Shown: positions 1 to 64,000 of the stretch, piece after piece
How the letters are laid out: each line of letters starts with the position of its first letter
Numbering within the stretch: the first letter of the stretch is position 1
Assembly (NCBI RefSeq): GCF_900130125.1
Contig: NZ_FQXY01000007.1
Span: forward strand, 372,001 to 436,000
DNA from: Bacteroides congonensis
GTDB taxonomy: Bacteria; Bacteroidota; Bacteroidia; Bacteroidales; Bacteroidaceae
Direction of reading: 5' to 3'
Length of the DNA: 64,000 nucleotides
The notes under the pieces: model-generated
Seen by the model: only the letters and a program-made list of their open reading frames with translations
Databases searched by the model: none
What the model was told of the DNA's origin: nothing
Made by a program: the position numbers and the translations under genes

Positions 1-176
1 TTCCTTCATTTGCCGGTACAACCGGACGGAAACAGAAAAGTACACCGGCTACGCCAAGCGGATTGAAAGAGATAGAAATACGTACACCGGGTGGTAGTGC
101 CATACGCATTTGCGGTGAGCTAAATGAAAAGGAACTGTTTTCAATCATCCAGTCCTGCAACCATGTTCAGCCTTAA
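1..176 (+). CDS. tnpA: IS66 TnpA, C-terminal part
   Basis: An open frame (codons from position 3) enters from the left edge and stops at TAA 174-176. It encodes about 57 residues ending in SIIQSCNHVQP, with the TPGGSAIRI stretch typical of the C-terminal end of the small IS66 accessory protein. TnpA is needed with TnpB and TnpC for transposition, but its biochemical role is poorly defined. Its end overlaps the ATG of tnpB at 163, a common translationally coupled arrangement in this family. Only the 3' part is visible. Confidence 0.7.
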   Translation, partial: PSFAGTTGRKQKSTPATPSGLKEIEIRTPGGSAIRICGELNEKELFSIIQSCNHVQP

Positions 177-531
177 TGACAGTATGCGCTATCTGTTGTA
201 TAACCGCCCGACTGATATGCGCAAAAGCTTCCATACCCTCAGCGGTATCATCACAGACGCCATGGGTCAGGACCCCTGCAACGGCAACGTGTATATCTTC
301 ATAAACCGTACCCGTGACCGTATAAAACTCCTGCATTGGGAGCCAGGCGGCATGGTGCTGTATTCCAAACTTCTGGAAGCCGGCACTTTAGGTAAGCCTG
401 ATTCTGCCAGCGATAATGAGGTCTGTGCAAATATAGAATGGCGAGAACTTGTCATGATTGTGGAGGGTATCATGGAAGCCCGCGATTCGCGACGCACGAG
501 ACTTGAAAACCTGCAAAAGCTTCGAAAATAG
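163..531 (+). CDS. tnpB: IS66 accessory protein TnpB
   Basis: The protein of about 122 aa starts at ATG 163 (MFSLNDSMRYLLYNRPTDM). The upstream in-frame ATG at 124 lies inside tnpA and is unlikely to be used. It has the IS66 Orf2-like core: the DMRKSFHTLSGII segment and the NRTRDRIKLLHWEPGGMVLY strand. Length and motifs match the family. The start overlaps tnpA by 14 nt, suggesting coupled translation. The stop at 531 is followed by a 71-nt gap before tnpC. The protein is essential for IS66 transposition, with unknown molecular action. Confidence 0.9.
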   Translation: MFSLNDSMRYLLYNRPTDMRKSFHTLSGIITDAMGQDPCNGNVYIFINRTRDRIKLLHWEPGGMVLYSKLLEAGTLGKPDSASDNEVCANIEWRELVMIVEGIMEARDSRRTRLENLQKLRK

Positions 532-602
532 TACCGGCTTTTTACTCCGTTCGCTTTTGTATGCCATGGGATTTTAGTATATTTACATTGTGAAACAATG
601 AG

Positions 603-2174
603 ATGCAGATGCTTACAGAAGAACAGGAAAAAGCCTTATTGGAAGAAATTGAGAAGCTCCGTCAGGATAAAGCGGCGCTTATCAGCAGGGTTTCCTCGCT
701 GGAACAATCCCTGTACTGGCTCCGGAAAAAAGTCTTTGGCCGGATGAGCGAGAAGAGTCTTCCGCTTGATCCCAACCAGCTGTTTCTGTTCTCAAAGGAA
801 GCAATGTCCTCCATGGAAATATCCCGGCTTGAGGAGGAAGTCCGCAAGAGTGAAGAAGAAATCACCAGAACTATAAAAGTAAAGGAAAAACCGGTCCGCA
901 AGTCTCTGGACACTTCCTCACTGCCTGTAGAGATTATTGATCTTTACCCCGAAGGGACAACAGACGAGGAAGGCAGGCTTAAGGATGATTTCATTGAAAT
1001 CGGAAAGGAAGAGAGTTCACGCCTGGAACGTGTTCCGGCAAAAGTATATATTCTGAAGACCGTCCGTCACAAAGTGATAAGTAAATCCGATATGGAGAAA
1101 TACCCCGAGGAAAGGCAGATTCTGATTCACCCGCTACCTCTTGTTCCGGTCAGCAAATGTATGGCAGACTCCTCGGTTCTGACAGACATTATCATCGGCA
1201 AGTTCATGTATCATCTCCCGTTCTACCGTCTGATACAGCAGTATCGCGAATCAGGAATTAGCATAAGCGAATCTACCATGTGCGGATGGTATGAAATGGC
1301 GGTGGAGAAACTCAAGCTGCTGTACAACCTGCTCAAACAGAAGATACTCTCCAGTGATTATATACAAGTGGACGAGAGTGTCATTCCTGTGATGGACAAT
1401 GAGAAACATAAAGCGAAAAAGGGGTATGAGTGGTGCGTGCGCGACGGCATCACGGGAGACGTCATGTTCCATTATGACCGTGGCAGCCGTTCGGGTATGG
1501 TAGCCCGTGAACTGCTGGGATGCTACCATGGCATTGTGCAATGCGATGGCTATGCAGCTTACGAACAGTTTGAGCAGATGAAAGGAATCACTCTGGTCGG
1601 CTGTTGGGCACATGTCAGAAGGAAGTACGTGGATGCCCTGGAAGAAAACAGGACGCTGGCCACACAGGCGATTCATTACATCGGTAGGCTGTACAAGGTA
1701 GAGTCTGATGCCGGTGAAGCCGGACTCACAGCTGAAGAGCGTAAGGAAAAACGTATTCGTGAGGCCTATCCGCTGATACTTGAATTTGAAAAGTGGCTGC
1801 AGGATGCTTATCTTAGAGTGCTTCCTAAAAGCCGCATGGGTAAAGCTATCGAATATACGTACGCGCTTCTTCCCAGGCTTTCCAGATACGTAAACGATGG
1901 AAGAATAGAAATTGATGACAACCGCATAGAAAATGTCATAAGACCTTTGGCTTTGGGAAGAAAGAACTATCTGTTCTGCGGCAACGACGCATCCGCATAC
2001 AGGGCTGCCATCGTGTACTCTCTGATAGCCACCTGCAAGTCTGCAGAAGTAGACCCTAGAATCTGGATGGAAGATGTCCTGAGTAAAATCCCATATTATG
2101 AAAGGGATAAAAAGGATATGACAGAACTTCTACCACGTAATTGGGCAAAATCCAATCAAACTTGTTCCGAATAG
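603..2174 (+). CDS. tnpC: IS66 transposase TnpC
   Basis: This 523-aa DDE transposase has a coiled-coil N-terminus (roughly residues 5-40), the IS66 zinc-finger/leucine-zipper region, and a catalytic core. The core shows YIQVDESVIPV (first Asp), VQCDGYAAYEQF (second Asp) and a C-terminal IDDNRIENVIRPLALGRKNYLF block carrying the Glu. The SIATCK-like tail typical of the family is present (YSLIATCKSAEVDP). Length is normal and there is no internal stop, so the enzyme may be active. The last residues (NQTCSE) read into the IS end region. Confidence 0.93.
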   Translation: MQMLTEEQEKALLEEIEKLRQDKAALISRVSSLEQSLYWLRKKVFGRMSEKSLPLDPNQLFLFSKEAMSSMEISRLEEEVRKSEEEITRTIKVKEKPVRKSLDTSSLPVEIIDLYPEGTTDEEGRLKDDFIEIGKEESSRLERVPAKVYILKTVRHKVISKSDMEKYPEERQILIHPLPLVPVSKCMADSSVLTDIIIGKFMYHLPFYRLIQQYRESGISISESTMCGWYEMAVEKLKLLYNLLKQKILSSDYIQVDESVIPVMDNEKHKAKKGYEWCVRDGITGDVMFHYDRGSRSGMVARELLGCYHGIVQCDGYAAYEQFEQMKGITLVGCWAHVRRKYVDALEENRTLATQAIHYIGRLYKVESDAGEAGLTAEERKEKRIREAYPLILEFEKWLQDAYLRVLPKSRMGKAIEYTYALLPRLSRYVNDGRIEIDDNRIENVIRPLALGRKNYLFCGNDASAYRAAIVYSLIATCKSAEVDPRIWMEDVLSKIPYYERDKKDMTELLPRNWAKSNQTCSE

Positions 2175-2180
2175 ATACTA

Positions 2181-2222
2181 TTAGTTCCGAATTAACTACG
2201 AATAGCACCGATTCGGAACTAA
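2181..2222. repeat. 12-bp perfect inverted repeat near the IS66 right end
   Basis: TTAGTTCCGAAT (2181-2192) and ATTCGGAACTAA (2211-2222) are exact reverse complements separated by 18 nt. A further direct copy of GTTCCGAAT sits at 2164-2172, overlapping the tnpC stop. No T-run follows, so it is not an obvious terminator. It could be a subterminal transposase-binding region or a site for the downstream helix-turn-helix protein. Confidence 0.7.
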
Positions 2223-2308
2223 TTCACAATATTTGCAACGTGGTTTACCGAATGCTTACAAACTATCGTCATTGGGCGATTATATGCGTAATTAAACAGA
2301 AAACGGAT

Positions 2309-2587
2309 ATGGAAATACTGGATAATAAATCAAACGAAATTTCTTCGTTCTTCATGGTTATGGACGAGCTATTAGACACCATCGGGCAAGCTCTGAAAAA
2401 CCGTACACCGCACCTGAACGGTGAAAAGTACCTGACGAATAAAGATGTTTGTCAAATGTTGCACATCAGCCCCCGTACATTACAGGATTGGCGGGACACG
2501 GGTAAAATACCGTTTATCAGGATTAAAGGGAAGATACTATATCCACAGTCGGAGATTCTGAAACTGTTGGAAAGTAACTGCCATTAA
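2309..2587 (+). CDS. Small helix-turn-helix protein, excisionase-like
   Basis: The 92-aa protein starts at ATG 2309 (MEILDNKSNE). A longer frame back to 2141 runs through tnpC and the IS end and is not believed. The C-terminal half is a MerR/excisionase-type domain: YLTNKDVCQMLHISPRTLQDW, then RDTGKIPFIRIKGKILYPQSEIL. Such genes usually accompany Bacteroides integrative elements and act in excision or local control, consistent with the two recombinases at 6.9-9.5 kb. The gene begins about 50 nt past the inferred IS66 end, so its native promoter may have been displaced. Confidence 0.75.
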   Translation: MEILDNKSNEISSFFMVMDELLDTIGQALKNRTPHLNGEKYLTNKDVCQMLHISPRTLQDWRDTGKIPFIRIKGKILYPQSEILKLLESNCH

Positions 2588-2601
2588 TTTAATTGCTAAA
2601 T

Positions 2602-2626
2602 GCTGATTCGAATATGTCGAATCAGC
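2602..2626. terminator. Bidirectional terminator between convergent genes
   Basis: A perfect 10-bp stem GCTGATTCGA / TCGAATCAGC with a 5-nt loop lies between the helix-turn-helix gene and the large minus-strand gene, whose stop codon (2622-2624) is inside the right arm. T-rich sequence follows on the plus side. Confidence 0.75.
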
Positions 2627-5600
2627 GTTTATTTCTATAGTCAATATTTACAAAAATATGATGCATTGTAATATCTTTACCATGATTAGATTGAGCAATT
2701 TTTATTGCTGAGTTTTCATACTCAAACAGGCTTGTTGCGTCATTTATAGACTTGAAGTCACAGTCATTGGGGTAAGATGCTTTTGGAACAATTTCCGTAA
2801 TGTATTCAGCCCAATTATTTTCAAAATTATCATGATTTAGATTATAAATCAAAATTATCAGATTCTTATGTTGATGGTAGTAATTAAATATTTTCTGAAC
2901 ATGGTCTATTGATTGTGGTTTATCTCTATAAACAAAAGCTTCGCATATACAGAACGGTGATTTGTTAATATCCATGATTGGTAAATCACGTTCTCCAGGT
3001 TCTTTAGGAGTACCTTTATCCTTAGGGTTAGAAAAACCTCCTCTTGATTGTCCACCAACATTCCAACCCCAAGGATTTATTCTTGAATCAACAACTAATT
3101 CGATAATGTCATTATATTTATTTTCCCCTTCTATTTTATCAATAGCCATTATCTTATCAAGCATCTTACTCGCTGCTAAAGCTATCTCTTTGGTCACAAA
3201 TTCATTTATTATAGTTTTTCCATTGAGATTTTCCGGGAAAATTTTAATAAGCTTATCAGGATTGTTAGAAAATATTTTGTGATAGTGTGACTTCAATTCT
3301 TCAATAATATTACCCTCTTTAATTGGGCTCTTTATCTTCTTTACTTCTTCTAAATCACCACTAAAAGTCGCTTTGTGATATGCCTCAGCTTCTTTTTGCA
3401 AAATAGAGGCTTCCGCGGATTTCCCTAATGCAACAAAGGCATCAATGTTCATCCTTAGAATTTCAGGCTTCATCTGGGATAACATATCTAAATTAGAATA
3501 AATTCTATTTACCATTTCATATTGCTGGGTTTTAAAATAAATCAACATTTTATTAGCGATAAACGTGTCTCCTAATTTGTTTTCATCAACATCTTTGCCA
3601 TGTACGTTTACATATTCTTCCCATTCTTCTAAAGCTTCGTTATAGTAATCAATATTTCCATCTTTATCAGCCATTTTTATCTTTGCAGCCATTCTATTTA
3701 AAGCAATATTCACATATTTAGGATGCATTTTGGAAAGACTGTCAAAAATCTTATATGAATCGGAAGGATTGTCTTTTAACCTTATCAATGCTCGATAAAA
3801 AATTTTCGATTCATTATCTGAAATTTCTCCGATAACAGTAGGCCCGTCATCGTCCGGCAAAGAAATGTCATTTAGACTTTGTTCATCTTCCTTGAAATAT
3901 GCCAGAAGAAGTTTGGCTTGATAAAGAAATTTCTGGTATTCTCTTTTTTTATTCTTTTTCGACGTAACTTCTTTTTCCCAAAAAGATATGGCTTCTTCTA
4001 TTTGGGATATTAATTCTGGATATTGAATTAATTTTGATAAAGTAGTTTGGATTTCTGGAATCCAATTGGAACTTTTTAAAAATAAACTTACGTCTGATTG
4101 CTGAACTCTGTCTATTAACCTTTGTTTAATGGTTTCAGATGTTATATATTCTGCGAAAGTCAGTATCTTAATTATATCATTTGTACTTATAATTATTTTG
4201 ATTAGACCATCTTTATCATTGAAATAATTAATAGCTTGCGCAATTTGGGGTAACAATGCCTCATTTCCTGATGATTGAAATTTCCATTCCTGCTGATAAT
4301 CAAATATATCAATCTTTCCTTCTTCTGGGATGTTATTTGAATTATCATCTATATAGCTAATGATTTTATCCTCAATACGCCTCCTTATTTTATTGAGAAT
4401 TTCTTTTTTCAGGCTATGAGGAATAACCGGTAAAACTAATTTCTTATGGATTTGCAGCAAAATTCCTATATGACTTCTCAGTTTTTCCGCCGTAAAATGA
4501 TTCTGCTGATTAAAATAATTATCTTGATTTTCAAATATAAACTCTGGTTCAAGAAATTTATTCAACAATCGATTTTTATAAAGGAACCATACAGGATAAA
4601 GCCAGTCAACAACACTTGTTCTTTCATTCTTTTCAGCCCAAATGGGAATCGACATCTCCAACTTCTTATCTCCAAAATTGTATCTCTCCACATTGTTTAT
4701 TTCGATACAATCAATATAAATATCATAAAATTCCTGAGATAATCCCTGAACATTAAATTCCCCCAGCTGCTCTTTGTACCTCCAATATGTAGAACACCTC
4801 ATCAACCAAGCCAAGCCATCAAGTTTTAATAAGGGTAACTTAACAACTCCATTGTTATATATATTTTTCTCTTCGAAGTTTACAAAAAGTCCTGTTAAGT
4901 CTTCAAACAAATGGGGAAAGAGGTAATCATCATTAGTCCGAAATCCGTAAAAACGATTATTTAATGTGCTTTTTTCTATCAAATCTAATAGGGGTCTTTC
5001 TCTATTGTTGTCTCGTATTTCGGAGTGGCGGTTATTCGGATTGTCATACTTATGTTTGTTGATTTGTCGGAAAATTTGAAATATCAATATAGATGCAATT
5101 TTATCATTAAAGTGGGAACGTATAGTCATTAACCCTAATTCTAAACATTTTCCCCATAGCTTATTTCGAAGAGTATCTTGTTCGTCTTCCAAAAATTGAA
5201 ATTCATCAATAATTTGAAAGCATAAAGAAACAAATTCAATATCAGTTAGCAAATAAGGTATAATATCTCTTCTCCGATGAGCAATAGTATTAACAATCTG
5301 CCCCAGTAATGATGGCTTGTTTTTACTACCCTTCAGCAATTGTGTTATTCTGTTATAGTGATAAATAGTTTTATCACCATCATCTATGTTGTCTGTTTCT
5401 ACCTCAAAATCAAACATCACAATTATTCGTAATAAATAAAATATCCAATTCCTTGACCCTTGGTCATGAAGGAACGTAATATGCGCGTTATGTTCTAATT
5501 CATATACACTTTCATACAATTCAAATAAATCCGAATTTCTAAGGGGGTAATTGTTTTCTATTTTATCTGATACTATTTCATAAATCCCATGAATATGATA

Positions 5601-6632
5601 TGAATCTACCTGCACCTTTTTTAACTCATTTTTTACTCCATCCAAATCTGATTCTTCTTTAACAATTTGGAACGCGGCATCCAGAAAACGTTTTTTTGCA
5701 TTTTCTGAGCAATAGCATAAGCCTTCTGAAGAATTCTCCCAATAAAGAATTTTTGACAAATAATTTAAAATACGTTCTTTATCATTCGAAAAAGAAATAT
5801 CATTGGATAGTAGTTCCCAAAAGAATCCACATATCTTATCACTCAAATCAAAATATTTAATTTCCGTATTGTAGAAATTAATAAGATATGAATTCGATTC
5901 TGATTCAAAACTAACCACTCTTTGTTCAAGCAGAGAATCAATTGATGGCATATATGGATACAATTGGCTAAACGTAGCATGTATCGAACAAAAATTAGAT
6001 TGTGAAATCTGTAACCCTTTCGGTTCTTTTCTGTATTGCTCATCTAAGGAAAATAGGAACTGAAAATCTTGCCAATAGGTTAAGAATGGGGCATAATAGT
6101 ATTCATAGTTACTCAGCTCTATGGTATCATTCTTTATTTCAAACCGTTCACAAATGACATCGGCAGTTATAGTCGTATTATTTATTGTGTTATATTCTGA
6201 AAGTTTACTTTCAATGTCGATTTTTGCTATCTTCTTACTGCCTTTGGGTAAACTATAATAAAGGAAATCTAAAAAATCTAATTCTTCCTTTGATTTTGAA
6301 ATTTCTTCGAATGTGTAGCATAAACGGCGTATTCCGTCCGGGACTTCAATAAATCCCAGAATATTTCGCAACCAAAATCTATCAAATAACGCATCACTAT
6401 CTATAATAATATTGTTTTGGGCTTCGTACTGTTGTTTGTAATCCAAAAATTCTTTGTGTGTCATTTTCTCCCGCATTGGCACAGATTTATGAATGATATG
6501 AGCCCAAAAACGAGATGAATCCCATAATAAATCAGTTTCTGTAACATCTTTATCAATGTGGCGACTATATGCTTGATGTGTATATGAATTTATAAAGTGC
6601 TTTATGCTCTCTTTAAGTTGATGGTCTGTCAT
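2622..6632 (-). CDS. Very large AT-rich protein of unknown function, defence candidate
   Basis: The ATG at 6632 gives 1336 aa; the frame also extends to a TTG at 6650. I do not recognise the family. There is no signal peptide, no P-loop and no clear membrane segment, so it is probably cytoplasmic. The N-terminal 900 residues are helical and Asn/Ile/Lys-rich. Residues about 960-1090 look like TPR-type helical pairs (AEASILQKEAEAYHKA and neighbours). The last 180 residues contain IIELVVDSRINPWGWNVGG and then GERDLPIMDI...FCICEAFVY, an arrangement resembling a PD-(D/E)XK nuclease (D1216, E1231), but the usual Lys after Glu is Phe. It is much more AT-rich than the adjacent recombinases, has its own promoter at 6702, and sits as sole cargo in an integrase island. 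Antiviral function is inferred from context only. Confidence 0.6.
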   Translation of the reverse strand: MTDHQLKESIKHFINSYTHQAYSRHIDKDVTETDLLWDSSRFWAHIIHKSVPMREKMTHKEFLDYKQQYEAQNNIIIDSDALFDRFWLRNILGFIEVPDGIRRLCYTFEEISKSKEELDFLDFLYYSLPKGSKKIAKIDIESKLSEYNTINNTTITADVICERFEIKNDTIELSNYEYYYAPFLTYWQDFQFLFSLDEQYRKEPKGLQISQSNFCSIHATFSQLYPYMPSIDSLLEQRVVSFESESNSYLINFYNTEIKYFDLSDKICGFFWELLSNDISFSNDKERILNYLSKILYWENSSEGLCYCSENAKKRFLDAAFQIVKEESDLDGVKNELKKVQVDSYHIHGIYEIVSDKIENNYPLRNSDLFELYESVYELEHNAHITFLHDQGSRNWIFYLLRIIVMFDFEVETDNIDDGDKTIYHYNRITQLLKGSKNKPSLLGQIVNTIAHRRRDIIPYLLTDIEFVSLCFQIIDEFQFLEDEQDTLRNKLWGKCLELGLMTIRSHFNDKIASILIFQIFRQINKHKYDNPNNRHSEIRDNNRERPLLDLIEKSTLNNRFYGFRTNDDYLFPHLFEDLTGLFVNFEEKNIYNNGVVKLPLLKLDGLAWLMRCSTYWRYKEQLGEFNVQGLSQEFYDIYIDCIEINNVERYNFGDKKLEMSIPIWAEKNERTSVVDWLYPVWFLYKNRLLNKFLEPEFIFENQDNYFNQQNHFTAEKLRSHIGILLQIHKKLVLPVIPHSLKKEILNKIRRRIEDKIISYIDDNSNNIPEEGKIDIFDYQQEWKFQSSGNEALLPQIAQAINYFNDKDGLIKIIISTNDIIKILTFAEYITSETIKQRLIDRVQQSDVSLFLKSSNWIPEIQTTLSKLIQYPELISQIEEAISFWEKEVTSKKNKKREYQKFLYQAKLLLAYFKEDEQSLNDISLPDDDGPTVIGEISDNESKIFYRALIRLKDNPSDSYKIFDSLSKMHPKYVNIALNRMAAKIKMADKDGNIDYYNEALEEWEEYVNVHGKDVDENKLGDTFIANKMLIYFKTQQYEMVNRIYSNLDMLSQMKPEILRMNIDAFVALGKSAEASILQKEAEAYHKATFSGDLEEVKKIKSPIKEGNIIEELKSHYHKIFSNNPDKLIKIFPENLNGKTIINEFVTKEIALAASKMLDKIMAIDKIEGENKYNDIIELVVDSRINPWGWNVGGQSRGGFSNPKDKGTPKEPGERDLPIMDINKSPFCICEAFVYRDKPQSIDHVQKIFNYYHQHKNLIILIYNLNHDNFENNWAEYITEIVPKASYPNDCDFKSINDATSLFEYENSAIKIAQSNHGKDITMHHIFVNIDYRNKR

Positions 6633-6701
6633 GATAATATGTTTAATCAATATATAAATAGTTCCAATTTTCTGTCAAAACAGCTGTTAACTTGGAAACT
6701 G

Positions 6702-6709
6702 CAAAGTTA
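6702..6709 (-). promoter_or_regulatory. Bacteroides -7 element for the large gene
   Basis: On the minus strand TAACTTTG matches TAnnTTTG, about 70 nt upstream of the ATG at 6632. No good -33 TTTG is visible. Confidence 0.5.
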
Positions 6710-6895
6710 AATATAAAATCAGACTGCCTCCCATTTGTGAGGAAGTTTTAGTTTAAAATCAACTAAATAGAGACATTTTTGTACCTATCATCATAAAAGA
6801 CGGATTCGTCTTGGAGTTTTTCGACATATCGTCTTTGGTTGATATGAAAATCCAGTAAACCCGTATCAGAAATAGGAGCGAACTTCATTTCAACA

Positions 6896-6922
6896 AGCGG
6901 CAAGATATTTGGTCTTGCCGCT
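6896..6922. terminator. Stem-loop beyond the recombinase stop
   Basis: A perfect 10-bp stem AGCGGCAAGA / TCTTGCCGCT with a 7-nt loop lies 10 nt past the recombinase stop (6932). The T-run is better on the plus strand (ATTTTTAT) than on the minus strand, so it may act in both directions. Confidence 0.65.
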
Positions 6923-6931
6923 ATTTTTATC

Positions 6932-8245
6932 CTATTCGTTGGCAAATACTACCTTCCGAATCCGTTTCTTTGTCGGAGCATCCGATAAATCATATTTGCC
7001 CTCTATAGTCTTTGCCAGATTCGTCATATCCTCGTCTATCTTCGTTTTGGTAACCTCTGCATAAATTTGGGTGGTCTTAATAGATAAATGCCCCATCATT
7101 TGGCTAAGCGATTCAATCGGCACGCCTTGTGTCAGGCAAACAGTTGTGGCGAACGTAAAACGGCTCATGTGGAACGTCAGTCGTTTATCAATACCCGCCG
7201 CTTTGGCAAGCCGTTTCAATTGCCAGTTCACACAAACATGGTGTTGCAGTTTGAAAACCTTTCCATTCGTTCCTGCAAATTCCGAATCCTTATACCTATC
7301 AAGAATCTGCTTCGGAATATCCAATAATGGAATGTACGAAGCCGTTCCCGTCTTCTGTCGGTTCAACACAATCCAAAGGCTGCCGTCTTCCATCGTATGA
7401 ATATTCGTATGTTTCAGGTTTTCCAAGTCAACGAACGTAATACCCGTGAAGGTCGAAAAAATGAACATATCGCGGGTAAAATTCCACGTGGCATGTTTGG
7501 TGATTACTTTCATCAACCGCGTTATTTCGTCATTGGTTAGCCACGGGCGTTTAGGCATGATTCTTTCGGGAACGTAATCGAAAAACGGGTCTTGCCGTAT
7601 CATTCCCTTATGGAACGCCCGTTTGACAATCGTACGGAAAGGAACCATGTTCGTTTTTACCGTGCGGGGCGTCATCCGCAAATCTATTTTCAGGTAGTAG
7701 GCTAAGGCTTCTATCATGGCAACATCGACTTTCCCGAACGGAACATCATCGACACCGTATTTTTCCCGTAGAAAGTCTTTAAAATGGCTCAATGCCGTAG
7801 GATAAACGGGATAGGTACTTGCCTCGATTCGGATTCCGATACTTTTCCGTTTTTCTTCTACCAAACTAACATATTCCTGCATGACGGTATTTTGGTTAAG
7901 CCCGATGCCCCGTAAGGCGTTTTTCAAGGCTTCAGCAGTTACATAGCCGTTGTCGCTTACAAGGGTTTTGTAATGTTCCTCAGTTTCTGTCCGATACTTC
8001 TCTATTTCCTGATTAATACCGTTTACTTCTTTGGATTTACCGACCGCCAATCCCGATTTGGCATCCCATTGTTCGGGTAAAACATCAAGCCCCGTGCTGA
8101 ATGTCGTACTTTTGCCGTCAACAGTTATCCGTCCGACTATCGGACATTTACCCGATTTTTTCGTTTTACTCGTATTGAGGTAGAACAGTATTCCGAAGGT
8201 GCTTCTATTGATTTGCATAGTGATGTTACTTTGATTGTTGGACAT
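6932..8245 (-). CDS. Tyrosine recombinase, Bacteroides type (second of tandem pair)
   Basis: Starting at ATG 8245 (MSNNQSNIT) gives 437 aa; 8263 and 8218 are other in-frame Mets. Domains are an N-terminal arm-binding domain (FGILFYLNTSKTKKSGKCPIVGRI), a SAM-like core-binding domain and a C-terminal catalytic domain. Catalytic signatures are RQKTG (Lys), HMSRFTFA (H-x-x-R), GHLSIKTTQIY (His, and Tyr nucleophile). The usual first Arg motif is replaced by TGITFVDLENL, as known for IntDOT-like enzymes. The start overlaps the end of the upstream recombinase by 20 nt, so the two are co-transcribed. Tandem recombinases of this kind mark Bacteroides integrative islands and probably act together in integration and excision. 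Confidence 0.9.
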   Translation of the reverse strand: MSNNQSNITMQINRSTFGILFYLNTSKTKKSGKCPIVGRITVDGKSTTFSTGLDVLPEQWDAKSGLAVGKSKEVNGINQEIEKYRTETEEHYKTLVSDNGYVTAEALKNALRGIGLNQNTVMQEYVSLVEEKRKSIGIRIEASTYPVYPTALSHFKDFLREKYGVDDVPFGKVDVAMIEALAYYLKIDLRMTPRTVKTNMVPFRTIVKRAFHKGMIRQDPFFDYVPERIMPKRPWLTNDEITRLMKVITKHATWNFTRDMFIFSTFTGITFVDLENLKHTNIHTMEDGSLWIVLNRQKTGTASYIPLLDIPKQILDRYKDSEFAGTNGKVFKLQHHVCVNWQLKRLAKAAGIDKRLTFHMSRFTFATTVCLTQGVPIESLSQMMGHLSIKTTQIYAEVTKTKIDEDMTNLAKTIEGKYDLSDAPTKKRIRKVVFANE

Positions 8246-9476
8246 AGGAGAATTTGTTGGCAAGCCGTTTGGACAACGCTTTCATATCGTTTCCGATTTT
8301 CTCGTTATTGACACGGGCGTATCGTTGGGTAGTTTGAATATTACGATGCCCCATCATACGGCTGACACTTTCTATTGGAACGCCTTGCGACAGGCACAAT
8401 TGGGAAGCGAAGGTATGCCGGCTTTGATGGAAGGAAATCGCTTTATCAATCCTGCAATGTCGGGCGATAATTTTTAGGGCATAGTTGATTCTGCCTTGCC
8501 CCAATACGGGAAAAACAAGATTTTCCTTTGCCAAGCCTCTGTACTTTTCCAAAATCTTTACGGGAATATCCAACAGTTTTACATGGAACGGAATGCCCGT
8601 CTTTTGGCGCGACATGGAAATCCAAAGGCTATCGTCTTCTTCGGTAACAATATCTTTCCAAGTAAGTTTTTTCAAATCCACGTAGGAAATGCCCGTGAAA
8701 GCGGCGAAGACAAACAAATCACGGATAAAGCACTGGCTTTGCGATTCCAACGGCGTGGATATAAGCCGTTCAAATTCTTCTTTCGTCAGTGAACGGATTT
8801 GAAATTCAGGCTTTTTGACTTTGAAACCCAAGAACGGCGGGTAAGTTATCAAATTCCGATGCAGGGCTAAACGTACCGCTTTAAATAGCAGAAAAATAAC
8901 CGTTGCCACCGATTCATCCGTCATTTTCCGTTCGACCCGCAAATGAAAATCGAAGGCTTCGATAAAAGGCAGGTCTAACTGATTCAGCGGAATATCCTGA
9001 ACCTTGTACTTCGCAAGAATGAAGCGTTTCATTTGCTTGTAAGCGTTCTTATACTTCGGGTAAGTCGATGCAGACCTGTCGATTCCGATTCTCGCATGAA
9101 ATTCCTGCATGATTTCTTCGAAAAACACAAGCAACGTTTTTTGTACTGATGCCATGCCCTGAAAGGCGTTCTTCACTTCCGAAGCGGTTACCTTTCCCGT
9201 CCGCTTTAGAATGTCCTTGTAATGCGCGTGTATAGAGAGATTAATTTTATTAATCTCTCGGTTAAGTTGGGTAGCCTTGCGGCTTTTCCCTGTTGCCCGC
9301 CCCGATTTGACGTCCCAAAGGCTTTCTTCGATTTTCAGTTTTGAACCGAATTGGGCAATGCTTTTCCCGATGATGATTTTTCCGACAATCGGATAAACTT
9401 CATTCGGATTGGTTGATGCCAATCCGCTTTTTCCTTCCCGTTTCAGGTAAAAGGAGACTTTTAATTCGTCACTCAT
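8226..9476 (-). CDS. Tyrosine recombinase, Bacteroides type (first of tandem pair)
   Basis: ATG at 9476 (MSDELKVSFYLKREGKSG) gives 416 aa; the frame extends to a GTG at 9485. It has the same three-domain layout as its neighbour: an arm-binding domain with YPIVGKIIIGKSIAQF, a core-binding domain, then a catalytic domain with RQKTG, HQSRHTFASQLCLSQG and GHRNIQTTQRY (Tyr nucleophile). The first Arg site reads TGISYVDLKKL, lacking Arg. The pair are clear paralogues with GC-richer codon use than the large gene they accompany. It is the promoter-proximal gene and lies about 270 bp from the inferred right edge of the island, the position expected for an integrase next to an attachment site. Confidence 0.9.
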   Translation of the reverse strand: MSDELKVSFYLKREGKSGLASTNPNEVYPIVGKIIIGKSIAQFGSKLKIEESLWDVKSGRATGKSRKATQLNREINKINLSIHAHYKDILKRTGKVTASEVKNAFQGMASVQKTLLVFFEEIMQEFHARIGIDRSASTYPKYKNAYKQMKRFILAKYKVQDIPLNQLDLPFIEAFDFHLRVERKMTDESVATVIFLLFKAVRLALHRNLITYPPFLGFKVKKPEFQIRSLTKEEFERLISTPLESQSQCFIRDLFVFAAFTGISYVDLKKLTWKDIVTEEDDSLWISMSRQKTGIPFHVKLLDIPVKILEKYRGLAKENLVFPVLGQGRINYALKIIARHCRIDKAISFHQSRHTFASQLCLSQGVPIESVSRMMGHRNIQTTQRYARVNNEKIGNDMKALSKRLANKFSYVQQSK

Positions 9477-9740
9477 AACACTCACATTTTAAGTTGGTAA
9501 AATTACGTTCTTTGTGAGTTATTTGAGCAATGTAAACCTTAGACATACAGCGTTATAGCCAGCCAATCAAAGCCGTCAAATTGCCTTGTTTTGCATCGTT
9601 CCAAATGGGTAACGTTATAGAAGCGGAAAGGCTGCGCTACTTTGCATTTTTCGACAATTCCGGCATCGGACAGCCGAAGCCATCGAAAGACATAGTTTGC
9701 TGATAACTATTCAATTACCTTTCTTTTTCTTTCCTTGCTG

Positions 9741-10490
9741 CTACTGTGATAGGTTGGTATAGCAGCTAAACAAGAACTCTCTTAGTACCTCCTGTTTCCC
9801 TTTGCTGTATTCTTTCTTATCGTACACCGCTTGCAGCTTTTTAAGCTCTTCTTCTGTAAGTACATCGCTATTTTGAGCCTTGATATTCTTTTTGATTTCA
9901 AACTTTTCATAAGGGTTCTTTGCCAGCTTTTCCTTATCAACAGCGATACCAATCAGAAATTTCAAGTTAGAGTGCTTCTTATAAACAGTAGAAAGAATAT
10001 TACCAACTTCCAATTCGTGATTGTGGAACTGCTGGATAAAGTCCAAAGTAATCTCGCCAAAAGAAAGGGTAGGTTTCCACTCCTTCATGGTATTGATTAG
10101 CTTGTAATAGTTGGAAATCGTTCCAACTGCACGGGATTGCTTTAGCTGCTCTATCTCATTCTCTATGAAAACATAGAAATCCGTATTGCCGTGATGCTTA
10201 TCTTTCAGGCGTTCCAAGAATTGAGGGATAGACAATGGGGTAAAGAAGTTCTCCATTACTATCGTATCTGCCTTCTGATATACTTCACTGATGGCTTTGT
10301 TATAGTAGTAACAACGAGGTTCAGAACCACGTACTGTATTCGATACCTTGTTCCAATGCTTAGGGTAGACTGCTATGTTCATACTAATAAGAGTAGAACG
10401 ACGGTAAGCAGTGTAACGCAGACAAACCATTTGTTTGCCTTCTTTGGTTGCGTAGTCTTTGCGCAACTCAATCTTAATCGTAGCTTTCAT
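9741..10490 (-). pseudogene. Truncated tyrosine recombinase, catalytic domain missing
   Basis: The ATG at 10490 (MKATIKIELRKDYATKEG) opens a normal arm-binding and SAM-like region: QMVCLRYTAYRRSTLISMNIAVYPKHW, then the NYYKLINTMKEWKP core-binding part. After LREFLFSCYT the sequence changes to NLSQ and stops. Homologues continue here into the catalytic domain (first Arg motif), so the protein is cut at about 249 aa and lacks all catalytic residues. The break at roughly 9745-9765 coincides with the right edge of the tandem-recombinase island, which presumably inserted into this gene. The missing 3' part may lie left of the window. The start is only 56 bp from the ISAon1-type element. Confidence 0.8.
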
Positions 10491-10597
10491 TACAATTCTT
10501 CGCTGTTTTACTGTAAAACAATTGTAAAACAAAAGCTGAAAACTATGAAATTTCGGCTCAGTTGTAAATCTTGGGGGATTAACTAGTGTTAATTCCC

Positions 10598-11433
10598 TCA
10601 TGCATATACTTTGGCTAACCTAAATAGGAAAAACTTTCTGTCTACTACCCCTCTAAATGATGCTCTAAATGCCTTTATTTTGGCATTAAATGCTTCTGCC
10701 TCCGCATTCGTACTTCTGTTCACAAAGAAGTTCAATATTCTTTCATAATGGTTTTCAATGGAATTAGCCACAGTGGAAAATGTGTCATATCCATATTCTT
10801 CTATTTTATTGTACCATAACGCGAGTTTGGCTCTTGCCACATCCTTGTCATAAGTAGCCGAGAATATCTTTCCTAACTGGAGTGAATAGTAGTATACATG
10901 CTTGATATCCTCAAACTGTTTAAATAAAATTTCTGCTCTAATCTTCTGACTTTTGGTCCATTTATCAGGTGATTTAAAAAGAAGATATCTACTTCTGGCC
11001 AGGAGTTGTTTGATTGTATCCCCATTCTCAAATACTTCCGGTTCATAATCAATTCCTCTCTTTCGTGCTTCTTTCATCCGCTTGTTTTCTTCCTTGATTA
11101 TCTGGCGATTTTATACATGCTTGCGGCCATGTCCAAAGTGATTTCCTTGACTTGCCGGCGTATATCTTCCGGAATCAACATCAGTACAGCTATAACGTCT
11201 TCCGCTTTAGTCCCCTTAATGACTGCCACAATAGAACCTTTTCTTCCATGTTTGTCCTTATTGATAATGATTGTGTAAAGCTCTCCCTTGCTTAGGGCTG
11301 TCTCGTCTATACAAAGACGATAGCCGACATTCTTGGGATAAAGAATATAATCTTGGGCATGCTCTTTTTGTTCCCAGTCTTTATAATCACTTAAATGTTC
11401 TTTGTATTGACTCTGAAGCTGTTTACCATCCAT
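10598..11433 (-). pseudogene. ISAon1-family transposase, frameshifted and internally deleted
   Basis: The coding region is split into two frames. The 5' part (11433-11098) runs MDGKQLQSQYKEHLSDYK to ITLDMAASMYKIAR and stops. The 3' part (from about 11092 to 10598) resumes in another frame as EENKRMKEARKRGIDYEP, then LLARSRYLLFKS, NRSTNAEAEAFNAKIKAFR and ends FRLAKVYA. In intact relatives these halves are joined by about 40 residues containing CFPNAT and the VIDRFHVQKLALEA catalytic-Asp segment, which is absent here. An internal deletion that also shifts the frame is the simplest explanation. The protein would be inactive. The 5' frame stays open upstream to about 11476, overlapping the N-terminal ORF. 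Confidence 0.8.
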
Positions 11434-11461
11434 ACAATAATGTTCAGCTACGCTTTGGCAG

Positions 11462-11842
11462 CTAACGGCATGATTGTCTAAGTAATTCTTTTAAAAATGC
11501 TCCGAACTCTGCTGTAATGCGAGTGCCGGAGGCTACCAAAGTCCAGTCACGACTATAGGTCTGTCCTGTTGTAGGCTCTTCCCAACGACGACGTTTGATA
11601 CGCAAATAAACTGCTTTTCCACGGATAGGGAAATCTTGTACTTCAATCTCGGGAAAGAAGCCTTTGGAATGAAGATGAAGGTCGGAATATTCATCAGGGA
11701 TAACAGCTTTCTCTTCCAAATAAAGGATAAAACAGGTATCTTGAGAAATACTGTCAACAAGCGTAAAATAATCAAGTAAGCCCGAAGGTAAGAACAAGCT
11801 TAGGGCATCAATTAAAGCTATGGATTGAGAAGGAGTTTTCAT
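11462..11842 (-). CDS. ISAon1-family transposase N-terminal region protein
   Basis: The 126-aa ORF starts MKTPSQSIALIDALSLFLPSG, and includes YFTLVDSISQDTCFILYLEE, a basic RIKRRRWEEPTTGQ stretch and RITAEFGAFLKELLRQ. This is the separate first ORF of ISAon1-like elements, a helix-turn-helix-like DNA-binding part. The transposase frame lies +1 relative to its end, so in active elements a fusion could arise by frameshifting across the overlap; that is inferred. The ORF itself is intact, but its partner is broken. Confidence 0.75.
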   Translation of the reverse strand: MKTPSQSIALIDALSLFLPSGLLDYFTLVDSISQDTCFILYLEEKAVIPDEYSDLHLHSKGFFPEIEVQDFPIRGKAVYLRIKRRRWEEPTTGQTYSRDWTLVASGTRITAEFGAFLKELLRQSCR

Positions 11843-11940
11843 GATGCAAAAGTAGATATTTTAACCAAATCCCCCAAATTTTCAGACTGAGCCGAAATTT
11901 CTTCTTCCAATCCTTCCACCACAGAGGACGTAAGTACTTA

Positions 11941-11979
11941 AAAAACAGAAGGATTAGAAATTTTCATTCTAATCCTTCT
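11941..11979 (-). terminator. Intrinsic terminator of tRNA-Cys
   Basis: A 13-bp perfect stem (arms 11947-11959 and 11967-11979) with a 7-nt loop is followed on the minus strand by GTTTTT (11946-11941). It lies just past the 3' end of tRNA-Cys. Confidence 0.9.
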
Positions 11980-11990
11980 TTGGCTTTAGA

Positions 11991-12061
11991 GGTTCCTGGC
12001 GGATTCGAACCGCCGTACACGGTTTTGCAGACCGCTGACTAAGCCACTCATCCAAGGAACC
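11991..12061 (-). tRNA. tRNA-Cys (GCA)
   Basis: On the minus strand the acceptor stem GGTTCCT pairs with AGGAACC. The anticodon loop is CTGCAAA (anticodon GCA), and the T arm GGCGG-TTCGAAT-CCGCC is complete. CCA is not encoded, as usual in Bacteroides. It is followed by a strong intrinsic terminator. Confidence 0.95.
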
Positions 12062-12112
12062 GTTATTTCTCGTTTGCGGTTGCAAAGGTAGTACAAATTT
12101 TGAAATTACCAA

Positions 12113-12328
12113 CTATCCGCAGCAATTTTTCTTTGTACTTTTTTTCTTTACACTGCATTCGTTCCGTTTCTTCTCCATCATATCCTTTAGTTCACAGCCA
12201 CTTACACAACTGTCGCAAGGATTAGCGCTTTCCCGCGTACGACGAAAAAAAACATAAATTCCGTATATGACTCGGGCAATGCAGAGTACAATCAGTACTC
12301 CGACTACCCATTCCTGCCAATTATTCAT
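12113..12328 (-). CDS. FeoB-associated Cys-rich membrane protein
   Basis: The 71-aa protein begins MNNWQEWVVGVLIVLCIARV. The ATG at 12328 overlaps the feoB stop (ATGA), so it is translationally coupled; the longer upstream frame lies inside feoB. It has one N-terminal transmembrane segment (residues about 7-27), a basic stretch (FFRRTRES) and a Cys-rich tail: NPCDSCVSGCELKD and KNCCG. This matches the small Cys-rich proteins that follow feoB in Bacteroidetes and Firmicutes. They are presumed to help FeoB handle ferrous iron, perhaps as a cytoplasmic metal relay, but this has not been shown biochemically as far as I know. Confidence 0.85.
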   Translation of the reverse strand: MNNWQEWVVGVLIVLCIARVIYGIYVFFRRTRESANPCDSCVSGCELKDMMEKKRNECSVKKKSTKKNCCG

Positions 12329-14811
12329 ACAAATAGTCCTCCAATCTGATAAACCGCGAATGAAACAAGCCAGGCTAATCCCGTCGTGTAACCGGCAGCG
12401 AAGAGAGCCCATTTCCAACTGCCGGATTCCTGCTTGATAGCTGCCAATGCCGCAATACACGGGAAGTAAATCAGCACAAACAACATATAACAGAAAGCAG
12501 CCAATGGAGTTATCGGTATCCGCTCCGCCAAACTAGCTTCGTCAGCTTCCGGATCATCCACATACAGAACTCCCAAAGTACTTACAACCAATTCTTTCGC
12601 TCCTACTCCCGAAATCAAGCCGATACCCAACTTCCAGTCAAATCCCATGGGCGCTATCACCGGCTCTATTGCACGGCCAAGCTGACCTATATATGAATTT
12701 TCCTGTTGTTCAGCTACCGTCTCATAGGCATCATGATTCGGATAATAACCCAAAAACCAAATGATAATAGAAGCAATCATTATAATTCCTCCCATCTTCT
12801 TCAAGTACTGTGCCCCTTTCTCCCATGTATGGCGGAAGATCGACTTTGCTGTCGGCATCCGGTAAGGCGGAAGCTCCATCACAAACGGAGTATCATCCCC
12901 TTTCACCAGAAACTTACTGAACAAACGTGCCAATAACACAGCCAGCAATATTCCAATCGCATAAATACTTAACAACACCAGACTGGCATTGTTCGGAAAG
13001 AAAGCCCCTACCAGCAATAAATAAATAGGCAGACGCGCACTGCAGGACATCAACGGATTAACCAACATCGTAATAAGGCGGCTCTTCCGGTTCTCAATCG
13101 TACGGGAAGCCATGATTGCAGGCACATTGCATCCGAATCCCATAATCAACGGAATAAATGACTTTCCGTGCAACCCCATCTTATGCATAATCTTATCCAT
13201 AATAAACGCAGCACGTGCCATATATCCTGAATCCTCCATTAACGAAATACAGAAATACAGAATAAGAATATTCGGCAAGAAGACAATGACTCCCCCTACT
13301 CCACCGACAATACCGTCAACCAGCATATCCTTCAACGGCCCTTCGGACATATTATTACGTATCAAATCACCAATCTGTTCCACTAGCCATTCAATTCCCA
13401 TCATCGGATATTCCCCAAGCACAAACGTGCCCTCAAACATCAGATACATGAAAAGGAAAAAGATGGGATACCCCCAGATACGATGAGTAACGATAGCATC
13501 CAACACTTTTGTAGTCTGCGCTTGCTCCAAATGATTATCTGTAAATGTCTCTTTCAAAGCACCACTGATAAAACCATATTTTGCATCCGTAATAGCAGAT
13601 TCACAATCTTCATTCATCGTGCCCTGAACACGTTTAGCCATTTTATCACGAATACTGAGAATATTTTCCGCATTCGGCAAAGTGCGCACAAAGCTCTCTA
13701 TATCCGGATCGTTCTCCAATAATTTGATAGACAGGAAACGGGTGGAATATTTATGGCGGATAAATTCGTTCTTGGAAACCTCCTCCTTTACCGCTTCAAT
13801 GGCTTTCTCCAAATCAGGCCCATGATTGATATGAATATGGCGGAACACACGTCCGGTTTTCTTATGTTCACGCACATAGTCTTCCAAGTGTTCCTCTTCA
13901 TGGTGTTTCCGATCTTCCAAAGAATCATGCCATTCGGTCAAATCCTTGAGCACTTCCGGGTTCATATTCCCTTGTTTATCAAAGAAGTCGACTCCTTCAT
14001 AGAGATTAATGACAACATGAAACAGAGTATCCAATCCACGATTTTTCTTACTTACCGTAGGCAACATCGGAACTCCGAACAATTTGCTCAACAAATGGTA
14101 ATCCAATGTGTTTCCACTGGCTTCCAGTTCATCGTAAATGTTCAGAGCCACGACCATACGGACATTCATGTCAATTAGTTGGGTAGTCAGATATAAATTC
14201 CGTTCGAGGTTCGAAGAGTCGACCACATTAATAATCACATCCGGGGTTTCGTCGATAATATGACGGCGGACATAAATCTCTTCCGGTGTATATGCAGACA
14301 AAGAATAGGTTCCCGGCAAATCGACAATGCGAAAATGATAACCTTCAAAATCGAAATAACCTTCTTTGGCATCTACGGTCACGCCACTATAATTTCCGAC
14401 ATGCTCGTGAGCACCGGAAGCCAGGTTAAACAAAGAAGTCTTGCCACTGTTCGGGTTTCCGACCAAGGCAACATTGATGGTACGGCGTTTACCTAACGCC
14501 AATCGTTTCATCTCTTCTTCTTTTACAGATATATCTTCAGGCAGTCCTTCATGATAAATAGCCTCTTCAGCCAGTTTTTTAGCTTCCTCTTCACTGACTA
14601 CTTCAATCATCTCAGCTTCCTGACGACGAAGGGATATTTCATAACCCAGGACTTTATATTTAATGGGATCCTTTAGTGGAGCGTTCAACAGTACTTCAAC
14701 CGTCTTACCTTTGATAAAACCCATCTCCACAATACGTTTACGAAAACCACCGTGCCCCAATACCTTAACGATGACACCTTTTTCGCCTGTTTTTAATTCG
14801 GACAAACGCAT
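12325..14811 (-). CDS. feoB: Ferrous iron transporter FeoB with fused FeoA domain
   Basis: ATG at 14811 (MRLSELKTGEKGVIVKV) gives 828 aa. Residues 1-75 are a FeoA-like SH3 domain fused to FeoB. The GTPase domain follows: G1 GNPNSGKTSLF, G3 DLPGTYSLS, G4 NIYD. A helical insertion domain comes next, and then a C-terminal polytopic membrane part with the Gate motifs (GFGCNVPAIMASR; CSARLPIYLLL). The protein imports Fe2+ across the inner membrane, important for an anaerobe. It is the first gene of a two-gene operon with the Cys-rich protein and has its own promoter at 14830-14861. No separate feoA is needed because of the fusion. Confidence 0.96.
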   Translation of the reverse strand: MRLSELKTGEKGVIVKVLGHGGFRKRIVEMGFIKGKTVEVLLNAPLKDPIKYKVLGYEISLRRQEAEMIEVVSEEEAKKLAEEAIYHEGLPEDISVKEEEMKRLALGKRRTINVALVGNPNSGKTSLFNLASGAHEHVGNYSGVTVDAKEGYFDFEGYHFRIVDLPGTYSLSAYTPEEIYVRRHIIDETPDVIINVVDSSNLERNLYLTTQLIDMNVRMVVALNIYDELEASGNTLDYHLLSKLFGVPMLPTVSKKNRGLDTLFHVVINLYEGVDFFDKQGNMNPEVLKDLTEWHDSLEDRKHHEEEHLEDYVREHKKTGRVFRHIHINHGPDLEKAIEAVKEEVSKNEFIRHKYSTRFLSIKLLENDPDIESFVRTLPNAENILSIRDKMAKRVQGTMNEDCESAITDAKYGFISGALKETFTDNHLEQAQTTKVLDAIVTHRIWGYPIFFLFMYLMFEGTFVLGEYPMMGIEWLVEQIGDLIRNNMSEGPLKDMLVDGIVGGVGGVIVFLPNILILYFCISLMEDSGYMARAAFIMDKIMHKMGLHGKSFIPLIMGFGCNVPAIMASRTIENRKSRLITMLVNPLMSCSARLPIYLLLVGAFFPNNASLVLLSIYAIGILLAVLLARLFSKFLVKGDDTPFVMELPPYRMPTAKSIFRHTWEKGAQYLKKMGGIIMIASIIIWFLGYYPNHDAYETVAEQQENSYIGQLGRAIEPVIAPMGFDWKLGIGLISGVGAKELVVSTLGVLYVDDPEADEASLAERIPITPLAAFCYMLFVLIYFPCIAALAAIKQESGSWKWALFAAGYTTGLAWLVSFAVYQIGGLFV

Positions 14812-14829
14812 AACTCTCAAAATTTTCGG

Positions 14830-14861
14830 CAAAGATAATTCATAACTTCGGAGCATGCAAA
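14830..14861 (-). promoter_or_regulatory. feoB promoter (-33/-7)
   Basis: On the minus strand TTTG (14861-14858), a 20-nt spacer and TATCTTTG (14837-14830) match the Bacteroides sigma-ABfr consensus. It lies about 19 nt upstream of the ATG at 14811. Confidence 0.8.
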
Positions 14862-14961
14862 TTATTTAGATTGTTTTTAAATAACAAGCTTTTTCGTATT
14901 CCAAGACACTGCCTGCAACTAAAAACAACGGTCATTCACTTGAGATACTTTAATAAACTAT

Positions 14962-14969
14962 TATCTTTG
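14962..14969 (+). promoter_or_regulatory. tilS -7 element next to the start codon
   Basis: TATCTTTG ends 6 nt before the ATG at 14976. Given the usual distance from this element to the start of transcription, the mRNA would have only a few 5' nucleotides. A weak TTGA at 14940 may serve as -33. Confidence 0.65.
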
Positions 14970-14975
14970 CAGAAT

Positions 14976-16256
14976 ATGATACAACAACGGATTAAACAGT
15001 ATATAGAAAAAGAGGATTTATTTTCTTCCGGCAGTAAAATCCTGATCGCATTGAGCGGCGGCGCCGACTCGGTGGCATTGCTATGCATCCTTCATGCGGC
15101 AGGTTATCCTTGTGAAGCGGCGCATTGCAATTTCCATCTGCGCGGCGAAGAATCAAACCGCGACGAGCAGTTCGTCCGCCAACTATGCAAGAAATATGGA
15201 ATCCATCTGCATACAATTGATTTTGACACTACCCGATACGCTGCCGAAAAACATATCTCCATCGAGATGGCAGCCCGTGAACTACGCTACAACTGGTTTG
15301 AAGAAATAAGAAACCAATGCCGTGCCGATGTCGTAGCAGTTGCCCATCATCAGGATGACAGTGTGGAGACGATACTGCTGAACCTGATCCGAGGAACAGG
15401 TATCACCGGATTATTGGGAATCCGCCCCCGCAATGGAGTTATCGTACGCCCGTTACTTTGTATCAACAGGGAAGAAATCATGCGATACCTGCAAAGCATC
15501 GGACAGGATTATGTGACAGACAGCACTAATCTGGAAGACGAATATACCCGTAACAAAATCCGGCTCAACCTTCTTCCGCTCATGCAGACCATTAATCCAT
15601 CCGTAAAAAACAGCCTGATAGAAACCAGCAATTACCTGAGTGATGTGGCTACTATATATAATAGGTATATAGAAGAAGCCAAAACGAGAATAGCCACAAC
15701 AGAAGGTATCCGAATCTGCGAATTAGTAAAAGAACCGGCACCCGAAGCACTTTTATTTGAAATACTACATCCATTGGGATTCAACTCCGCACAAATCAAA
15801 GACATCGTCCATTCACTTCACGGACAATCGGGAAAGCAGTTCAGCAGTAAAGAATGGAGAGTGATTAAAGACAGGGAGTTTCTTTTATTAGAAAAAATTC
15901 AGTCGGAAGATAAAGAAGAACTCCCTTTTCAAATCATCAAAGAAGAAAAAGAATATACTTCGGACTTTCAGATTCCACGAAAAAAGGGAACTGCCTGTTT
16001 CGACGCAGACAAACTGGACGAAACAATCTCTTATCGGAAATGGCGGACTGGCGATACCTTTATCCCTTTCGGAATGAAAGGAAAGAAAAAAGTAAGCGAT
16101 TATCTGACCGACCGCAAATTTTCTATCAGCCAAAAAGAACGCCAGTGGGTACTCTGTTGCGGAGAACGCATTGCGTGGTTGATAGGCGAACGGACAGACA
16201 ACCGCTTTCGTATTGATGAAACGACCCGACGTGTCGTTATCTATACAATAGTTTGA
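14976..16256 (+). CDS. tilS: tRNA(Ile)-lysidine synthetase
   Basis: ATG at 14976 ([16 protein letters not shown]) gives 426 aa; the longer frame from 14871 runs through the promoter. The N-terminal PP-loop ATPase has the SGGADS signature (about residues 22-27). The [19 protein letters not shown] motif and the C-terminal TilS domain ([20 protein letters not shown]) are present. The enzyme attaches lysine to C34 of the AUA-decoding tRNA-Ile and is essential. It probably has a nearly leaderless transcript. Its 3' end overlaps the convergent flavodoxin-ferredoxin gene by 16 nt, with no terminator between them. Confidence 0.95.
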
Positions 16257-17077
16257 GGAAGTTTCTGTTTCTTGAAGCAATCAGACAGTAATGTAGCAAA
16301 AGGAGTATCATATACCCTTGCCTTCTTGGTGCAGACTTTCACGCAGGCACAACATTTGATACATTTGGTTTCATCCGTATGCAATTCATTCCCTTTGGTA
16401 ATGGCTCCTACCGGACAATGCACCACACACAGTCCGCAATGAGTACACATACTTTCATCCTCCACCCAAGGAGTACGGGGAAGTGGCGTGCCGCTTTTGC
16501 GGAGCTTTATAACCTTCCTCAAAAAACGGAACAAAGGGAAGAAGGGTTGGGCCGGACGTCTGATGGCACGTACATCTACCGGATAAAGAGTATCCATACT
16601 ATCGGCAGTCTGTATTTTTTCTATTATTTTTGTTCCAAAATCCGTAGCGAAAGCCAAGTCGGCGTCATTAGGGCGTCCGGCGGCAATCGGATGCTTTTCG
16701 GTGCTGTAAGAGTGCTCTCCAATAAAAGTCGCCCCAGCAATCACTTTCAATCCGTGAGGAACGGCAAAAGCGTCCAGTTCCATCAAAGCTTTTTCATAAG
16801 CGCGGTTTCCATAAACCACGACTAAGACAGTAGGGGTATCCAGTCCGCGAATATTCTGCAAACGCTCCATTGCCAAAGGAGCAACATGTCCGCCATATAC
16901 AGGAACTACAATAACAGCCAATGCAGATGTGGGGATTACGATTTCCTCAGCACTCTGTTGAGTGACATTTACGGGAAGAATATTTTTTATGCCCGTTCCG
17001 TGAACAATCGCCTCCGCTATTTGTTTTGATGTGTGTGTAGGCGAAAAATAAATTAAATAAGCTTCATTTACTGTCAT
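16241..17077 (-). CDS. EFR1-type flavodoxin/4Fe-4S ferredoxin fusion
   Basis: ATG at 17077 ([19 protein letters not shown]) gives 278 aa. The N-terminal half is flavodoxin-like: [13 protein letters not shown] is the FMN phosphate-binding loop, and [16 protein letters not shown] follows. The C-terminus carries two 4Fe-4S motifs, [16 protein letters not shown] and [16 protein letters not shown]. It is a soluble electron carrier with unknown partner. It has its own -7 element at 17097. The tail overlaps tilS on the opposite strand. Confidence 0.88.
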
Positions 17078-17096
17078 ACTATTTTCTTTTATATAG

Positions 17097-17104
17097 CAAA
17101 GATA
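17097..17104 (-). promoter_or_regulatory. -7 element of the flavodoxin/ferredoxin gene
   Basis: TATCTTTG on the minus strand, 20 nt upstream of ATG 17077. Confidence 0.7.
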
Positions 17105-17157
17105 CACTTTTACGTGGAAAAAAATGGTTGATTGTTCATGAAACCAAAAAAAATTAT

Positions 17158-17165
17158 TATCTTTG
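17158..17165 (+). promoter_or_regulatory. rho -7 element with long leader
   Basis: TATCTTTG lies about 147 nt upstream of the rho ATG, giving a 5' leader of roughly 140 nt. In other bacteria rho is autoregulated by premature termination in its leader; the same here is inference. Confidence 0.6.
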
Positions 17166-17311
17166 CCCCGTTGAAACATTCTACGATTCAACACATACAT
17201 CCCTAATTCATAATAAAAAACAAAACGTATGCTTGCATATCTGTGGCTATAAGCTGTAGTAATGCTGTCCATAATTCAGCTAAAAGAAATATTAATAACT
17301 TACCATACTAT

Positions 17312-19555
17312 ATGTATAACATTATCCAATTAAACGACAAAGATCTGTCGGAGCTTCAAATTATTGCCAAAGAGTTAGGCATAAAAAAAGCAGACTCATT
17401 CAAAAAAGAAGACCTTGTTTATAAAATACTCGATGAACAGGCCATTGTAGGAGCTACTAAGAAAGTTGCCGCAGACAAACTCAAAGAAGAGCGCAAAGAA
17501 GACAAGAAAAAGCGTTCGCCGCGTGTAACTCCTGCCAAAAAAGAAGACAAGGCAGTTTCCGCAACAAAGAGTGGAGAAGTGGCAAAAAACAAAGAGGCTG
17601 CTCCTGCTAAAACACAACAACCTTCCAAAGAGGTAAGTGCAAACAAAGAAAAAGAAACTCCTGCCGTTGAAGCCAAAGCAGAAAACACTGCTGCTCCCAA
17701 ACGTAAAGTAGGCCGTCCACGCAAGGGTGCTGACGCTGCTGAGAAAAAAGAAGTAGAAAACGCCAAACCGGCAGCTACCAAAGAAGCGGAAGCAAAACCG
17801 GCTGTTGTAGCAGAAAAGCCTGCTGAAACTGCAAAGAAAGCCGCTCCGGTGCAACAACCTGCCGAAAAGAAAGAAAAAGAGAATAAACCGGTTACTGAAA
17901 CAAACAGACCTGTTGTGGAAGCAAACAAGCCTGCTGCAGAAGCCAACAAACCTGCTGCTGAAAAGAAAGTAATAGCAAAGCCACAAAAGAAAGCTGCACC
18001 TGTTATTGATGAGGAAAGCAATATCCTGTCCAATGCCGATGATGATGATTTCATCCCAATCGAAGACCTGCCTTCTGAAAAAATAGAGCTTCCTACCGAA
18101 CTGTTCGGTAAGTTCGAGGCTACCAAAGCAGAACCGGTACAAACGGCATCTGAACAGCCCTCTTCTCATCCGCAGCAGCAACAATCCCAGCAACAGCAGC
18201 AAGCTCAACAGCAACGTCCGCGTATTGTTCGTCCACGTGACAATAATAATAACAACGCCGGTAACAATAATAACAACAATAATAATTTCCAGCGCAACAA
18301 TAACCAAAATCAGAATCAGAACCAACAGCGCCTGCCTATGCCGCGTGGCAATCAGCAGAATAATGCTCATGAGAACCTTCCGGCACAGCAACCACAGGAG
18401 CGCAAAGTTATCGAGCGCGAAAAGCCTTACGAATTTGACGATATCCTCAACGGAGTAGGCGTTTTGGAAATCATGCAGGATGGATACGGATTCCTCCGTT
18501 CTTCTGATTACAATTACCTTTCTTCTCCGGACGATATTTACGTATCACAGTCACAAATCAAACTGTTCGGTCTGAAAACCGGTGATGTAGTAGAAGGTGT
18601 TATCCGTCCGCCAAAAGAAGGCGAAAAATATTTCCCGCTGGTCAAGGTATCGAAAATCAACGGACGTGACGCCGCTTTCGTTCGCGACCGCGTTCCTTTC
18701 GAACACTTGACTCCCCTCTTTCCGGATGAAAAGTTCAAACTTTGTAAAGGCGGCTATTCAGACTCTATGTCTGCCCGCGTTGTAGACCTTTTCGCTCCGA
18801 TTGGTAAAGGACAACGTGCATTAATCGTCGCCCAGCCAAAGACCGGTAAGACTATCTTGATGAAAGATATTGCAAACGCCATTGCAGCCAATCACCCGGA
18901 AGTGTATATGATTATGTTGCTGATTGACGAACGTCCTGAAGAAGTAACCGACATGGCGCGCAGCGTTAACGCGGAAGTTATCGCTTCTACTTTCGACGAA
19001 CCGGCAGAACGCCACGTAAAAATCGCAGGTATCGTATTGGAAAAAGCAAAACGTCTGGTTGAATGTGGTCACGACGTGGTTATCTTCCTCGATTCTATCA
19101 CTCGCCTTGCACGTGCATACAATACAGTTTCTCCGGCATCCGGTAAAGTACTTTCCGGTGGTGTCGACGCTAACGCACTGCACAAGCCCAAACGTTTCTT
19201 CGGTGCCGCACGTAACATCGAGAACGGCGGTTCACTGACTATCATCGCCACGGCCCTGATTGATACCGGTTCCAAGATGGACGAAGTTATCTTCGAAGAA
19301 TTCAAGGGTACGGGTAACATGGAGTTGCAGCTCGACCGCAACCTGTCCAACAAGCGTATCTTCCCGGCAGTCAACATCACTGCATCCAGTACTCGTCGCG
19401 ACGACCTGCTGCTTGACAAGACAACTCTCGACCGCATGTGGATATTACGCAAATACCTTGCCGACATGAATCCGATTGAAGCAATGGATTTCGTAAAAGA
19501 CCGTCTGGAAAAAACAAGGGATAACGACGAATTCCTGATGAGCATGAACAGCTAA
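17312..19555 (+). CDS. rho: Transcription termination factor Rho with large disordered insert
   Basis: ATG at 17312 ([16 protein letters not shown]) gives 747 aa, against about 420 for E. coli Rho. Residues 1-50 are the Rho N-terminal helical domain. Residues about 55-375 are low complexity: first Lys/Ala/Glu/Pro-rich with repeats such as [16 protein letters not shown], then Gln- and Asn-rich runs encoded by CAR/AAY repeats near 18170-18330. The cold-shock-like RNA-binding domain starts near 380, and the RecA-like motor has QPKTGKT (about 508-514) and [13 protein letters not shown]. Rho terminates untranslated or unneeded transcripts. The insert is a known Bacteroides feature, and for B. thetaiotaomicron Rho it has been reported to drive phase separation. 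Confidence 0.97.
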
Positions 19556-19577
19556 TCAACGGAAAACAATAAATGAT

Positions 19578-19627
19578 GAATGGTGGTCATACTGTGAGAG
19601 AATCGCAGTTTGGCCACCATTCTCTTT
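19578..19627 (+). terminator. rho terminator
   Basis: GAATGGTGG (19578-19586) pairs with CCACCATTC (19614-19622), with extra pairing inside (ACTG/CAGT), followed by CTTTTT. Confidence 0.85.
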
Positions 19628-19709
19628 TTCAATATTTCATTTTTGTACAAATTACTGTCAATTGCGTCCAAAACTACTCCCCTGCCCTTTTTTACATTCC
19701 CTTTTTTCC

Positions 19710-19717
19710 TACTTTTG
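19710..19717 (+). promoter_or_regulatory. -7 element of the sulfatase gene
   Basis: TACTTTTG matches TAnnTTTG, 36 nt before ATG 19753. A T-rich stretch lies about 20 nt upstream. Confidence 0.55.
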
Positions 19718-19752
19718 CTTCAAAATCAACACCACTTAAATTCTAACCAAGA

Positions 19753-21219
19753 ATGAAAACGATTTATCCTTTTATGGGTTTAGCCCTATGCGGCATAGCA
19801 GCCCAGGCACAAGAAAAGCCGAATTTCCTGATTATCCAATGCGACCATTTAACGCAACGCGTCGTAGGCGCTTACGGACATACACAAGGTTGCACCCTTC
19901 CTATGGACGAAGTCGCTTCAAGGGGAGTTATCTTCTCCAATGCTTATGTAGGCTGCCCCCTCAGCCAACCTTCACGCGCAGCCTTATGGAGCGGCATGAT
20001 GCCTCATCAAACCAATGTACGTTCCAATTCCAGTGAGCCCATCAACACAAGTATACCGGAAAACGTTCCGACATTAGGAAGCCTTTTCTCCGAGAACGGT
20101 TACGAAGCCGTACACTTCGGAAAGACTCATGACATGGGTTCGTTAAGAGGATTCAAACATAAAGAACCGGTAGCCAAACCGTTCACCGACCCTGAATTTC
20201 CTGTCAACAACGATAGTTTCCTGGATGTAGGAACCTGTGAAGACGTAGTAGCCTATCTGAGCAATCCGCCGGAGGAGCCTTTCATTTGCATTGCCGATTT
20301 TCAAAACCCACATAACATCTGCGGATTTGTAGGAGCGAATGAAGGTGTACATACAGACCGTCCGATTAGCGGTACTCTTCCCGAACTGCCTGCCAACTTT
20401 GATGTCGAGGACTGGAGCAGTATCCCTACTCCCGTACAGTATATCTGTTGCAGTCACCGCCGCATGACGCAGGCTTCCCATTGGAGCGAAGAAAACTACC
20501 GCCACTACATTGCCGCTTTCCAACACTATACGAAAATGGTATCCAAACAGGTAGATAGCGTATTGAAAGCACTCTACTCCACACCCGCCGGAAAGAATAC
20601 CATCGTAGTCATCTTAGCCGATCACGGTGACGGAATGGCTTCACACCGTATGGTAACCAAGCATATCAGCTTCTATGATGAAATGACAAATGTTCCGTTC
20701 ATCTTTGCAGGCCCCGGCATCAAACAACAGAAAAAGCCGGTAGACCACCTGCTCACACAGCCCACGATAGACCTTCTGCCTACTCTTTGCGACCTGGCAG
20801 GTATTTCCGTTCCGGCAGAGAAAGCAGGAATCAGCCTTGCCCCTACATTAAAAGGAGAGAAACAAACGAAAACCCATCCGTATGCCGTTTCCGAATGGCA
20901 TAGCGAATATGAATACATAACTACCCCGGGACGCATGGTACGTGGCCCAAGATACAAATACACCCACTACCTGGAAGGTAACGGAGAAGAACTCTACGAC
21001 ATGAAGAAAGACCCGGGAGAACGTAAGAATCTTGCCAAAGACCCTAAATATACAAAGGTTCTTGCAGAACACCGTGCAATGCTCGATGACTACATCACCC
21101 GGACAAATGACGATTATCGCAGCCTGAAAGTAGATGCCGACCCACGGTGCAGGAATCACACCCCGGGCTATCCCAATCACGAAGGTCCCGGAGCACGTGA
21201 GATTCTCAAAAGAAAATAA
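19753..21219 (+). CDS. S1-family sulfatase, probable uronate 2-O-sulfatase
   Basis: The 488-aa secreted enzyme has a signal peptide (MKTIYPFMGLALCGIAAQAQ). The sulfatase signature is SQPSRAALWSG, with Ser71 in place of Cys, so the formylglycine is made from serine by an anaerobic radical-SAM maturase. Metal ligands are seen in IQCDHLT and LADHGDGMASH, and GKTHDMG is also conserved. The sequence strongly recalls the B. thetaiotaomicron 2-O-sulfatase BT1596, which removes 2-O-sulfate from unsaturated uronate of heparin and chondroitin fragments. That identification is from memory. It stands alone between rho and a MATE gene with its own promoter and terminator, away from any polysaccharide-utilisation locus. 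Confidence 0.88.
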   Translation: MKTIYPFMGLALCGIAAQAQEKPNFLIIQCDHLTQRVVGAYGHTQGCTLPMDEVASRGVIFSNAYVGCPLSQPSRAALWSGMMPHQTNVRSNSSEPINTSIPENVPTLGSLFSENGYEAVHFGKTHDMGSLRGFKHKEPVAKPFTDPEFPVNNDSFLDVGTCEDVVAYLSNPPEEPFICIADFQNPHNICGFVGANEGVHTDRPISGTLPELPANFDVEDWSSIPTPVQYICCSHRRMTQASHWSEENYRHYIAAFQHYTKMVSKQVDSVLKALYSTPAGKNTIVVILADHGDGMASHRMVTKHISFYDEMTNVPFIFAGPGIKQQKKPVDHLLTQPTIDLLPTLCDLAGISVPAEKAGISLAPTLKGEKQTKTHPYAVSEWHSEYEYITTPGRMVRGPRYKYTHYLEGNGEELYDMKKDPGERKNLAKDPKYTKVLAEHRAMLDDYITRTNDDYRSLKVDADPRCRNHTPGYPNHEGPGAREILKRK

Positions 21220-21228
21220 AATAAAAAA

Positions 21229-21266
21229 AGAGCGGAGATTACAAGAAAATCTTCGCTCTCTTTTTT
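21229..21266 (+). terminator. Terminator after the sulfatase gene
   Basis: AGAGCGGAGATT (21229-21240) pairs with AATCTTCGCTCT (21248-21259) with one G-U, followed by a run of seven T. Confidence 0.9.
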
Positions 21267-21377
21267 TCTTCCGTATTATGCGGCTGACACAAGAACTACC
21301 CGAAACCATCGTCCGGCATGATGTCAACCGGAAATAGTTTTCATCTACCCCGTTACTCCCGAATCGAAATAAAGCGT

Positions 21378-21385
21378 TATCTTTG
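21378..21385 (+). promoter_or_regulatory. -7 element of the MATE gene
   Basis: TATCTTTG, 26 nt before ATG 21412. Confidence 0.65.
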
Positions 21386-21411
21386 CAAACTGTAAACTTA
21401 ATCCCTTAATT

Positions 21412-22734
21412 ATGTATACCAACAAACAGATTTGGAGTGTCAGTTACCCGATACTACTCAGCTTGCTGGCGCAAAATGTCATCAACGTCACCGATACGGC
21501 ATTCCTCGGACACGTGAGTGAAGTAGCCCTTGGAGCTTCGGCCATGGGCGGGTTATTCTATATATGCATATTCACCATTGCATTCGGATTCAGCACCGGT
21601 TCGCAGATTGTCATCGCAAGACGCAATGGCGAAGGACGCTATACGGATGTAGGCCCGGTCATGATTCAGGGTGTCATGTTCCTCTTTGCCATGGCACTGA
21701 TACTGTTCGGATTCACCAAAGCATTCGGTGGCAACATCATGCGGCTGCTCGTCTCTTCAGAATCCATCTACGAAGGAACCATGGAATTCCTGGACTGGCG
21801 TATTTACGGATTCTTCTTCTCCTTTATCAACGTCATGTTCCGGGCATTATACATTGGTATCACACGAACCAAAGTACTCACAATCAACGCAGTTGTCATG
21901 GCTTTGACAAACGTAGTGCTGGACTATGTATTAATCTTCGGTAAGTTCGGTATGCCCGAAATGGGTATCAAGGGAGCCGCCATCGCATCCGTACTGGCAG
22001 AAGCCTCTTCAATACTTTTCTTCCTGGTCTATACATATATCACAGTCGACTTGAAGAAATATGGGCTAAACCGGCTGCGGTCGTTCGACCCCGCATTGCT
22101 GATGCGTATTCTCAGCATCTCCTGTTTCACGATGCTGCAATATTTCCTGTCGATGGCCACCTGGTTCGTTTTCTTTGTAGCCGTAGAACGACTGGGGCAA
22201 CGGGAACTGGCAATCGCCAATATCGTCCGAAGCATCTACGTCGTACTGCTGATTCCGGTCAATGCACTGGCAACCACCACCAACAGCCTTGTAAGCAACG
22301 CCATCGGAGCAGGTGGAATCAAGTTCGTGATGCCGCTTATCAATAAAATCGCCCGGTTCTCATTCTTCATCATGCTGGGACTGGTAGCGCTGTCGGCACT
22401 GTTTCCACAGTTCCTGTTATCTATTTATACCAGTGAAGCCGCACTTATCACAGAGTCCGTGCCCTCAGTATATGTCATTTGCATCGCCATGCTCATCGCG
22501 TCGGTAGCCAATGTCGTCTTCAACGGAATCTCCGGCACGGGAAATACGCAAGCCGCCTTATTGCTCGAAACAATTACAATCATCATCTACGGTTCATACA
22601 TCATATTCATCGGAATGTGGCTCAAAGCACCGATTGAAATCTGCTTTACGATTGAGATAGTGTACTATACCTTGCTGCTGATAACAAGTTATATTTATCT
22701 CAAAAAAGCAAAATGGCAGAATAAAAAGATATAA
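21412..22734 (+). CDS. MATE-family efflux transporter (DinF-like)
   Basis: The 440-aa polytopic membrane protein has about twelve hydrophobic segments in two MatE repeats. The first starts QIWSVSYPILLSLLAQNVINVTDTAFLGHV, the second after about residue 230 (MRILSISCFTMLQYFLSMATWFVFF). GALGASAMGG-type and GTGNTQAALLLE-like loops agree with the family. It is a cation-coupled antiporter for drugs or metabolites, with substrate not predictable. It is monocistronic, with a promoter at 21378 and ffh starting 57 nt after its stop from a separate promoter. Confidence 0.92.
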   Translation: MYTNKQIWSVSYPILLSLLAQNVINVTDTAFLGHVSEVALGASAMGGLFYICIFTIAFGFSTGSQIVIARRNGEGRYTDVGPVMIQGVMFLFAMALILFGFTKAFGGNIMRLLVSSESIYEGTMEFLDWRIYGFFFSFINVMFRALYIGITRTKVLTINAVVMALTNVVLDYVLIFGKFGMPEMGIKGAAIASVLAEASSILFFLVYTYITVDLKKYGLNRLRSFDPALLMRILSISCFTMLQYFLSMATWFVFFVAVERLGQRELAIANIVRSIYVVLLIPVNALATTTNSLVSNAIGAGGIKFVMPLINKIARFSFFIMLGLVALSALFPQFLLSIYTSEAALITESVPSVYVICIAMLIASVANVVFNGISGTGNTQAALLLETITIIIYGSYIIFIGMWLKAPIEICFTIEIVYYTLLLITSYIYLKKAKWQNKKI

Positions 22735-22750
22735 ATACGAGAGATTTTTG

Positions 22751-22758
22751 TACATTTG
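22751..22758 (+). promoter_or_regulatory. ffh -7 element
   Basis: TACATTTG matches TAnnTTTG, 33 nt before ATG 22792. Confidence 0.65.
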
Positions 22759-22791
22759 CAGGCTCAAATATTAATTAGTAATTAAACAACT

Positions 22792-24114
22792 ATGTTCGAT
22801 AATTTAAGTGAAAGACTGGAACGGTCATTCAAGATTCTGAAAGGTGAAGGCAAAATCACCGAAATCAACGTGGCGGAGACGCTGAAAGACGTACGCAAGG
22901 CACTTCTCGATGCCGACGTAAACTACAAGGTTGCCAAGAATTTCACGGATACGGTGAAAGAGAAGGCACTTGGACAGAACGTACTTACGGCTGTGAAGCC
23001 GAGCCAGTTGATGGTGAAGATTGTGCACGACGAACTGACCCAGTTGATGGGTGGAGAGACAGCCGAAATCAATATCGACTCCCGTCCGGCAGTAATCCTG
23101 ATGTCAGGTTTGCAGGGTTCGGGTAAGACTACCTTCTCCGGCAAGCTGGCACGCATGCTGAAAACCAAGAAGAATCGCAAGCCGTTACTCGTAGCTTGTG
23201 ACGTTTACCGTCCGGCTGCTATCGAACAGTTGCGTGTACTGGCAGAACAGATTGAAGTTCCGATGTACTGCGAACTGGATAGCAAGAATCCGGTAGAAAT
23301 CGCACAACACGCTATTCAGGAAGCCAAAGCCAAAGGATATGACCTCGTCATCGTCGATACAGCCGGACGTCTGGCAGTAGACGAACAGATGATGAACGAA
23401 ATCGCTGCCATCAAGGAAGCCATCAACCCGAACGAAATCCTGTTCGTGGTAGACTCCATGACCGGTCAGGATGCCGTAAACACAGCCAAAGAATTTAACG
23501 AACGCCTGGACTTCAATGGTGTAGTACTGACCAAGCTCGACGGTGATACCCGTGGTGGTGCGGCTCTTTCCATCCGTTCGGTAGTCAACAAGCCTATCAA
23601 ATTCGTAGGTACGGGAGAAAAACTGGAAGCAATCGACCAGTTCCACCCTGCCCGTATGGCCGACCGTATCCTCGGTATGGGTGACATTGTCTCACTGGTA
23701 GAACGTGCTCAGGAACAATATGATGAAGAAGAAGCCAAACGCCTGCAGAAGAAGATTGCCAAGAACCAGTTCGACTTCAACGACTTCCTCAGCCAGATCG
23801 CCCAAATCAAGAAGATGGGTAACCTGAAAGACCTCGCTTCCATGATTCCGGGAGTAGGCAAGGCTATCAAGGACATTGATATTGACGACAATGCGTTCAA
23901 GAGCATCGAAGCCATCATCTACTCCATGACCCCGGCAGAACGTTCTAACCCGGAAATTCTGAACGGCTCACGCCGCACACGTATCGCCAAAGGTAGCGGA
24001 ACAACGATTCAAGAAGTAAACCGCTTGCTGAAACAATTCGACCAGACCCGCAAAATGATGAAGATGGTAACCAGCAGCAAAATGGGCAAGATGATGCCGA
24101 AAATGAAGAGATAA
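22792..24114 (+). CDS. ffh: Signal recognition particle protein Ffh
   Basis: The 440-aa protein has the three Ffh domains. The N domain (ERLERSFKILKGEGKI) is first. The G domain follows, with GLQGSGKTTFSGKLA (P-loop, about residues 105-118), DVYRPAAIEQL, DTAGRL and TKLDGDTRGGAALSI. The Met-rich M domain ends TRKMMKMVTSSKMGKMMPKMKR. It binds 4.5S RNA and signal sequences of inner-membrane proteins and delivers ribosomes to FtsY. Length is normal. A strong terminator follows at 24145. Confidence 0.97.
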   Translation: MFDNLSERLERSFKILKGEGKITEINVAETLKDVRKALLDADVNYKVAKNFTDTVKEKALGQNVLTAVKPSQLMVKIVHDELTQLMGGETAEINIDSRPAVILMSGLQGSGKTTFSGKLARMLKTKKNRKPLLVACDVYRPAAIEQLRVLAEQIEVPMYCELDSKNPVEIAQHAIQEAKAKGYDLVIVDTAGRLAVDEQMMNEIAAIKEAINPNEILFVVDSMTGQDAVNTAKEFNERLDFNGVVLTKLDGDTRGGAALSIRSVVNKPIKFVGTGEKLEAIDQFHPARMADRILGMGDIVSLVERAQEQYDEEEAKRLQKKIAKNQFDFNDFLSQIAQIKKMGNLKDLASMIPGVGKAIKDIDIDDNAFKSIEAIIYSMTPAERSNPEILNGSRRTRIAKGSGTTIQEVNRLLKQFDQTRKMMKMVTSSKMGKMMPKMKR

Positions 24115-24144
24115 AAGAAAGAATCATTTCTAAATTCCGAATAG

Positions 24145-24174
24145 AAAGAGGGAGCCACGGCTTCCTCTTTTTTT
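24145..24174 (+). terminator. ffh terminator
   Basis: AAAGAGGGAGCC (24145-24156) pairs with GGCTTCCTCTTT (24159-24170) with one G-U, leaving a tight 2-nt loop in this pairing; a T-run follows. Confidence 0.9.
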
Positions 24175-24258
24175 GTAAGAGGGTATTGCTTTTCTCTTAT
24201 TATTTTTGTATCTTTATGGATTTTCAAACTATTCCTTAGTAGTTGTCCCATTGTATAG

Positions 24259-24453
24259 TGACAATTGTCACCTTATATTATGACATTTATCACCTTATAA
24301 AGTGACTATTGTCACCTTACAACATGACCACTACCCGACTGCATAAAAAGTTATAATCCGCTGCACTCAAAATCCTTATTCACTACAGTGAAAATCCTTA
24401 ATCACTGCAATGAATATTTTAATCATTACGATGAATAGTTCACGCATTACGCA
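24259..24453. repeat. Two arrays of about 22-bp tandem repeats in a gene-free stretch
   Basis: The 24115-24614 region has no gene. Array 1 has units starting TGAC at 24259, 24281, 24303 and 24325, exactly 22 nt apart. The first contains the perfect palindrome TGACAATTGTCA and the next two are close variants, each followed by CCTTAyA. Array 2 has units beginning TCAA/TGAA at 24367, 24389, 24411 and 24432 (22, 22 and 21 nt apart) with the theme AAAATCCTTAwTCACT. The spacing is two helical turns, suggesting binding of a protein on one face of DNA, perhaps controlling the cytochrome operon at 24615. Neither array resembles a CRISPR. Confidence 0.75.
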
Positions 24454-24614
24454 AATCCGATAGAAAGAACCAGGCTAAAAAGACCGCATATATTCTATCA
24501 AATCCATAATAGTGCTACCATTCAATTGTAACGATTACAATTTTACAAAGATTTTAGATGTTTATTCGTTTTTATTTTATTACTTTGCAAAAGATTACAA
24601 ACAGAAACACGAGT

Positions 24615-25493
24615 ATGCGTTATATCTATACGACAGGATATATATTATCGGCAGTTGCCATGCAACTATTCACAGGAAACTTCCCGGTTTCCTTCCTTGC
24701 CTTTCCGCTCAACATCATCTTTGCGGCAATATGGCTTTTCATACTATACATATTATATAAGGAATACAAAAATTCAGGTTTTACCCGCTTTCTTTGCTCC
24801 CCTCAGACCAGCGCGCTATCCATCGGATTATTTATCGGCGGCTGCTTAGTGATAGGACTTCTCCCACAACTATCAGATACAGCGGCAGAGGCGCGTGAAG
24901 GTATTCTTGCCCTGCTAGGATGCTATAACTTTATGACTAGCTGGATATTTATAGCCATACTTCTTTTATTACTAAGTAATCTGGGAATGATTACCATTCA
25001 CGCTTTTCAACACCGCAAACAAGCACGGTGGCGCTTCATCTTAAACCATACAGGTTTATGGCTCGCCTTATTCGCGGGATTCTTCGGCAGCAGTGATACC
25101 CAGACACTACGCATACCTATATATAAAGGTGAACCGGCACGTGAAGCATTCGACATGAACGGCGCGCCGCATTATTTGGACTATGAAATAGCGCTCGACT
25201 CTTTTGCCGTAGAATATTATCCGAACGGACGTCCTTCCCGCTTTGCGGCAAATGTACGTTTAGGAAATGAAAAAGCACTGCTCGAAGTGAATCACCCGTA
25301 CGCCTACCGATTGGGAGAAGACGTATATCTCACCGGCTATGACGTAACAAAAGGCAACCACAGTGAATATTGCATCTTGCAAGTAGTAAAGCAACCCTGG
25401 AAATATGCGATAGTGGCAGGCATCCTGATGATGCTGGCCGGAGCGATTCTATTATTCATTAACGGAGCGAAAAAGTATGATAAACTGGGATAA
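24615..25493 (+). CDS. ResB-like cytochrome c biogenesis protein
   Basis: ATG at 24615 (MRYIYTTGYILSAVAMQLF) gives 292 aa; the 24558 extension is not supported. Four N-proximal transmembrane segments and one near the C-terminus (YAIVAGILMMLAGAILLFI) bracket a periplasmic domain of about 120 residues containing the ResB-like pattern FAVEYYPNGRPSRFAANVRL and HPYAYRLGEDVYLTGYD. With the overlapping ccsA-like gene it would form a system II (CcsBA) machine that transfers haem to apocytochromes outside the membrane. It is shorter than typical ResB and may correspond to the minimal Bacteroidetes version. Operon with the next two genes. Confidence 0.8.
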   Translation: MRYIYTTGYILSAVAMQLFTGNFPVSFLAFPLNIIFAAIWLFILYILYKEYKNSGFTRFLCSPQTSALSIGLFIGGCLVIGLLPQLSDTAAEAREGILALLGCYNFMTSWIFIAILLLLLSNLGMITIHAFQHRKQARWRFILNHTGLWLALFAGFFGSSDTQTLRIPIYKGEPAREAFDMNGAPHYLDYEIALDSFAVEYYPNGRPSRFAANVRLGNEKALLEVNHPYAYRLGEDVYLTGYDVTKGNHSEYCILQVVKQPWKYAIVAGILMMLAGAILLFINGAKKYDKLG

Positions 25494-26265
25494 TTTCTAT
25501 GTATTTGCAGCCATATCCGTCTGCTTATGGCTGGCAGGAGCCGTATTCTCCCTTCGTTCGTCAACGAAGAGCAAGGCGGCAACAGCCTTTACGTCAGCCG
25601 GCATTATCATTTTGGGCATCTTCATTGCCGGATTGTGGGTCTTCCTTCAACGCCCGCCTTTGCGCACCATGGGAGAAACCCGGCTATGGTACTCTTTCTT
25701 CATGGGAGTGGCAGGACTGCTTACCTATATAAGATGGAAATACCGTTGGATTCTGTCTTTCTCGACACTGCTCTCCACCGTCTTTATCATCATCAACCTG
25801 ATGAAACCCGAGATACATGACCAGTCACTGATGCCGGCGCTGCAAAGCATATGGTTCATCCCGCACGTCACGGTATATATGTTTTCCTATTCCGTTCTGG
25901 GATGCGCGTTCATCATTGCAGTGACCGGATTATTCCACCACAAGGAAGAATATCTGCACACGGCGGACAACCTCGTCTATGCCGGAGTAGCCTTTCTTTC
26001 CATCGGCATGCTACTCGGCTCCCTTTGGGCAAAGGAAGCCTGGGGAAACTACTGGAGCTGGGATCCGAAAGAAACCTGGGCGGTTATCACCTGGATGGGA
26101 TACCTGCTCTATATACATCTCCGCCTTTTCAAAAAAGCCGGGCGGAAAAGCCTGTACGCAATGCTCATCGTCTCCTTCCTCGCCCTGCAAATGTGCTGGT
26201 ATGGAGTGAACTACTTGCCGGCCGCCCAACAAAGCGTGCACTTATATAATCGTAATAACAACTAA
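25477..26265 (+). CDS. ccsA: Cytochrome c biogenesis protein CcsA
   Basis: The 262-aa protein has about eight membrane segments and the haem-handling WWD-type motif WGNYWSWDPKETWAVITWMG (around residues 189-208). Conserved His residues flank it (VTVYMFSYS is preceded by PHV, and HLRLF follows). It overlaps the ResB-like gene by 17 nt and precedes a tri-haem peroxidase by 17 nt, so the three form an operon: haem export/attachment followed by its client. Function is covalent attachment of haem to CXXCH motifs in the periplasm. Confidence 0.92.
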   Translation: MINWDNFYVFAAISVCLWLAGAVFSLRSSTKSKAATAFTSAGIIILGIFIAGLWVFLQRPPLRTMGETRLWYSFFMGVAGLLTYIRWKYRWILSFSTLLSTVFIIINLMKPEIHDQSLMPALQSIWFIPHVTVYMFSYSVLGCAFIIAVTGLFHHKEEYLHTADNLVYAGVAFLSIGMLLGSLWAKEAWGNYWSWDPKETWAVITWMGYLLYIHLRLFKKAGRKSLYAMLIVSFLALQMCWYGVNYLPAAQQSVHLYNRNNN

Positions 26266-26282
26266 TTTAATTCAAATGTGAA

Positions 26283-27665
26283 ATGAAAAAAAGTACAAAA
26301 CTAATCGTTGCACTGTTGGTGGTAGTGGCAGCACTGGCAGTCACCTACCGGCTCATGCACCGGGTTCCTTCCAGTGATCTGGAAGCAAACGCCCAAATGC
26401 AGCAAATCATTACGGACGCAGGATGTCTGCGATGTCACACATCGACTCCTGACCTACCGTTCTATGCAAGTATGCCCGTTGCCGGAAAAATCGTGATGGA
26501 AGATGTGAGTGAAGCTTACCGTGCTTTCGACATGACCCAGATGGAAAAAGATCTGAAAGAAGGCCGTCCCTTTAATCCGGTAGACCTGGCAAAAGTAGAG
26601 AAAGTAATCCTCGACGGAAAAATGCCGCAGGCAAAGTATTATCTCGTACACTGGGGGGCTTCTTTTAATGATGCAAAAAAAGAAGTGGCACTCAGTTGGG
26701 TAAAGAACCACCGCATGGGGCTATACACGGACGTAGCAGTCGCTCCTGACTTTACCAACGAACCCGTCCGCCCCATCGCTGACTCTATTGCGGTAGATGT
26801 ACGCAAGGTCGTTCTCGGAGATTTATTGTACCATGACACCCGTCTGTCAGCCGACAACACCGTATCATGTGCCAGTTGTCACGGATTGGATACCGGTGGT
26901 GTAGACAACAAACAATATTCCGAAGGTGTAGGCGGCCAGTTTGGTGGCGTGAACGCTCCGACAGTCTACAACGCAGCCTATAACTTCGTTCAATTCTGGG
27001 ACGGACGTGCCGGAACTCTTGCCGAACAAGCTGCCGGCCCTCCGTTGAATCCGGTGGAAATGGCTTGCGAATCTTTCGACCAGATTATCGGCAAACTGGC
27101 GGAAGACAAGAACTTTGCTTTAGCGTTCAATGAAGTATATCCCGACGGACTTAGTGAAAAGAATATCACAAACGCCATCCAGGAATTTGAAAAGACATTA
27201 TTAACTCCCAACTCACGTTTCGACCGTTACCTGAAAGGTCAGAAAGACGCTATCACCACAGATGAAATCGCCGGATACGAGCTTTTCAAGAAATACGATT
27301 GCGCCACCTGCCACGTAGGAGAAATCCTGGGCGGACAGTCCTACGAACTGATTGGCGTAAAGCATGATTATTTTGCCGAACGACAGGCAGAAATGACTGA
27401 AGAAGACAACGGACGGTTCAAACAAACGCAGACAGAACGCGACCGTCACCGCTTCAAAGTTCCCGGTTTGAGAAACATCGAACTTACCGCTCCTTACTTC
27501 CACGACGGCAGTATGGCAACAATGGACGATGCTGTCCGTGCCATGGCCAAGTATCAGTTGGGCATCGACCTGCCACAACAGGAAGTAGACAAAATCGTCG
27601 GTTTCCTCCGTACGCTGACAGGCGAATACAAAGGCAAACTACTGACCAATAAGAACATGATTTAA
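26283..27665 (+). CDS. Tri-haem cytochrome c peroxidase (MauG/CcpA family)
   Basis: The 460-aa protein has an N-terminal membrane anchor (LIVALLVVVAALAVTY) and three CXXCH haem sites: CLRCH (48-52) in an added N-terminal haem-binding domain, CASCH (196-200) and CATCH (340-344) in the classic di-haem peroxidase part. The PYFHDGSMATMDDAV region near 400-415 is typical of the family. It reduces periplasmic H2O2 using electrons from the quinol pool, in the manner of E. coli YhjA, which also has three haems. Co-location with ccs genes fits. It is followed by a strong terminator. Confidence 0.92.
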   Translation: MKKSTKLIVALLVVVAALAVTYRLMHRVPSSDLEANAQMQQIITDAGCLRCHTSTPDLPFYASMPVAGKIVMEDVSEAYRAFDMTQMEKDLKEGRPFNPVDLAKVEKVILDGKMPQAKYYLVHWGASFNDAKKEVALSWVKNHRMGLYTDVAVAPDFTNEPVRPIADSIAVDVRKVVLGDLLYHDTRLSADNTVSCASCHGLDTGGVDNKQYSEGVGGQFGGVNAPTVYNAAYNFVQFWDGRAGTLAEQAAGPPLNPVEMACESFDQIIGKLAEDKNFALAFNEVYPDGLSEKNITNAIQEFEKTLLTPNSRFDRYLKGQKDAITTDEIAGYELFKKYDCATCHVGEILGGQSYELIGVKHDYFAERQAEMTEEDNGRFKQTQTERDRHRFKVPGLRNIELTAPYFHDGSMATMDDAVRAMAKYQLGIDLPQQEVDKIVGFLRTLTGEYKGKLLTNKNMI

Positions 27666-27694
27666 ACAATAAGAGAGCGAATTATCTACTAAGA

Positions 27695-27728
27695 AAGAAG
27701 ATGCCGGCAACAGCATCTTCTTTTTTAT
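27695..27728 (+). terminator. Terminator of the cytochrome operon
   Basis: AAGAAGATGC (27695-27704) pairs with GCATCTTCTT (27713-27722) within a T-run. Confidence 0.9.
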
Positions 27729-27739
27729 ACTCCAATCTT

Positions 27740-27771
27740 TTTGGACAGTTCAGTTATTTATTTTACTTTTG
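27740..27771 (+). promoter_or_regulatory. folD promoter (-33/-7)
   Basis: TTTG (27740-27743), a 20-nt spacer and TACTTTTG (27764-27771) match the Bacteroides consensus, 27 nt before ATG 27799. Confidence 0.8.
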
Positions 27772-27798
27772 CCCATCACCAATAAATACTCTGAAAAT

Positions 27799-28680
27799 AT
27801 GACTCTGATAGACGGAAAAGCCATTTCCGAACAAGTGAAACAAGAGATTGCAGCCGAAGTAGCCGAAATTGTGGCTCGTGGCGGGAAACGTCCGCACCTG
27901 GCAGCTATCCTTGTAGGACACGATGGTGGCAGCGAAACGTATGTAGCTGCCAAAGTAAAAGCCTGCGAAGTTTGCGGATTCAAATCTTCACTTATCCGTT
28001 ACGAAAGTGACGTGACCGAGGAAGAACTGCTTGCGAAAGTACGCGAACTTAACGAAGACAGCGATGTGGACGGCTTCATCGTGCAACTCCCGTTACCGAA
28101 ACATATCTCCGAACAGAAAGTAATCGAAACCATTGATTACCGTAAAGATGTAGACGGTTTCCACCCGATTAACGTAGGCCGCATGTCCATCGGACTCCCC
28201 TGCTATGTATCTGCCACTCCCAACGGTATCCTCGAATTGCTGAAACGCTACGAAATAGAAACTTCGGGCAAGAAATGTGTCGTACTCGGACGCAGTAATA
28301 TCGTCGGCAAACCGATGGCTGCACTGATGATGCAGAAGGCTTATCCGGGCGATGCCACCGTGACTGTATGCCACAGCCGAAGCAAAGATCTGGTGAAAGA
28401 ATGTCAAGAAGCCGACATTATCATCGCCGCTTTGGGACAGCCCAACTTCGTGAAAGCCGAAATGGTGAAAGAAGGCGCAGTAGTTATCGACGTAGGTACT
28501 ACCCGCGTGCCGGACGCAACGAAGAAATCCGGATTCAAACTGACCGGTGACGTGAAGTTTGATGAAGTGGCTCCGAAGTGTTCATTCATCACTCCCGTGC
28601 CGGGTGGCGTCGGGCCGATGACGATTGTATCGTTGATGAAAAATACGCTGCTGGCCGGCAAGAAAGCTATTTATCAATGA
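27799..28680 (+). CDS. folD: Bifunctional methylene-THF dehydrogenase/cyclohydrolase FolD
   Basis: ATG at 27799 ([17 protein letters not shown]) gives 293 aa, the usual length. Signatures are [17 protein letters not shown] (with catalytic Lys and the conserved Tyr), [44 protein letters not shown] (Rossmann NADP site) and [18 protein letters not shown]. It interconverts methylene-, methenyl- and formyl-tetrahydrofolate in the cytoplasm. It overlaps the CapA-like gene by ATGA, so the two are coupled. Confidence 0.97.
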
Positions 28681-29831
28681 AACATTCGTTGTTTCTGATA
28701 CTCATATTTCTCTCCCTGTCCTGCTCCTCACGGTCGCAGGCAAGGAGAGATTCTATTAATAATACCTCATCTGATACCCTCTCCGCAGTTGACAGTATCA
28801 TACCTGCCGACACACTACGACTCCTTTTCGTAGGAGATTTGATGCAGCATCAAGGTCAAATCAATGCCGCCCGTACCGCAAAAGGCTATGACTATTCCAC
28901 CTGTTTCGAATATGTCAAAGAAGAAATAGGCAGAGCGGACTTCGCTATCGCCAATCTGGAAGTTACACTAGGCGGAAAGCCCTATAAAGGGTATCCTGCC
29001 TTCAGTGCGCCGGATGAATATCTGACCGCCATTCATGATGCCGGTTTCAATGTCCTCGTAACTGCCAATAATCACAGTCTCGACCGTGGCAGAGCCGGAC
29101 TGGAACGTACCATCCAGTTAATCGACACACTGAAGATTCCTCATGCCGGAACATATGTCAACGCCGAAACACGTGAGAAACAATATCCTCTCCTATTGGA
29201 GAAGAACGGATTCCTCATCGCCCTGCTCAATTACACGTATGGCACAAACGGCATACCCGTCACCCCTCCCAACATTGTGAATTATATCGACACAATGATT
29301 ATCGCCAAAGACATCGAAGCGAGCAAAGCCTTGCAACCGGACGCAATCATCGCCTGTATGCATTGGGGGATAGAATATCAATCCTTGCCGAACAAAGAAC
29401 AGAAGTTCCTGACCGACTGGTTACTCCAAAAAGGTGTCAGCCACATAATCGGCTCGCATCCGCACGTGGTACAACCTATCGAAGTACGCACGGACAGTCT
29501 GACAAACGACAAGCATCTCGTCGTCTATTCACTGGGAAATTATATCTCCAATATGTCTGCCCGCCGCACGGATGGCGGACTTATGGTAAGGATGGAATTA
29601 GTAAAAGATAGTACCACACGTCTCAATAATTGTGAGTACAGTCTGGTATGGACAGCCCGCCCGATGCAATCCGGGAAAAAAAATCATCAATTACTCCCCG
29701 TCAACCTACCGGCTGACTCAATTCCTTTACAAGCACGTAACTCGTTGAAAATCTTCACGAATGACGCGCGAACCCTTTTCAGCAAGCACAATCGGGGAAT
29801 AAAAGAATATACTTTTTATCAAAAAAAGTAG
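28677..29831 (+). CDS. CapA/YwtB-family metallophosphatase-like lipoprotein
   Basis: ATG at 28677 overlaps the folD stop and gives 384 aa. The N-terminus is a lipoprotein signal ([12 protein letters not shown], lipobox Cys about residue 16). The CapA fold is shown by [58 protein letters not shown] and [15 protein letters not shown], the residues that bind metals in calcineurin-like enzymes. Relatives take part in poly-gamma-glutamate capsule or cell-surface metabolism; the substrate here is unknown. The tail after about 330 is not conserved to my eye. Confidence 0.88.
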
Positions 29832-29872
29832 TAGAATCTTTTGGAGATTAAAAGATAATATCTATCTTTGCA

Positions 29873-29880
29873 CCGCGTTA
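29873..29880 (+). promoter_or_regulatory. -7 element of tRNA-His
   Basis: TATCTTTG, 15 nt upstream of the tRNA-His 5' end. Confidence 0.6.
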
Positions 29881-29895
29881 GAGAAACGCAGACAT

Positions 29896-29970
29896 GGTGG
29901 ATGTAGTTCAGTTGGTTAGAGCGTCAGATTGTGGTTCTGAATGTCGCCGGTTCGAGTCCGGTCTTCCACC
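29896..29970 (+). tRNA. tRNA-His (GTG)
   Basis: The anticodon loop contains GTG (29930-29933 region). The extra G at -1 opposite C73 is encoded, as in all bacterial tRNA-His. The D arm AGTTCAGTTGGTTAGAGC and T arm GTTCGAGTC are standard. Its 3' part from 29926 is the left copy of the 46-bp attachment repeat, so the gene remains functional after integration. Confidence 0.95.
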
Positions 29971-29971
29971 C
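29926..29971 (+). repeat. attL, 46-bp direct repeat within tRNA-His
   Basis: Exact match to 40997-41042, covering the anticodon loop to the 3' end of tRNA-His. Sequence diverges immediately outside both copies. Confidence 0.95.
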
Positions 29972-29979
29972 CTAGAGAG

Positions 29980-30014
29980 AGTCCTTGTAAGTTAGATACT
30001 TATGAGGACTTTTT
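29980..30014 (+). terminator. Element-supplied terminator for tRNA-His
   Basis: AGTCCTTGTAAGT (29980-29992) pairs with ACTTATGAGGACT (29998-30010) with two weak positions and a 5-nt loop, followed by TTTTC. It lies 9 nt past the tRNA end, inside the element. Confidence 0.85.
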
Positions 30015-30078
30015 CTTTGTTGGTAGAGTATCATTCAGGTGCTAAATCTGGTATAAAATAACCTGTTAAAGTCCAATT

Positions 30079-30094
30079 GTTGGCTAATTGTTGG
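30079..30094 (+). repeat. Possible integrase arm-type site, left end
   Basis: GTTGGCTAAT followed by TGTTGG resembles the exact GTTGACTAAT tandem at 40915-40935 near the right end. Arm-type function is inferred from position at both ends. Confidence 0.4.
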
Positions 30095-30115
30095 TGGAAA
30101 ATTACAATACCTAAC

Positions 30116-31390
30116 ATGCTGACATTCAAGGTAGAAATCAGAAAGAATGAAATGAAAGTTGGTGGAACTTTCAATGTGAAGATTAGAGTAACCTATAACA
30201 GAGAGGTTAAGAGGTTGGCCACTCATATCTTTGTAAGAACAGAAGACCTGACTAAGGACTTCAAGCTAAAGAATCCAAAGTACATCAAGGAAGCTGACAA
30301 ATTGGTCAGATACTATGAAGAATTATGCATGGGGCTTCCATTAGAGGCTTCCAATTTAACCTTAAGTGATGTACTTGATTATATCCAGAAAGAGAAGGAG
30401 AAGAATACTCCTATTGATTTTATCCAGTTCTGTAAAGACTGGTTAGCAGCTACAGAGGTCAAGGGTAAGAGAAATTATCAAACTGCCCTTAATACCTTCA
30501 TTGCCTTCTTAGGAAAGGACAAACTGAATACCAACCAAGTTAGCAAGTTGTTAATGATGGAGTTCATGGAATACCTTCACAAGAAAAGGGCTAAACAGGT
30601 GGTAGAACTTCAGAAGAAAGGAAAGAGAATACCCTCTAATAGAATGGTATCTTTATACATGGGGAGTATCAGGCATCTATTCAATGAAGCCAAGAAGAAG
30701 TACAATGACTATGACAGGAATGTCATTAGAATACCTAATTCACCTTTTGAGAATTTGGAGATACCAAAGCAAGAAGCAACTAGGAAGAGAGCATTATCAG
30801 CAGAGTTAATCAAGAAGATATGGGAACTGCCTTATATCATCAATACCAATGGTAGGGAAAGGTTATGCCCCTTTAACCTTGCTAAGGATTGCTTTATCCT
30901 TTCTTTCTGTCTTATAGGGATGAACTCTGCTGACTTGTATAACTGTAGTGAACTGGAAGATGGTTCAATTACCTATTACAGGACTAAGACAACAGGCAGA
31001 AGACTCGACAAGGCTAAGATGAAAGTAGATGTTCTTCCTATCCTGTTACCTTTAATGAAGAAATATGAAGATTACACCCAGAAGAAGGTGTTCTGCTTCT
31101 ACCACTTATACTCAACCTATAAGAACTTCAACAGAGCCATCAATCTTGGGTTAAAGCAGATTGGCAAGATACTCAAAATTGATGATTTGGAGTACTATGC
31201 TGCAAGGCACTCATGGGCTACATTAGCTGTTAACAAAGTAGGTATAGATAAATATACAGTTCATGCTGCATTGAATCATATTGATGAGGCTATGAAAGTC
31301 ACTGACATCTATATTGAAAGAGACTTCAAGATAGAGAATGAAGCTAACAAGAAAGTGATTGAGTATGTATTTAGCAACCATAATGAGTAG
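30116..31390 (+). CDS. Tyrosine recombinase (integrase) of the tRNA-His element
   Basis: ATG at 30116 (MLTFKVEIRKNEMKVGG) gives 424 aa; the frame extends to 30077. It has an arm-binding domain (VKIRVTYNREVKRLATHIFV), a SAM-like domain (IDFIQFCKDWLAATEVKGKRNYQTALNTF in part) and a catalytic domain with YRTKTTGRR, ARHSWATLAVNKVG and the Tyr of VTDIYIERD. The first Arg site reads IGMNSADLYN, lacking Arg as in other Bacteroides integrases. Position next to attL identifies it as the enzyme that inserted this element into tRNA-His. Only one CG occurs in the whole gene. Confidence 0.92.
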   Translation: MLTFKVEIRKNEMKVGGTFNVKIRVTYNREVKRLATHIFVRTEDLTKDFKLKNPKYIKEADKLVRYYEELCMGLPLEASNLTLSDVLDYIQKEKEKNTPIDFIQFCKDWLAATEVKGKRNYQTALNTFIAFLGKDKLNTNQVSKLLMMEFMEYLHKKRAKQVVELQKKGKRIPSNRMVSLYMGSIRHLFNEAKKKYNDYDRNVIRIPNSPFENLEIPKQEATRKRALSAELIKKIWELPYIINTNGRERLCPFNLAKDCFILSFCLIGMNSADLYNCSELEDGSITYYRTKTTGRRLDKAKMKVDVLPILLPLMKKYEDYTQKKVFCFYHLYSTYKNFNRAINLGLKQIGKILKIDDLEYYAARHSWATLAVNKVGIDKYTVHAALNHIDEAMKVTDIYIERDFKIENEANKKVIEYVFSNHNE

Positions 31391-31511
31391 TCTTGTTCAA
31401 AAGTGAAGTAAGTTTAACACAAAAGAACCTCTGTAATTGATTGAATTATGGAGGCTCTTTAGTATATTTGTTCACTTACAATCTATATACTAATTACAAA
31501 CTAAGTGAGAC

Positions 31512-33620
31512 ATGAGCATAAAAGACAGACTGGCAAAAGAACAAGCAGAAGTAGTACCTAATACTTATGGTGACTTACATGATGCATCTGTAGAGTACAT
31601 TGAGATATTATCCTCTAGGAAAGTAGGAGAAACTAAAACCATACCTCAAGACACAATAATAACTAGTTTGGATAACTTACTATTTGGCAGACCACCAGAA
31701 GTAATAAGAGAAGAAGTTGGTGACTCCTTCTGGAATCTGGCTAACTTCATAGATAAGATGCCTCATGGGTTAGTAGACAAGAAGATACCCGGCATTGGAG
31801 CCACTACCCTTGAGATAAACTCAAAGAGAAACTCAATCATAGTCCTTCCTACTAAGGCTCTGGCTTATGGTAAACACTCAAAGCATCCTAATACATTATA
31901 TGTAGGTAGTGAGATTAAAGGTGAAAAGGTCACTAATCAGCAGATTGAGGAATACTTGGCTAAAGATGGATACAAGAAACTTCTAGTAGTTGCAGACAGC
32001 CTAGGTAGGTTATTAGGTATCATAGGTAAAAACTATAGAGACTACTTCCTTATGATTGATGAGGTTGATGTTCTCCAGACTGACAACAACTTCAGACCCC
32101 AATTGGAGAATGTGATTGACTACTACTGTATGTTCCCATCAAAGAACAGATGTATGGTAACAGCTACCATGAAGGAGTTCAGCAATCCACTACTAAAGAA
32201 AGAATGTAAGTTCTCCATAACTTGGACATATAATGCCCGAAGAGATGTTAGGTTATTGCACACTAACAATATCACTCAGACTGTTATAGAAGAGATTATC
32301 TCCCATTCTATAGAGAAGATATTCATTGCCTATAACTCCATACTCCAGATAAGAAACATTATAGCATCACTAGATGAAGAAACCAGAAAGGAATGTGCTA
32401 TCCTATGTAGTGAGGCATCCATAAAGGAAGCAGGAGAATATTTTGCACCTAAACTAGGAGACAATAATACCTTACCTGCTAGGATTAATTTTGCCACTTG
32501 TTGCTACTTTACTGGTATAGATATAGAGGATAGTTACCATTTAATCACTGTATCAGATGTAAGAAGAAGCCACTCAATGTTGACCTTAGATAGGATGACA
32601 CAAATACATGGCAGATGTAGAAAAGATAATGGAGTATTAAGTGAAACTATCATATATAATACCTTAGGGTATGTATCAGTAATGGAAAGCATGGAAAAGT
32701 ACACCATTACCCTATTGAATAAAGCTAAGAAGGTACTCAAAGTAATAGATTCAGCAGATGATATTATGCAAGGTGACTATACCTTGATTGACCTATTTGC
32801 AATGGTTAAAGAAGCCATAAGAGAGAAAGCACAAGAAAGGATTGCAGGGAATGAGTTAATTAATCTAATTAGACAGAATGTGGATGGAGAATATGTACCT
32901 GCCTACCTCAACATAGATTACATCATTGAAAGAACCGACTTATATGCCTCATATTTTATGCCTGAAACCTTGAAAGAAGTACTAGGTAAACAGGTTAAAA
33001 TCATTAGCTACAAATCCCTATCTTATGATGTTTCTCCAGAACAAAACAGCATAGAGAAAACCAATAAGGATGCACAGAATAAGTTGACAGATAGTTACAT
33101 TCAAGAAGCCATAGATAGCATCAAAGTATTATCAACCACAGGGCAGTTGAATGATAATACCTTGTACTCATATACTAGACATTGCAGAAGTAAAACTAAG
33201 ATATTCTTAGAGAGATTCATCAAGCTATATAGGTATGTTGACCTTGATAGTCTACTACATCAACTATGGGAGATTAGAACAAGTAACAGTATAGTTTATA
33301 AGAACCTCAATAATGCAGTCATGTATTGGGCACTAGATGAAGAGCATCCTTTCAAGGTTGCAATAAGAAGAAGTTTCACCTTAAATAAGAGCTATTCAGC
33401 AAGTGAGATACAAGAGATATTAGCTCCTATAGTCCAGTATCATCTACACAAGATACTGAAACCTAGAAAATATGTAGCCCTATTGAGAAGCATATATGCC
33501 ACTGACAGGACATCTAGGAATAAGTACACCATCAGAGAAGAGAATCCTAGAGGATTTAAAGAACATACTGGCAGGATATCTACCAAAGAGAATAATTTGT
33601 TAAGGCTATTTATGTTATAG
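31512..33620 (+). CDS. Divergent superfamily 2 helicase
   Basis: This 702-aa protein has SF2 motifs: an unusual P-loop KIPGIGATTLE (residues 91-101), motif Ia-like IIVLPTKALAYG, DEVD (motif II, 183-186), TATM (motif III, 217-220) and QIHGRCRK (motif VI pattern QxxGRxxR) in the second RecA domain. The P-loop GIGATT replaces the usual GxGKT, with no Lys, a form seen in some viral replicative or origin-binding helicases. Whether it hydrolyses ATP is not certain. The C-terminal 270 residues have no family I know. It is likely the replicative or origin-unwinding protein of the element. The gene is extremely poor in CG. Confidence 0.75.
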   Translation: MSIKDRLAKEQAEVVPNTYGDLHDASVEYIEILSSRKVGETKTIPQDTIITSLDNLLFGRPPEVIREEVGDSFWNLANFIDKMPHGLVDKKIPGIGATTLEINSKRNSIIVLPTKALAYGKHSKHPNTLYVGSEIKGEKVTNQQIEEYLAKDGYKKLLVVADSLGRLLGIIGKNYRDYFLMIDEVDVLQTDNNFRPQLENVIDYYCMFPSKNRCMVTATMKEFSNPLLKKECKFSITWTYNARRDVRLLHTNNITQTVIEEIISHSIEKIFIAYNSILQIRNIIASLDEETRKECAILCSEASIKEAGEYFAPKLGDNNTLPARINFATCCYFTGIDIEDSYHLITVSDVRRSHSMLTLDRMTQIHGRCRKDNGVLSETIIYNTLGYVSVMESMEKYTITLLNKAKKVLKVIDSADDIMQGDYTLIDLFAMVKEAIREKAQERIAGNELINLIRQNVDGEYVPAYLNIDYIIERTDLYASYFMPETLKEVLGKQVKIISYKSLSYDVSPEQNSIEKTNKDAQNKLTDSYIQEAIDSIKVLSTTGQLNDNTLYSYTRHCRSKTKIFLERFIKLYRYVDLDSLLHQLWEIRTSNSIVYKNLNNAVMYWALDEEHPFKVAIRRSFTLNKSYSASEIQEILAPIVQYHLHKILKPRKYVALLRSIYATDRTSRNKYTIREENPRGFKEHTGRISTKENNLLRLFML

Positions 33621-33759
33621 AAGGTTAATATGTGACTAAATAAATGATAAGAATATTGGTATTATAGACTTTATTTGTTATATTTACAACTGATAATCAG
33701 ATACTTATAGAAGTAATACACCTCTAATATGGCATTGGCTATCAACAGAATTAACCTTA

Positions 33760-33837
33760 GGGTCAAATATCACCCTATACTAATTACCTTTAATCCTTTA
33801 TTACTGTAGGTAATTAGTATGGAGTGGATTTTGACCC
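33760..33837. repeat. 30-bp imperfect inverted repeat, origin or operator candidate
   Basis: Left arm 33760-33789 (from GGGTCAAA to ATACTAATTACCT) and right arm 33808-33837 pair at 25 of 30 positions around an 18-nt AT-rich loop. It ends 17 nt before the ATG of the winged-helix-like gene. There is no T-run, so it is not a terminator. A replication origin or an operator for the neighbouring DNA-binding protein is plausible. Confidence 0.7.
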
Positions 33838-33854
33838 CTCTAAAATAAGAATTA

Positions 33855-34529
33855 ATGGCAACAGTTAAGCAATTCACTATCATCCCCATTGAAGCTTGCA
33901 GGTACTTCAATCCAAAGCAACTCTACCTATTAGCAGGTCTCTATATTAATGCCTATCCCCAAAGGGAAAGCAACTACATGACAACAAATACTACTATCAG
34001 TCAGTTGTCAGAGCTTACAGGAGTAAGTACAAGTTATATCAAGGATTCCTTTATCCCCAGACTAAAGGAGCTAGAAGATAAAGGATATAGAGTAGAGACT
34101 ATACAGCCGCAAAAAGAGATTAGAAGGAACATCTATTATCTACCTAACCCTCCTAAGAATTTCAGAATTATATGGGCAGAGTTATTCAGTGACAGCTCTT
34201 TAGGTCCAGAAGAGAAAGGAGTTATGATAGGGTTATATTGCCTTTGTGTTAACAATGAGTTCAGAATAGACCTATCAGACAAAGCCATTTATAGTCACTT
34301 GGATATGGCAAAGAACACATATAAAAAGTATAGGGACTTATTGATTGAGAAGAAAGTAATCTGGTCTTCCCATGATGTTCCAATGGCACTAACATGGACT
34401 GAGCACATGGAAGCTAAAGTCCTTCTGTACCCTCACTTGGGTCACGATACTTGGATAGACAAAGTTATATCACATGTACCAGATGATGATGAAATCAAGC
34501 ACTACCTTGATACTGTTAATGATGAATGA
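33855..34529 (+). CDS. Winged-helix-like protein, possible replication initiator or regulator
   Basis: This 224-aa cytoplasmic protein looks like two helix-turn-helix units: TISQLSELTGVSTSYIKDSF (about residues 47-66), then LSDKAIYSHLDMAKNTYKKY (about 142-161). This arrangement is seen in plasmid and element replication initiators and in DnaD-like regulators. I do not recognise the exact family. The position, directly behind a long inverted repeat and a helicase gene, favours a role in element replication or control. It has only two CG dinucleotides. A stem-loop (34547-34578) follows. Confidence 0.55.
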   Translation: MATVKQFTIIPIEACRYFNPKQLYLLAGLYINAYPQRESNYMTTNTTISQLSELTGVSTSYIKDSFIPRLKELEDKGYRVETIQPQKEIRRNIYYLPNPPKNFRIIWAELFSDSSLGPEEKGVMIGLYCLCVNNEFRIDLSDKAIYSHLDMAKNTYKKYRDLLIEKKVIWSSHDVPMALTWTEHMEAKVLLYPHLGHDTWIDKVISHVPDDDEIKHYLDTVNDE

Positions 34530-34546
34530 ATGATACATACCCCAAT

Positions 34547-34578
34547 ATCCCCTGTTTTCCCACCAGAAGGCAGGGGAT
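34547..34578 (+). terminator. Stem-loop after the winged-helix-like gene
   Basis: ATCCCCTG (34547-34554) and CAGGGGAT (34571-34578) form an 8-bp stem. The following T-rich stretch is weak (TTGCTTTATAT), so it may be a modest terminator or processing site. Confidence 0.5.
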
Positions 34579-34771
34579 TGCTTTATATGTATATAACTAA
34601 TATATAGCAATTCCTACTGTCATCTGATATACAGTCTCTCTGATATTTTTAATTTTTATTTTAAATTTCTGCAAACTTGATATCTACAAGTGCACTCTAA
34701 GTCACAAAGTCTCCCTCCCCTTACCTTAGGAGTGGGATATCCCCCTCTGCAACAATAATAAAAAAACAATT

Positions 34772-35041
34772 ATGGAAAAGTTAAAGTTCTTAGAGACAGT
34801 GACAGTGAATGAGTTTAAGGCTCAAAAGGGAGTAAGTAAGATTGAAGTAAAGCAGAATCCTCATACAGGGAAGTGCTTCTTTGTTTATGGCTGTGAAACT
34901 GGTGCAGTAAGTGACAAGTTTCTTAATGGAGAAGTAACCAATCCTGTTATCTCTCAAGTATGTTCACCAGATACAGGTGACATGTTCTATATGCTGCACC
35001 AAAGAGGTGAAGGTGGAGCTATGACATTGGCAACTTTATGA
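34772..35041 (+). CDS. Small conserved-looking protein, unknown function
   Basis: This 89-aa soluble protein begins MEKLKFLETVTVNEFKAQKG. It has no membrane segment, no Cys pairs suggesting metal binding and no known domain that I can see. Coding potential is supported by its position as a separate cistron: promoter-like sequence and the ATCCCCCTCTGC motif upstream, and a strong terminator 23 nt after its stop. It may be an accessory protein of the element's recombination module, but that is guesswork from neighbourhood. Confidence 0.6.
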   Translation: MEKLKFLETVTVNEFKAQKGVSKIEVKQNPHTGKCFFVYGCETGAVSDKFLNGEVTNPVISQVCSPDTGDMFYMLHQRGEGGAMTLATL

Positions 35042-35063
35042 TGGTTGTTAATGTAGACCTCAA

Positions 35064-35097
35064 GGAGGCAAGTTTATTAGGACTTGCTTCCTTTTTT
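35064..35097 (+). terminator. Intrinsic terminator
   Basis: GGAGGCAAGT (35064-35073) pairs with ACTTGCTTCC (35082-35091) with one G-U, followed by TTTTTT. Confidence 0.88.
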
Positions 35098-35136
35098 CTT
35101 TATAGATTATACATCAACTATTAATATTATTCAGAT

Positions 35137-36024
35137 ATGTTGAACTTAAGAGTTTCATCCAAGAAGCAGGCTAAAATTAAGCTTGCTTTACAAGGCTGCG
35201 CAGGTTCAGGTAAGACCTATTCTGCATTACTTTTAGCTTATGGTTTATGTAATGACTGGACTAAGATAGCCATCATTGATAGTGAACATGGAAGTGCTGA
35301 CCTTTATGCTCATTTAGGTGCTTATAATGTATTAAGTCTAAGTGATAATTTTACACCTGAAACTTATATACAAGCTATTGAAATATGTGAAGGTGCAGGC
35401 ATGGAAGTTATCATAATTGATAGCATCTCACAGTGTTGGGATAACTTGCTTGAATACCATGCAGGTCTACAAGGTAACAGCTTCACTAATTGGCAGAAGG
35501 TGACACCCAGAATCAATGCTTTCATGCAGAAAATATTGCAGTCTGGAAGCCATATTATATGCACTATGAGATGTAAACAAGACTATGTTTTAAGTGAGAA
35601 GAATGGCAAGATGATACCGGAGAAAGTAGGACTTAAAGCAGTCATGAGAGATGGTATTGATTATGAGTTTACCATAGTCTTTGACATCAACATGAAGCAC
35701 CAGACTATTGCATCTAAAGACAGGACAAACCTGTTTATAGGTAAGCCAGACTTTACCATTACACCTGCTACAGGTCAGATAATACTTGATTGGTGTAATG
35801 ATGGTGTCAATCTGGAGATGATAAGGAGCAAGATTAACAGCAGCAAGACCATTGAAGAACTGACTGCCATCTATCATCAATTTCCTGAATGGTATCAGCA
35901 GTTAACATCAGAATTCATGCAGAAGAAAGCAGCACTTCAGGTACAAAAGAATCAACAAACTATTAACTATACCCCTAATTACGTTAGATATGGAAATAAT
36001 GCAGTTGCAGCCAGTCAGAGCTAA
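35137..36024 (+). CDS. Sak4-like RecA-fold ATPase
   Basis: The 295-aa protein has Walker A GCAGSGKTYSA (residues 20-30), Walker B VIIIDSIS (about 90-97), a sensor-like ICTMRCKQDY and the DYEFTIVFDINMKHQTIASKDRTNLF stretch typical of phage Sak4/AAA ATPases (shown in parts). Such proteins assist single-strand annealing or strand exchange during phage and element DNA replication. It overlaps the DUF3871 gene by 35 nt and both are followed by RadC, giving a recombination operon. An annealing partner is not obvious; DUF3871 is a candidate. Confidence 0.8.
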   Translation: MLNLRVSSKKQAKIKLALQGCAGSGKTYSALLLAYGLCNDWTKIAIIDSEHGSADLYAHLGAYNVLSLSDNFTPETYIQAIEICEGAGMEVIIIDSISQCWDNLLEYHAGLQGNSFTNWQKVTPRINAFMQKILQSGSHIICTMRCKQDYVLSEKNGKMIPEKVGLKAVMRDGIDYEFTIVFDINMKHQTIASKDRTNLFIGKPDFTITPATGQIILDWCNDGVNLEMIRSKINSSKTIEELTAIYHQFPEWYQQLTSEFMQKKAALQVQKNQQTINYTPNYVRYGNNAVAASQS

Positions 36025-37075
36025 TCTGATATACCCTAATAGAAATAAGGTAGATAATCCTTATATTCAAACAGTTGAGCCAATAGAAATCATCAATACA
36101 GGCATTATATCAACAAATCCTGTAGAAGCTGAACCAATAAGCACCAGAGAAGGCAATAAGTTACCTTTTATTGAAGCTAATACAAAGGAAGTAACCATGC
36201 AGTACCTCAAGGAAGAATGTATCACACCTGTGTTCTCTAAAGATAATGAGGTTACTATATCACATTCCAGTTTCATTGAAACAGTATGGGAAGCAGCCAA
36301 TAAGGTGTTCTCCAATGAGAGAATAGAAGAACCTGCCATCAGGGTAAGCCATGTTATCAAAGGCAGAATACCGGAAGCTATTCATAAACCTGTGAATCAA
36401 TTACTGGAATCTGATAAAACCATTTACTTTGAGAGAATGATGTTCTGTTTTGAGATACCTACCATATATGAGGATATTGCAGGTAACAGACTGAATTTAA
36501 CCATAGGTGGAGTTAGGGCTTATAACCATGAGAACCTCTACAGTAAGAAAGGTGCAGAGAAGTTCAAGGTATTCATAGGTTTCAAGAACTTAGTCTGCTG
36601 TAACATGTGTGTATCAACAGATGGTTACAGGTCAGAATTAAAGGTTATGAGTACAACTGAACTATTCAATGTAGTGATGAGGCTGTTCCAAGAGTACAAT
36701 ATAGCCCAGCACTTGTATTACATGTCAGCTTATAAGGATACTTATATGAGAGAGTCCCAATTTGCCCAGTTCTTAGGCAGATGCAGATTATATCAGTTCT
36801 TGCCTGTAGACCAGAAGAAGAAGTTACCACAGATGCTGATGACTGATACCCAGATAGGATTAGTAGCCAAAGCATATTACAATGATGATAACTTTAGCAC
36901 CCTTCTGGACAGCAGGGAAATCAGCATGTGGAATGTGTACAACTTACTAACTGGAGCTAATAAAAGTAGTTACATTGATAACTTCTTGGACAGGTCACTT
37001 AATGCCACCCAATTGGCTGAAGGACTTAATAAGGCTTTATATGGTGAAAATGAATATAGTTGGTTCATTAATTAG
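35990..37075 (+). CDS. DUF3871-family protein
   Basis: This 361-aa protein starts MEIMQLQPVRANLIYP. The N-terminal 130 residues are variable and probably flexible. The conserved part from about 140 includes FCFEIPTIYEDIAGNRLNLTIGGVRAYNHENLY, KFKVFIGFKNLVCCNMCVST and FAQFLGRCRLYQFLP, which I associate with DUF3871, a Bacteroidetes mobile-element family of unknown function. It is always found near element ATPases and RadC-like genes in my recollection. It overlaps its upstream neighbour, and RadC begins at its stop codon, so the three are coupled. Confidence 0.75.
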   Translation: MEIMQLQPVRANLIYPNRNKVDNPYIQTVEPIEIINTGIISTNPVEAEPISTREGNKLPFIEANTKEVTMQYLKEECITPVFSKDNEVTISHSSFIETVWEAANKVFSNERIEEPAIRVSHVIKGRIPEAIHKPVNQLLESDKTIYFERMMFCFEIPTIYEDIAGNRLNLTIGGVRAYNHENLYSKKGAEKFKVFIGFKNLVCCNMCVSTDGYRSELKVMSTTELFNVVMRLFQEYNIAQHLYYMSAYKDTYMRESQFAQFLGRCRLYQFLPVDQKKKLPQMLMTDTQIGLVAKAYYNDDNFSTLLDSREISMWNVYNLLTGANKSSYIDNFLDRSLNATQLAEGLNKALYGENEYSWFIN

Positions 37076-37539
37076 TGCATCTTATGGATAATATAATGAA
37101 TGTATCAGAGGTTCAATTGAGCTATAAAAGCAATGTCAAATCATCAACTAGATACAAGATAAATAGCTCACAGGATGCCTATGAACTATTGATAAAGTGC
37201 TTCCCTGATGATACAATAGGTTACAGGGAAAGCTTTAAAGTGGTACTACTTAATCAGTCTAACAGAGTACTGGGTATAGTACCTATTTCAGAAGGTGGAA
37301 TCTCTGCTACTTATGTAGATGTAAGGCTGATATTACAAGCTGCCTTGCTGGCTAATGCAACACAGATAATATTGGCACATAATCACCCTTCTGGAAGCAT
37401 GAAACCCAGTACTCTGGATGATGCTTTGACTGAAAAAGTAAGGAAGGTGGCTGAACTCATGGAAATTCATGTAGCAGACCATATAATCCTAAATCCAGAG
37501 AAGGAGTACTATTCCTATAATGATGAAGGTAGATTATAA
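37075..37539 (+). CDS. RadC-like JAMM-domain protein
   Basis: Either GTG 37075, overlapping the DUF3871 stop, or ATG 37084 is the start (154 or 151 aa). The JAMM metalloprotease motif is complete: HNHPSG then Asp after ten residues (H-x-H-x10-D, ending STLDD), with a preceding Glu in GYRESFKVVLLNQ. Only the C-terminal JAB part of RadC is present, the form common on mobile elements, where it is often annotated as DNA repair or anti-restriction. Its true role is not established. It is the last gene of the recombination operon. Confidence 0.88.
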   Translation: MHLMDNIMNVSEVQLSYKSNVKSSTRYKINSSQDAYELLIKCFPDDTIGYRESFKVVLLNQSNRVLGIVPISEGGISATYVDVRLILQAALLANATQIILAHNHPSGSMKPSTLDDALTEKVRKVAELMEIHVADHIILNPEKEYYSYNDEGRL

Positions 37540-37863
37540 ATACTTAACCTTCTAAGGTCTACATTACCCTACCTTCTATTAAATCCATCCCCCTCTGCTA
37601 TTATTATACCATTATGATGGGAAATTTTGAAAATCTCACTCTCTTACATGTTATATATACAAAGTAAGTGATGCAGAATAGCAAATCAGAGGATGGTTTA
37701 ATAGAGGTTGACTGCCTCTTTTAATACAAGTTGATGATGTTTGATTATAGGATAGAGAGAAGTGCTGCTATAATTACTTAACCACTTGAGGTTCGGTGAA
37801 GTATGTAAACATGAATTATAGCAATAGTTAGTAAGTTAGACTAAATTAAATGTTGATTGAATT

Positions 37864-37926
37864 ATGTGTGAGATTATCTTAATTCTGGTAGGGTTTGTCC
37901 TCACTAGTATGATACTTAAGGATTAA
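37864..37926 (+). CDS. Tiny hydrophobic ORF, 20 aa
   Basis: The peptide MCEIILILVGFVLTSMILKD would be a single membrane helix with a short charged tail, similar in outline to type I toxin peptides. No Shine-Dalgarno or clear promoter is seen. It could be chance in AT-rich DNA. Confidence 0.25.
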   Translation: MCEIILILVGFVLTSMILKD

Positions 37927-38011
37927 GAGGTTATATGCCTCTTACTATGTGATTTTATTGTTGTTGATAGCCCTAGTTCTGTAATGGACTGGGGCTTTAA
38001 CTAGTGTATAT

Positions 38012-38095
38012 ATGACAGCATTAGATATGATATTACAGTGGTTCATATTAATAGCTACTGGTGCTCTATTTATCAATTGGGCATACAGAAAATGA
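38012..38095 (+). CDS. Tiny hydrophobic ORF, 27 aa
   Basis: The ORF begins MTALDMILQWFILIATGALF and ends INWAYRK: one membrane helix with a basic C-terminus. This is the second such ORF within 150 bp. Expression is unproven; no sequence family is recognised. Confidence 0.25.
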   Translation: MTALDMILQWFILIATGALFINWAYRK

Positions 38096-38209
38096 ATAAT
38101 TAAGCCTACCTTTGTGCAATAAGGATATAAGCCTACACCTATGGTACTGATATGGCTTTAAACCTATTAAATTATGACTGTCAAATGATGAAGTATTACT
38201 GGAAAGTTC

Positions 38210-38217
38210 TATCTTTG
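38210..38217 (+). promoter_or_regulatory. -7 element for the cargo block
   Basis: TATCTTTG followed by CAG. Transcription from here would give a leader of about 270 nt containing the long stem-loop before the ORF at 38483. Confidence 0.65.
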
Positions 38218-38294
38218 CAGCAGTATTAATTAAATGACAACTAATGAAATAGAAGTTTAACAAGACATATTAGAAAAGAAGTGTTTGCTTCTTG

Positions 38295-38439
38295 CTTGAT
38301 GTTATCAGAGAAATCGCCAATTTCAATCAGATATAACCATCAAAAGCAGGTTAGTGAATGCTCATACCTATATAGGTGTGGGCTTTCCTTGTTTGCATGG
38401 TTATAGGTGTTTGGCGATACCTTCTGATAAGCAATCAAG
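38295..38439 (+). ncRNA. Long nested stem-loop leader, riboregulator or recombination-site candidate
   Basis: Ordered complementary blocks form one long interrupted stem. CTTGAT (38295) pairs with ATCAAG (38434), TTATCAGA (38302) with TCTGATAA (38423), ATCGCCAA (38313) with TTGGCGAT (38411), and ATAACCAT (38333) with ATGGTTAT (38397). Inside is the palindrome ACCTATATAGGT (38366). Downstream GCTCACACCT (38444-38453) can pair instead with AGGTGTGGGC (38374-38383), and CTTTTT follows, suggesting a terminator/antiterminator alternative. An open frame also crosses it (from 38354), so a translated leader is possible. Confidence 0.65.
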
Positions 38440-38482
38440 GTTAGGCTCACACCTTCTTTTTGTAGTATGGCTACAAAAGGAA

Positions 38483-39376
38483 ATGATTATGGAATTACTT
38501 GAAGTGAAGAATGAATTATTAAACGATGGAACGAAATATACTGGTCCTCTTTTAATAGAGAACAAGTATAAACTACCTCATGGATATGGAAAGAAAGAAT
38601 ATCCTAGTTATTATGTCATAGGAAAGTTTGATAGGGGTACTTTAAATGGTCCTGCTTACATTAATCATCATCATTATATGATGACAAGTCAGATGAAGAA
38701 CAATAGGGGGAATGGATGGGGAATGATGATAAATGGCGGAGTCTTAACATTTGGAGTATATAAAAGTAGCCAGTTGGTGCTTAATCTCACCAATTTTGTA
38801 GAATGGTATTTTGATAAGATATTAGAATCCAATTATCGAGATACTATGTTTCATTATTATCCAAAAACAGGTGAAATATTAATTGGGATTCCAAGTAGAA
38901 AATATGACGATACTATTTCTAGCAACTTCATGGGATTCCATTTTATGGATGATGGAAGTGTCTATGTTGGTACTACTGCTAACCTTAAAAAGACAGGTTC
39001 TTTAATAAAATTCAACAATAATGGATATATTGAGATTGGCAAATGGGTTGACGGAAATTTAATTGAAAAATTGTCTATTTCTGATATATTGGATTTATAC
39101 TGGGGAATGGATGAAGATGATGCCTCCTTATTTGCAAGTCTCCTTCCTCCTAATATGAAACGTAGAAAGTATAGTAAAATAAGTATTGATTGCAATATAA
39201 ACTATTTTCAGGCACAAGAGAATTTAGCTGATTCTGCATATCATTCAATTCTTAATAAGAAGAATACTCATAATGACTACAATGGCAGCTATGTTCAAGA
39301 TGTTATGGGATATGATGACGCTACCATAAGTGACGCTTTTGAAGGAGACCCAGATGCTTACTGGAACATAGATTGA
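38483..39376 (+). CDS. MORN-repeat-like cargo protein
   Basis: ATG 38483 (or 38489) gives about 297 aa. MORN-like strands occur near the N-terminus (LPHGYGKKEYPSYYVIGKF, DRGTLNGPAYI) and centre (GSVYVGTTANLKKTGSLIKF, GYIEIGKWVDGNL). The C-terminal 90 residues are acidic and Asn/Asp-rich with no recognised domain. No signal peptide. It heads a three-gene cargo block whose CG content is clearly higher than the element backbone, so it was probably acquired separately. Function unknown; MORN repeats usually mediate binding to lipids or proteins. Confidence 0.6.
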   Translation: MIMELLEVKNELLNDGTKYTGPLLIENKYKLPHGYGKKEYPSYYVIGKFDRGTLNGPAYINHHHYMMTSQMKNNRGNGWGMMINGGVLTFGVYKSSQLVLNLTNFVEWYFDKILESNYRDTMFHYYPKTGEILIGIPSRKYDDTISSNFMGFHFMDDGSVYVGTTANLKKTGSLIKFNNNGYIEIGKWVDGNLIEKLSISDILDLYWGMDEDDASLFASLLPPNMKRRKYSKISIDCNINYFQAQENLADSAYHSILNKKNTHNDYNGSYVQDVMGYDDATISDAFEGDPDAYWNID

Positions 39377-39399
39377 TTACTAACTTTAATATATATAAT

Positions 39400-39831
39400 A
39401 TGGAATTTCCTTTATACTGGGGACTGCAAAAGACAGGTTTACCCCTTATTGTTGTTACTTGTACTGCTGATACAGGAACAACCAGAGAATTGTGCTTGTT
39501 AATTGATACAGGTTCTACCAACAACATATTGTTCAGCTTTGTATATGAGCATTTTCAGAAGAACTTCAAATCATTAGATAAGCAAGGTTCTATTATGGGG
39601 TTTGAAGGTCAGCAACATGAGACACCACAGATAGAAGCCACATTTGACTTTGAGGGGAAGAATTATACTTCAATTTTCTCTGTATTAGATGTATCTGATG
39701 GTATGAAACATGTACAAGAAGAATCTGGAGTACAGATACATGGGGTTTTAGGAATCCATTTTTTAGTGGATAACGAGTGGATTATTGACTTCAAACAACT
39801 TAACATTGCGGATGGTTATGAAAAAGTATAA
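39400..39831 (+). CDS. Retropepsin-like aspartic protease
   Basis: ATG at 39400 (MEFPLYWGLQKTGLPLIVV) gives 143 aa; a TTG at 39373 is the only longer start. The active-site motif is LCLLIDTGSTNNILF (Asp36-Thr-Gly), followed by a flap-like region and the family's second signature, hydrophobic-Gly with Leu, in GVQIHGVLGIHFLVDNEWIIDF (shown as parts GVLGIHFL and WIIDF). Length fits a single-lobed protease working as a dimer, like retroviral protease and bacterial relatives. It lies 23 nt after the MORN-like gene and overlaps a lipoprotein gene, so the three probably act together. No substrate can be predicted. Confidence 0.75.
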   Translation: MEFPLYWGLQKTGLPLIVVTCTADTGTTRELCLLIDTGSTNNILFSFVYEHFQKNFKSLDKQGSIMGFEGQQHETPQIEATFDFEGKNYTSIFSVLDVSDGMKHVQEESGVQIHGVLGIHFLVDNEWIIDFKQLNIADGYEKV

Positions 39832-40345
39832 CATTATTTATCTTATAACATTAATCCTAACTCTCAACATAGGATGTACAGGAAAACAAAGAGCGGAGCA
39901 ATCTAATAGTATTACAGTTGAGAATGGTACTGTTATTGAAAATGTTCTTACTGAAAAATTAGGTACAATAGTCAATACAAAATGGTCTACTTATAAATAT
40001 AGGTCTCATTTTAAAGATATGGGTGCACAGGATAATAATATAGAAATGTACTCAAAGCTTATCAAAGATGAGTCAGGTAGCTATAATAATTTAGCTATTG
40101 ATATATATGTTAAGAATGACTCTATTGTATGGCAAGGCTGTAGCATGCCTTTTGATTATGAAGAATTTATTAAATATGATAGTTTACTATTGGACTGTAT
40201 TCCTAATAATGTAATTGGGGATTTCACTCCAGAAGATAAGTTTTGGAGTAGACAATACTTCTTTGATGAGTTTTATGTGCAAGTAGGTAGGATGAATACT
40301 AATTATTATGTGCATTATTATTCAAGGGCATTTAGAAAGTATTGA
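39818..40345 (+). CDS. Small lipoprotein of unknown function
   Basis: ATG at 39818 (MKKYNIIYLITLILTLNIGC) gives 175 aa and overlaps the protease stop by 14 nt. The signal peptide ends in a lipobox (LNIGC, Cys20), so the mature protein is membrane-anchored on the periplasmic or outer face. The rest is Tyr/Asn/Asp-rich beta-strand-like sequence with no family I recognise. Its place after a cytoplasmic-looking protease and MORN protein suggests a multi-component cargo with one exported member. Confidence 0.6.
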   Translation: MKKYNIIYLITLILTLNIGCTGKQRAEQSNSITVENGTVIENVLTEKLGTIVNTKWSTYKYRSHFKDMGAQDNNIEMYSKLIKDESGSYNNLAIDIYVKNDSIVWQGCSMPFDYEEFIKYDSLLLDCIPNNVIGDFTPEDKFWSRQYFFDEFYVQVGRMNTNYYVHYYSRAFRKY

Positions 40346-40497
40346 TTCTTAAATTTAACACTAGTCCATTAGCTCAATACGGCACTATACCAAATCCAAA
40401 GCCTAACAAATGGTCTGGTATCCTGATGATAGCAGGTACAGCCTTACTAATCATCATCATGGTGGTACTGACAATCATTGCCAGTTCTCATATGTAG
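40342..40497 (+). CDS. Possible 51-aa membrane peptide with TTG start
   Basis: The frame reads LAQYGTIPNPKPNKWSGIL, then a hydrophobic helix MIAGTALLIIIMVVLTIIAS, and stops at TAG 40495. The only start-like codon is TTG 40342, overlapping the lipoprotein end. The clear separation into a polar Pro/Asn N-part and one membrane helix suggests a real or recently decayed small protein. Confidence 0.35.
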   Translation: MILKFNTSPLAQYGTIPNPKPNKWSGILMIAGTALLIIIMVVLTIIASSHM

Positions 40498-40752
40498 AAA
40501 GAAAAAGGCAAATGAAGTATTTCAAGTAAGTTACTTTGAATACTTGCAACCCTGACCTTATTAAAGCTCTGATAGGGTATTTACACTCATGCCTACTTAT
40601 ACCAAATGGACATCTATTGAATGACACTTTAAACTAATTAAGTTATGAAACAGAAGGAAGAAACTTAGCACAGTCCAAGTGCTATTGGTAGCATGATATT
40701 AGCATAATAGTAATGTAAGAAGAGTTCAACTACAACATAAAGTTAGAGATTG

Positions 40753-40783
40753 TTTGGAGAACCAAACATATTCACTATATTTG
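40753..40783 (+). promoter_or_regulatory. Strong promoter with no ORF behind it
   Basis: TTTG (40753-40756), a 19-nt spacer and TATATTTG (40776-40783) match the Bacteroides consensus. Only a five-codon ORF (MKKAP) follows before multiple stops, implying a non-coding transcript toward attR. Confidence 0.65.
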
Positions 40784-40789
40784 CATTAA

Positions 40790-40990
40790 TAATTAAAATC
40801 AAAAGTAATGAAGAAAGCACCTTAGAGTTTAACAGTGATTAGCAGGTAAACCTGTTATACTGACACCATATAAAATGGTGGAGAAGCTAGCCAAATTAGT
40901 AGCAATACTATCATGTTGACTAATAGTTGACTAATGAGCTAGCAAGGAGATATTTAACTTGCTGACAGTTGAGACCACTATAAGGCTACT
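40790..40990 (+). ncRNA. Candidate small RNA at the element's right end
   Basis: Downstream of the promoter are a CAGGTAAACCTG palindrome, CACCAT/ATGGTG hairpin arms around ATAAA, and a larger imperfect stem between AGCTAGCCAAATTAGT (40886-40901) and ACTAATGAGCTAGC (40930-40943). There is no protein-coding frame. It could be an RNA or simply the protein-binding arm region of the attachment site. Confidence 0.4.
40915..40935 (+). repeat. Tandem GTTGACTAAT, arm-type site candidate
   Basis: Two exact copies of GTTGACTAAT (40915-40924, 40926-40935) lie about 60 bp inside attR. A near copy occurs at 30079 near attL. Confidence 0.55.
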
Positions 40991-40996
40991 CGTTAA

Positions 40997-41042
40997 AGAT
41001 TGTGGTTCTGAATGTCGCCGGTTCGAGTCCGGTCTTCCACCC
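40997..41042 (+). repeat. attR, 46-bp direct repeat of the tRNA-His 3' end
   Basis: Identical to 29926-29971. It is a tRNA fragment lacking the D arm and 5' acceptor strand, so not a functional tRNA. Confidence 0.95.
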
Positions 41043-41064
41043 AACAAAAAAAGAAAAATTATGC

Positions 41065-41096
41065 AAGCTTCGAGTAGTAATATTCGAGGCTTTTTT
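41065..41096 (+). terminator. Original tRNA-His terminator, now separated by the element
   Basis: AAGCTTCGA (41065-41073) pairs with TCGAGGCTT (41084-41092) with one G-U, followed by a T-run. It lies just beyond attR, where the chromosomal tRNA-His transcript would have ended before integration. Confidence 0.8.
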
Positions 41097-41118
41097 CTTA
41101 TAAAAAGCTTCGAATATC

Positions 41119-41574
41119 ATGACGATATACCACGGTACATATTGCGAAATCATTTTCCCGAAAATAATTGAAGGGAAATATACCAAAGATTTTGGTACAG
41201 GATTCTATTGTACTGTCTTAAAAGCACAAGCGGAAAGATGGGCGAAACGCTACGATACTCCTATTGTGTGTACCTATCAATACAAGCCGGATTTATCTCT
41301 CCGAATCCTCGAATTTAAAGAAATGACAGAAGAATGGCTGGATTTTATCGTATCTTGCCGCAAAGGAGAAAAGCATAATTATGATATTGTCATAGGCGCT
41401 ATGGCAGACGATCAAATATATAACTACATCGCTGATTTTATCAATGGGGTTATTACCCGAAAACAATTTTGGGCATTAGCCGAATTTAAACATCCTACCC
41501 ACCAAATAAACTTTTGCACCGACAAAGCTGTTGAATGTCTAACCTTTATAAAAAGTGAGGAGGTGACCAAATGA
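41119..41574 (+). CDS. DUF3990-family protein, ADP-ribosyltransferase-like toxin candidate
   Basis: The 151-aa protein starts MTIYHGTYCEIIFPKIIEGK. YHGT near the N-terminus, FGTGFYCT (residues 30-37) and the KAQAERWAKRY helix match the DUF3990 pattern, which resembles the HYE-type ADP-ribosyltransferase fold. The stop overlaps the next gene's start (ATGA), and a perfect Shine-Dalgarno lies inside its end, so the pair is a coupled two-gene unit. It probably forms a toxin-antitoxin pair; the activity has not been shown by anything in the sequence itself. Confidence 0.75.
   Translation: MTIYHGTYCEIIFPKIIEGKYTKDFGTGFYCTVLKAQAERWAKRYDTPIVCTYQYKPDLSLRILEFKEMTEEWLDFIVSCRKGEKHNYDIVIGAMADDQIYNYIADFINGVITRKQFWALAEFKHPTHQINFCTDKAVECLTFIKSEEVTK
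41558..41566 (+). promoter_or_regulatory. Canonical Shine-Dalgarno AGGAGGTGA
   Basis: A nine-base perfect anti-SD complement sits 4 nt upstream of ATG 41571. This is unusual in Bacteroides, which rarely use SD sequences, and suggests transfer from a Firmicute or conserved coupling. Confidence 0.8.
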
Positions 41575-42029
41575 TAAACGGAAGAGAAAAGACTGAATAT
41601 AACAATTTATTTTTTGTATGTAGCCTGATAGAATACATAGCACGAAAAACAAAAAATTACCGTCGTGTGATAGTTAATGCAATCGGACAAGACGGATTAC
41701 AGCACTTATATAATTTGGCTGACATTTATCACAGTGACAATATAGATAAAGTATCGGATGAGCTTATCGAGAAATATCATATTTCAGCTGGGTATTTTGA
41801 TAATATAGCTCAGGCACAATACGCTATTCCTACTCACTGGGATATTGGAAAAGTATATCAACGACTCATTATTGATGTTTGCCAACATGAGAATAAAACT
41901 CCTATTCATGCATTAATAGAAGTATATAATTCATGGATAGCTGATAAAATAGACAATTATAATAGTAGCATGTATTACGAAAATCCGAGTTACCTGTATG
42001 CTTCCTATCAGAAGGGAGAAGCATTATAA
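41571..42029 (+). CDS. Partner of DUF3990, antitoxin candidate (DUF3791-like)
   Basis: The 152-aa protein begins MINGREKTEYNNLFFVCSLI; the FFVCSLIEYIARKTKNYRR part recalls DUF3791, which typically sits beside DUF3990 genes. The remaining 100 residues (HLYNLADIYHSDNIDKVSDE, then a Tyr/Asn-rich tail) are compatible with a longer fused partner. It is soluble and slightly acidic, as expected of a neutralising protein. Translation is driven by an SD inside the toxin gene. Confidence 0.65.
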   Translation: MINGREKTEYNNLFFVCSLIEYIARKTKNYRRVIVNAIGQDGLQHLYNLADIYHSDNIDKVSDELIEKYHISAGYFDNIAQAQYAIPTHWDIGKVYQRLIIDVCQHENKTPIHALIEVYNSWIADKIDNYNSSMYYENPSYLYASYQKGEAL

Positions 42030-42096
42030 AATCAAAGATATACGAACCATAAACTAAATCTTTCGGACAAAAGAACACAAGAACAAATATATTCTT

Positions 42097-42104
42097 TATA
42101 TTTG
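42097..42104 (+). promoter_or_regulatory. -7 element of the PspC-like gene
   Basis: TATATTTG, 32 nt before ATG 42137. Confidence 0.55.
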
Positions 42105-42136
42105 TGCAACATTCGTACTCAAAATTATACTATAAT

Positions 42137-42370
42137 ATGGGAAACAACAAGAAACTAACCCGTTCTGCTAACCGGATGATTGCAGGAGTATGCGCCGGAA
42201 TTGCAGAGTATTTCGGCTGGGATCCGACTTTATTGAGAATAGTATATATATTAGCTACATTCTTTACGGCTTTCGCTGGAGTAATCATCTATATCATTCT
42301 ATGGATTATCATGCCGTCCAAAATGCCGTCAGACGGATATGAAGAACGTATGAATAACAGATTACATTAA
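42137..42370 (+). CDS. PspC-domain small membrane protein
   Basis: The 77-aa protein, from ATG 42137 (MGNNKKLTRSANRMIAGVC), is essentially one PspC domain: LTRSANRMIAGVCAGIAEYF, GWDPTLLRIVYIL and a transmembrane helix ending YIILWIIMPSK. PspC-type proteins sense membrane stress in enterobacteria; small stand-alone forms in Bacteroidetes have no defined role. The frame extending to 42104 would include the promoter. It is monocistronic and ends at a bidirectional terminator. Confidence 0.9.
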   Translation: MGNNKKLTRSANRMIAGVCAGIAEYFGWDPTLLRIVYILATFFTAFAGVIIYIILWIIMPSKMPSDGYEERMNNRLH

Positions 42371-42374
42371 AACA

Positions 42375-42424
42375 AGAGCCCCATTCGATTAGTTATTGTT
42401 TGGCATAAACTCGAATGGGGCTCT
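42375..42424. terminator. Bidirectional terminator between pspC-like gene and dnaX
   Basis: AGAGCCCCATTCGA (42375-42388) is exactly complementary to 42411-42424, a 14-bp stem, between convergent genes. Confidence 0.9.
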
Positions 42425-42448
42425 ATTCTATATGGATTCTTTAAAAGA

Positions 42449-44320
42449 CTAATACAATTCAAGTCCGAATTCCTCTTTCAGTTGCATCAAAGCCTGGTTC
42501 TTCTGTGCCATCATCTGGAACTTCTCTACACGTCCTACCGGACGTATATTTTCCGCCGCTTCACTAACCCGCACTTTCATCGCTACCTGACTATTCCTTA
42601 ACCGGCCGCGAAGATACTCCTGCAATTCGGGAATCAGGGCGGTAAAGTCTTTCGCTGCCATCTCATTATCCACTACAACTTCAAAAGTCGTCGAGTTCTT
42701 GAACAGTGTCGGACGAAGCATCTGCATACGCTTCATCAGCGCATCCTGCTCTTTAGGCAATTGCGCCGCATATTCCTGCCAGTAATAGTTCAGGTCACGG
42801 TCATTGAATATCAAATCCTCTTCCGGCTGCATCTGCACTTTGGGAGCAGTGGCCGTAGCCGTATTCTGTGTTTCCTGCCCACGCTGCGGATTCTTGATGG
42901 ACACGCCCAGACTGGACATCTTCATCACCGGAACTTTCCGTTGTTCTTCCCTCACTACCTGAGGAGCTCCCGCCCCCTGTGAAGGAGCAGAAGAAGTCGC
43001 ATTCGGATAAGACGATGCAGGCTGTGCCGCCGCAGATGTCTGCGGTTGACGGACAGCAGTAACATTACCGGCAGCCTGAGTTGGAGTTGAAGACGGAGAT
43101 GAATGAACAGGATTCTGCTGAGCTGAGGTTGCAGAAGCGACCTGCGGCTGCTGTGCTGCGGCAGGTTGGGCGAACACGGGTTTTATAGTCTTCTTAGGGC
43201 TACGCCCACCACTACCGTCATCCCCCTCGGTGGTAAGCTGTGCAACCTGTATCAAGGTCAGTTCTACCAGCAAACGCTTGTTCTTGCTGATGCGGTAATT
43301 CAAATCACATTCATTACAGAGCTTCATCGCCCGATACAGGAAAGGCAACGGACATTTCTGCGCCTGCTCCTGATAACGTTGGCGTATGCTCGCTCCTACT
43401 TCCAGCAAAGGCAAGGTCACCGCATCTTTGGCCACCAGTAAGTCACGGAAATGAGAGGACAAGCCGGTTATAAAGTGGCTTCCGTCAAAGCCTTTATTTA
43501 ATATATCATTGAAAAGCAGCAACGCATCGCTTACCTTATTCTCAAGAAAGCAATCCGTCAGACGGAAATAATATTCGTAATCAAGTACATTCAGATTATC
43601 AATCACGCTCTTATACGTGATGTTTCCACCCGTAAAACTCACTACCTGGTCGAAGATAGACAGGGCATCACGCATACCACCGTCCGCTTTCAGCGCTATC
43701 ACATTCAATGCTTCCGGCTCTGCGGTGATGGCTTCTTTCGAAGCGACATATGACAAATGATTCACCGTATCTTCCACACTAATCCGGTTGAAGTCGTAAA
43801 TCTGGCAACGGGAAAGGATGGTGGGAAGAATCTTATGCTTCTCTGTTGTAGCCAAAATAAAGATAGCATGACGGGGCGGCTCTTCGAGTGTTTTCAAGAA
43901 TGCGTTGAAAGCAGATGCGGAGAGCATATGCACCTCGTCGATGATATATACTTTATACTTGCCGATCTGGGGCGGAATGCGTACCTGTTCCACCAACTGG
44001 CGGATGTCGTCTACCGAGTTATTGGATGCGGCATCAAGTTCGTGGATATTGTACGAACGCTGTTCGTTGAACGCCACGCAAGATTCGCATTGATTGCAAG
44101 CCTCGCCATCGGCGGTGGGCGTCATACAGTTAATCGTTTTGGCAAAGATACGCGCGCAAGTAGTCTTTCCTACCCCACGCGGCCCGCAGAACAAATAAGC
44201 ATGAGCGAGTTTTTGAGTGGCAATCGCATTTTTCAGCGTAGTGGTCAGTGCCCGCTGACCTACCACTGACTCGAACGTGGATGGTCGGTACTTACGGGCT
44301 GATACAATATAGTTTTCCAT
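42449..44320 (-). CDS. dnaX: DNA polymerase III subunit gamma/tau
   Basis: ATG at 44320 (MENYIVSARKYRPSTFESVV) gives 623 aa. The AAA+ clamp-loader domain has GPRGVGKTT (P-loop), a zinc module C-x8-CNQCESC, DEVHMLSASAFNAFLKTLEEPP (Walker B) and the TTEKHKILPTILSRCQ sensor. Residues about 370-500 are a Ala/Gln/Pro/Ser-rich linker, and the C-terminal 120 residues resemble the tau polymerase-binding domain. It loads the beta clamp during replication. No obvious A-rich slippery site for a gamma form was searched for systematically. Confidence 0.95.
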   Translation of the reverse strand: MENYIVSARKYRPSTFESVVGQRALTTTLKNAIATQKLAHAYLFCGPRGVGKTTCARIFAKTINCMTPTADGEACNQCESCVAFNEQRSYNIHELDAASNNSVDDIRQLVEQVRIPPQIGKYKVYIIDEVHMLSASAFNAFLKTLEEPPRHAIFILATTEKHKILPTILSRCQIYDFNRISVEDTVNHLSYVASKEAITAEPEALNVIALKADGGMRDALSIFDQVVSFTGGNITYKSVIDNLNVLDYEYYFRLTDCFLENKVSDALLLFNDILNKGFDGSHFITGLSSHFRDLLVAKDAVTLPLLEVGASIRQRYQEQAQKCPLPFLYRAMKLCNECDLNYRISKNKRLLVELTLIQVAQLTTEGDDGSGGRSPKKTIKPVFAQPAAAQQPQVASATSAQQNPVHSSPSSTPTQAAGNVTAVRQPQTSAAAQPASSYPNATSSAPSQGAGAPQVVREEQRKVPVMKMSSLGVSIKNPQRGQETQNTATATAPKVQMQPEEDLIFNDRDLNYYWQEYAAQLPKEQDALMKRMQMLRPTLFKNSTTFEVVVDNEMAAKDFTALIPELQEYLRGRLRNSQVAMKVRVSEAAENIRPVGRVEKFQMMAQKNQALMQLKEEFGLELY

Positions 44321-44439
44321 ATCCGGGATTCTCTCTGTTTTTTGCTTTTGCTGCAAATGTACACAAAAAAGTGATAAGTAATAAGGGATAGAGAGAGAAG
44401 TTTTGAAGCCGAAGCGATAAGTTTTTAAGTTATTAGTTT

Positions 44440-44447
44440 TATCTTTG
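44440..44447 (+). promoter_or_regulatory. -7 element of the divIC-like gene
   Basis: TATCTTTG, 35 nt before ATG 44482. An AAGGAG lies 5 nt before the ATG. Confidence 0.65.
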
Positions 44448-44481
44448 CGGATATTAATGCGAATATTAATAAGGAGAAGTT

Positions 44482-44778
44482 ATGGGTAAACTAATCAGTA
44501 TTTGGAATTTCATATGCAGACGCAAGTATCTTATTACGGTCGTTGCATTTGCTGTCATCATAGGTTTTCTGGACGAGAACAGTTTGGTTCGCCGTTTCGG
44601 ATATGAGCGTGAAATCAGTCAATTGAAAGAAGAAATAGAAAAGTACCGGGCGGATTATGAAGAGAACACGAAACGTCTCAATGAAATAAGCACCAATCCG
44701 GATGCTATCGAGCAGATTGCCCGTGAGAAGTATCTGATGAAGAAACCCAACGAAGATATTTACGTTTTTGAAGAATAA
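44482..44778 (+). CDS. FtsB/DivIC-type septum formation initiator
   Basis: This 98-aa protein has a short basic cytoplasmic N-terminus, one transmembrane helix (YLITVVAFAVIIGFL) and a periplasmic coiled coil (REISQLKEEIEKYRADYEEN), ending in IEQIAREKYLMKKPNEDIYV, the DivIC signature. It is a bitopic division protein that bridges FtsL and FtsQ-type partners at the septum. An AAGGAG lies upstream, unusual for Bacteroides. It is followed after 3 nt by a small membrane protein, so an operon is likely. Confidence 0.92.
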   Translation: MGKLISIWNFICRRKYLITVVAFAVIIGFLDENSLVRRFGYEREISQLKEEIEKYRADYEENTKRLNEISTNPDAIEQIAREKYLMKKPNEDIYVFEE

Positions 44779-44781
44779 AGA

Positions 44782-45123
44782 ATGAAACAACTTGTACCCG
44801 CCCTTTTCGTCGTCGGAGCTGCCATGGCTCTTGCCGGAGCTGCTGTATTTATCACCGGATGGATATATGCTCCCTATATCTACACTATCGGAGCCGGATT
44901 CATCGCATTGGCACAGGTGAACACACCCGTCAAAGGGAAAAGCAAAACACTGAAACGCCTGCGCGTCCAGCAGATATTCGGAGCATTGGCCCTCATACTG
45001 ACCGGGGCTTTCATGTTCACTACACGTGGCAATGAGTGGATTGCCTGTCTTACCATTGCCGCCATACTCGAACTTTATACCGCCTTCCGTATCCCGCAGG
45101 AAGAAGAAAAGGAAAGGACATAA
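44782..45123 (+). CDS. Small membrane protein of unknown function
   Basis: The 113-aa protein has four hydrophobic segments (LFVVGAAMALAGAAVFITGW, PYIYTIGAGFIALAQV, IFGALALILTGAFMF, WIACLTIAAILELYTAF), separated by a basic loop KGKSKTLKRLRVQ. It lies 3 nt after the divIC-like gene and is probably co-translated. It recurs next to division genes in Bacteroides as far as I recall; function unknown. Confidence 0.8.
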   Translation: MKQLVPALFVVGAAMALAGAAVFITGWIYAPYIYTIGAGFIALAQVNTPVKGKSKTLKRLRVQQIFGALALILTGAFMFTTRGNEWIACLTIAAILELYTAFRIPQEEEKERT

Positions 45124-45244
45124 AAAAAGCCCGCTCATAGCTTCACAGTCTTGAACAGGCACCAACACAAACAAAATTTTAAAATTCATGTTCCGTCCTT
45201 TCTCACAAAGCACGGAACATATCAATTATTATTATTTACAAATT

Positions 45245-45847
45245 TTATTTCTTTACCGGAGAATATCTTGCATTCAACCCGTCTACAATTTCTTTTGTAA
45301 TGTTGAATGTGCTGTCAGCATAAAGCAGATTATCGAAACCTGTGTTGCTGAAGATTAAGCTATATCCGTGAGTCTTGTTATACTCCTTCAGGAAAGCATT
45401 GATAGAATCGCGGAACTGCAAGCTATTCTTGTTATTTTCTTCCATCAGACCATTCTGAAGTTTGTTGCTCAATTCCTGCAGGTCTTGTTCCAACTTCACC
45501 AGACGGTTGTATTCCTGCTGAGCTCTGTCTTGTGACAAGAATGCGTTATTCTCAACTTTCTTCTGGAAGTCTTGTTTTTCCTTATTCAGAGCGTTAGCCT
45601 TTTGGTTCAACGTCATGCGTACGTTTTCGCTCTTCTTTACCATTGCCTCATTCAAGTCAATACAGAAGTTGTATTTAGCAAGCAGCGAATCAATTTCAAC
45701 ATAGGCGATTTTCATTCCTGACAATTCGGCGTTAGACTGAGACGGAGCAGTAGTAGTTTGATTATCAGCTTTGCCGGCACATTGTGAAAATAAAACGATA
45801 AACGCAAGAGCAGCCAAACCATTCATGAGGTAGTTCATTCTATTCAT
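45245..45847 (-). CDS. OmpH/Skp-family lipoprotein chaperone
   Basis: The 200-aa protein starts MNRMNYLMNGLAALAFIVLF, with lipobox LFSQC (Cys about 23). The mature part has the OmpH pattern: MKIAYVEIDSLLAKYNFCID followed by a long coiled coil (about residues 68-145) and a small C-terminal beta part (GYSLIFSNTGFDNLLYA). Skp holds unfolded outer-membrane proteins in the periplasm; this version is lipid-anchored. It follows a small membrane-protein gene by 27 nt and shares its promoter. Confidence 0.88.
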   Translation of the reverse strand: MNRMNYLMNGLAALAFIVLFSQCAGKADNQTTTAPSQSNAELSGMKIAYVEIDSLLAKYNFCIDLNEAMVKKSENVRMTLNQKANALNKEKQDFQKKVENNAFLSQDRAQQEYNRLVKLEQDLQELSNKLQNGLMEENNKNSLQFRDSINAFLKEYNKTHGYSLIFSNTGFDNLLYADSTFNITKEIVDGLNARYSPVKK

Positions 45848-45874
45848 AATCTATAAGTATTGTTTTTAAATAAT

Positions 45875-46108
45875 TTAATTCATACTATCGTTCAAGGCTT
45901 TTTCCAACTCATCAATAGAAAAACGTGGTTTCTTTTGTGCTTCCCTATCCTGGGACTGCACACATCCGATACCTTTCTTACGCAACGTTTTGTTTCCGCT
46001 CACGTGACCATTAGGGAACTTCCCACCCTTCGTAAAGAATACTTTCACCCCTAATAATGCCAGGGAAATAGCAACTATTAACAAAGTTATCAGTATAGTC
46101 TCAACCAT
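45875..46108 (-). CDS. Small single-span membrane protein
   Basis: The 77-aa protein has one N-terminal membrane helix (ILITLLIVAISLALLGVKVFF) and a basic cytoplasmic tail with RKKGIGCVQSQDREAQ and a short acidic C-terminal helix (DELEKALNDSMN). It is a Bacteroidetes-specific small protein often placed before an OmpH gene. No function is known. Promoter at 46129. Confidence 0.75.
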   Translation of the reverse strand: MVETILITLLIVAISLALLGVKVFFTKGGKFPNGHVSGNKTLRKKGIGCVQSQDREAQKKPRFSIDELEKALNDSMN

Positions 46109-46128
46109 TTCTATTAATTTTGTGAGTG

Positions 46129-46136
46129 CAAAGATA
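46129..46136 (-). promoter_or_regulatory. -7 element of the small membrane protein/Skp operon
   Basis: TATCTTTG on the minus strand, 21 nt before ATG 46108. Confidence 0.7.
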
Positions 46137-46242
46137 GGCTTTAATGAGATATGAGTTCAGATAAGTCAATCAAATTAACCATATTTAGCAATAGAAGCGG
46201 ACAAAACCACCCTTCTATTCCTTATTATAAAAAGAAAATAGC

Positions 46243-47703
46243 ATGGAAAAAAAAGACTTAAAGCCGGCTGGCGTATTCAAGTATTTCGAAGAAATCTGCC
46301 AAGTGCCGCGCCCTTCAAAGAAGGAAGAGAAAATGATTGCCTATCTGAAGGCATTCGGAGCTAAACATAATCTTGAAACCAAGGTGGACGAAGCCGGCAA
46401 CGTACTGATTAAAAAGCCCGCTACTCCGGGGAAAGAGAATCTGCAAACCGTCGTACTGCAATCGCATATCGACATGGTATGCGAAAAGAACAACGATGTT
46501 CAACACGACTTCCTCACCGACCCCATCGAAACTGAAATAGACGGAGAATGGCTGAAAGCCAAAGGAACGACTCTCGGAGCGGACAACGGTATCGGCGTGG
46601 CTACCGAACTGGCGATTCTTGCTGATGACAGCATCGAGCACGGCCCGTTGGAATGTCTGTTTACCGTGGATGAGGAAACGGGACTGACGGGTGCTTTTGC
46701 CTTGAAAGAGGGTTTCATGAGCGGTGATATTCTCCTGAACCTCGATTCTGAGGACGAAGGGGAAATCTTTATCGGATGTGCCGGTGGCATTGATTCCGTG
46801 GCACAGTTTACCTATAAGGAGATAGAGGTTCCTGCCGGATATTTCTTCTTCAAGGTGGAAGTGAAAGGATTGAAAGGCGGTCACTCCGGTGGTGATATTC
46901 ACTTGGGACGGGGGAACGCGAACAAGATTCTGAATCGTTTCCTCACCCGTATAGCTGATAATCATGACTTGTATCTTTGTGAAATCAACGGCGGTAATCT
47001 ACGTAACGCCATCCCTCGTGAAGCGTATGCTGTCTGCGCAGTGCCCGAAGACGCGAAACACGATATTCGTACCGAACTGAATATCTTTGCCAGTGAAATG
47101 GAAGATGAATTGTCCGTCGTAGAACCGGACTTGAAACTGGTTCTTGAATCGGAAACTCCCCGCAAGACTGCTGTCGACCAGAATACAACCGACCGTCTGC
47201 TGAAGGCTCTGTATGCCGCTCCTCATGGTGTATATGCTATGAGTCAGGATATTCCGGGACTGGTGGAAACGTCTACAAACCTTGCATCCGTGAAAATGAA
47301 ACCGGAGAATGTTATCCGCATCGAAACCAGCCAGCGCAGTTCCATTTTGTCTGCCCGCAATGATATGGCGAATACCGTACGTGCCGTATTCCGGTTGGCA
47401 GGAGCGGATGTAACCTTTGGTGAAGGTTATCCGGGATGGAAACCGAATCCACATTCGGCTATCCTCGAAGTGGCTGCCGAATCTTACAAGCGTTTATTCG
47501 GTGTGGACGCCAAAGTGAAAGCTATCCATGCAGGACTGGAATGCGGCTTGTTCCTTGATAAATATCCGGCATTGGATATGATTTCTTTCGGCCCGACCCT
47601 GACTGGTGTACACTCTCCCGATGAACGGATGCTTATTCCTACCGTAGATAAGTTCTGGAAGCACTTACTGGATATTCTGGTACATGTTCCTGCCAAGAAA
47701 TAA
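46243..47703 (+). CDS. pepD: Aminoacyl-histidine dipeptidase (peptidase D, M20 family)
   Basis: This 486-aa cytosolic metallopeptidase has the M20 pattern: QSHIDMVCEKN (metal His and Asp), TTLGADNGIGVATELAIL (bridging Asp), TVDEETGLTGA (Glu-Glu catalytic pair), LDSEDEGEIFIGCAGG, the dimerisation KGGHSGGDIHLGRGNAN, and the final AIHAGLECGLF and GPTLTGVHSPDE metal site. It hydrolyses Xaa-His dipeptides such as carnosine. Length is normal. A hairpin with T-run follows at 47732. Confidence 0.95.
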   Translation: MEKKDLKPAGVFKYFEEICQVPRPSKKEEKMIAYLKAFGAKHNLETKVDEAGNVLIKKPATPGKENLQTVVLQSHIDMVCEKNNDVQHDFLTDPIETEIDGEWLKAKGTTLGADNGIGVATELAILADDSIEHGPLECLFTVDEETGLTGAFALKEGFMSGDILLNLDSEDEGEIFIGCAGGIDSVAQFTYKEIEVPAGYFFFKVEVKGLKGGHSGGDIHLGRGNANKILNRFLTRIADNHDLYLCEINGGNLRNAIPREAYAVCAVPEDAKHDIRTELNIFASEMEDELSVVEPDLKLVLESETPRKTAVDQNTTDRLLKALYAAPHGVYAMSQDIPGLVETSTNLASVKMKPENVIRIETSQRSSILSARNDMANTVRAVFRLAGADVTFGEGYPGWKPNPHSAILEVAAESYKRLFGVDAKVKAIHAGLECGLFLDKYPALDMISFGPTLTGVHSPDERMLIPTVDKFWKHLLDILVHVPAKK

Positions 47704-48832
47704 CAGACAAACTAGTCAACGAATCAAGAGTTATGGTAATAGCGAAAAAAGAGTAGCTATTACCATACTCTTTTTTGTTATGAGCTTATTGGGCATCAGC
47801 TTTCTTACTCCTTCTTATATTATAGCACAAGATCTTCATTACAAGCAAGATTCTCTCTCCCAAGAAAAAGTCCCTTTTCGCATCGTAAGCTGGAATATAG
47901 AAAACCTGTTCGACACTCATCACGACAGCCTGAAGAATGACCGCGAATTTCTTCCTGACGCAATGCGCCACTGGAATTACAGTAGATACAAAAAGAAGCT
48001 GGCTGATATTGCACGTGTCATCACGGCAGTCGGTGAATGGAATCCGCCCGTCCTCGTAGGTCTTTGTGAAGTAGAAAATGATACGGTACTGCGTGACCTC
48101 ACCCACCGCTCTCCTTTAAAAGAACTTGGTTACCGTTATGTCATGACGAGCTCTCCCGATTTAAGAGGTATTGACGTAGCTCTGCTTTATCAACGGGATT
48201 TATTCAAATTATTATCTTCCCGTTCTATCTCCATTCCTCCTTTCAACCAACATCGTCCGACAAGAGATTTATTGCACGTCAGCGGTTTATTACTGACAGG
48301 AGATACGCTGGATGTATTTGTCTGTCATCTCCCAAGTCGTTCGGGCGGAGCGAAAGAGTCCGAACCTTACCGGCTTCATGCTGCTCAAATTCTACGAACG
48401 GAAGCGGATAGTATTCTGTACAAACGGCTTCATCCACAAGTTATCATTATGGGAGATTTTAATGACTATCCGACTAATAAATCTATTCAGGAGGTACTGG
48501 AAGCGGAAGCACCATCCCCTACCTTATCTCCATTGAAACTCTATCATCTACTCGCTCGAAAAGCCAAATCCAAAGATTTCGGTTCTTATAAATATCGAGG
48601 CGAATGGGGATTGCTCGACCACTTGATTGTATCCGGTGCTTTGTTGAATCAATCCGGTAAGTTCTTCACCAGTGAGGAAAAAGCAAATGTCTGCCTGCTC
48701 CCCTTTTTACTAATTGAGGATAAGAAATACGGTGGTAGAGAGCCTTTCCGCACTTATAAGGGGATGAAGTATCAAGGCGGCATCAGCGACCATTTGCCTA
48801 TTTACACTGATTTCGAACTGATTTTATATTAA
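47684..48832 (+). CDS. Endonuclease/exonuclease/phosphatase-family secreted protein
   Basis: The only good upstream start is ATG 47684 (382 aa), which overlaps pepD by 20 nt. It gives a proper signal peptide (KRVAITILFFVMSLLGISFLTPSYIIAQ in parts: basic KR then a hydrophobic core). ATG 47780 would leave a core lacking positive charge. The EEP fold is shown by VSWNIENLFD, CEVENDTVLRDL (metal Glu), DVFVCHLPSRSGG, MGDFNDYP and ISDHLPIYTDF (catalytic Asp-His). It is probably a periplasmic or secreted phosphodiesterase/nuclease; substrate unknown. The pepD terminator hairpin is inside its signal-peptide coding region. Confidence 0.88.
   Translation: MFLPRNNRQTSQRIKSYGNSEKRVAITILFFVMSLLGISFLTPSYIIAQDLHYKQDSLSQEKVPFRIVSWNIENLFDTHHDSLKNDREFLPDAMRHWNYSRYKKKLADIARVITAVGEWNPPVLVGLCEVENDTVLRDLTHRSPLKELGYRYVMTSSPDLRGIDVALLYQRDLFKLLSSRSISIPPFNQHRPTRDLLHVSGLLLTGDTLDVFVCHLPSRSGGAKESEPYRLHAAQILRTEADSILYKRLHPQVIIMGDFNDYPTNKSIQEVLEAEAPSPTLSPLKLYHLLARKAKSKDFGSYKYRGEWGLLDHLIVSGALLNQSGKFFTSEEKANVCLLPFLLIEDKKYGGREPFRTYKGMKYQGGISDHLPIYTDFELILY
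47732..47777 (+). terminator. Hairpin with T-run inside the start of the EEP gene
   Basis: TATGGTAATAGC (47732-47743) is exactly complementary to 47756-47767, followed by CTCTTTTTTG. It would terminate pepD transcripts but also lies within the signal-peptide codons of the downstream gene, suggesting attenuation. Confidence 0.75.
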
Positions 48833-48888
48833 CTGGAACTAAAAATAATTTAAATTAGGACATTTATCTGATATCTCATATACATAAA

Positions 48889-49938
48889 TCACTCCAACAT
48901 ATAAGACAAAAGAAAAGAGCAAGCGTCATCCAACTCTTGCAAATGAGACTTCTGTTCTATAGCAATAGCACATTTCTTACAAAAATCATCAAGTAATCTT
49001 TTTGTCTGCTCATCGGTGACGACAATTTTAGCGGGATATACATTGGCAGAACACAGGATATTAGCAAATTCAGTCAACATATTTTCCGGTTTCTGTCCAA
49101 ATTCCTCCATTCCAGTTACAGGAAGTAGCATTTCACTATTTTCATCAACACACAACAGAATAGTAGGAAAATAAGGAACTTCATTTGTTTCCGATTGAAC
49201 GGAAACGGGAAGATGGACGAGACGACATTGAAGTATATCCAATTTTCTTAAGCCTTTTACTTTACGCGCCAGAACGTCATTGTCAAAGATCGGCATAGGA
49301 TAAACGTCTTGGCAGAAAGCCGGCAACTTCGTTAAACTCCATTCGTAAGTCCCATCAGGCTGTGGAACAAGATACGGCACTGTCTTTCCTCCCTCCAGAG
49401 TTGGATATTTACCTGACACATCAAAACCCAACTCTCCAAAACTATGGGTCTTCATCATCTTCGACACATCAAGCGAAGCTGATAAAGCCTCGGTTATCGC
49501 TTGCGCATCCTGTTCGCTTGTGATACCCCACGGCATTTTGTAAGGGCTATAGCGAACAAAATCAGGCCATCCATTGGAACGACGAATCTTCAACCCATGT
49601 GATTCAGCATAAGCCTTGATGATTTCTTTACTATGAGACATGATACCGCTGGCATTCGCAAAGTCACAATTGATGCAATTAAAAGTCACTATTACTTCAT
49701 GGGCAGCCATAACATCCAAATCTCCCATCTCAATTGTTTTCAGATAAGTAGAAAAGCCGGAATCCCCGATATATAGGGCGAGAGCATTATGCTCGCCCGC
49801 ATTACCCATAACACAGCAGTAACCTATCTCACCTGTAGAAAGACGAACCGCAAAAACATCAGAATCTGTGAGTTCCTTCCACAAATTCGTTTCTCTGTAG
49901 CGAAAGGCTACTGAAAGCATAGAGTCATTTAATATCAT
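48889..49938 (-). CDS. DUF6930-like protein of unknown function
   Basis: This 349-aa soluble protein begins MILNDSMLSVAFRYRETNLW. SNGWPDFVRYSPYKMPWGIT and the following DAQAITEALSASL helix match what I recall of DUF6930/DUF7309-type proteins of gut bacteria, whose role is unknown. No signal peptide or catalytic motif is visible. Several Cys pairs (INCDFANASG, KKCAIAIEQ) have no clear metal pattern. It has no clear promoter and lies beside a broken ATPase gene on the same strand. Confidence 0.55.
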   Translation of the reverse strand: MILNDSMLSVAFRYRETNLWKELTDSDVFAVRLSTGEIGYCCVMGNAGEHNALALYIGDSGFSTYLKTIEMGDLDVMAAHEVIVTFNCINCDFANASGIMSHSKEIIKAYAESHGLKIRRSNGWPDFVRYSPYKMPWGITSEQDAQAITEALSASLDVSKMMKTHSFGELGFDVSGKYPTLEGGKTVPYLVPQPDGTYEWSLTKLPAFCQDVYPMPIFDNDVLARKVKGLRKLDILQCRLVHLPVSVQSETNEVPYFPTILLCVDENSEMLLPVTGMEEFGQKPENMLTEFANILCSANVYPAKIVVTDEQTKRLLDDFCKKCAIAIEQKSHLQELDDACSFLLSYMLE

Positions 49939-49985
49939 ATTTTATCATTTTGTATTTTTCTATGAAGTTCATAATTTAACTTTTG

Positions 49986-51596
49986 TCATGCGATGGAAAT
50001 TTCCTCCCAGTCTTCTACTGTCCGTGTGACGGATGAGAAGTTCACTCCGATACAAACCACCTTTCGCTTGTCTGCCAGATAAGGCTTGGCGTAGCCGGTC
50101 TTCTCTATTTGTTCCTAAGCTTCCTGTGCCGTTCCGTCCATTTTGAATTCAAAGATATAGACGTAATCTTCCATTTCCAGCGTACAGTCCACCCGTCCGT
50201 AACTTTGGCGGTCTTCACAATGGATAGCAGTGCAATATACACCTATCAGTCGAAGCAATAGATAAAAAGTGTATTGAAAATGCTTTTCTGTAATATCTAT
50301 ATCTTTCAACGAACCGTGTGAGTCATAGGGAATACTTGCCAAAAAAGAGGTGAGCGAACGGCGGAACGCATTTGTATCCCCCTGTTCAAGATCCATTACG
50401 GCATCTGTTATCCAACTCGTCACTTCCTTACTCTTCGGTTTCATATAGTTGGCTGCTAATACAGACAAGAATCCTTTTCGTACCTCATTATTCGGGAAGT
50501 CGAGCAGATAAGTTCCCATTCTTTTATTATATTCCTTGATAGTAAGGTATCCACTTTGAAAAATCATAGGTAGGGGTTGTTCTACATCTGCCTTATAATC
50601 CACAAACATGGTCGGATCGTAAAATTTTCCTGTTAATTCATTCATCTGTTCACGGCTGTGTTGTAGCAAACGCACCAGATAGGTCGGAGTACCGGTAGCA
50701 AACCAATAGTCGCGGATTTCATTCATATCAAAAGTATTGAGTAAGCTGAACGGGTTATAAATGTCTGCCATATTCGTACTGAAATGATAGCCATCATACT
50801 GTCGTTTCAACCAATCCCTCATTTCTTCCACCGTACATTCATATTTAGTTGCCAACCGCGATATAGGTTCTTCGAAATATTTCTCCAATTCTTCCTGAGT
50901 AATTCCGCATAGTGATTCATAGCGTTCATCCATGCTAATGTCTTTTGGTTGGTTGAAACCGCTGAACACACTTACTTGCGAGAATTTCGTAACTCCCGTC
51001 AACAGTACGAATTTCAGATATTCGTCAGCTCCCTTAAAAGTGGAATAAAAAGATTTCAGAATTTCCCTGTGATGGTCTTCGAGCAGTAGTTTCTCTCCTA
51101 CATGATTGCAGGTGTAAGTTCCGGTATCCAACACATCGAGAATGGGTTTATCATATTCATCAATCAATACAACAGCACGCTGTCCTGTCTGTTCATAGGC
51201 ACGACGCAGTAATTCCTTGAATCGGTCACTTGTGGTAGTATAGTTCAGATTCTTACCATAGATATCTTCCCAATTGCCCAAATACCCTTCGATGGTTGCT
51301 TCGAGCACTCCCGGCTGGGTATATGGCCCACCGTTAAAGTCTATGCGGAAAATAGGATATTGTAACCAGTCTTTTTCAAGGTCGGCGATTGCCAATCCGT
51401 CAAAAAGCTCTTTCCGTCCTTGAAAATAACAAGCAAGTGTACTCACCAACAGGCTCTTCCCAAAACGACGGGGACGACTCAAGAAATAAATTGAACCCAT
51501 TTGTACAAGATTGTAAACCAATGCAGTCTTGTCTATGTACACGAAACCGTCTTTACGAATGCGGTCAAAGCTCTGTATTCCAATAGGGTATTTCAT
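49986..51596 (-). pseudogene. AAA-ATPase/PD-(D/E)XK nuclease-like protein with amber codon
   Basis: The frame from ATG 51596 (MKYPIGIQSFDRIRKDGFVY) stops at TAG 50117-50115 after 493 codons. It then stays open in the same frame for 42 codons (EQIEKTGYAKPYLADKRKVV, CIGVNFSSVTRTVEDWEE) to TGA 49988-49986. These residues are the normal end of the family, so a single nonsense change has cut it. The N-terminal AAA-like domain has SRPRRFGKSLLVSTLACYF and VVLIDEYDKPILD. The C-terminal nuclease-like part has GRVDCTLEMEDYVYIFEFKM (D...E-x-K). The catalytic E-x-K lies before the stop, so some activity may remain. This is a multicopy Bacteroides family of unknown role. Confidence 0.85.
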
Positions 51597-51703
51597 CTTT
51601 TTATCGGCTTTTTATAAATCAATAGACGAAGATACGCGAAAGCGGACATAAATGCAAACAAATTCGGATATTATCAAACGAATTTCGAACTACTACTCAA
51701 CAT

Positions 51704-52879
51704 TTAGTCCGAATACTGATAAACCTTCAAATCAAACTTAGGAACCATTGCCAGCAAATGGTCGAAGATGTCCGACTGGATGCGTTCGTATTCTTTCCAC
51801 ACTTTGTTTCGGGAGAAGAAGTAAACTTGAATAGGGACTCCATACATCGTGGCTTCTTTTTGGCTGATAATCAAGTCCAAATCCTGATTCACCACAGGCA
51901 GGCTGCATAGATAGCGTTCAATATACACACGGTAAACTTGGGAATTGGTAGGCACTACGCCTTCTTCGGGTTGATAATCTGCCATTAAAGGAATTTCCTT
52001 CCGGTAGCGGTCAAGCATTTCGGGCGTACAGAATTGGAGTGTAGTCAAGTCCAGGGTTATATTCTTCATTACCCTTCGTCCTCCTGATTGCACCATTCCC
52101 CGCCAGTTCTGAAAAGGACTGCTGACCAAGGTATAAGGGGGAACAGTAGAAATCGTATTATCGAAATTCTGAATCTTGACTGTATTCAGAGTAATCTCCT
52201 GCACTGTGCCATTGGCAGCACCGGAAGGAAGCGTAATCCAGTCGCCCGGACGAACCATATCATTGGCGGAAAGCTGGATACCCGCCACAAATCCTAGTAT
52301 GGAATCCTTGAATACCAGCATCAGGATGGCAGCCGAAGCACCTAATCCCGCAAACAAACTGGCTGGGGATTTATTCACGATAATGGCAATGATAATGATT
52401 CCGCCGATAAAAAACAGAAGAACCTGCAACACTTGAATGAACCCTTTCATCGGACGGTTCTTCATCGACTCCTTCCCATCGTAGATATCCATTATCATCA
52501 ATAGAATTCCATTAACAGCCAACAACAGAGAAAAAATGATATAAATGGCACAAGCCTTCTGGGAAATAAGCAACAAATCTTTACCACGAACAAAAGCTAT
52601 CGGCAACAAATAATAGACAAGGAAAGCCGGAATCGTATGAATCAGGTTATGAAACACTTTACGTTTCATCAGCAACGTATTCCACTGATGTGGTTTCCGA
52701 CGGGTGTACTGCCTCATCCCGCCTATGAGAATCGCCTGGCAGAGATAATTTAGACCGATGGCAATTGCTATCATCAGAATAGCAATAATAGTCTCATCAA
52801 AACGGTCGGCAACTGTCGGGTCTATCCCCCAATCTATCAGGATTTTGTTCATCCATTTTCCTAAATCTACTACGAGCAT
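51704..52879 (-). CDS. MscS-family mechanosensitive channel
   Basis: ATG at 52879 (MLVVDLGKWMNKILIDWGID) gives 391 aa. There are about five transmembrane helices, the last being the pore-lining MscS helix around SLFAGLGASAAILMLVFKDSILGFVAG. The beta domain follows: GDWITLPSGAANGTVQEITLNTVKIQNFDNT (in parts), and a C-terminal cytoplasmic domain. Length and the extra helices resemble YbdG-type channels. It releases solutes on hypo-osmotic shock. Monocistronic to the eye. Confidence 0.92.
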   Translation of the reverse strand: MLVVDLGKWMNKILIDWGIDPTVADRFDETIIAILMIAIAIGLNYLCQAILIGGMRQYTRRKPHQWNTLLMKRKVFHNLIHTIPAFLVYYLLPIAFVRGKDLLLISQKACAIYIIFSLLLAVNGILLMIMDIYDGKESMKNRPMKGFIQVLQVLLFFIGGIIIIAIIVNKSPASLFAGLGASAAILMLVFKDSILGFVAGIQLSANDMVRPGDWITLPSGAANGTVQEITLNTVKIQNFDNTISTVPPYTLVSSPFQNWRGMVQSGGRRVMKNITLDLTTLQFCTPEMLDRYRKEIPLMADYQPEEGVVPTNSQVYRVYIERYLCSLPVVNQDLDLIISQKEATMYGVPIQVYFFSRNKVWKEYERIQSDIFDHLLAMVPKFDLKVYQYSD

Positions 52880-52923
52880 AACTTCTGTTTTTTTATTAAT
52901 AACAGCAAAAGATTCATTTGGTT

Positions 52924-52973
52924 TAGAAAAAAAGACCGGCGGCTGATTCACAAGAAATCAAGACCGCCAGTCT
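52924..52973 (-). terminator. Terminator of the glycan-degradation operon
   Basis: AGACCGGCGGCTGATT (52933-52948) and its near-complement 52956-52973 form a long stem; on the minus strand it is followed by a run of seven T. Confidence 0.88.
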
Positions 52974-53017
52974 TCACTGCTACTCTCTAAGCATATCTTT
53001 CAACGATGGCAACTCTA

Positions 53018-54835
53018 TTAAGGAGCAACCGTCACTCCTATTTCATTCATTTCCACTTTTGCGGTTGTTGCCGTAGGTGTAGTAGCTTCCAACTTAATAT
53101 AACGCGCCTGTACTTTCTGGCCGAAAGCGACGGTCTGCGGCAACGGGTTGTGCATGATATTGCTGAACTCGCCATTGGCAGAAACTTCCTTCCAGTTCTT
53201 CCCGTCGATGCTCACAAAGAATTTATAACGGAATGCCATTGTCGGTTTTGCTTCCGCTTTCGAAGGAGCATAAGTAAAGCTGGCTAATGTCACCGATTTG
53301 CCCAAGTCAATCGTCAATGGAGAATCAGCGACTTTTTTCCAGCCTGCACGAGGCAGATTATTCCAATCTTCACCCTGAACCACTTCCTGCAAAGGAGCTG
53401 CATAATAAGCAGCCACTTGGTTGATATGAGCAGTCAGACGACATTCGTCAATCTTTACCCGTAGCTGACTGGCTTTCACTGTCGGGAAACGTAGCATACG
53501 TTTATATCCGATTGTCGTACCCTTGCCTACTTCTTTCCAGCCATTATCAGTCAAAGCTTCTACAACGAAAGACTCCACTCTCTGTCCTTTTGTGATATCT
53601 TCCTGAAGCATCACTAAGTTAATTTCCGAGCCCGGTTTCAAAGAATAAACGGCTTCACTACCCGAAGTGGCATTCCAGTAGTTTCTTCCTTTCTTCACCC
53701 GATTGTCGGCAAATATCTGTTGACGGTAAGCTGCAAATTCTTTCAGACGGTTCACGTCCGCTTCATGAATCAAGCCTTTGCGGTCGGGCGGTATATTCAA
53801 TAAAAGCACGGAGTTATATCCTACCGACTGGAAATAAATATCCGATAAATGTTTCAGGGACTTCACTTTCGCGTCTTCTTCCGCATGGTAGAACCATCCC
53901 GGACGGATAGACACATCCACTTCCGAAGGATACCAAAACAGTTCCGTAGCTTTCTCCAACATCTTGCGGCTTCCTAAATCTTCCGCTTTGCTGAATACAC
54001 CCAAACGTTTGTTGTTTTCTGTCGAGCGGGCATAAATTCCCGGAGTCAGCACCGTTGCATTCCATTCCGTTTCGCGCCCCAGTCCTTTTTCGTTTCCTAC
54101 CCAACGGACATCGTCACCCATAATCGCCATTACCGCTTTCGGTTGCAAACGTTGGATGGTTTTATAGAAAGCGTCCCAGTCATATACTTGTTTCTTTCCA
54201 TTCGGCCCTTCCCCATTCGCTCCGTCGAACCAGACTTCGTGCACTTCACCATAATTGGTAAGCAGCTCCGTCAACTGGCGGATAAAAAACTCATTGTAAC
54301 GGGGAGAGTCTCCATAACATTCCGCATTGCGATCCCACGGAGAAAGGTAGACGCCGAATTTCATATCATATTTGTCGCAGGCTTTCCGAAGTTCTTTGAC
54401 TACGTCACCCTGTCCGTTCTTCCAGGGGGAAGAAGCTACGGAATGCCTAGTAGTGGCTGTCGGCCAAAGGCAGAAGCCGTCGTGATGCTTTGCGGTCAGA
54501 AGTACCATTTTAAAGCCGGCATCCTTGAGAGTTCTTACCCATTGTTCGGCATCCAGCTCGGTCGGGTTAAAGATAGCGGGGTTTTCTTTTCCATCTCCCC
54601 ATTCACGTCCGGTAAAGGTATTGATACCGAAATGAAGGAAAGCTGTTAATTCCATTTGTTGCCAAGCATATTGTTGAGGGGTGGGTACGAGACGTGCAGC
54701 CATATCCACTTTCTGTTCAAGAGTAGCATTTTGAGGGAATTCGACATGCTTCACATAATAGTTTTCTTTCTTCTGGGCTTGCATGCCCAATGTTATGGCA
54801 GAGGATAATAAGAAGGCGGTCAGTAGTTTGTTCAT
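53018..54835 (-). CDS. GH29 alpha-L-fucosidase with C-terminal F5/8-type domain
   Basis: ATG at 54835 (MNKLLTAFLLSSAITLGMQA) gives 605 aa with a signal peptide. The GH29 catalytic domain contains KHHDGFCLWP (about 115-124), LSPWDRNAECYG and the nucleophile Asp204 in VWFDGANGEGP. Residues about 470-605 form a beta-rich discoidin-like (F5/8 type C) domain ending YIKLEATTPTATTAKVEMNE. It removes terminal fucose from host glycans in the periplasm or at the surface. Last gene of the minus-strand cluster, followed by a strong terminator. Confidence 0.93.
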   Translation of the reverse strand: MNKLLTAFLLSSAITLGMQAQKKENYYVKHVEFPQNATLEQKVDMAARLVPTPQQYAWQQMELTAFLHFGINTFTGREWGDGKENPAIFNPTELDAEQWVRTLKDAGFKMVLLTAKHHDGFCLWPTATTRHSVASSPWKNGQGDVVKELRKACDKYDMKFGVYLSPWDRNAECYGDSPRYNEFFIRQLTELLTNYGEVHEVWFDGANGEGPNGKKQVYDWDAFYKTIQRLQPKAVMAIMGDDVRWVGNEKGLGRETEWNATVLTPGIYARSTENNKRLGVFSKAEDLGSRKMLEKATELFWYPSEVDVSIRPGWFYHAEEDAKVKSLKHLSDIYFQSVGYNSVLLLNIPPDRKGLIHEADVNRLKEFAAYRQQIFADNRVKKGRNYWNATSGSEAVYSLKPGSEINLVMLQEDITKGQRVESFVVEALTDNGWKEVGKGTTIGYKRMLRFPTVKASQLRVKIDECRLTAHINQVAAYYAAPLQEVVQGEDWNNLPRAGWKKVADSPLTIDLGKSVTLASFTYAPSKAEAKPTMAFRYKFFVSIDGKNWKEVSANGEFSNIMHNPLPQTVAFGQKVQARYIKLEATTPTATTAKVEMNEIGVTVAP

Positions 54836-54982
54836 GATATAATATTTAATTAATGCTGATAGCACAAAGATAACATAAAGATGTGAATTTCACTACTCCA
54901 ACAGAATATTTCTGACAATATTCAAAGAAACCGTGAAACCCACACCCCAATTATATAATCTAATAACCTATCGTTTCTAAAC

Positions 54983-58078
<3,096 letters not shown>

Positions 58079-58133
58079 TTATATAAGATTGTTTTGCAAA
58101 AGCACTTAATTGTCGTTCTTAACAACTTGATTA

Positions 58134-60458
58134 CTATTCTATAATCACCTCATCAAAATAAACCCTCGCTTCCTGACCGGGGCGGACGTGACTGTCGGGG
58201 CATATCCCCGCTCCTTTCGCCGTCACCCGGACATAACGGGCAGATACTCCGCCCATATCCATCGAGTAGTCATTCCTGAAAGTTCCTTCCTTATATATTT
58301 CTTCCAAAGAGAAATTCAGTTCCCCTACGGCACGGTATGTCTTGTTGTCATCTGAAACTTCCACACGAATCATTTTCGGTTTGTGCGCTCCCATTCCATA
58401 ATTCGTAATGCAGCCAATGGCAAATTTATTCAATTTCTCCTTACCCAGCAAATCTATCGTGAAAGATATGGAATCATTCCGGTTCCAGTTACACCATTCA
58501 AAATCAGTATATTTCAGGCTCCCCCTCAATCCATTGACTAATAACATTTCGTTCTTCCTATTGCCAAGCAAGGGTTTTGCCGTAGCTTTGTTCCATGTAA
58601 GTTGCAGTTCCAAGGTTTCTCCCATTTGCTTGCCGTTCATAAAGGTAGCGGCTTTCACCATTTGCGTCTTCGTCACACGGATAGGGCCGTCGTAACGATG
58701 AGAAGACATAGCCGGATCACTTCCGTTCAGTGTATAGTGAATTTCCACGTCCGGACGGAGACATTCCAGATTCACTTCCAAATGTCCGTCCACCGGTGTC
58801 ACTGTTTGCTGTATGTTATACATTGAACGGGCATAGACAATTCCTTTTTCCGCAATATGCGCGTTGTATGCGTCCATCCGTTCCAAGAATCCGGACCAGT
58901 CTTTCGTACCTGCGGGCGTCCATGCCACTTCCGCCAAAGCTGCCAAACGGGGGAACAAGAGATAATCCACGTCTTCCGGCTTATTGCAGAACTCTGTCCA
59001 CATACAAGCCTGTATGCCCATCAGCAACGATTCATATTCCGGTTTCCAGTCCTTCTGTACAGGTTCGTAATCAAAGACATCTTTCAGGGTATTGTTGCCG
59101 AAATAAGTGACCGGTTCAAACCATTGCGGTCCCTGATAACGGATCAGGTACATGATACGTGCAGGAGTCATGATAAAACGATGTCCTTTTTCGGCAGCTT
59201 TCAGAGCAGCCGTTCCCATTCCCTGCCAACCGAGGATAATGGACTCTTCGGGAAGAAAAGAACTGTTTGTCAACTCATCCCAGCCAATCACTTCACGACC
59301 TTTCTTACGCAGATAATCACTGATTCGTTTCATGAAGTAACCCTGCAAATCCTCTTCATCGGCCAAACGCTGCTTTTTCATCCGTTTCTGGCAAAGCGGG
59401 CACTTCTCCCAGTTCGTCTTCCGGGCTTCATCTCCACCTACGTGAATATAGCGGGAAGGGAAAAGCGTCAGAATTTCGTCAAAAACATCTTGCAGGAAGG
59501 TAAATACGCTATCGTTTCCCGCACAATAGATTATCTCGGCATTACGTCCTCCCAGTCCGGGAAGTACACCGATAAAGTCTTTCACAACCGGACAGGCAAA
59601 TTGGGGATAGGCGGCCAAAGCAGAGTTGCTGTGTGCCGGTACATCTATTTCCGGAATTACTTCAATCTGTCTGTCGGCGGCATAGGCCACAATTTCCCGG
59701 ATCTCTTCCTGTGTGTAGAAACCGCCTATCGGAGTGGGTTCTCCCCGTTCCGGATTGCGACGTGAGTGGAAAGGTACATCGGTATGATCCACTCTCCACG
59801 CCCCTACTTCCGTCAAACGGGGATATTTCTTTATTTCAATCCGCCAGCCGTTATCGTCCGTCAGATGAAAATGAAGTTTGTTTATCTTCAGCATCGCCAT
59901 GCAGTCGATGATTCGCAGAACGTTCTCTTTGGGGATAAAACAACGTACAGGATCCAACAGTAATCCGCGGAAACCGAAACGGGGTTCATCCTGAATGGTC
60001 ATTGCAGGAACGTTCCAAGCGACATTCCGCATCGGTTGTTCCGATTCTATGGCGGCAGGAAGAAGTTGGCGGATAGATTGCAGGGCATAGAAAAATCCCT
60101 TTGTATCCGAAGCCTTAATGAGTATCTGTTCCGGTGCAATCTCCAACAGATACGCTTCGGTTTTTAAAGAAGAATCGGTCACGAAACGGACTTGCCCTTC
60201 TTTGCTACCGACATTCAGTGCGGGGGTTATTCCGGCGGCACGGGTAAACAGGTCGATAAAATTGCGGACAATCACGGCTTGTTCCTGATTTTCCACCGCA
60301 AACACCGTTCGGGCAGAAAAGGTAAAGTTGCCACTACCCGGCACAATCTGTGTCGGGCGTGGAACTATCGAAATCAAAGGGGATGTTAAGTTATCTGCCT
60401 GTAGTAACGCTGTCAGTGGCGAAAGCAGTATGAGAATGATTAAGATGTATCTTTTCAT
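58134..60458 (-). CDS. GH20 beta-N-acetylhexosaminidase
   Basis: The 774-aa protein has a signal peptide (MKRYILIILILLSPLTALLQ). A GH20b N-terminal domain (about 30-155) precedes the TIM barrel, with HFHLTDDNGWRIEIKKYP and the catalytic pair Asp343-Glu344 in HVGGDEARKTNW. Later come a chitobiase-C-like segment (EIHYTLNGSDPAMSSHRYDG) and a F5/8-type C-terminal domain (residues about 625-774). It removes GlcNAc or GalNAc from the non-reducing ends of O-glycans. It begins 18 nt downstream of the sulfatase stop, so it is cotranscribed. Confidence 0.94.
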   Translation of the reverse strand: MKRYILIILILLSPLTALLQADNLTSPLISIVPRPTQIVPGSGNFTFSARTVFAVENQEQAVIVRNFIDLFTRAAGITPALNVGSKEGQVRFVTDSSLKTEAYLLEIAPEQILIKASDTKGFFYALQSIRQLLPAAIESEQPMRNVAWNVPAMTIQDEPRFGFRGLLLDPVRCFIPKENVLRIIDCMAMLKINKLHFHLTDDNGWRIEIKKYPRLTEVGAWRVDHTDVPFHSRRNPERGEPTPIGGFYTQEEIREIVAYAADRQIEVIPEIDVPAHSNSALAAYPQFACPVVKDFIGVLPGLGGRNAEIIYCAGNDSVFTFLQDVFDEILTLFPSRYIHVGGDEARKTNWEKCPLCQKRMKKQRLADEEDLQGYFMKRISDYLRKKGREVIGWDELTNSSFLPEESIILGWQGMGTAALKAAEKGHRFIMTPARIMYLIRYQGPQWFEPVTYFGNNTLKDVFDYEPVQKDWKPEYESLLMGIQACMWTEFCNKPEDVDYLLFPRLAALAEVAWTPAGTKDWSGFLERMDAYNAHIAEKGIVYARSMYNIQQTVTPVDGHLEVNLECLRPDVEIHYTLNGSDPAMSSHRYDGPIRVTKTQMVKAATFMNGKQMGETLELQLTWNKATAKPLLGNRKNEMLLVNGLRGSLKYTDFEWCNWNRNDSISFTIDLLGKEKLNKFAIGCITNYGMGAHKPKMIRVEVSDDNKTYRAVGELNFSLEEIYKEGTFRNDYSMDMGGVSARYVRVTAKGAGICPDSHVRPGQEARVYFDEVIIE

Positions 60459-60476
60459 GGTGTATGTACATTGGTA

Positions 60477-62060
<1,584 letters not shown>

Positions 62061-62089
62061 AAAACAATTTTATATTAGATAAGTAACAA

Positions 62090-62097
62090 CAAAGATA
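62090..62097 (-). promoter_or_regulatory. -7 element of the sulfatase-GH20-GH2-GH29 operon
   Basis: TATCTTTG on the minus strand, 30 nt before ATG 62060. Confidence 0.65.
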
Positions 62098-62202
62098 GGG
62101 AAAGAAAGGCAAAATCGGCTTCCACAAATTACCAATTAATTTCCAAAAATCTCCATTTCTGCATGAATCAATCACGAAATTTGCTATATTTCTCAAATGC
62201 TA

Positions 62203-62255
62203 AAAAGAATGTCGGAAGCATAATGCATATATTAAAGACATTACTCCCGACATTC
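62203..62255 (-). terminator. Terminator after the DUF4988 lipoprotein gene
   Basis: GAATGTCGG (62208-62216) pairs with CCGACATTC (62247-62255); on the minus strand TTTTTA follows. It separates the lipoprotein transcript from the sulfatase operon. Confidence 0.8.
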
Positions 62256-62289
62256 AATTATTTTAATTCTAGAGATCAAATAAATATGC

Positions 62290-63624
62290 TCATTCAATCG
62301 CTTTGATAAAATTGGTCAAGCTAGAATCCCAAGTAGATTTATATGTTTCTACTTTATCTGTAGGTACAAAAATAGATTCTAATGCAGTACAGCCCACAAA
62401 CCAAGTAGCAGAGTTTGTTGCTGGTATAGTACTTGACGTGTTAATTGTCACACTTTTCAAAGCACTACAATTTTTAAATGCTGTTCCAAATATATTTGGA
62501 TAGTTACCTTCCGGAAGAATAATGGTTTCTATAGATGTATTATAATCCGTTTCAGGAACAGGAGTACTCATGTAAAATGCGTTAGCAGGGAAAGCGGTAG
62601 TAAGTAGCACACCTGACAAATCAATATTTACCACGCTTTTTGTTTCTTTCAAAGGTTTACAGATATTATCTCGAAGAGCACCGGTAGCAACAGTGGAAGG
62701 CGTTGTTACTTTTATACTAACTGCACCACTAGGTATTTCAATAGCCGTCCCTTTATACTCAATAGCAACCCATATATTTCCCGGATCTGCTGCCGCTTTG
62801 AAAGTAACAGTTTTCATCACTGTCTGGGTTTTTCCATCTGAAATCAAGAAAGTAACTACCGTTTCCCCTATACTTGGATAAACCACCTTCAACGTGGAAT
62901 TATTTACTTCTATAGTCCAATTTTCAGGAACTGCATCCAGCAATTTTATAATATAGCCTTCAGGAAGATTCAATTCATATATTTGTTCTCCAGCTGTCCC
63001 CTTGCTATATCCGTCTAACAAAAGAGTATTCAGATTCAGATACTTAGGTAGCTCAATGGTTGTACCTCCATCTAATGTAACAGTTACCACATTACCTGAT
63101 TCAGCAACTCCCGTTACAGGGTGGGTAATAGGCCCGGGAACCGTCACTGGATTATCGCCAATAGTCAGTTTTGTAGAACCGTCTGCATTTACTTCCACCT
63201 TAATATCATCTCCACCATTCACATATACAGTCTTGCCATCAACTTTCAAAGCTTCACCGTCTAAAGTCCAATACCATTTACCGGTACCGTCTTCCTCTGC
63301 CACACCAATGACATTTTCACCAGTGCCGCTTACTTCTTTATCATCATTATAGTATAATGTAATAGGGGCTGCATGAAGGAAAGATATTTTATATCCTTCT
63401 TTTCCATCTTTTGTTACTTTGTCTACATCTGTTATATAGTCCGTAGCAGTCAGTATCCCCTGCAAAGAGTTCAATTGTTCAACCACAGTTTTCTGCCATT
63501 TCTCCAAAGCAGAGATTCTTTCTTCCTGCCCGTTGACTGCATCCCACAATTCTCCATCATCATAATTACAACTACCCATTAAAGTTGCTGCAAATACTGC
63601 ACATAAAATCGTCTTGATCTTCAT
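62290..63624 (-). CDS. Surface lipoprotein with DUF4988 and LRR_5-like repeats
   Basis: The 444-aa protein has lipobox LMGSC (Cys19). A short coiled-coil (DAVNGQEERISALEKWQKTV) opens the DUF4988 domain with strand repeats such as GKWYWTLDGEALKVDGKTV and NADGSTKLTIGDNPVTVPG. A middle Ig-like part follows. The C-terminus has BspA-type leucine-rich repeats: SIETIILPEGNYPNIFGTAF, KNCSALKSVTIN, FVGCTALESIFVPTD. This layout is common in SusE/F-position surface glycan-binding or protein-binding lipoproteins of polysaccharide loci. It follows the partial gene at the window edge on the same strand with a 38-nt gap. Confidence 0.85.
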   Translation of the reverse strand: MKIKTILCAVFAATLMGSCNYDDGELWDAVNGQEERISALEKWQKTVVEQLNSLQGILTATDYITDVDKVTKDGKEGYKISFLHAAPITLYYNDDKEVSGTGENVIGVAEEDGTGKWYWTLDGEALKVDGKTVYVNGGDDIKVEVNADGSTKLTIGDNPVTVPGPITHPVTGVAESGNVVTVTLDGGTTIELPKYLNLNTLLLDGYSKGTAGEQIYELNLPEGYIIKLLDAVPENWTIEVNNSTLKVVYPSIGETVVTFLISDGKTQTVMKTVTFKAAADPGNIWVAIEYKGTAIEIPSGAVSIKVTTPSTVATGALRDNICKPLKETKSVVNIDLSGVLLTTAFPANAFYMSTPVPETDYNTSIETIILPEGNYPNIFGTAFKNCSALKSVTINTSSTIPATNSATWFVGCTALESIFVPTDKVETYKSTWDSSLTNFIKAIE

Positions 63625-63662
63625 ATTATTATTTTATTTAAAAAGGTTTATTATTCTGTTTA

Positions 63663-64000
63663 TTAATAAAGAATGACATCATCTCTCCATGGCATACCAT
63701 GATCCGTATAGGTATCATCAACATAGAAGCGTACCCAGTCTATCTCCATACGAGGAATCAATGCATCAGGATTGTTTTTGAGCATTCTTCTAGCTGTCAA
63801 ATAACTCATTTCCATAGATGGATAATCTGGTTTAGCTTTATGTAAAAACATCATAGTTAAAATGTAATACAATCCTTCGCTATTCACTTGATCTGTAAAA
63901 GGCCAACGCGCCCCCTGACGTTCCGCGTCTGCTTGAGTGAGTTCAATGGTTTGTTTCCCATTCACTCCCATACGAACCGTCTGGTTATCTACCCATTCCA
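63663..64000 (-). CDS. C-terminal part of a probable GH16-like glycan-binding or -cleaving protein
   Basis: The frame is open to the window edge and ends TAA at 63663; about 112 residues are visible (EWVDNQTVRMGVNGKQTIEL to HGMPWRDDVILY). WPFTDQVNSEGLYYILTMMF followed by IPRMEIDWVRFYVDD resembles the end of GH16 enzymes, where an MxVDYVRVY strand closes the fold. No catalytic residues are in view, so activity cannot be judged. It is upstream of the lipoprotein gene in the same operon, as expected for a surface enzyme in a mucin-type locus. Confidence 0.5.
   Translation of the reverse strand, partial: EWVDNQTVRMGVNGKQTIELTQADAERQGARWPFTDQVNSEGLYYILTMMFLHKAKPDYPSMEMSYLTARRMLKNNPDALIPRMEIDWVRFYVDDTYTDHGMPWRDDVILY

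Follow-up and report, generated by a model that had tools for sequence, protein, structure and literature searches.

Near-total loss of CG dinucleotides from a tRNA-integrated Bacteroides element, with a parallel in crAss-like phages

Results

The window (64,000 nucleotides of a Bacteroides congonensis contig) contains an integrated element that has lost nearly all of its CG dinucleotides. We put the probability at about one half that this is a tRNA-integrated Bacteroidaceae element whose CG was purged by selection and not by CG-specific mutation, the agent being a putative restriction-type defence in Bacteroides hosts. The element spans 29973-40996 (11,024 bases, no strand assigned), has 27 CG versus 340 expected along with no GATC, one GGCC and no CCWGG, and lies inside a tRNA-His site between 46-bp repeats. 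The left repeat (attL, 29926-29971, plus strand) is the 3' end of the tRNA-His gene (29897-29972, plus strand; ARAGORN and Rfam), and the right repeat (attR, 40997-41042, plus strand) was recognized by repeat matching as an exact 46-bp copy of that end.

A sequence-only reading had reported about 11 CG in the 8.2 kb at 30061-38280, where some 35% GC would predict hundreds. Counting gave exactly 11 CG versus 262 GC, the composition is 36.1% GC, and 1000 mononucleotide shuffles of this stretch yielded a mean of 265 CG (sd 13.5, minimum 225). The symmetrised observed/expected ratio of CG is 0.04, versus 1.09 in the left and 1.01 in the right flank, and that of GC is 0.98; thus, the reverse order is as common as had been claimed, and neither a flank-like CG ratio nor an equal loss of GC, the two outcomes that would contradict the claim, was observed. 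The limits had been drawn too narrowly around a stretch that is indeed depleted: not a single CG begins in the interval 29960-31005, and the CG desert extends as far as attR (40997), with the gene at 38489-39376 as a partial exception (9 CG, ratio 0.38). The surroundings had been described as full of CG, which is correct for the flanks and, in that it is not CG-free, for the island to the left, but two AT-rich kilobases of that island stand at 0.59-0.73.

The loss is even. Arginine is encoded by AGA/AGG in 112 of the 116 Arg codons of mechanically chosen element ORFs, as had been noticed by eye, and the CG ratio is as low across codon borders (0.096 at positions 3-1) as inside codons (0.074 at positions 1-2, 0.077 at 2-3). 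Five noncoding stretches of the element have ratios of 0 to 0.11. Low GC or codon bias by itself was ruled out, since the GC dinucleotide remains at 0.98 and the loss is equal inside codons, across their borders and in noncoding sequence. Across the CG-free elements (the element and its closest relatives, see below), all 16 NCGN contexts are found at 0.04-0.13, ACGA/TCGT being lowest (0.04). Vertebrate DNA has a CG ratio of roughly 0.2. The earlier remark that such suppression is expected in vertebrate DNA is therefore misleading, as the element (0.04-0.08) falls below that level and its replacement pattern also differs.

The element encodes ten proteins, all on the plus strand. A tyrosine recombinase integrase (30077-31390, 437 aa; Pfam PF13102 1.2e-7, PHROG integrase 0.0019) adjoins the tRNA gene and, together with the exact 46-bp direct repeats at both ends, identifies a site-specific integrative element. 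It is followed by a 702-aa SF2/DEAD-type helicase-like protein (31512-33620; Pfam DEAD 8.3e-7), whose predicted structure is of low confidence (pLDDT 55) and has a DEAD-box helicase as top Foldseek match (E 6e-5, TM-score only 0.15), with no match among the sequences of solved structures. Next come a putative replication initiator (33855-34529, 224 aa; weak match to PHROG 270, 1.2e-5), an 89-aa protein (34772-35041; from the ORF listing, with a similar ORF in locus L041), an AAA_24/Sak4-like ATPase (35137-36024, 295 aa; Pfam 2.4e-18, PHROG 1366 4.6e-74), a DUF3871 protein (35990-37075; Pfam 2.4e-142) and a RadC-like JAB protein (37075-37539; Pfam 1.1e-36). The partly CG-depleted accessory gene at 38489-39376, MORN-like by eye and with no Pfam or PHROG match, precedes a retropepsin-like aspartyl protease (39400-39831), homologous to crAss001 Gp66 and to the PADLOC candidate PDC-M08B, and a further accessory protein (39812-40345; from the ORF listing, with a similar ORF in locus L106). 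Searches with Pfam, PHROGs, PADLOC and NCBIfam detected no relaxase or type IV secretion genes among the ten proteins, so the element does not qualify as an integrative conjugative element; nor does it as a prophage, since PHROGs gave no convincing capsid, portal or terminase match (a terminase match at E 0.028 falls on the helicase). As regards a possible phage satellite, one relative of 4.25 kb (95% in the ATPase) was deposited from human faeces under the name 'Bacteriophage sp.', and may or may not represent particle DNA.

Near-absence of CG marks one clade of homologous elements. Six CG-free members from two genera group together with 100/100 support and have DUF3871 gene CG ratios of 0.00-0.10 versus at least 0.30 in the 38 other DUF3871 genes, and the CG-poor state is held across about 30% DNA divergence within the clade. 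An independent Bacteroides MAG carries, at the same tRNA-His site and with the same neighbouring genes, a CG-poor relative whose 702-aa protein is 63% identical, which makes an assembly artefact unlikely. A chromosome-wide mutational regime was rejected on two grounds: five further full DUF3871 loci in this genome have CG ratios of 0.40-0.58 (three partial copies among the nine matches were unscored), and in locus L101 a CG-poor stretch directly adjoins one at 0.7-1.0. Three window proteins, searched against viral contigs, gave no relatives there. For a dated comparison with CG-rich DNA, homologues of the gene at 38489-39376 were sought in 158 genus genomes; none rich in CG was found, and three other genomes matched over the last 39-48 residues only.

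To explain the composition, the sequence-only reading had offered methyl-CpG deamination, in a former host or, as one might extend it, in an extrachromosomal phase. The TG/CA excess that this predicts exists but is modest (1.17 vs 1.02-1.04 in the flanks), and AG/CT is raised more (1.25 vs 0.88-0.91). At fourfold third bases before G, C falls from 22% to 2% as A rises from 33 to 49% and T from 36 to 41%, A having replaced the lost C as much as T did; the flanks show no such A preference before G (23.5% vs 25.1%). Proportional removal fits these sites imperfectly (chi-square 20), versus 121 for C-to-T change only, and the corresponding values are 26 (likewise imperfect) vs 61 for crAss001, 7 vs 23 for DAC17 and 12 vs 112 for moderately depleted elements. 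Arginine, moreover, was preserved as AGR. In the three closest pairs, 15/16 CG changes are transitions compared to 105/129 for the GC control, as deamination would predict, but across all pairs of the six sequences, which are not independent, there is no transition excess (86/128 CG single-base differences vs 714/1030 for GC). Judged by the fourfold sites, codons and pairwise changes, CG was not replaced mainly by TG/CA as in methyl-CpG-deaminated DNA; deamination does not explain the composition, and we give it next to no credence.

A scan of five elements for common host restriction words found GATC 0 times (166 expected), GGCC 4 times (65 expected) and CCWGG 5 times (58 expected), a near-total loss that is the fingerprint of restriction-site avoidance. 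PMC10333322 reports methylation of hundreds of motifs in the Bacteroides fragilis group, GATC and CCWGG included, and one could therefore imagine that many ordinary Type II restriction systems, summed over a wide host range, removed CG-containing sites serially until no context remained. The moderately depleted elements resemble a stage of such a process (CCGG 0.05, CCGA/TCGG 0.06, TCGA 0.17, GCGC 0.18, ACGT 0.20, ACGA/TCGT 0.52): in them palindromic CG sites go first, whereas the CG-free elements have lost every context. However, the evenness of the CG-free elements, in which ACGA/TCGT, the best tolerated context of the moderate elements, is the lowest, argues against this scenario. So does the absence of a bias against palindromes among surviving CG (28.5% palindromic in CG-free elements, n=123; 38.5% in phages, n=122, excluding the first 5.8 kb of crAss001; 24.1% in the host; 14.5% in moderately depleted elements, n=622). 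We regard it as unlikely, though worth keeping in view.

The same loss has arisen independently in some crAss-like phages, and for three of them that have recorded Bacteroides hosts CG ratios are 0.03 for crAss001 (87 CG in 99.7 kb), 0.03 for DAC17 and 0.07 for frurule. The purge extends to the tRNA genes of crAss001 (18 CG vs 79 expected), compared to 141 vs 188 expected for host-locus tRNAs. Among the depleted phage stretches, 7 of 10 have no known host and nearly all belong to one subfamily. Of six phages tested that have a recorded Bacteroides host, three (B40-8, B124-14 and Bacuni_F1) have normal CG (1.16-1.18), an observation that counts against a Bacteroides defence as the agent.

The CG-free elements and crAss001 have in common the retropepsin-like protease family matching the candidate defence family PDC-M08B, as would be expected if elements and phages encoded a CG-directed weapon or sensor and therefore had to be without CG themselves. 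On the other hand, DNA reading is not expected of a protease, members of the family are also present in loci L185 and L186, where local CG is 0.45 and 0.62, and phmmer (E up to 1) gave no crAss001 match for any other window protein. Such self-protection thus appears very improbable. No protease match was found in plasmids.

Discussion

Substitution-blind loss, the accompanying depletion of GATC, GGCC and CCWGG, and a like loss of CG in unrelated crAss-like phages together make restriction-type escape the best fit of the three explanations first proposed. A CG-reading enzyme did not turn up: PF00145 is present in 84/158 genus genomes, 27 C5 methyltransferase ORFs were extracted from 30 loci, and the two of these that were compared with solved structures were both nearest HhaI and not 4dkj, a CG enzyme. 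No mention of CG methylation in the Bacteroides group was found in the text consulted. The third proposal, avoidance of immune detection by the animal host, leaves unexplained why just some elements and phages are affected.

We propose that a putative restriction-type defence in Bacteroides hosts would read bare CG in entering or replicating foreign DNA, such that every CG lost would improve the odds of settling in a new host, and that the element may switch hosts often enough that stays in a CG-rich chromosome do not restore CG. Counting against this proposal, CG is normal in the host flanks, so that the host's own DNA would have to be protected, and 27 CG persist in the element, so that a single CG cannot be lethal. 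It is conceivable, and we advance this only tentatively, that an undescribed defence recognising bare CG in DNA from outside is widespread and shared among Bacteroides species, which would make it a bacterial counterpart to CpG sensing, with the CG-free elements and crAss-like phages as its evolutionary footprint.

Selection could instead act on RNA, through a cellular RNase or sensor that attacks CG in transcripts, analogous to the vertebrate zinc-finger antiviral protein. Most of the element may be transcribed, and, CG being self-complementary, strand cannot separate the two levels. Yet noncoding stretches and the structured tRNA genes of crAss001 are depleted too, and palindromic DNA sites disappear from the same genomes, which leaves RNA-level selection improbable.

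Low CG is also found in vertebrate CpG suppression and RIP-like processes, which leave C-to-T products; these are not the main replacement in the element. The Asinivirinae of the Crassvirales (crAss001, DAC17, frurule) resemble it in near-zero CG, mostly few GATC and a homologous small aspartyl protease, but are tailed phages of about 100 kb, with the protease as the sole window-protein match in crAss001. Phage restriction-site avoidance, as described in PMC6286503, likewise eliminates host-restriction words, GATC included, but concerns orthodox Type II sites and chiefly affects non-temperate phages, whereas here a bare dinucleotide is lost in every context from a carrier that integrates. The lineage-specific depletion of methylation motifs in the Bacteroides fragilis group also proceeds without hypermutation-type products, but affects host genomes and other motifs, the two CpG mentions in the available text concerning eukaryotes (PMC10333322). 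In the accessible text of PMC13037316, CpG abbreviates something else. A literature search with little coverage of subscription journals listed no earlier description of this CG loss, whether for Bacteroides elements or for crAss-like phages.

Mobile DNA of two unrelated kinds, both linked to a dominant gut genus, has converged on loss of CG in every context at a real coding cost. Such convergence suggests that gene flow and infection by phages are under strong and general pressure, one that the restriction motifs mentioned in the text consulted do not explain. It may also help to account for the host range seen in crAss-like phages.

Extent of CG loss

The segment 30061-38280, for which the sequence-only reading had reported about 11 CG dinucleotides between CG-rich flanks, contains exactly 11 at a GC content of 36.1%, giving a CG observed/expected ratio of 0.04 compared to 1.09 and 1.01 in the flanks (bare ratios below are of this kind). 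The opposite order, GC, stays common there (262 occurrences), and 1000 base shuffles of the segment gave a mean of 265 CG and never fewer than 225. The CG loss is real and large. Only its proposed boundaries had to be moved: no CG starts within 29960-31005, and the CG-poor stretch extends to 40996, where a second copy of the tRNA end starts. Across 29973-40996 there are 27 CG versus 340 expected, 338 GC, and few restriction words (GATC, 0 versus 35 expected; GGCC, 1 versus 14; CCWGG, 0 versus 13). Separately, the left island at 3001-5000 is AT-rich (GC 0.31-0.32) and mildly low in CG (0.59-0.73).

The element and its relatives

The element is bordered on the left by tRNA-His (29897-29972) and on the right by an exact 46-bp repeat of the tRNA-His 3' end (40997-41042). 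It encodes a tyrosine integrase, a 702-aa DEAD-type helicase-like protein, an AAA_24/Sak4-like ATPase, DUF3871 and a RadC-like protein, has a weak replication-initiator match and carries an accessory module at its right-hand side; none of its ten proteins searched matched relaxase, secretion, capsid or convincing terminase genes. The element is small and integrative, and carries DNA-metabolism genes of its own. A 943-bp interval without an assigned gene or Rfam match (37540-38482) is a possible origin or RNA.

In a genome-contig search the 702-aa protein had one confirmed relative (63%), in a Bacteroides MAG with the same tRNA-His adjacent and equally poor in CG. It was matched in 29 of 301 family genomes (own included), the best two others at 39% and 32%; the 32% locus adjoins tRNA-Met in a CG desert of >12 kb (flanks ~1.2-1.4), and the 39% contig gives a mixed picture, with values per 500 bases anywhere from 0 to 0.9. 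Matches to DUF3871 came from 53 of the 158 genomes of the genus, and in the 40 neighbourhoods profiled, of >100 places, CG around the gene ranged from 0.00 (L106, 0-0.18 over 10 kb) up to 0.92; L102, a remnant without its own integrase, lies at 0.03-0.15 over 5 kb. In a tree of 44 DUF3871 proteins, the window and five other loci (L106, L102, L041, L040 and L039) form one clade (support 100/100) with gene-level CG of 0.00-0.10, versus at least 0.30 in the other 38 genes. As the window and L041 share ~70% DNA identity in alignment, the CG-poor trait has outlasted much divergence.

ATPase searches matched 9 of 399 family and 8 of 393 order genomes (own included in both). Among the loci reached in this way, L184, from a third genus, is strongly CG-poor (0.12 over 8 kb, flanks ~0.6-0.9), L183 is mixed, L190, from another family, is at 0.31, and L185-L189 are milder or mixed (kilobase values of 0.2-1.2, counting host DNA). 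The ATPase also occurs at 95% identity in a 4.25-kb record named 'Bacteriophage sp.' (human faeces, Mexico), whose origin, we would guess, is a Mexican virus-like-particle study (PMC8361208; the accession is not named in the portion of its text available to us).

Two CG-poor relatives (L040, 6802-8487; L184, 11031-12605) encode a protein of 524-561 aa in which motifs resembling those of polymerases can be seen by eye; it matched only PHROG 4756, weakly, a family of no known function, and the L040 protein gave no sequence match to solved structures. In L101, a CG-poor stretch with integrase similarity (~2000-6000) abuts a DUF3871 element (6000-17900, ~0.7-1.0) on the same chromosome.

Mutation versus selection

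Methyl-C deamination, one cause proposed from the sequence, would turn C before G into T at fourfold sites. In five CG-free elements (strongly depleted relatives, the window included), C at such sites fell from 22% to 2%, A rose from 33% to 49%, and T rose only from 36% to 41%. Chi-square was 121 against C-to-T replacement and 20 against proportional removal, the better, if imperfect, fit; A before G is not preferred in the flanks (23.5% versus 25.1%). The G missing from NCN codons is replaced by C and T, without a rise in A; this is weaker evidence because the flanks likewise favour C and T there. CG is equally low in all codon phases (0.10, 0.07 and 0.08), and arginine (3.96% versus 4.77% in the flanks) is written, as had been noticed by eye, nearly always as AGA/AGG (462 codons versus 24 CGN). 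Transitions made up 86 of 128 single-base CG differences between aligned sequences and 714 of 1030 in the GC control (sums over 15 non-independent pairs). In the three closest pairs, on small numbers, 15 of 16 CG changes were transitions (GC control, 105 of 129), which counts against reading the data as free of transition excess and leaves room for transition-biased mutation input. Selection rather than deamination as the cause of the CG loss is well supported.

Loss was uneven across contexts in moderate (partly depleted) elements (CCGG 0.05, TCGA 0.17, GCGC 0.18, ACGT 0.20, ACGA/TCGT 0.52), where palindromes made up 14.5% of surviving CG versus 24.1% in the host. The CG-free elements lie at 0.04-0.13 in each of the 16 contexts (palindromic survivors, 28.5%). 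This evenness speaks for an agent that recognises bare CG rather than for many ordinary sites added together, and makes a single such agent plausible.

CG-poor phages and a shared protease

In the crAss-like phage crAss001, the first 50 kb contain 44 CG (0.03) and a second 49.7 kb contains 43, with one GATC in all (3 kb left out); the first part has 579 AGR versus 1 CGN arginine codon. Its clustered tRNA genes (n=23) hold 18 CG versus 79 expected, compared to 141 versus 188 in host-locus tRNAs (n=31, some near-duplicates). Among the 16 crAss-like stretches read first, out of 115 matching records, crAss001, DAC17, frurule, cr126 and cr85 lie at 0.03-0.07, cr111 at 0.18, Dulem virus 41 at 0.40 and nine at 0.47-0.95; four more, chosen for carrying the protease described below, gave 0.03, 0.09, 0.11 and 0.23. 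A host is recorded for three of the ten depleted stretches, each a Bacteroides species; depletion is not strong in Cellulophaga phage phi14:2 (0.54) or the Azobacteroides phage (0.68). B40-8 (1.16), B124-14 (1.16) and Bacuni_F1 (1.18, 15 kb read), which have Bacteroides hosts and keep CG, speak against a universal rule; two DNA methyltransferases are annotated in B40-8 and none in B124-14. The depleted phages represent few independent events, because nearly all belong to one subfamily.

The only match of window proteins to crAss001 (E up to 1) was a small retropepsin-like aspartyl protease (39400-39831; 8.4e-10), at Gp66 (20496-21011 of the crAss001 part L195). It is present in all five CG-free elements with the right-hand part in the data (window, L041, L106, L102 and L040), in L183-L186 and otherwise, among the loci compared, only in crAss001. 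It matched 47 of 50,697 phage records, the 40 matches listed all being crAss-like or Dulem virus 41, and resembles the PADLOC candidate defence family PDC-M08B. The protease is not a sufficient marker of the CG-free state, because it also occurs in L185 and L186, which are not CG-free. Just upstream of it lie unrelated accessory proteins, MORN-like by eye in the window (38489-39376) and WG-repeat in L102 (8247-8873), with a similar short terminal motif by eye (FEGD...YWNI); the final 39-48 residues of the window protein recur in three other genomes.

Restriction-site fingerprint and probable selecting agent

Over 49.7 kb, the five CG-free elements hold no GATC (166 expected), 4 GGCC (65), 5 CCWGG (58) and 58 CTAG (234), and five moderate elements hold no GATC, 4 CTAG (247) and 2 GGCC (79). 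Host flanks avoid GATC (32 of 220) and CTAG (10 of 113) but not CG. GATC and CG loss are separable, as in cr128 (GATC 0.61, CG 0.23); the mild locus L090 (CG 0.90) has no GATC in 8 kb. Bacuni_F1 shows a different avoidance profile, with no GATC, CATG, CTAG, GANTC or CCWGG in its first 15 kb (L129) at normal CG. PMC10333322 describes GATC methylation in B. ovatus lineages, CCWGG methylation in B. thetaiotaomicron and hundreds of motifs in the group. No CG-reading enzyme was found; escape from a CG-reading restriction-type system had been among the causes proposed, and restriction-type host defence is the likeliest selecting agent. Avoidance of Type II sites is established in phages, with temperate phages eliminating them less often (PMC6286503); near-elimination of sites in an integrating element suggests that it changes hosts frequently.
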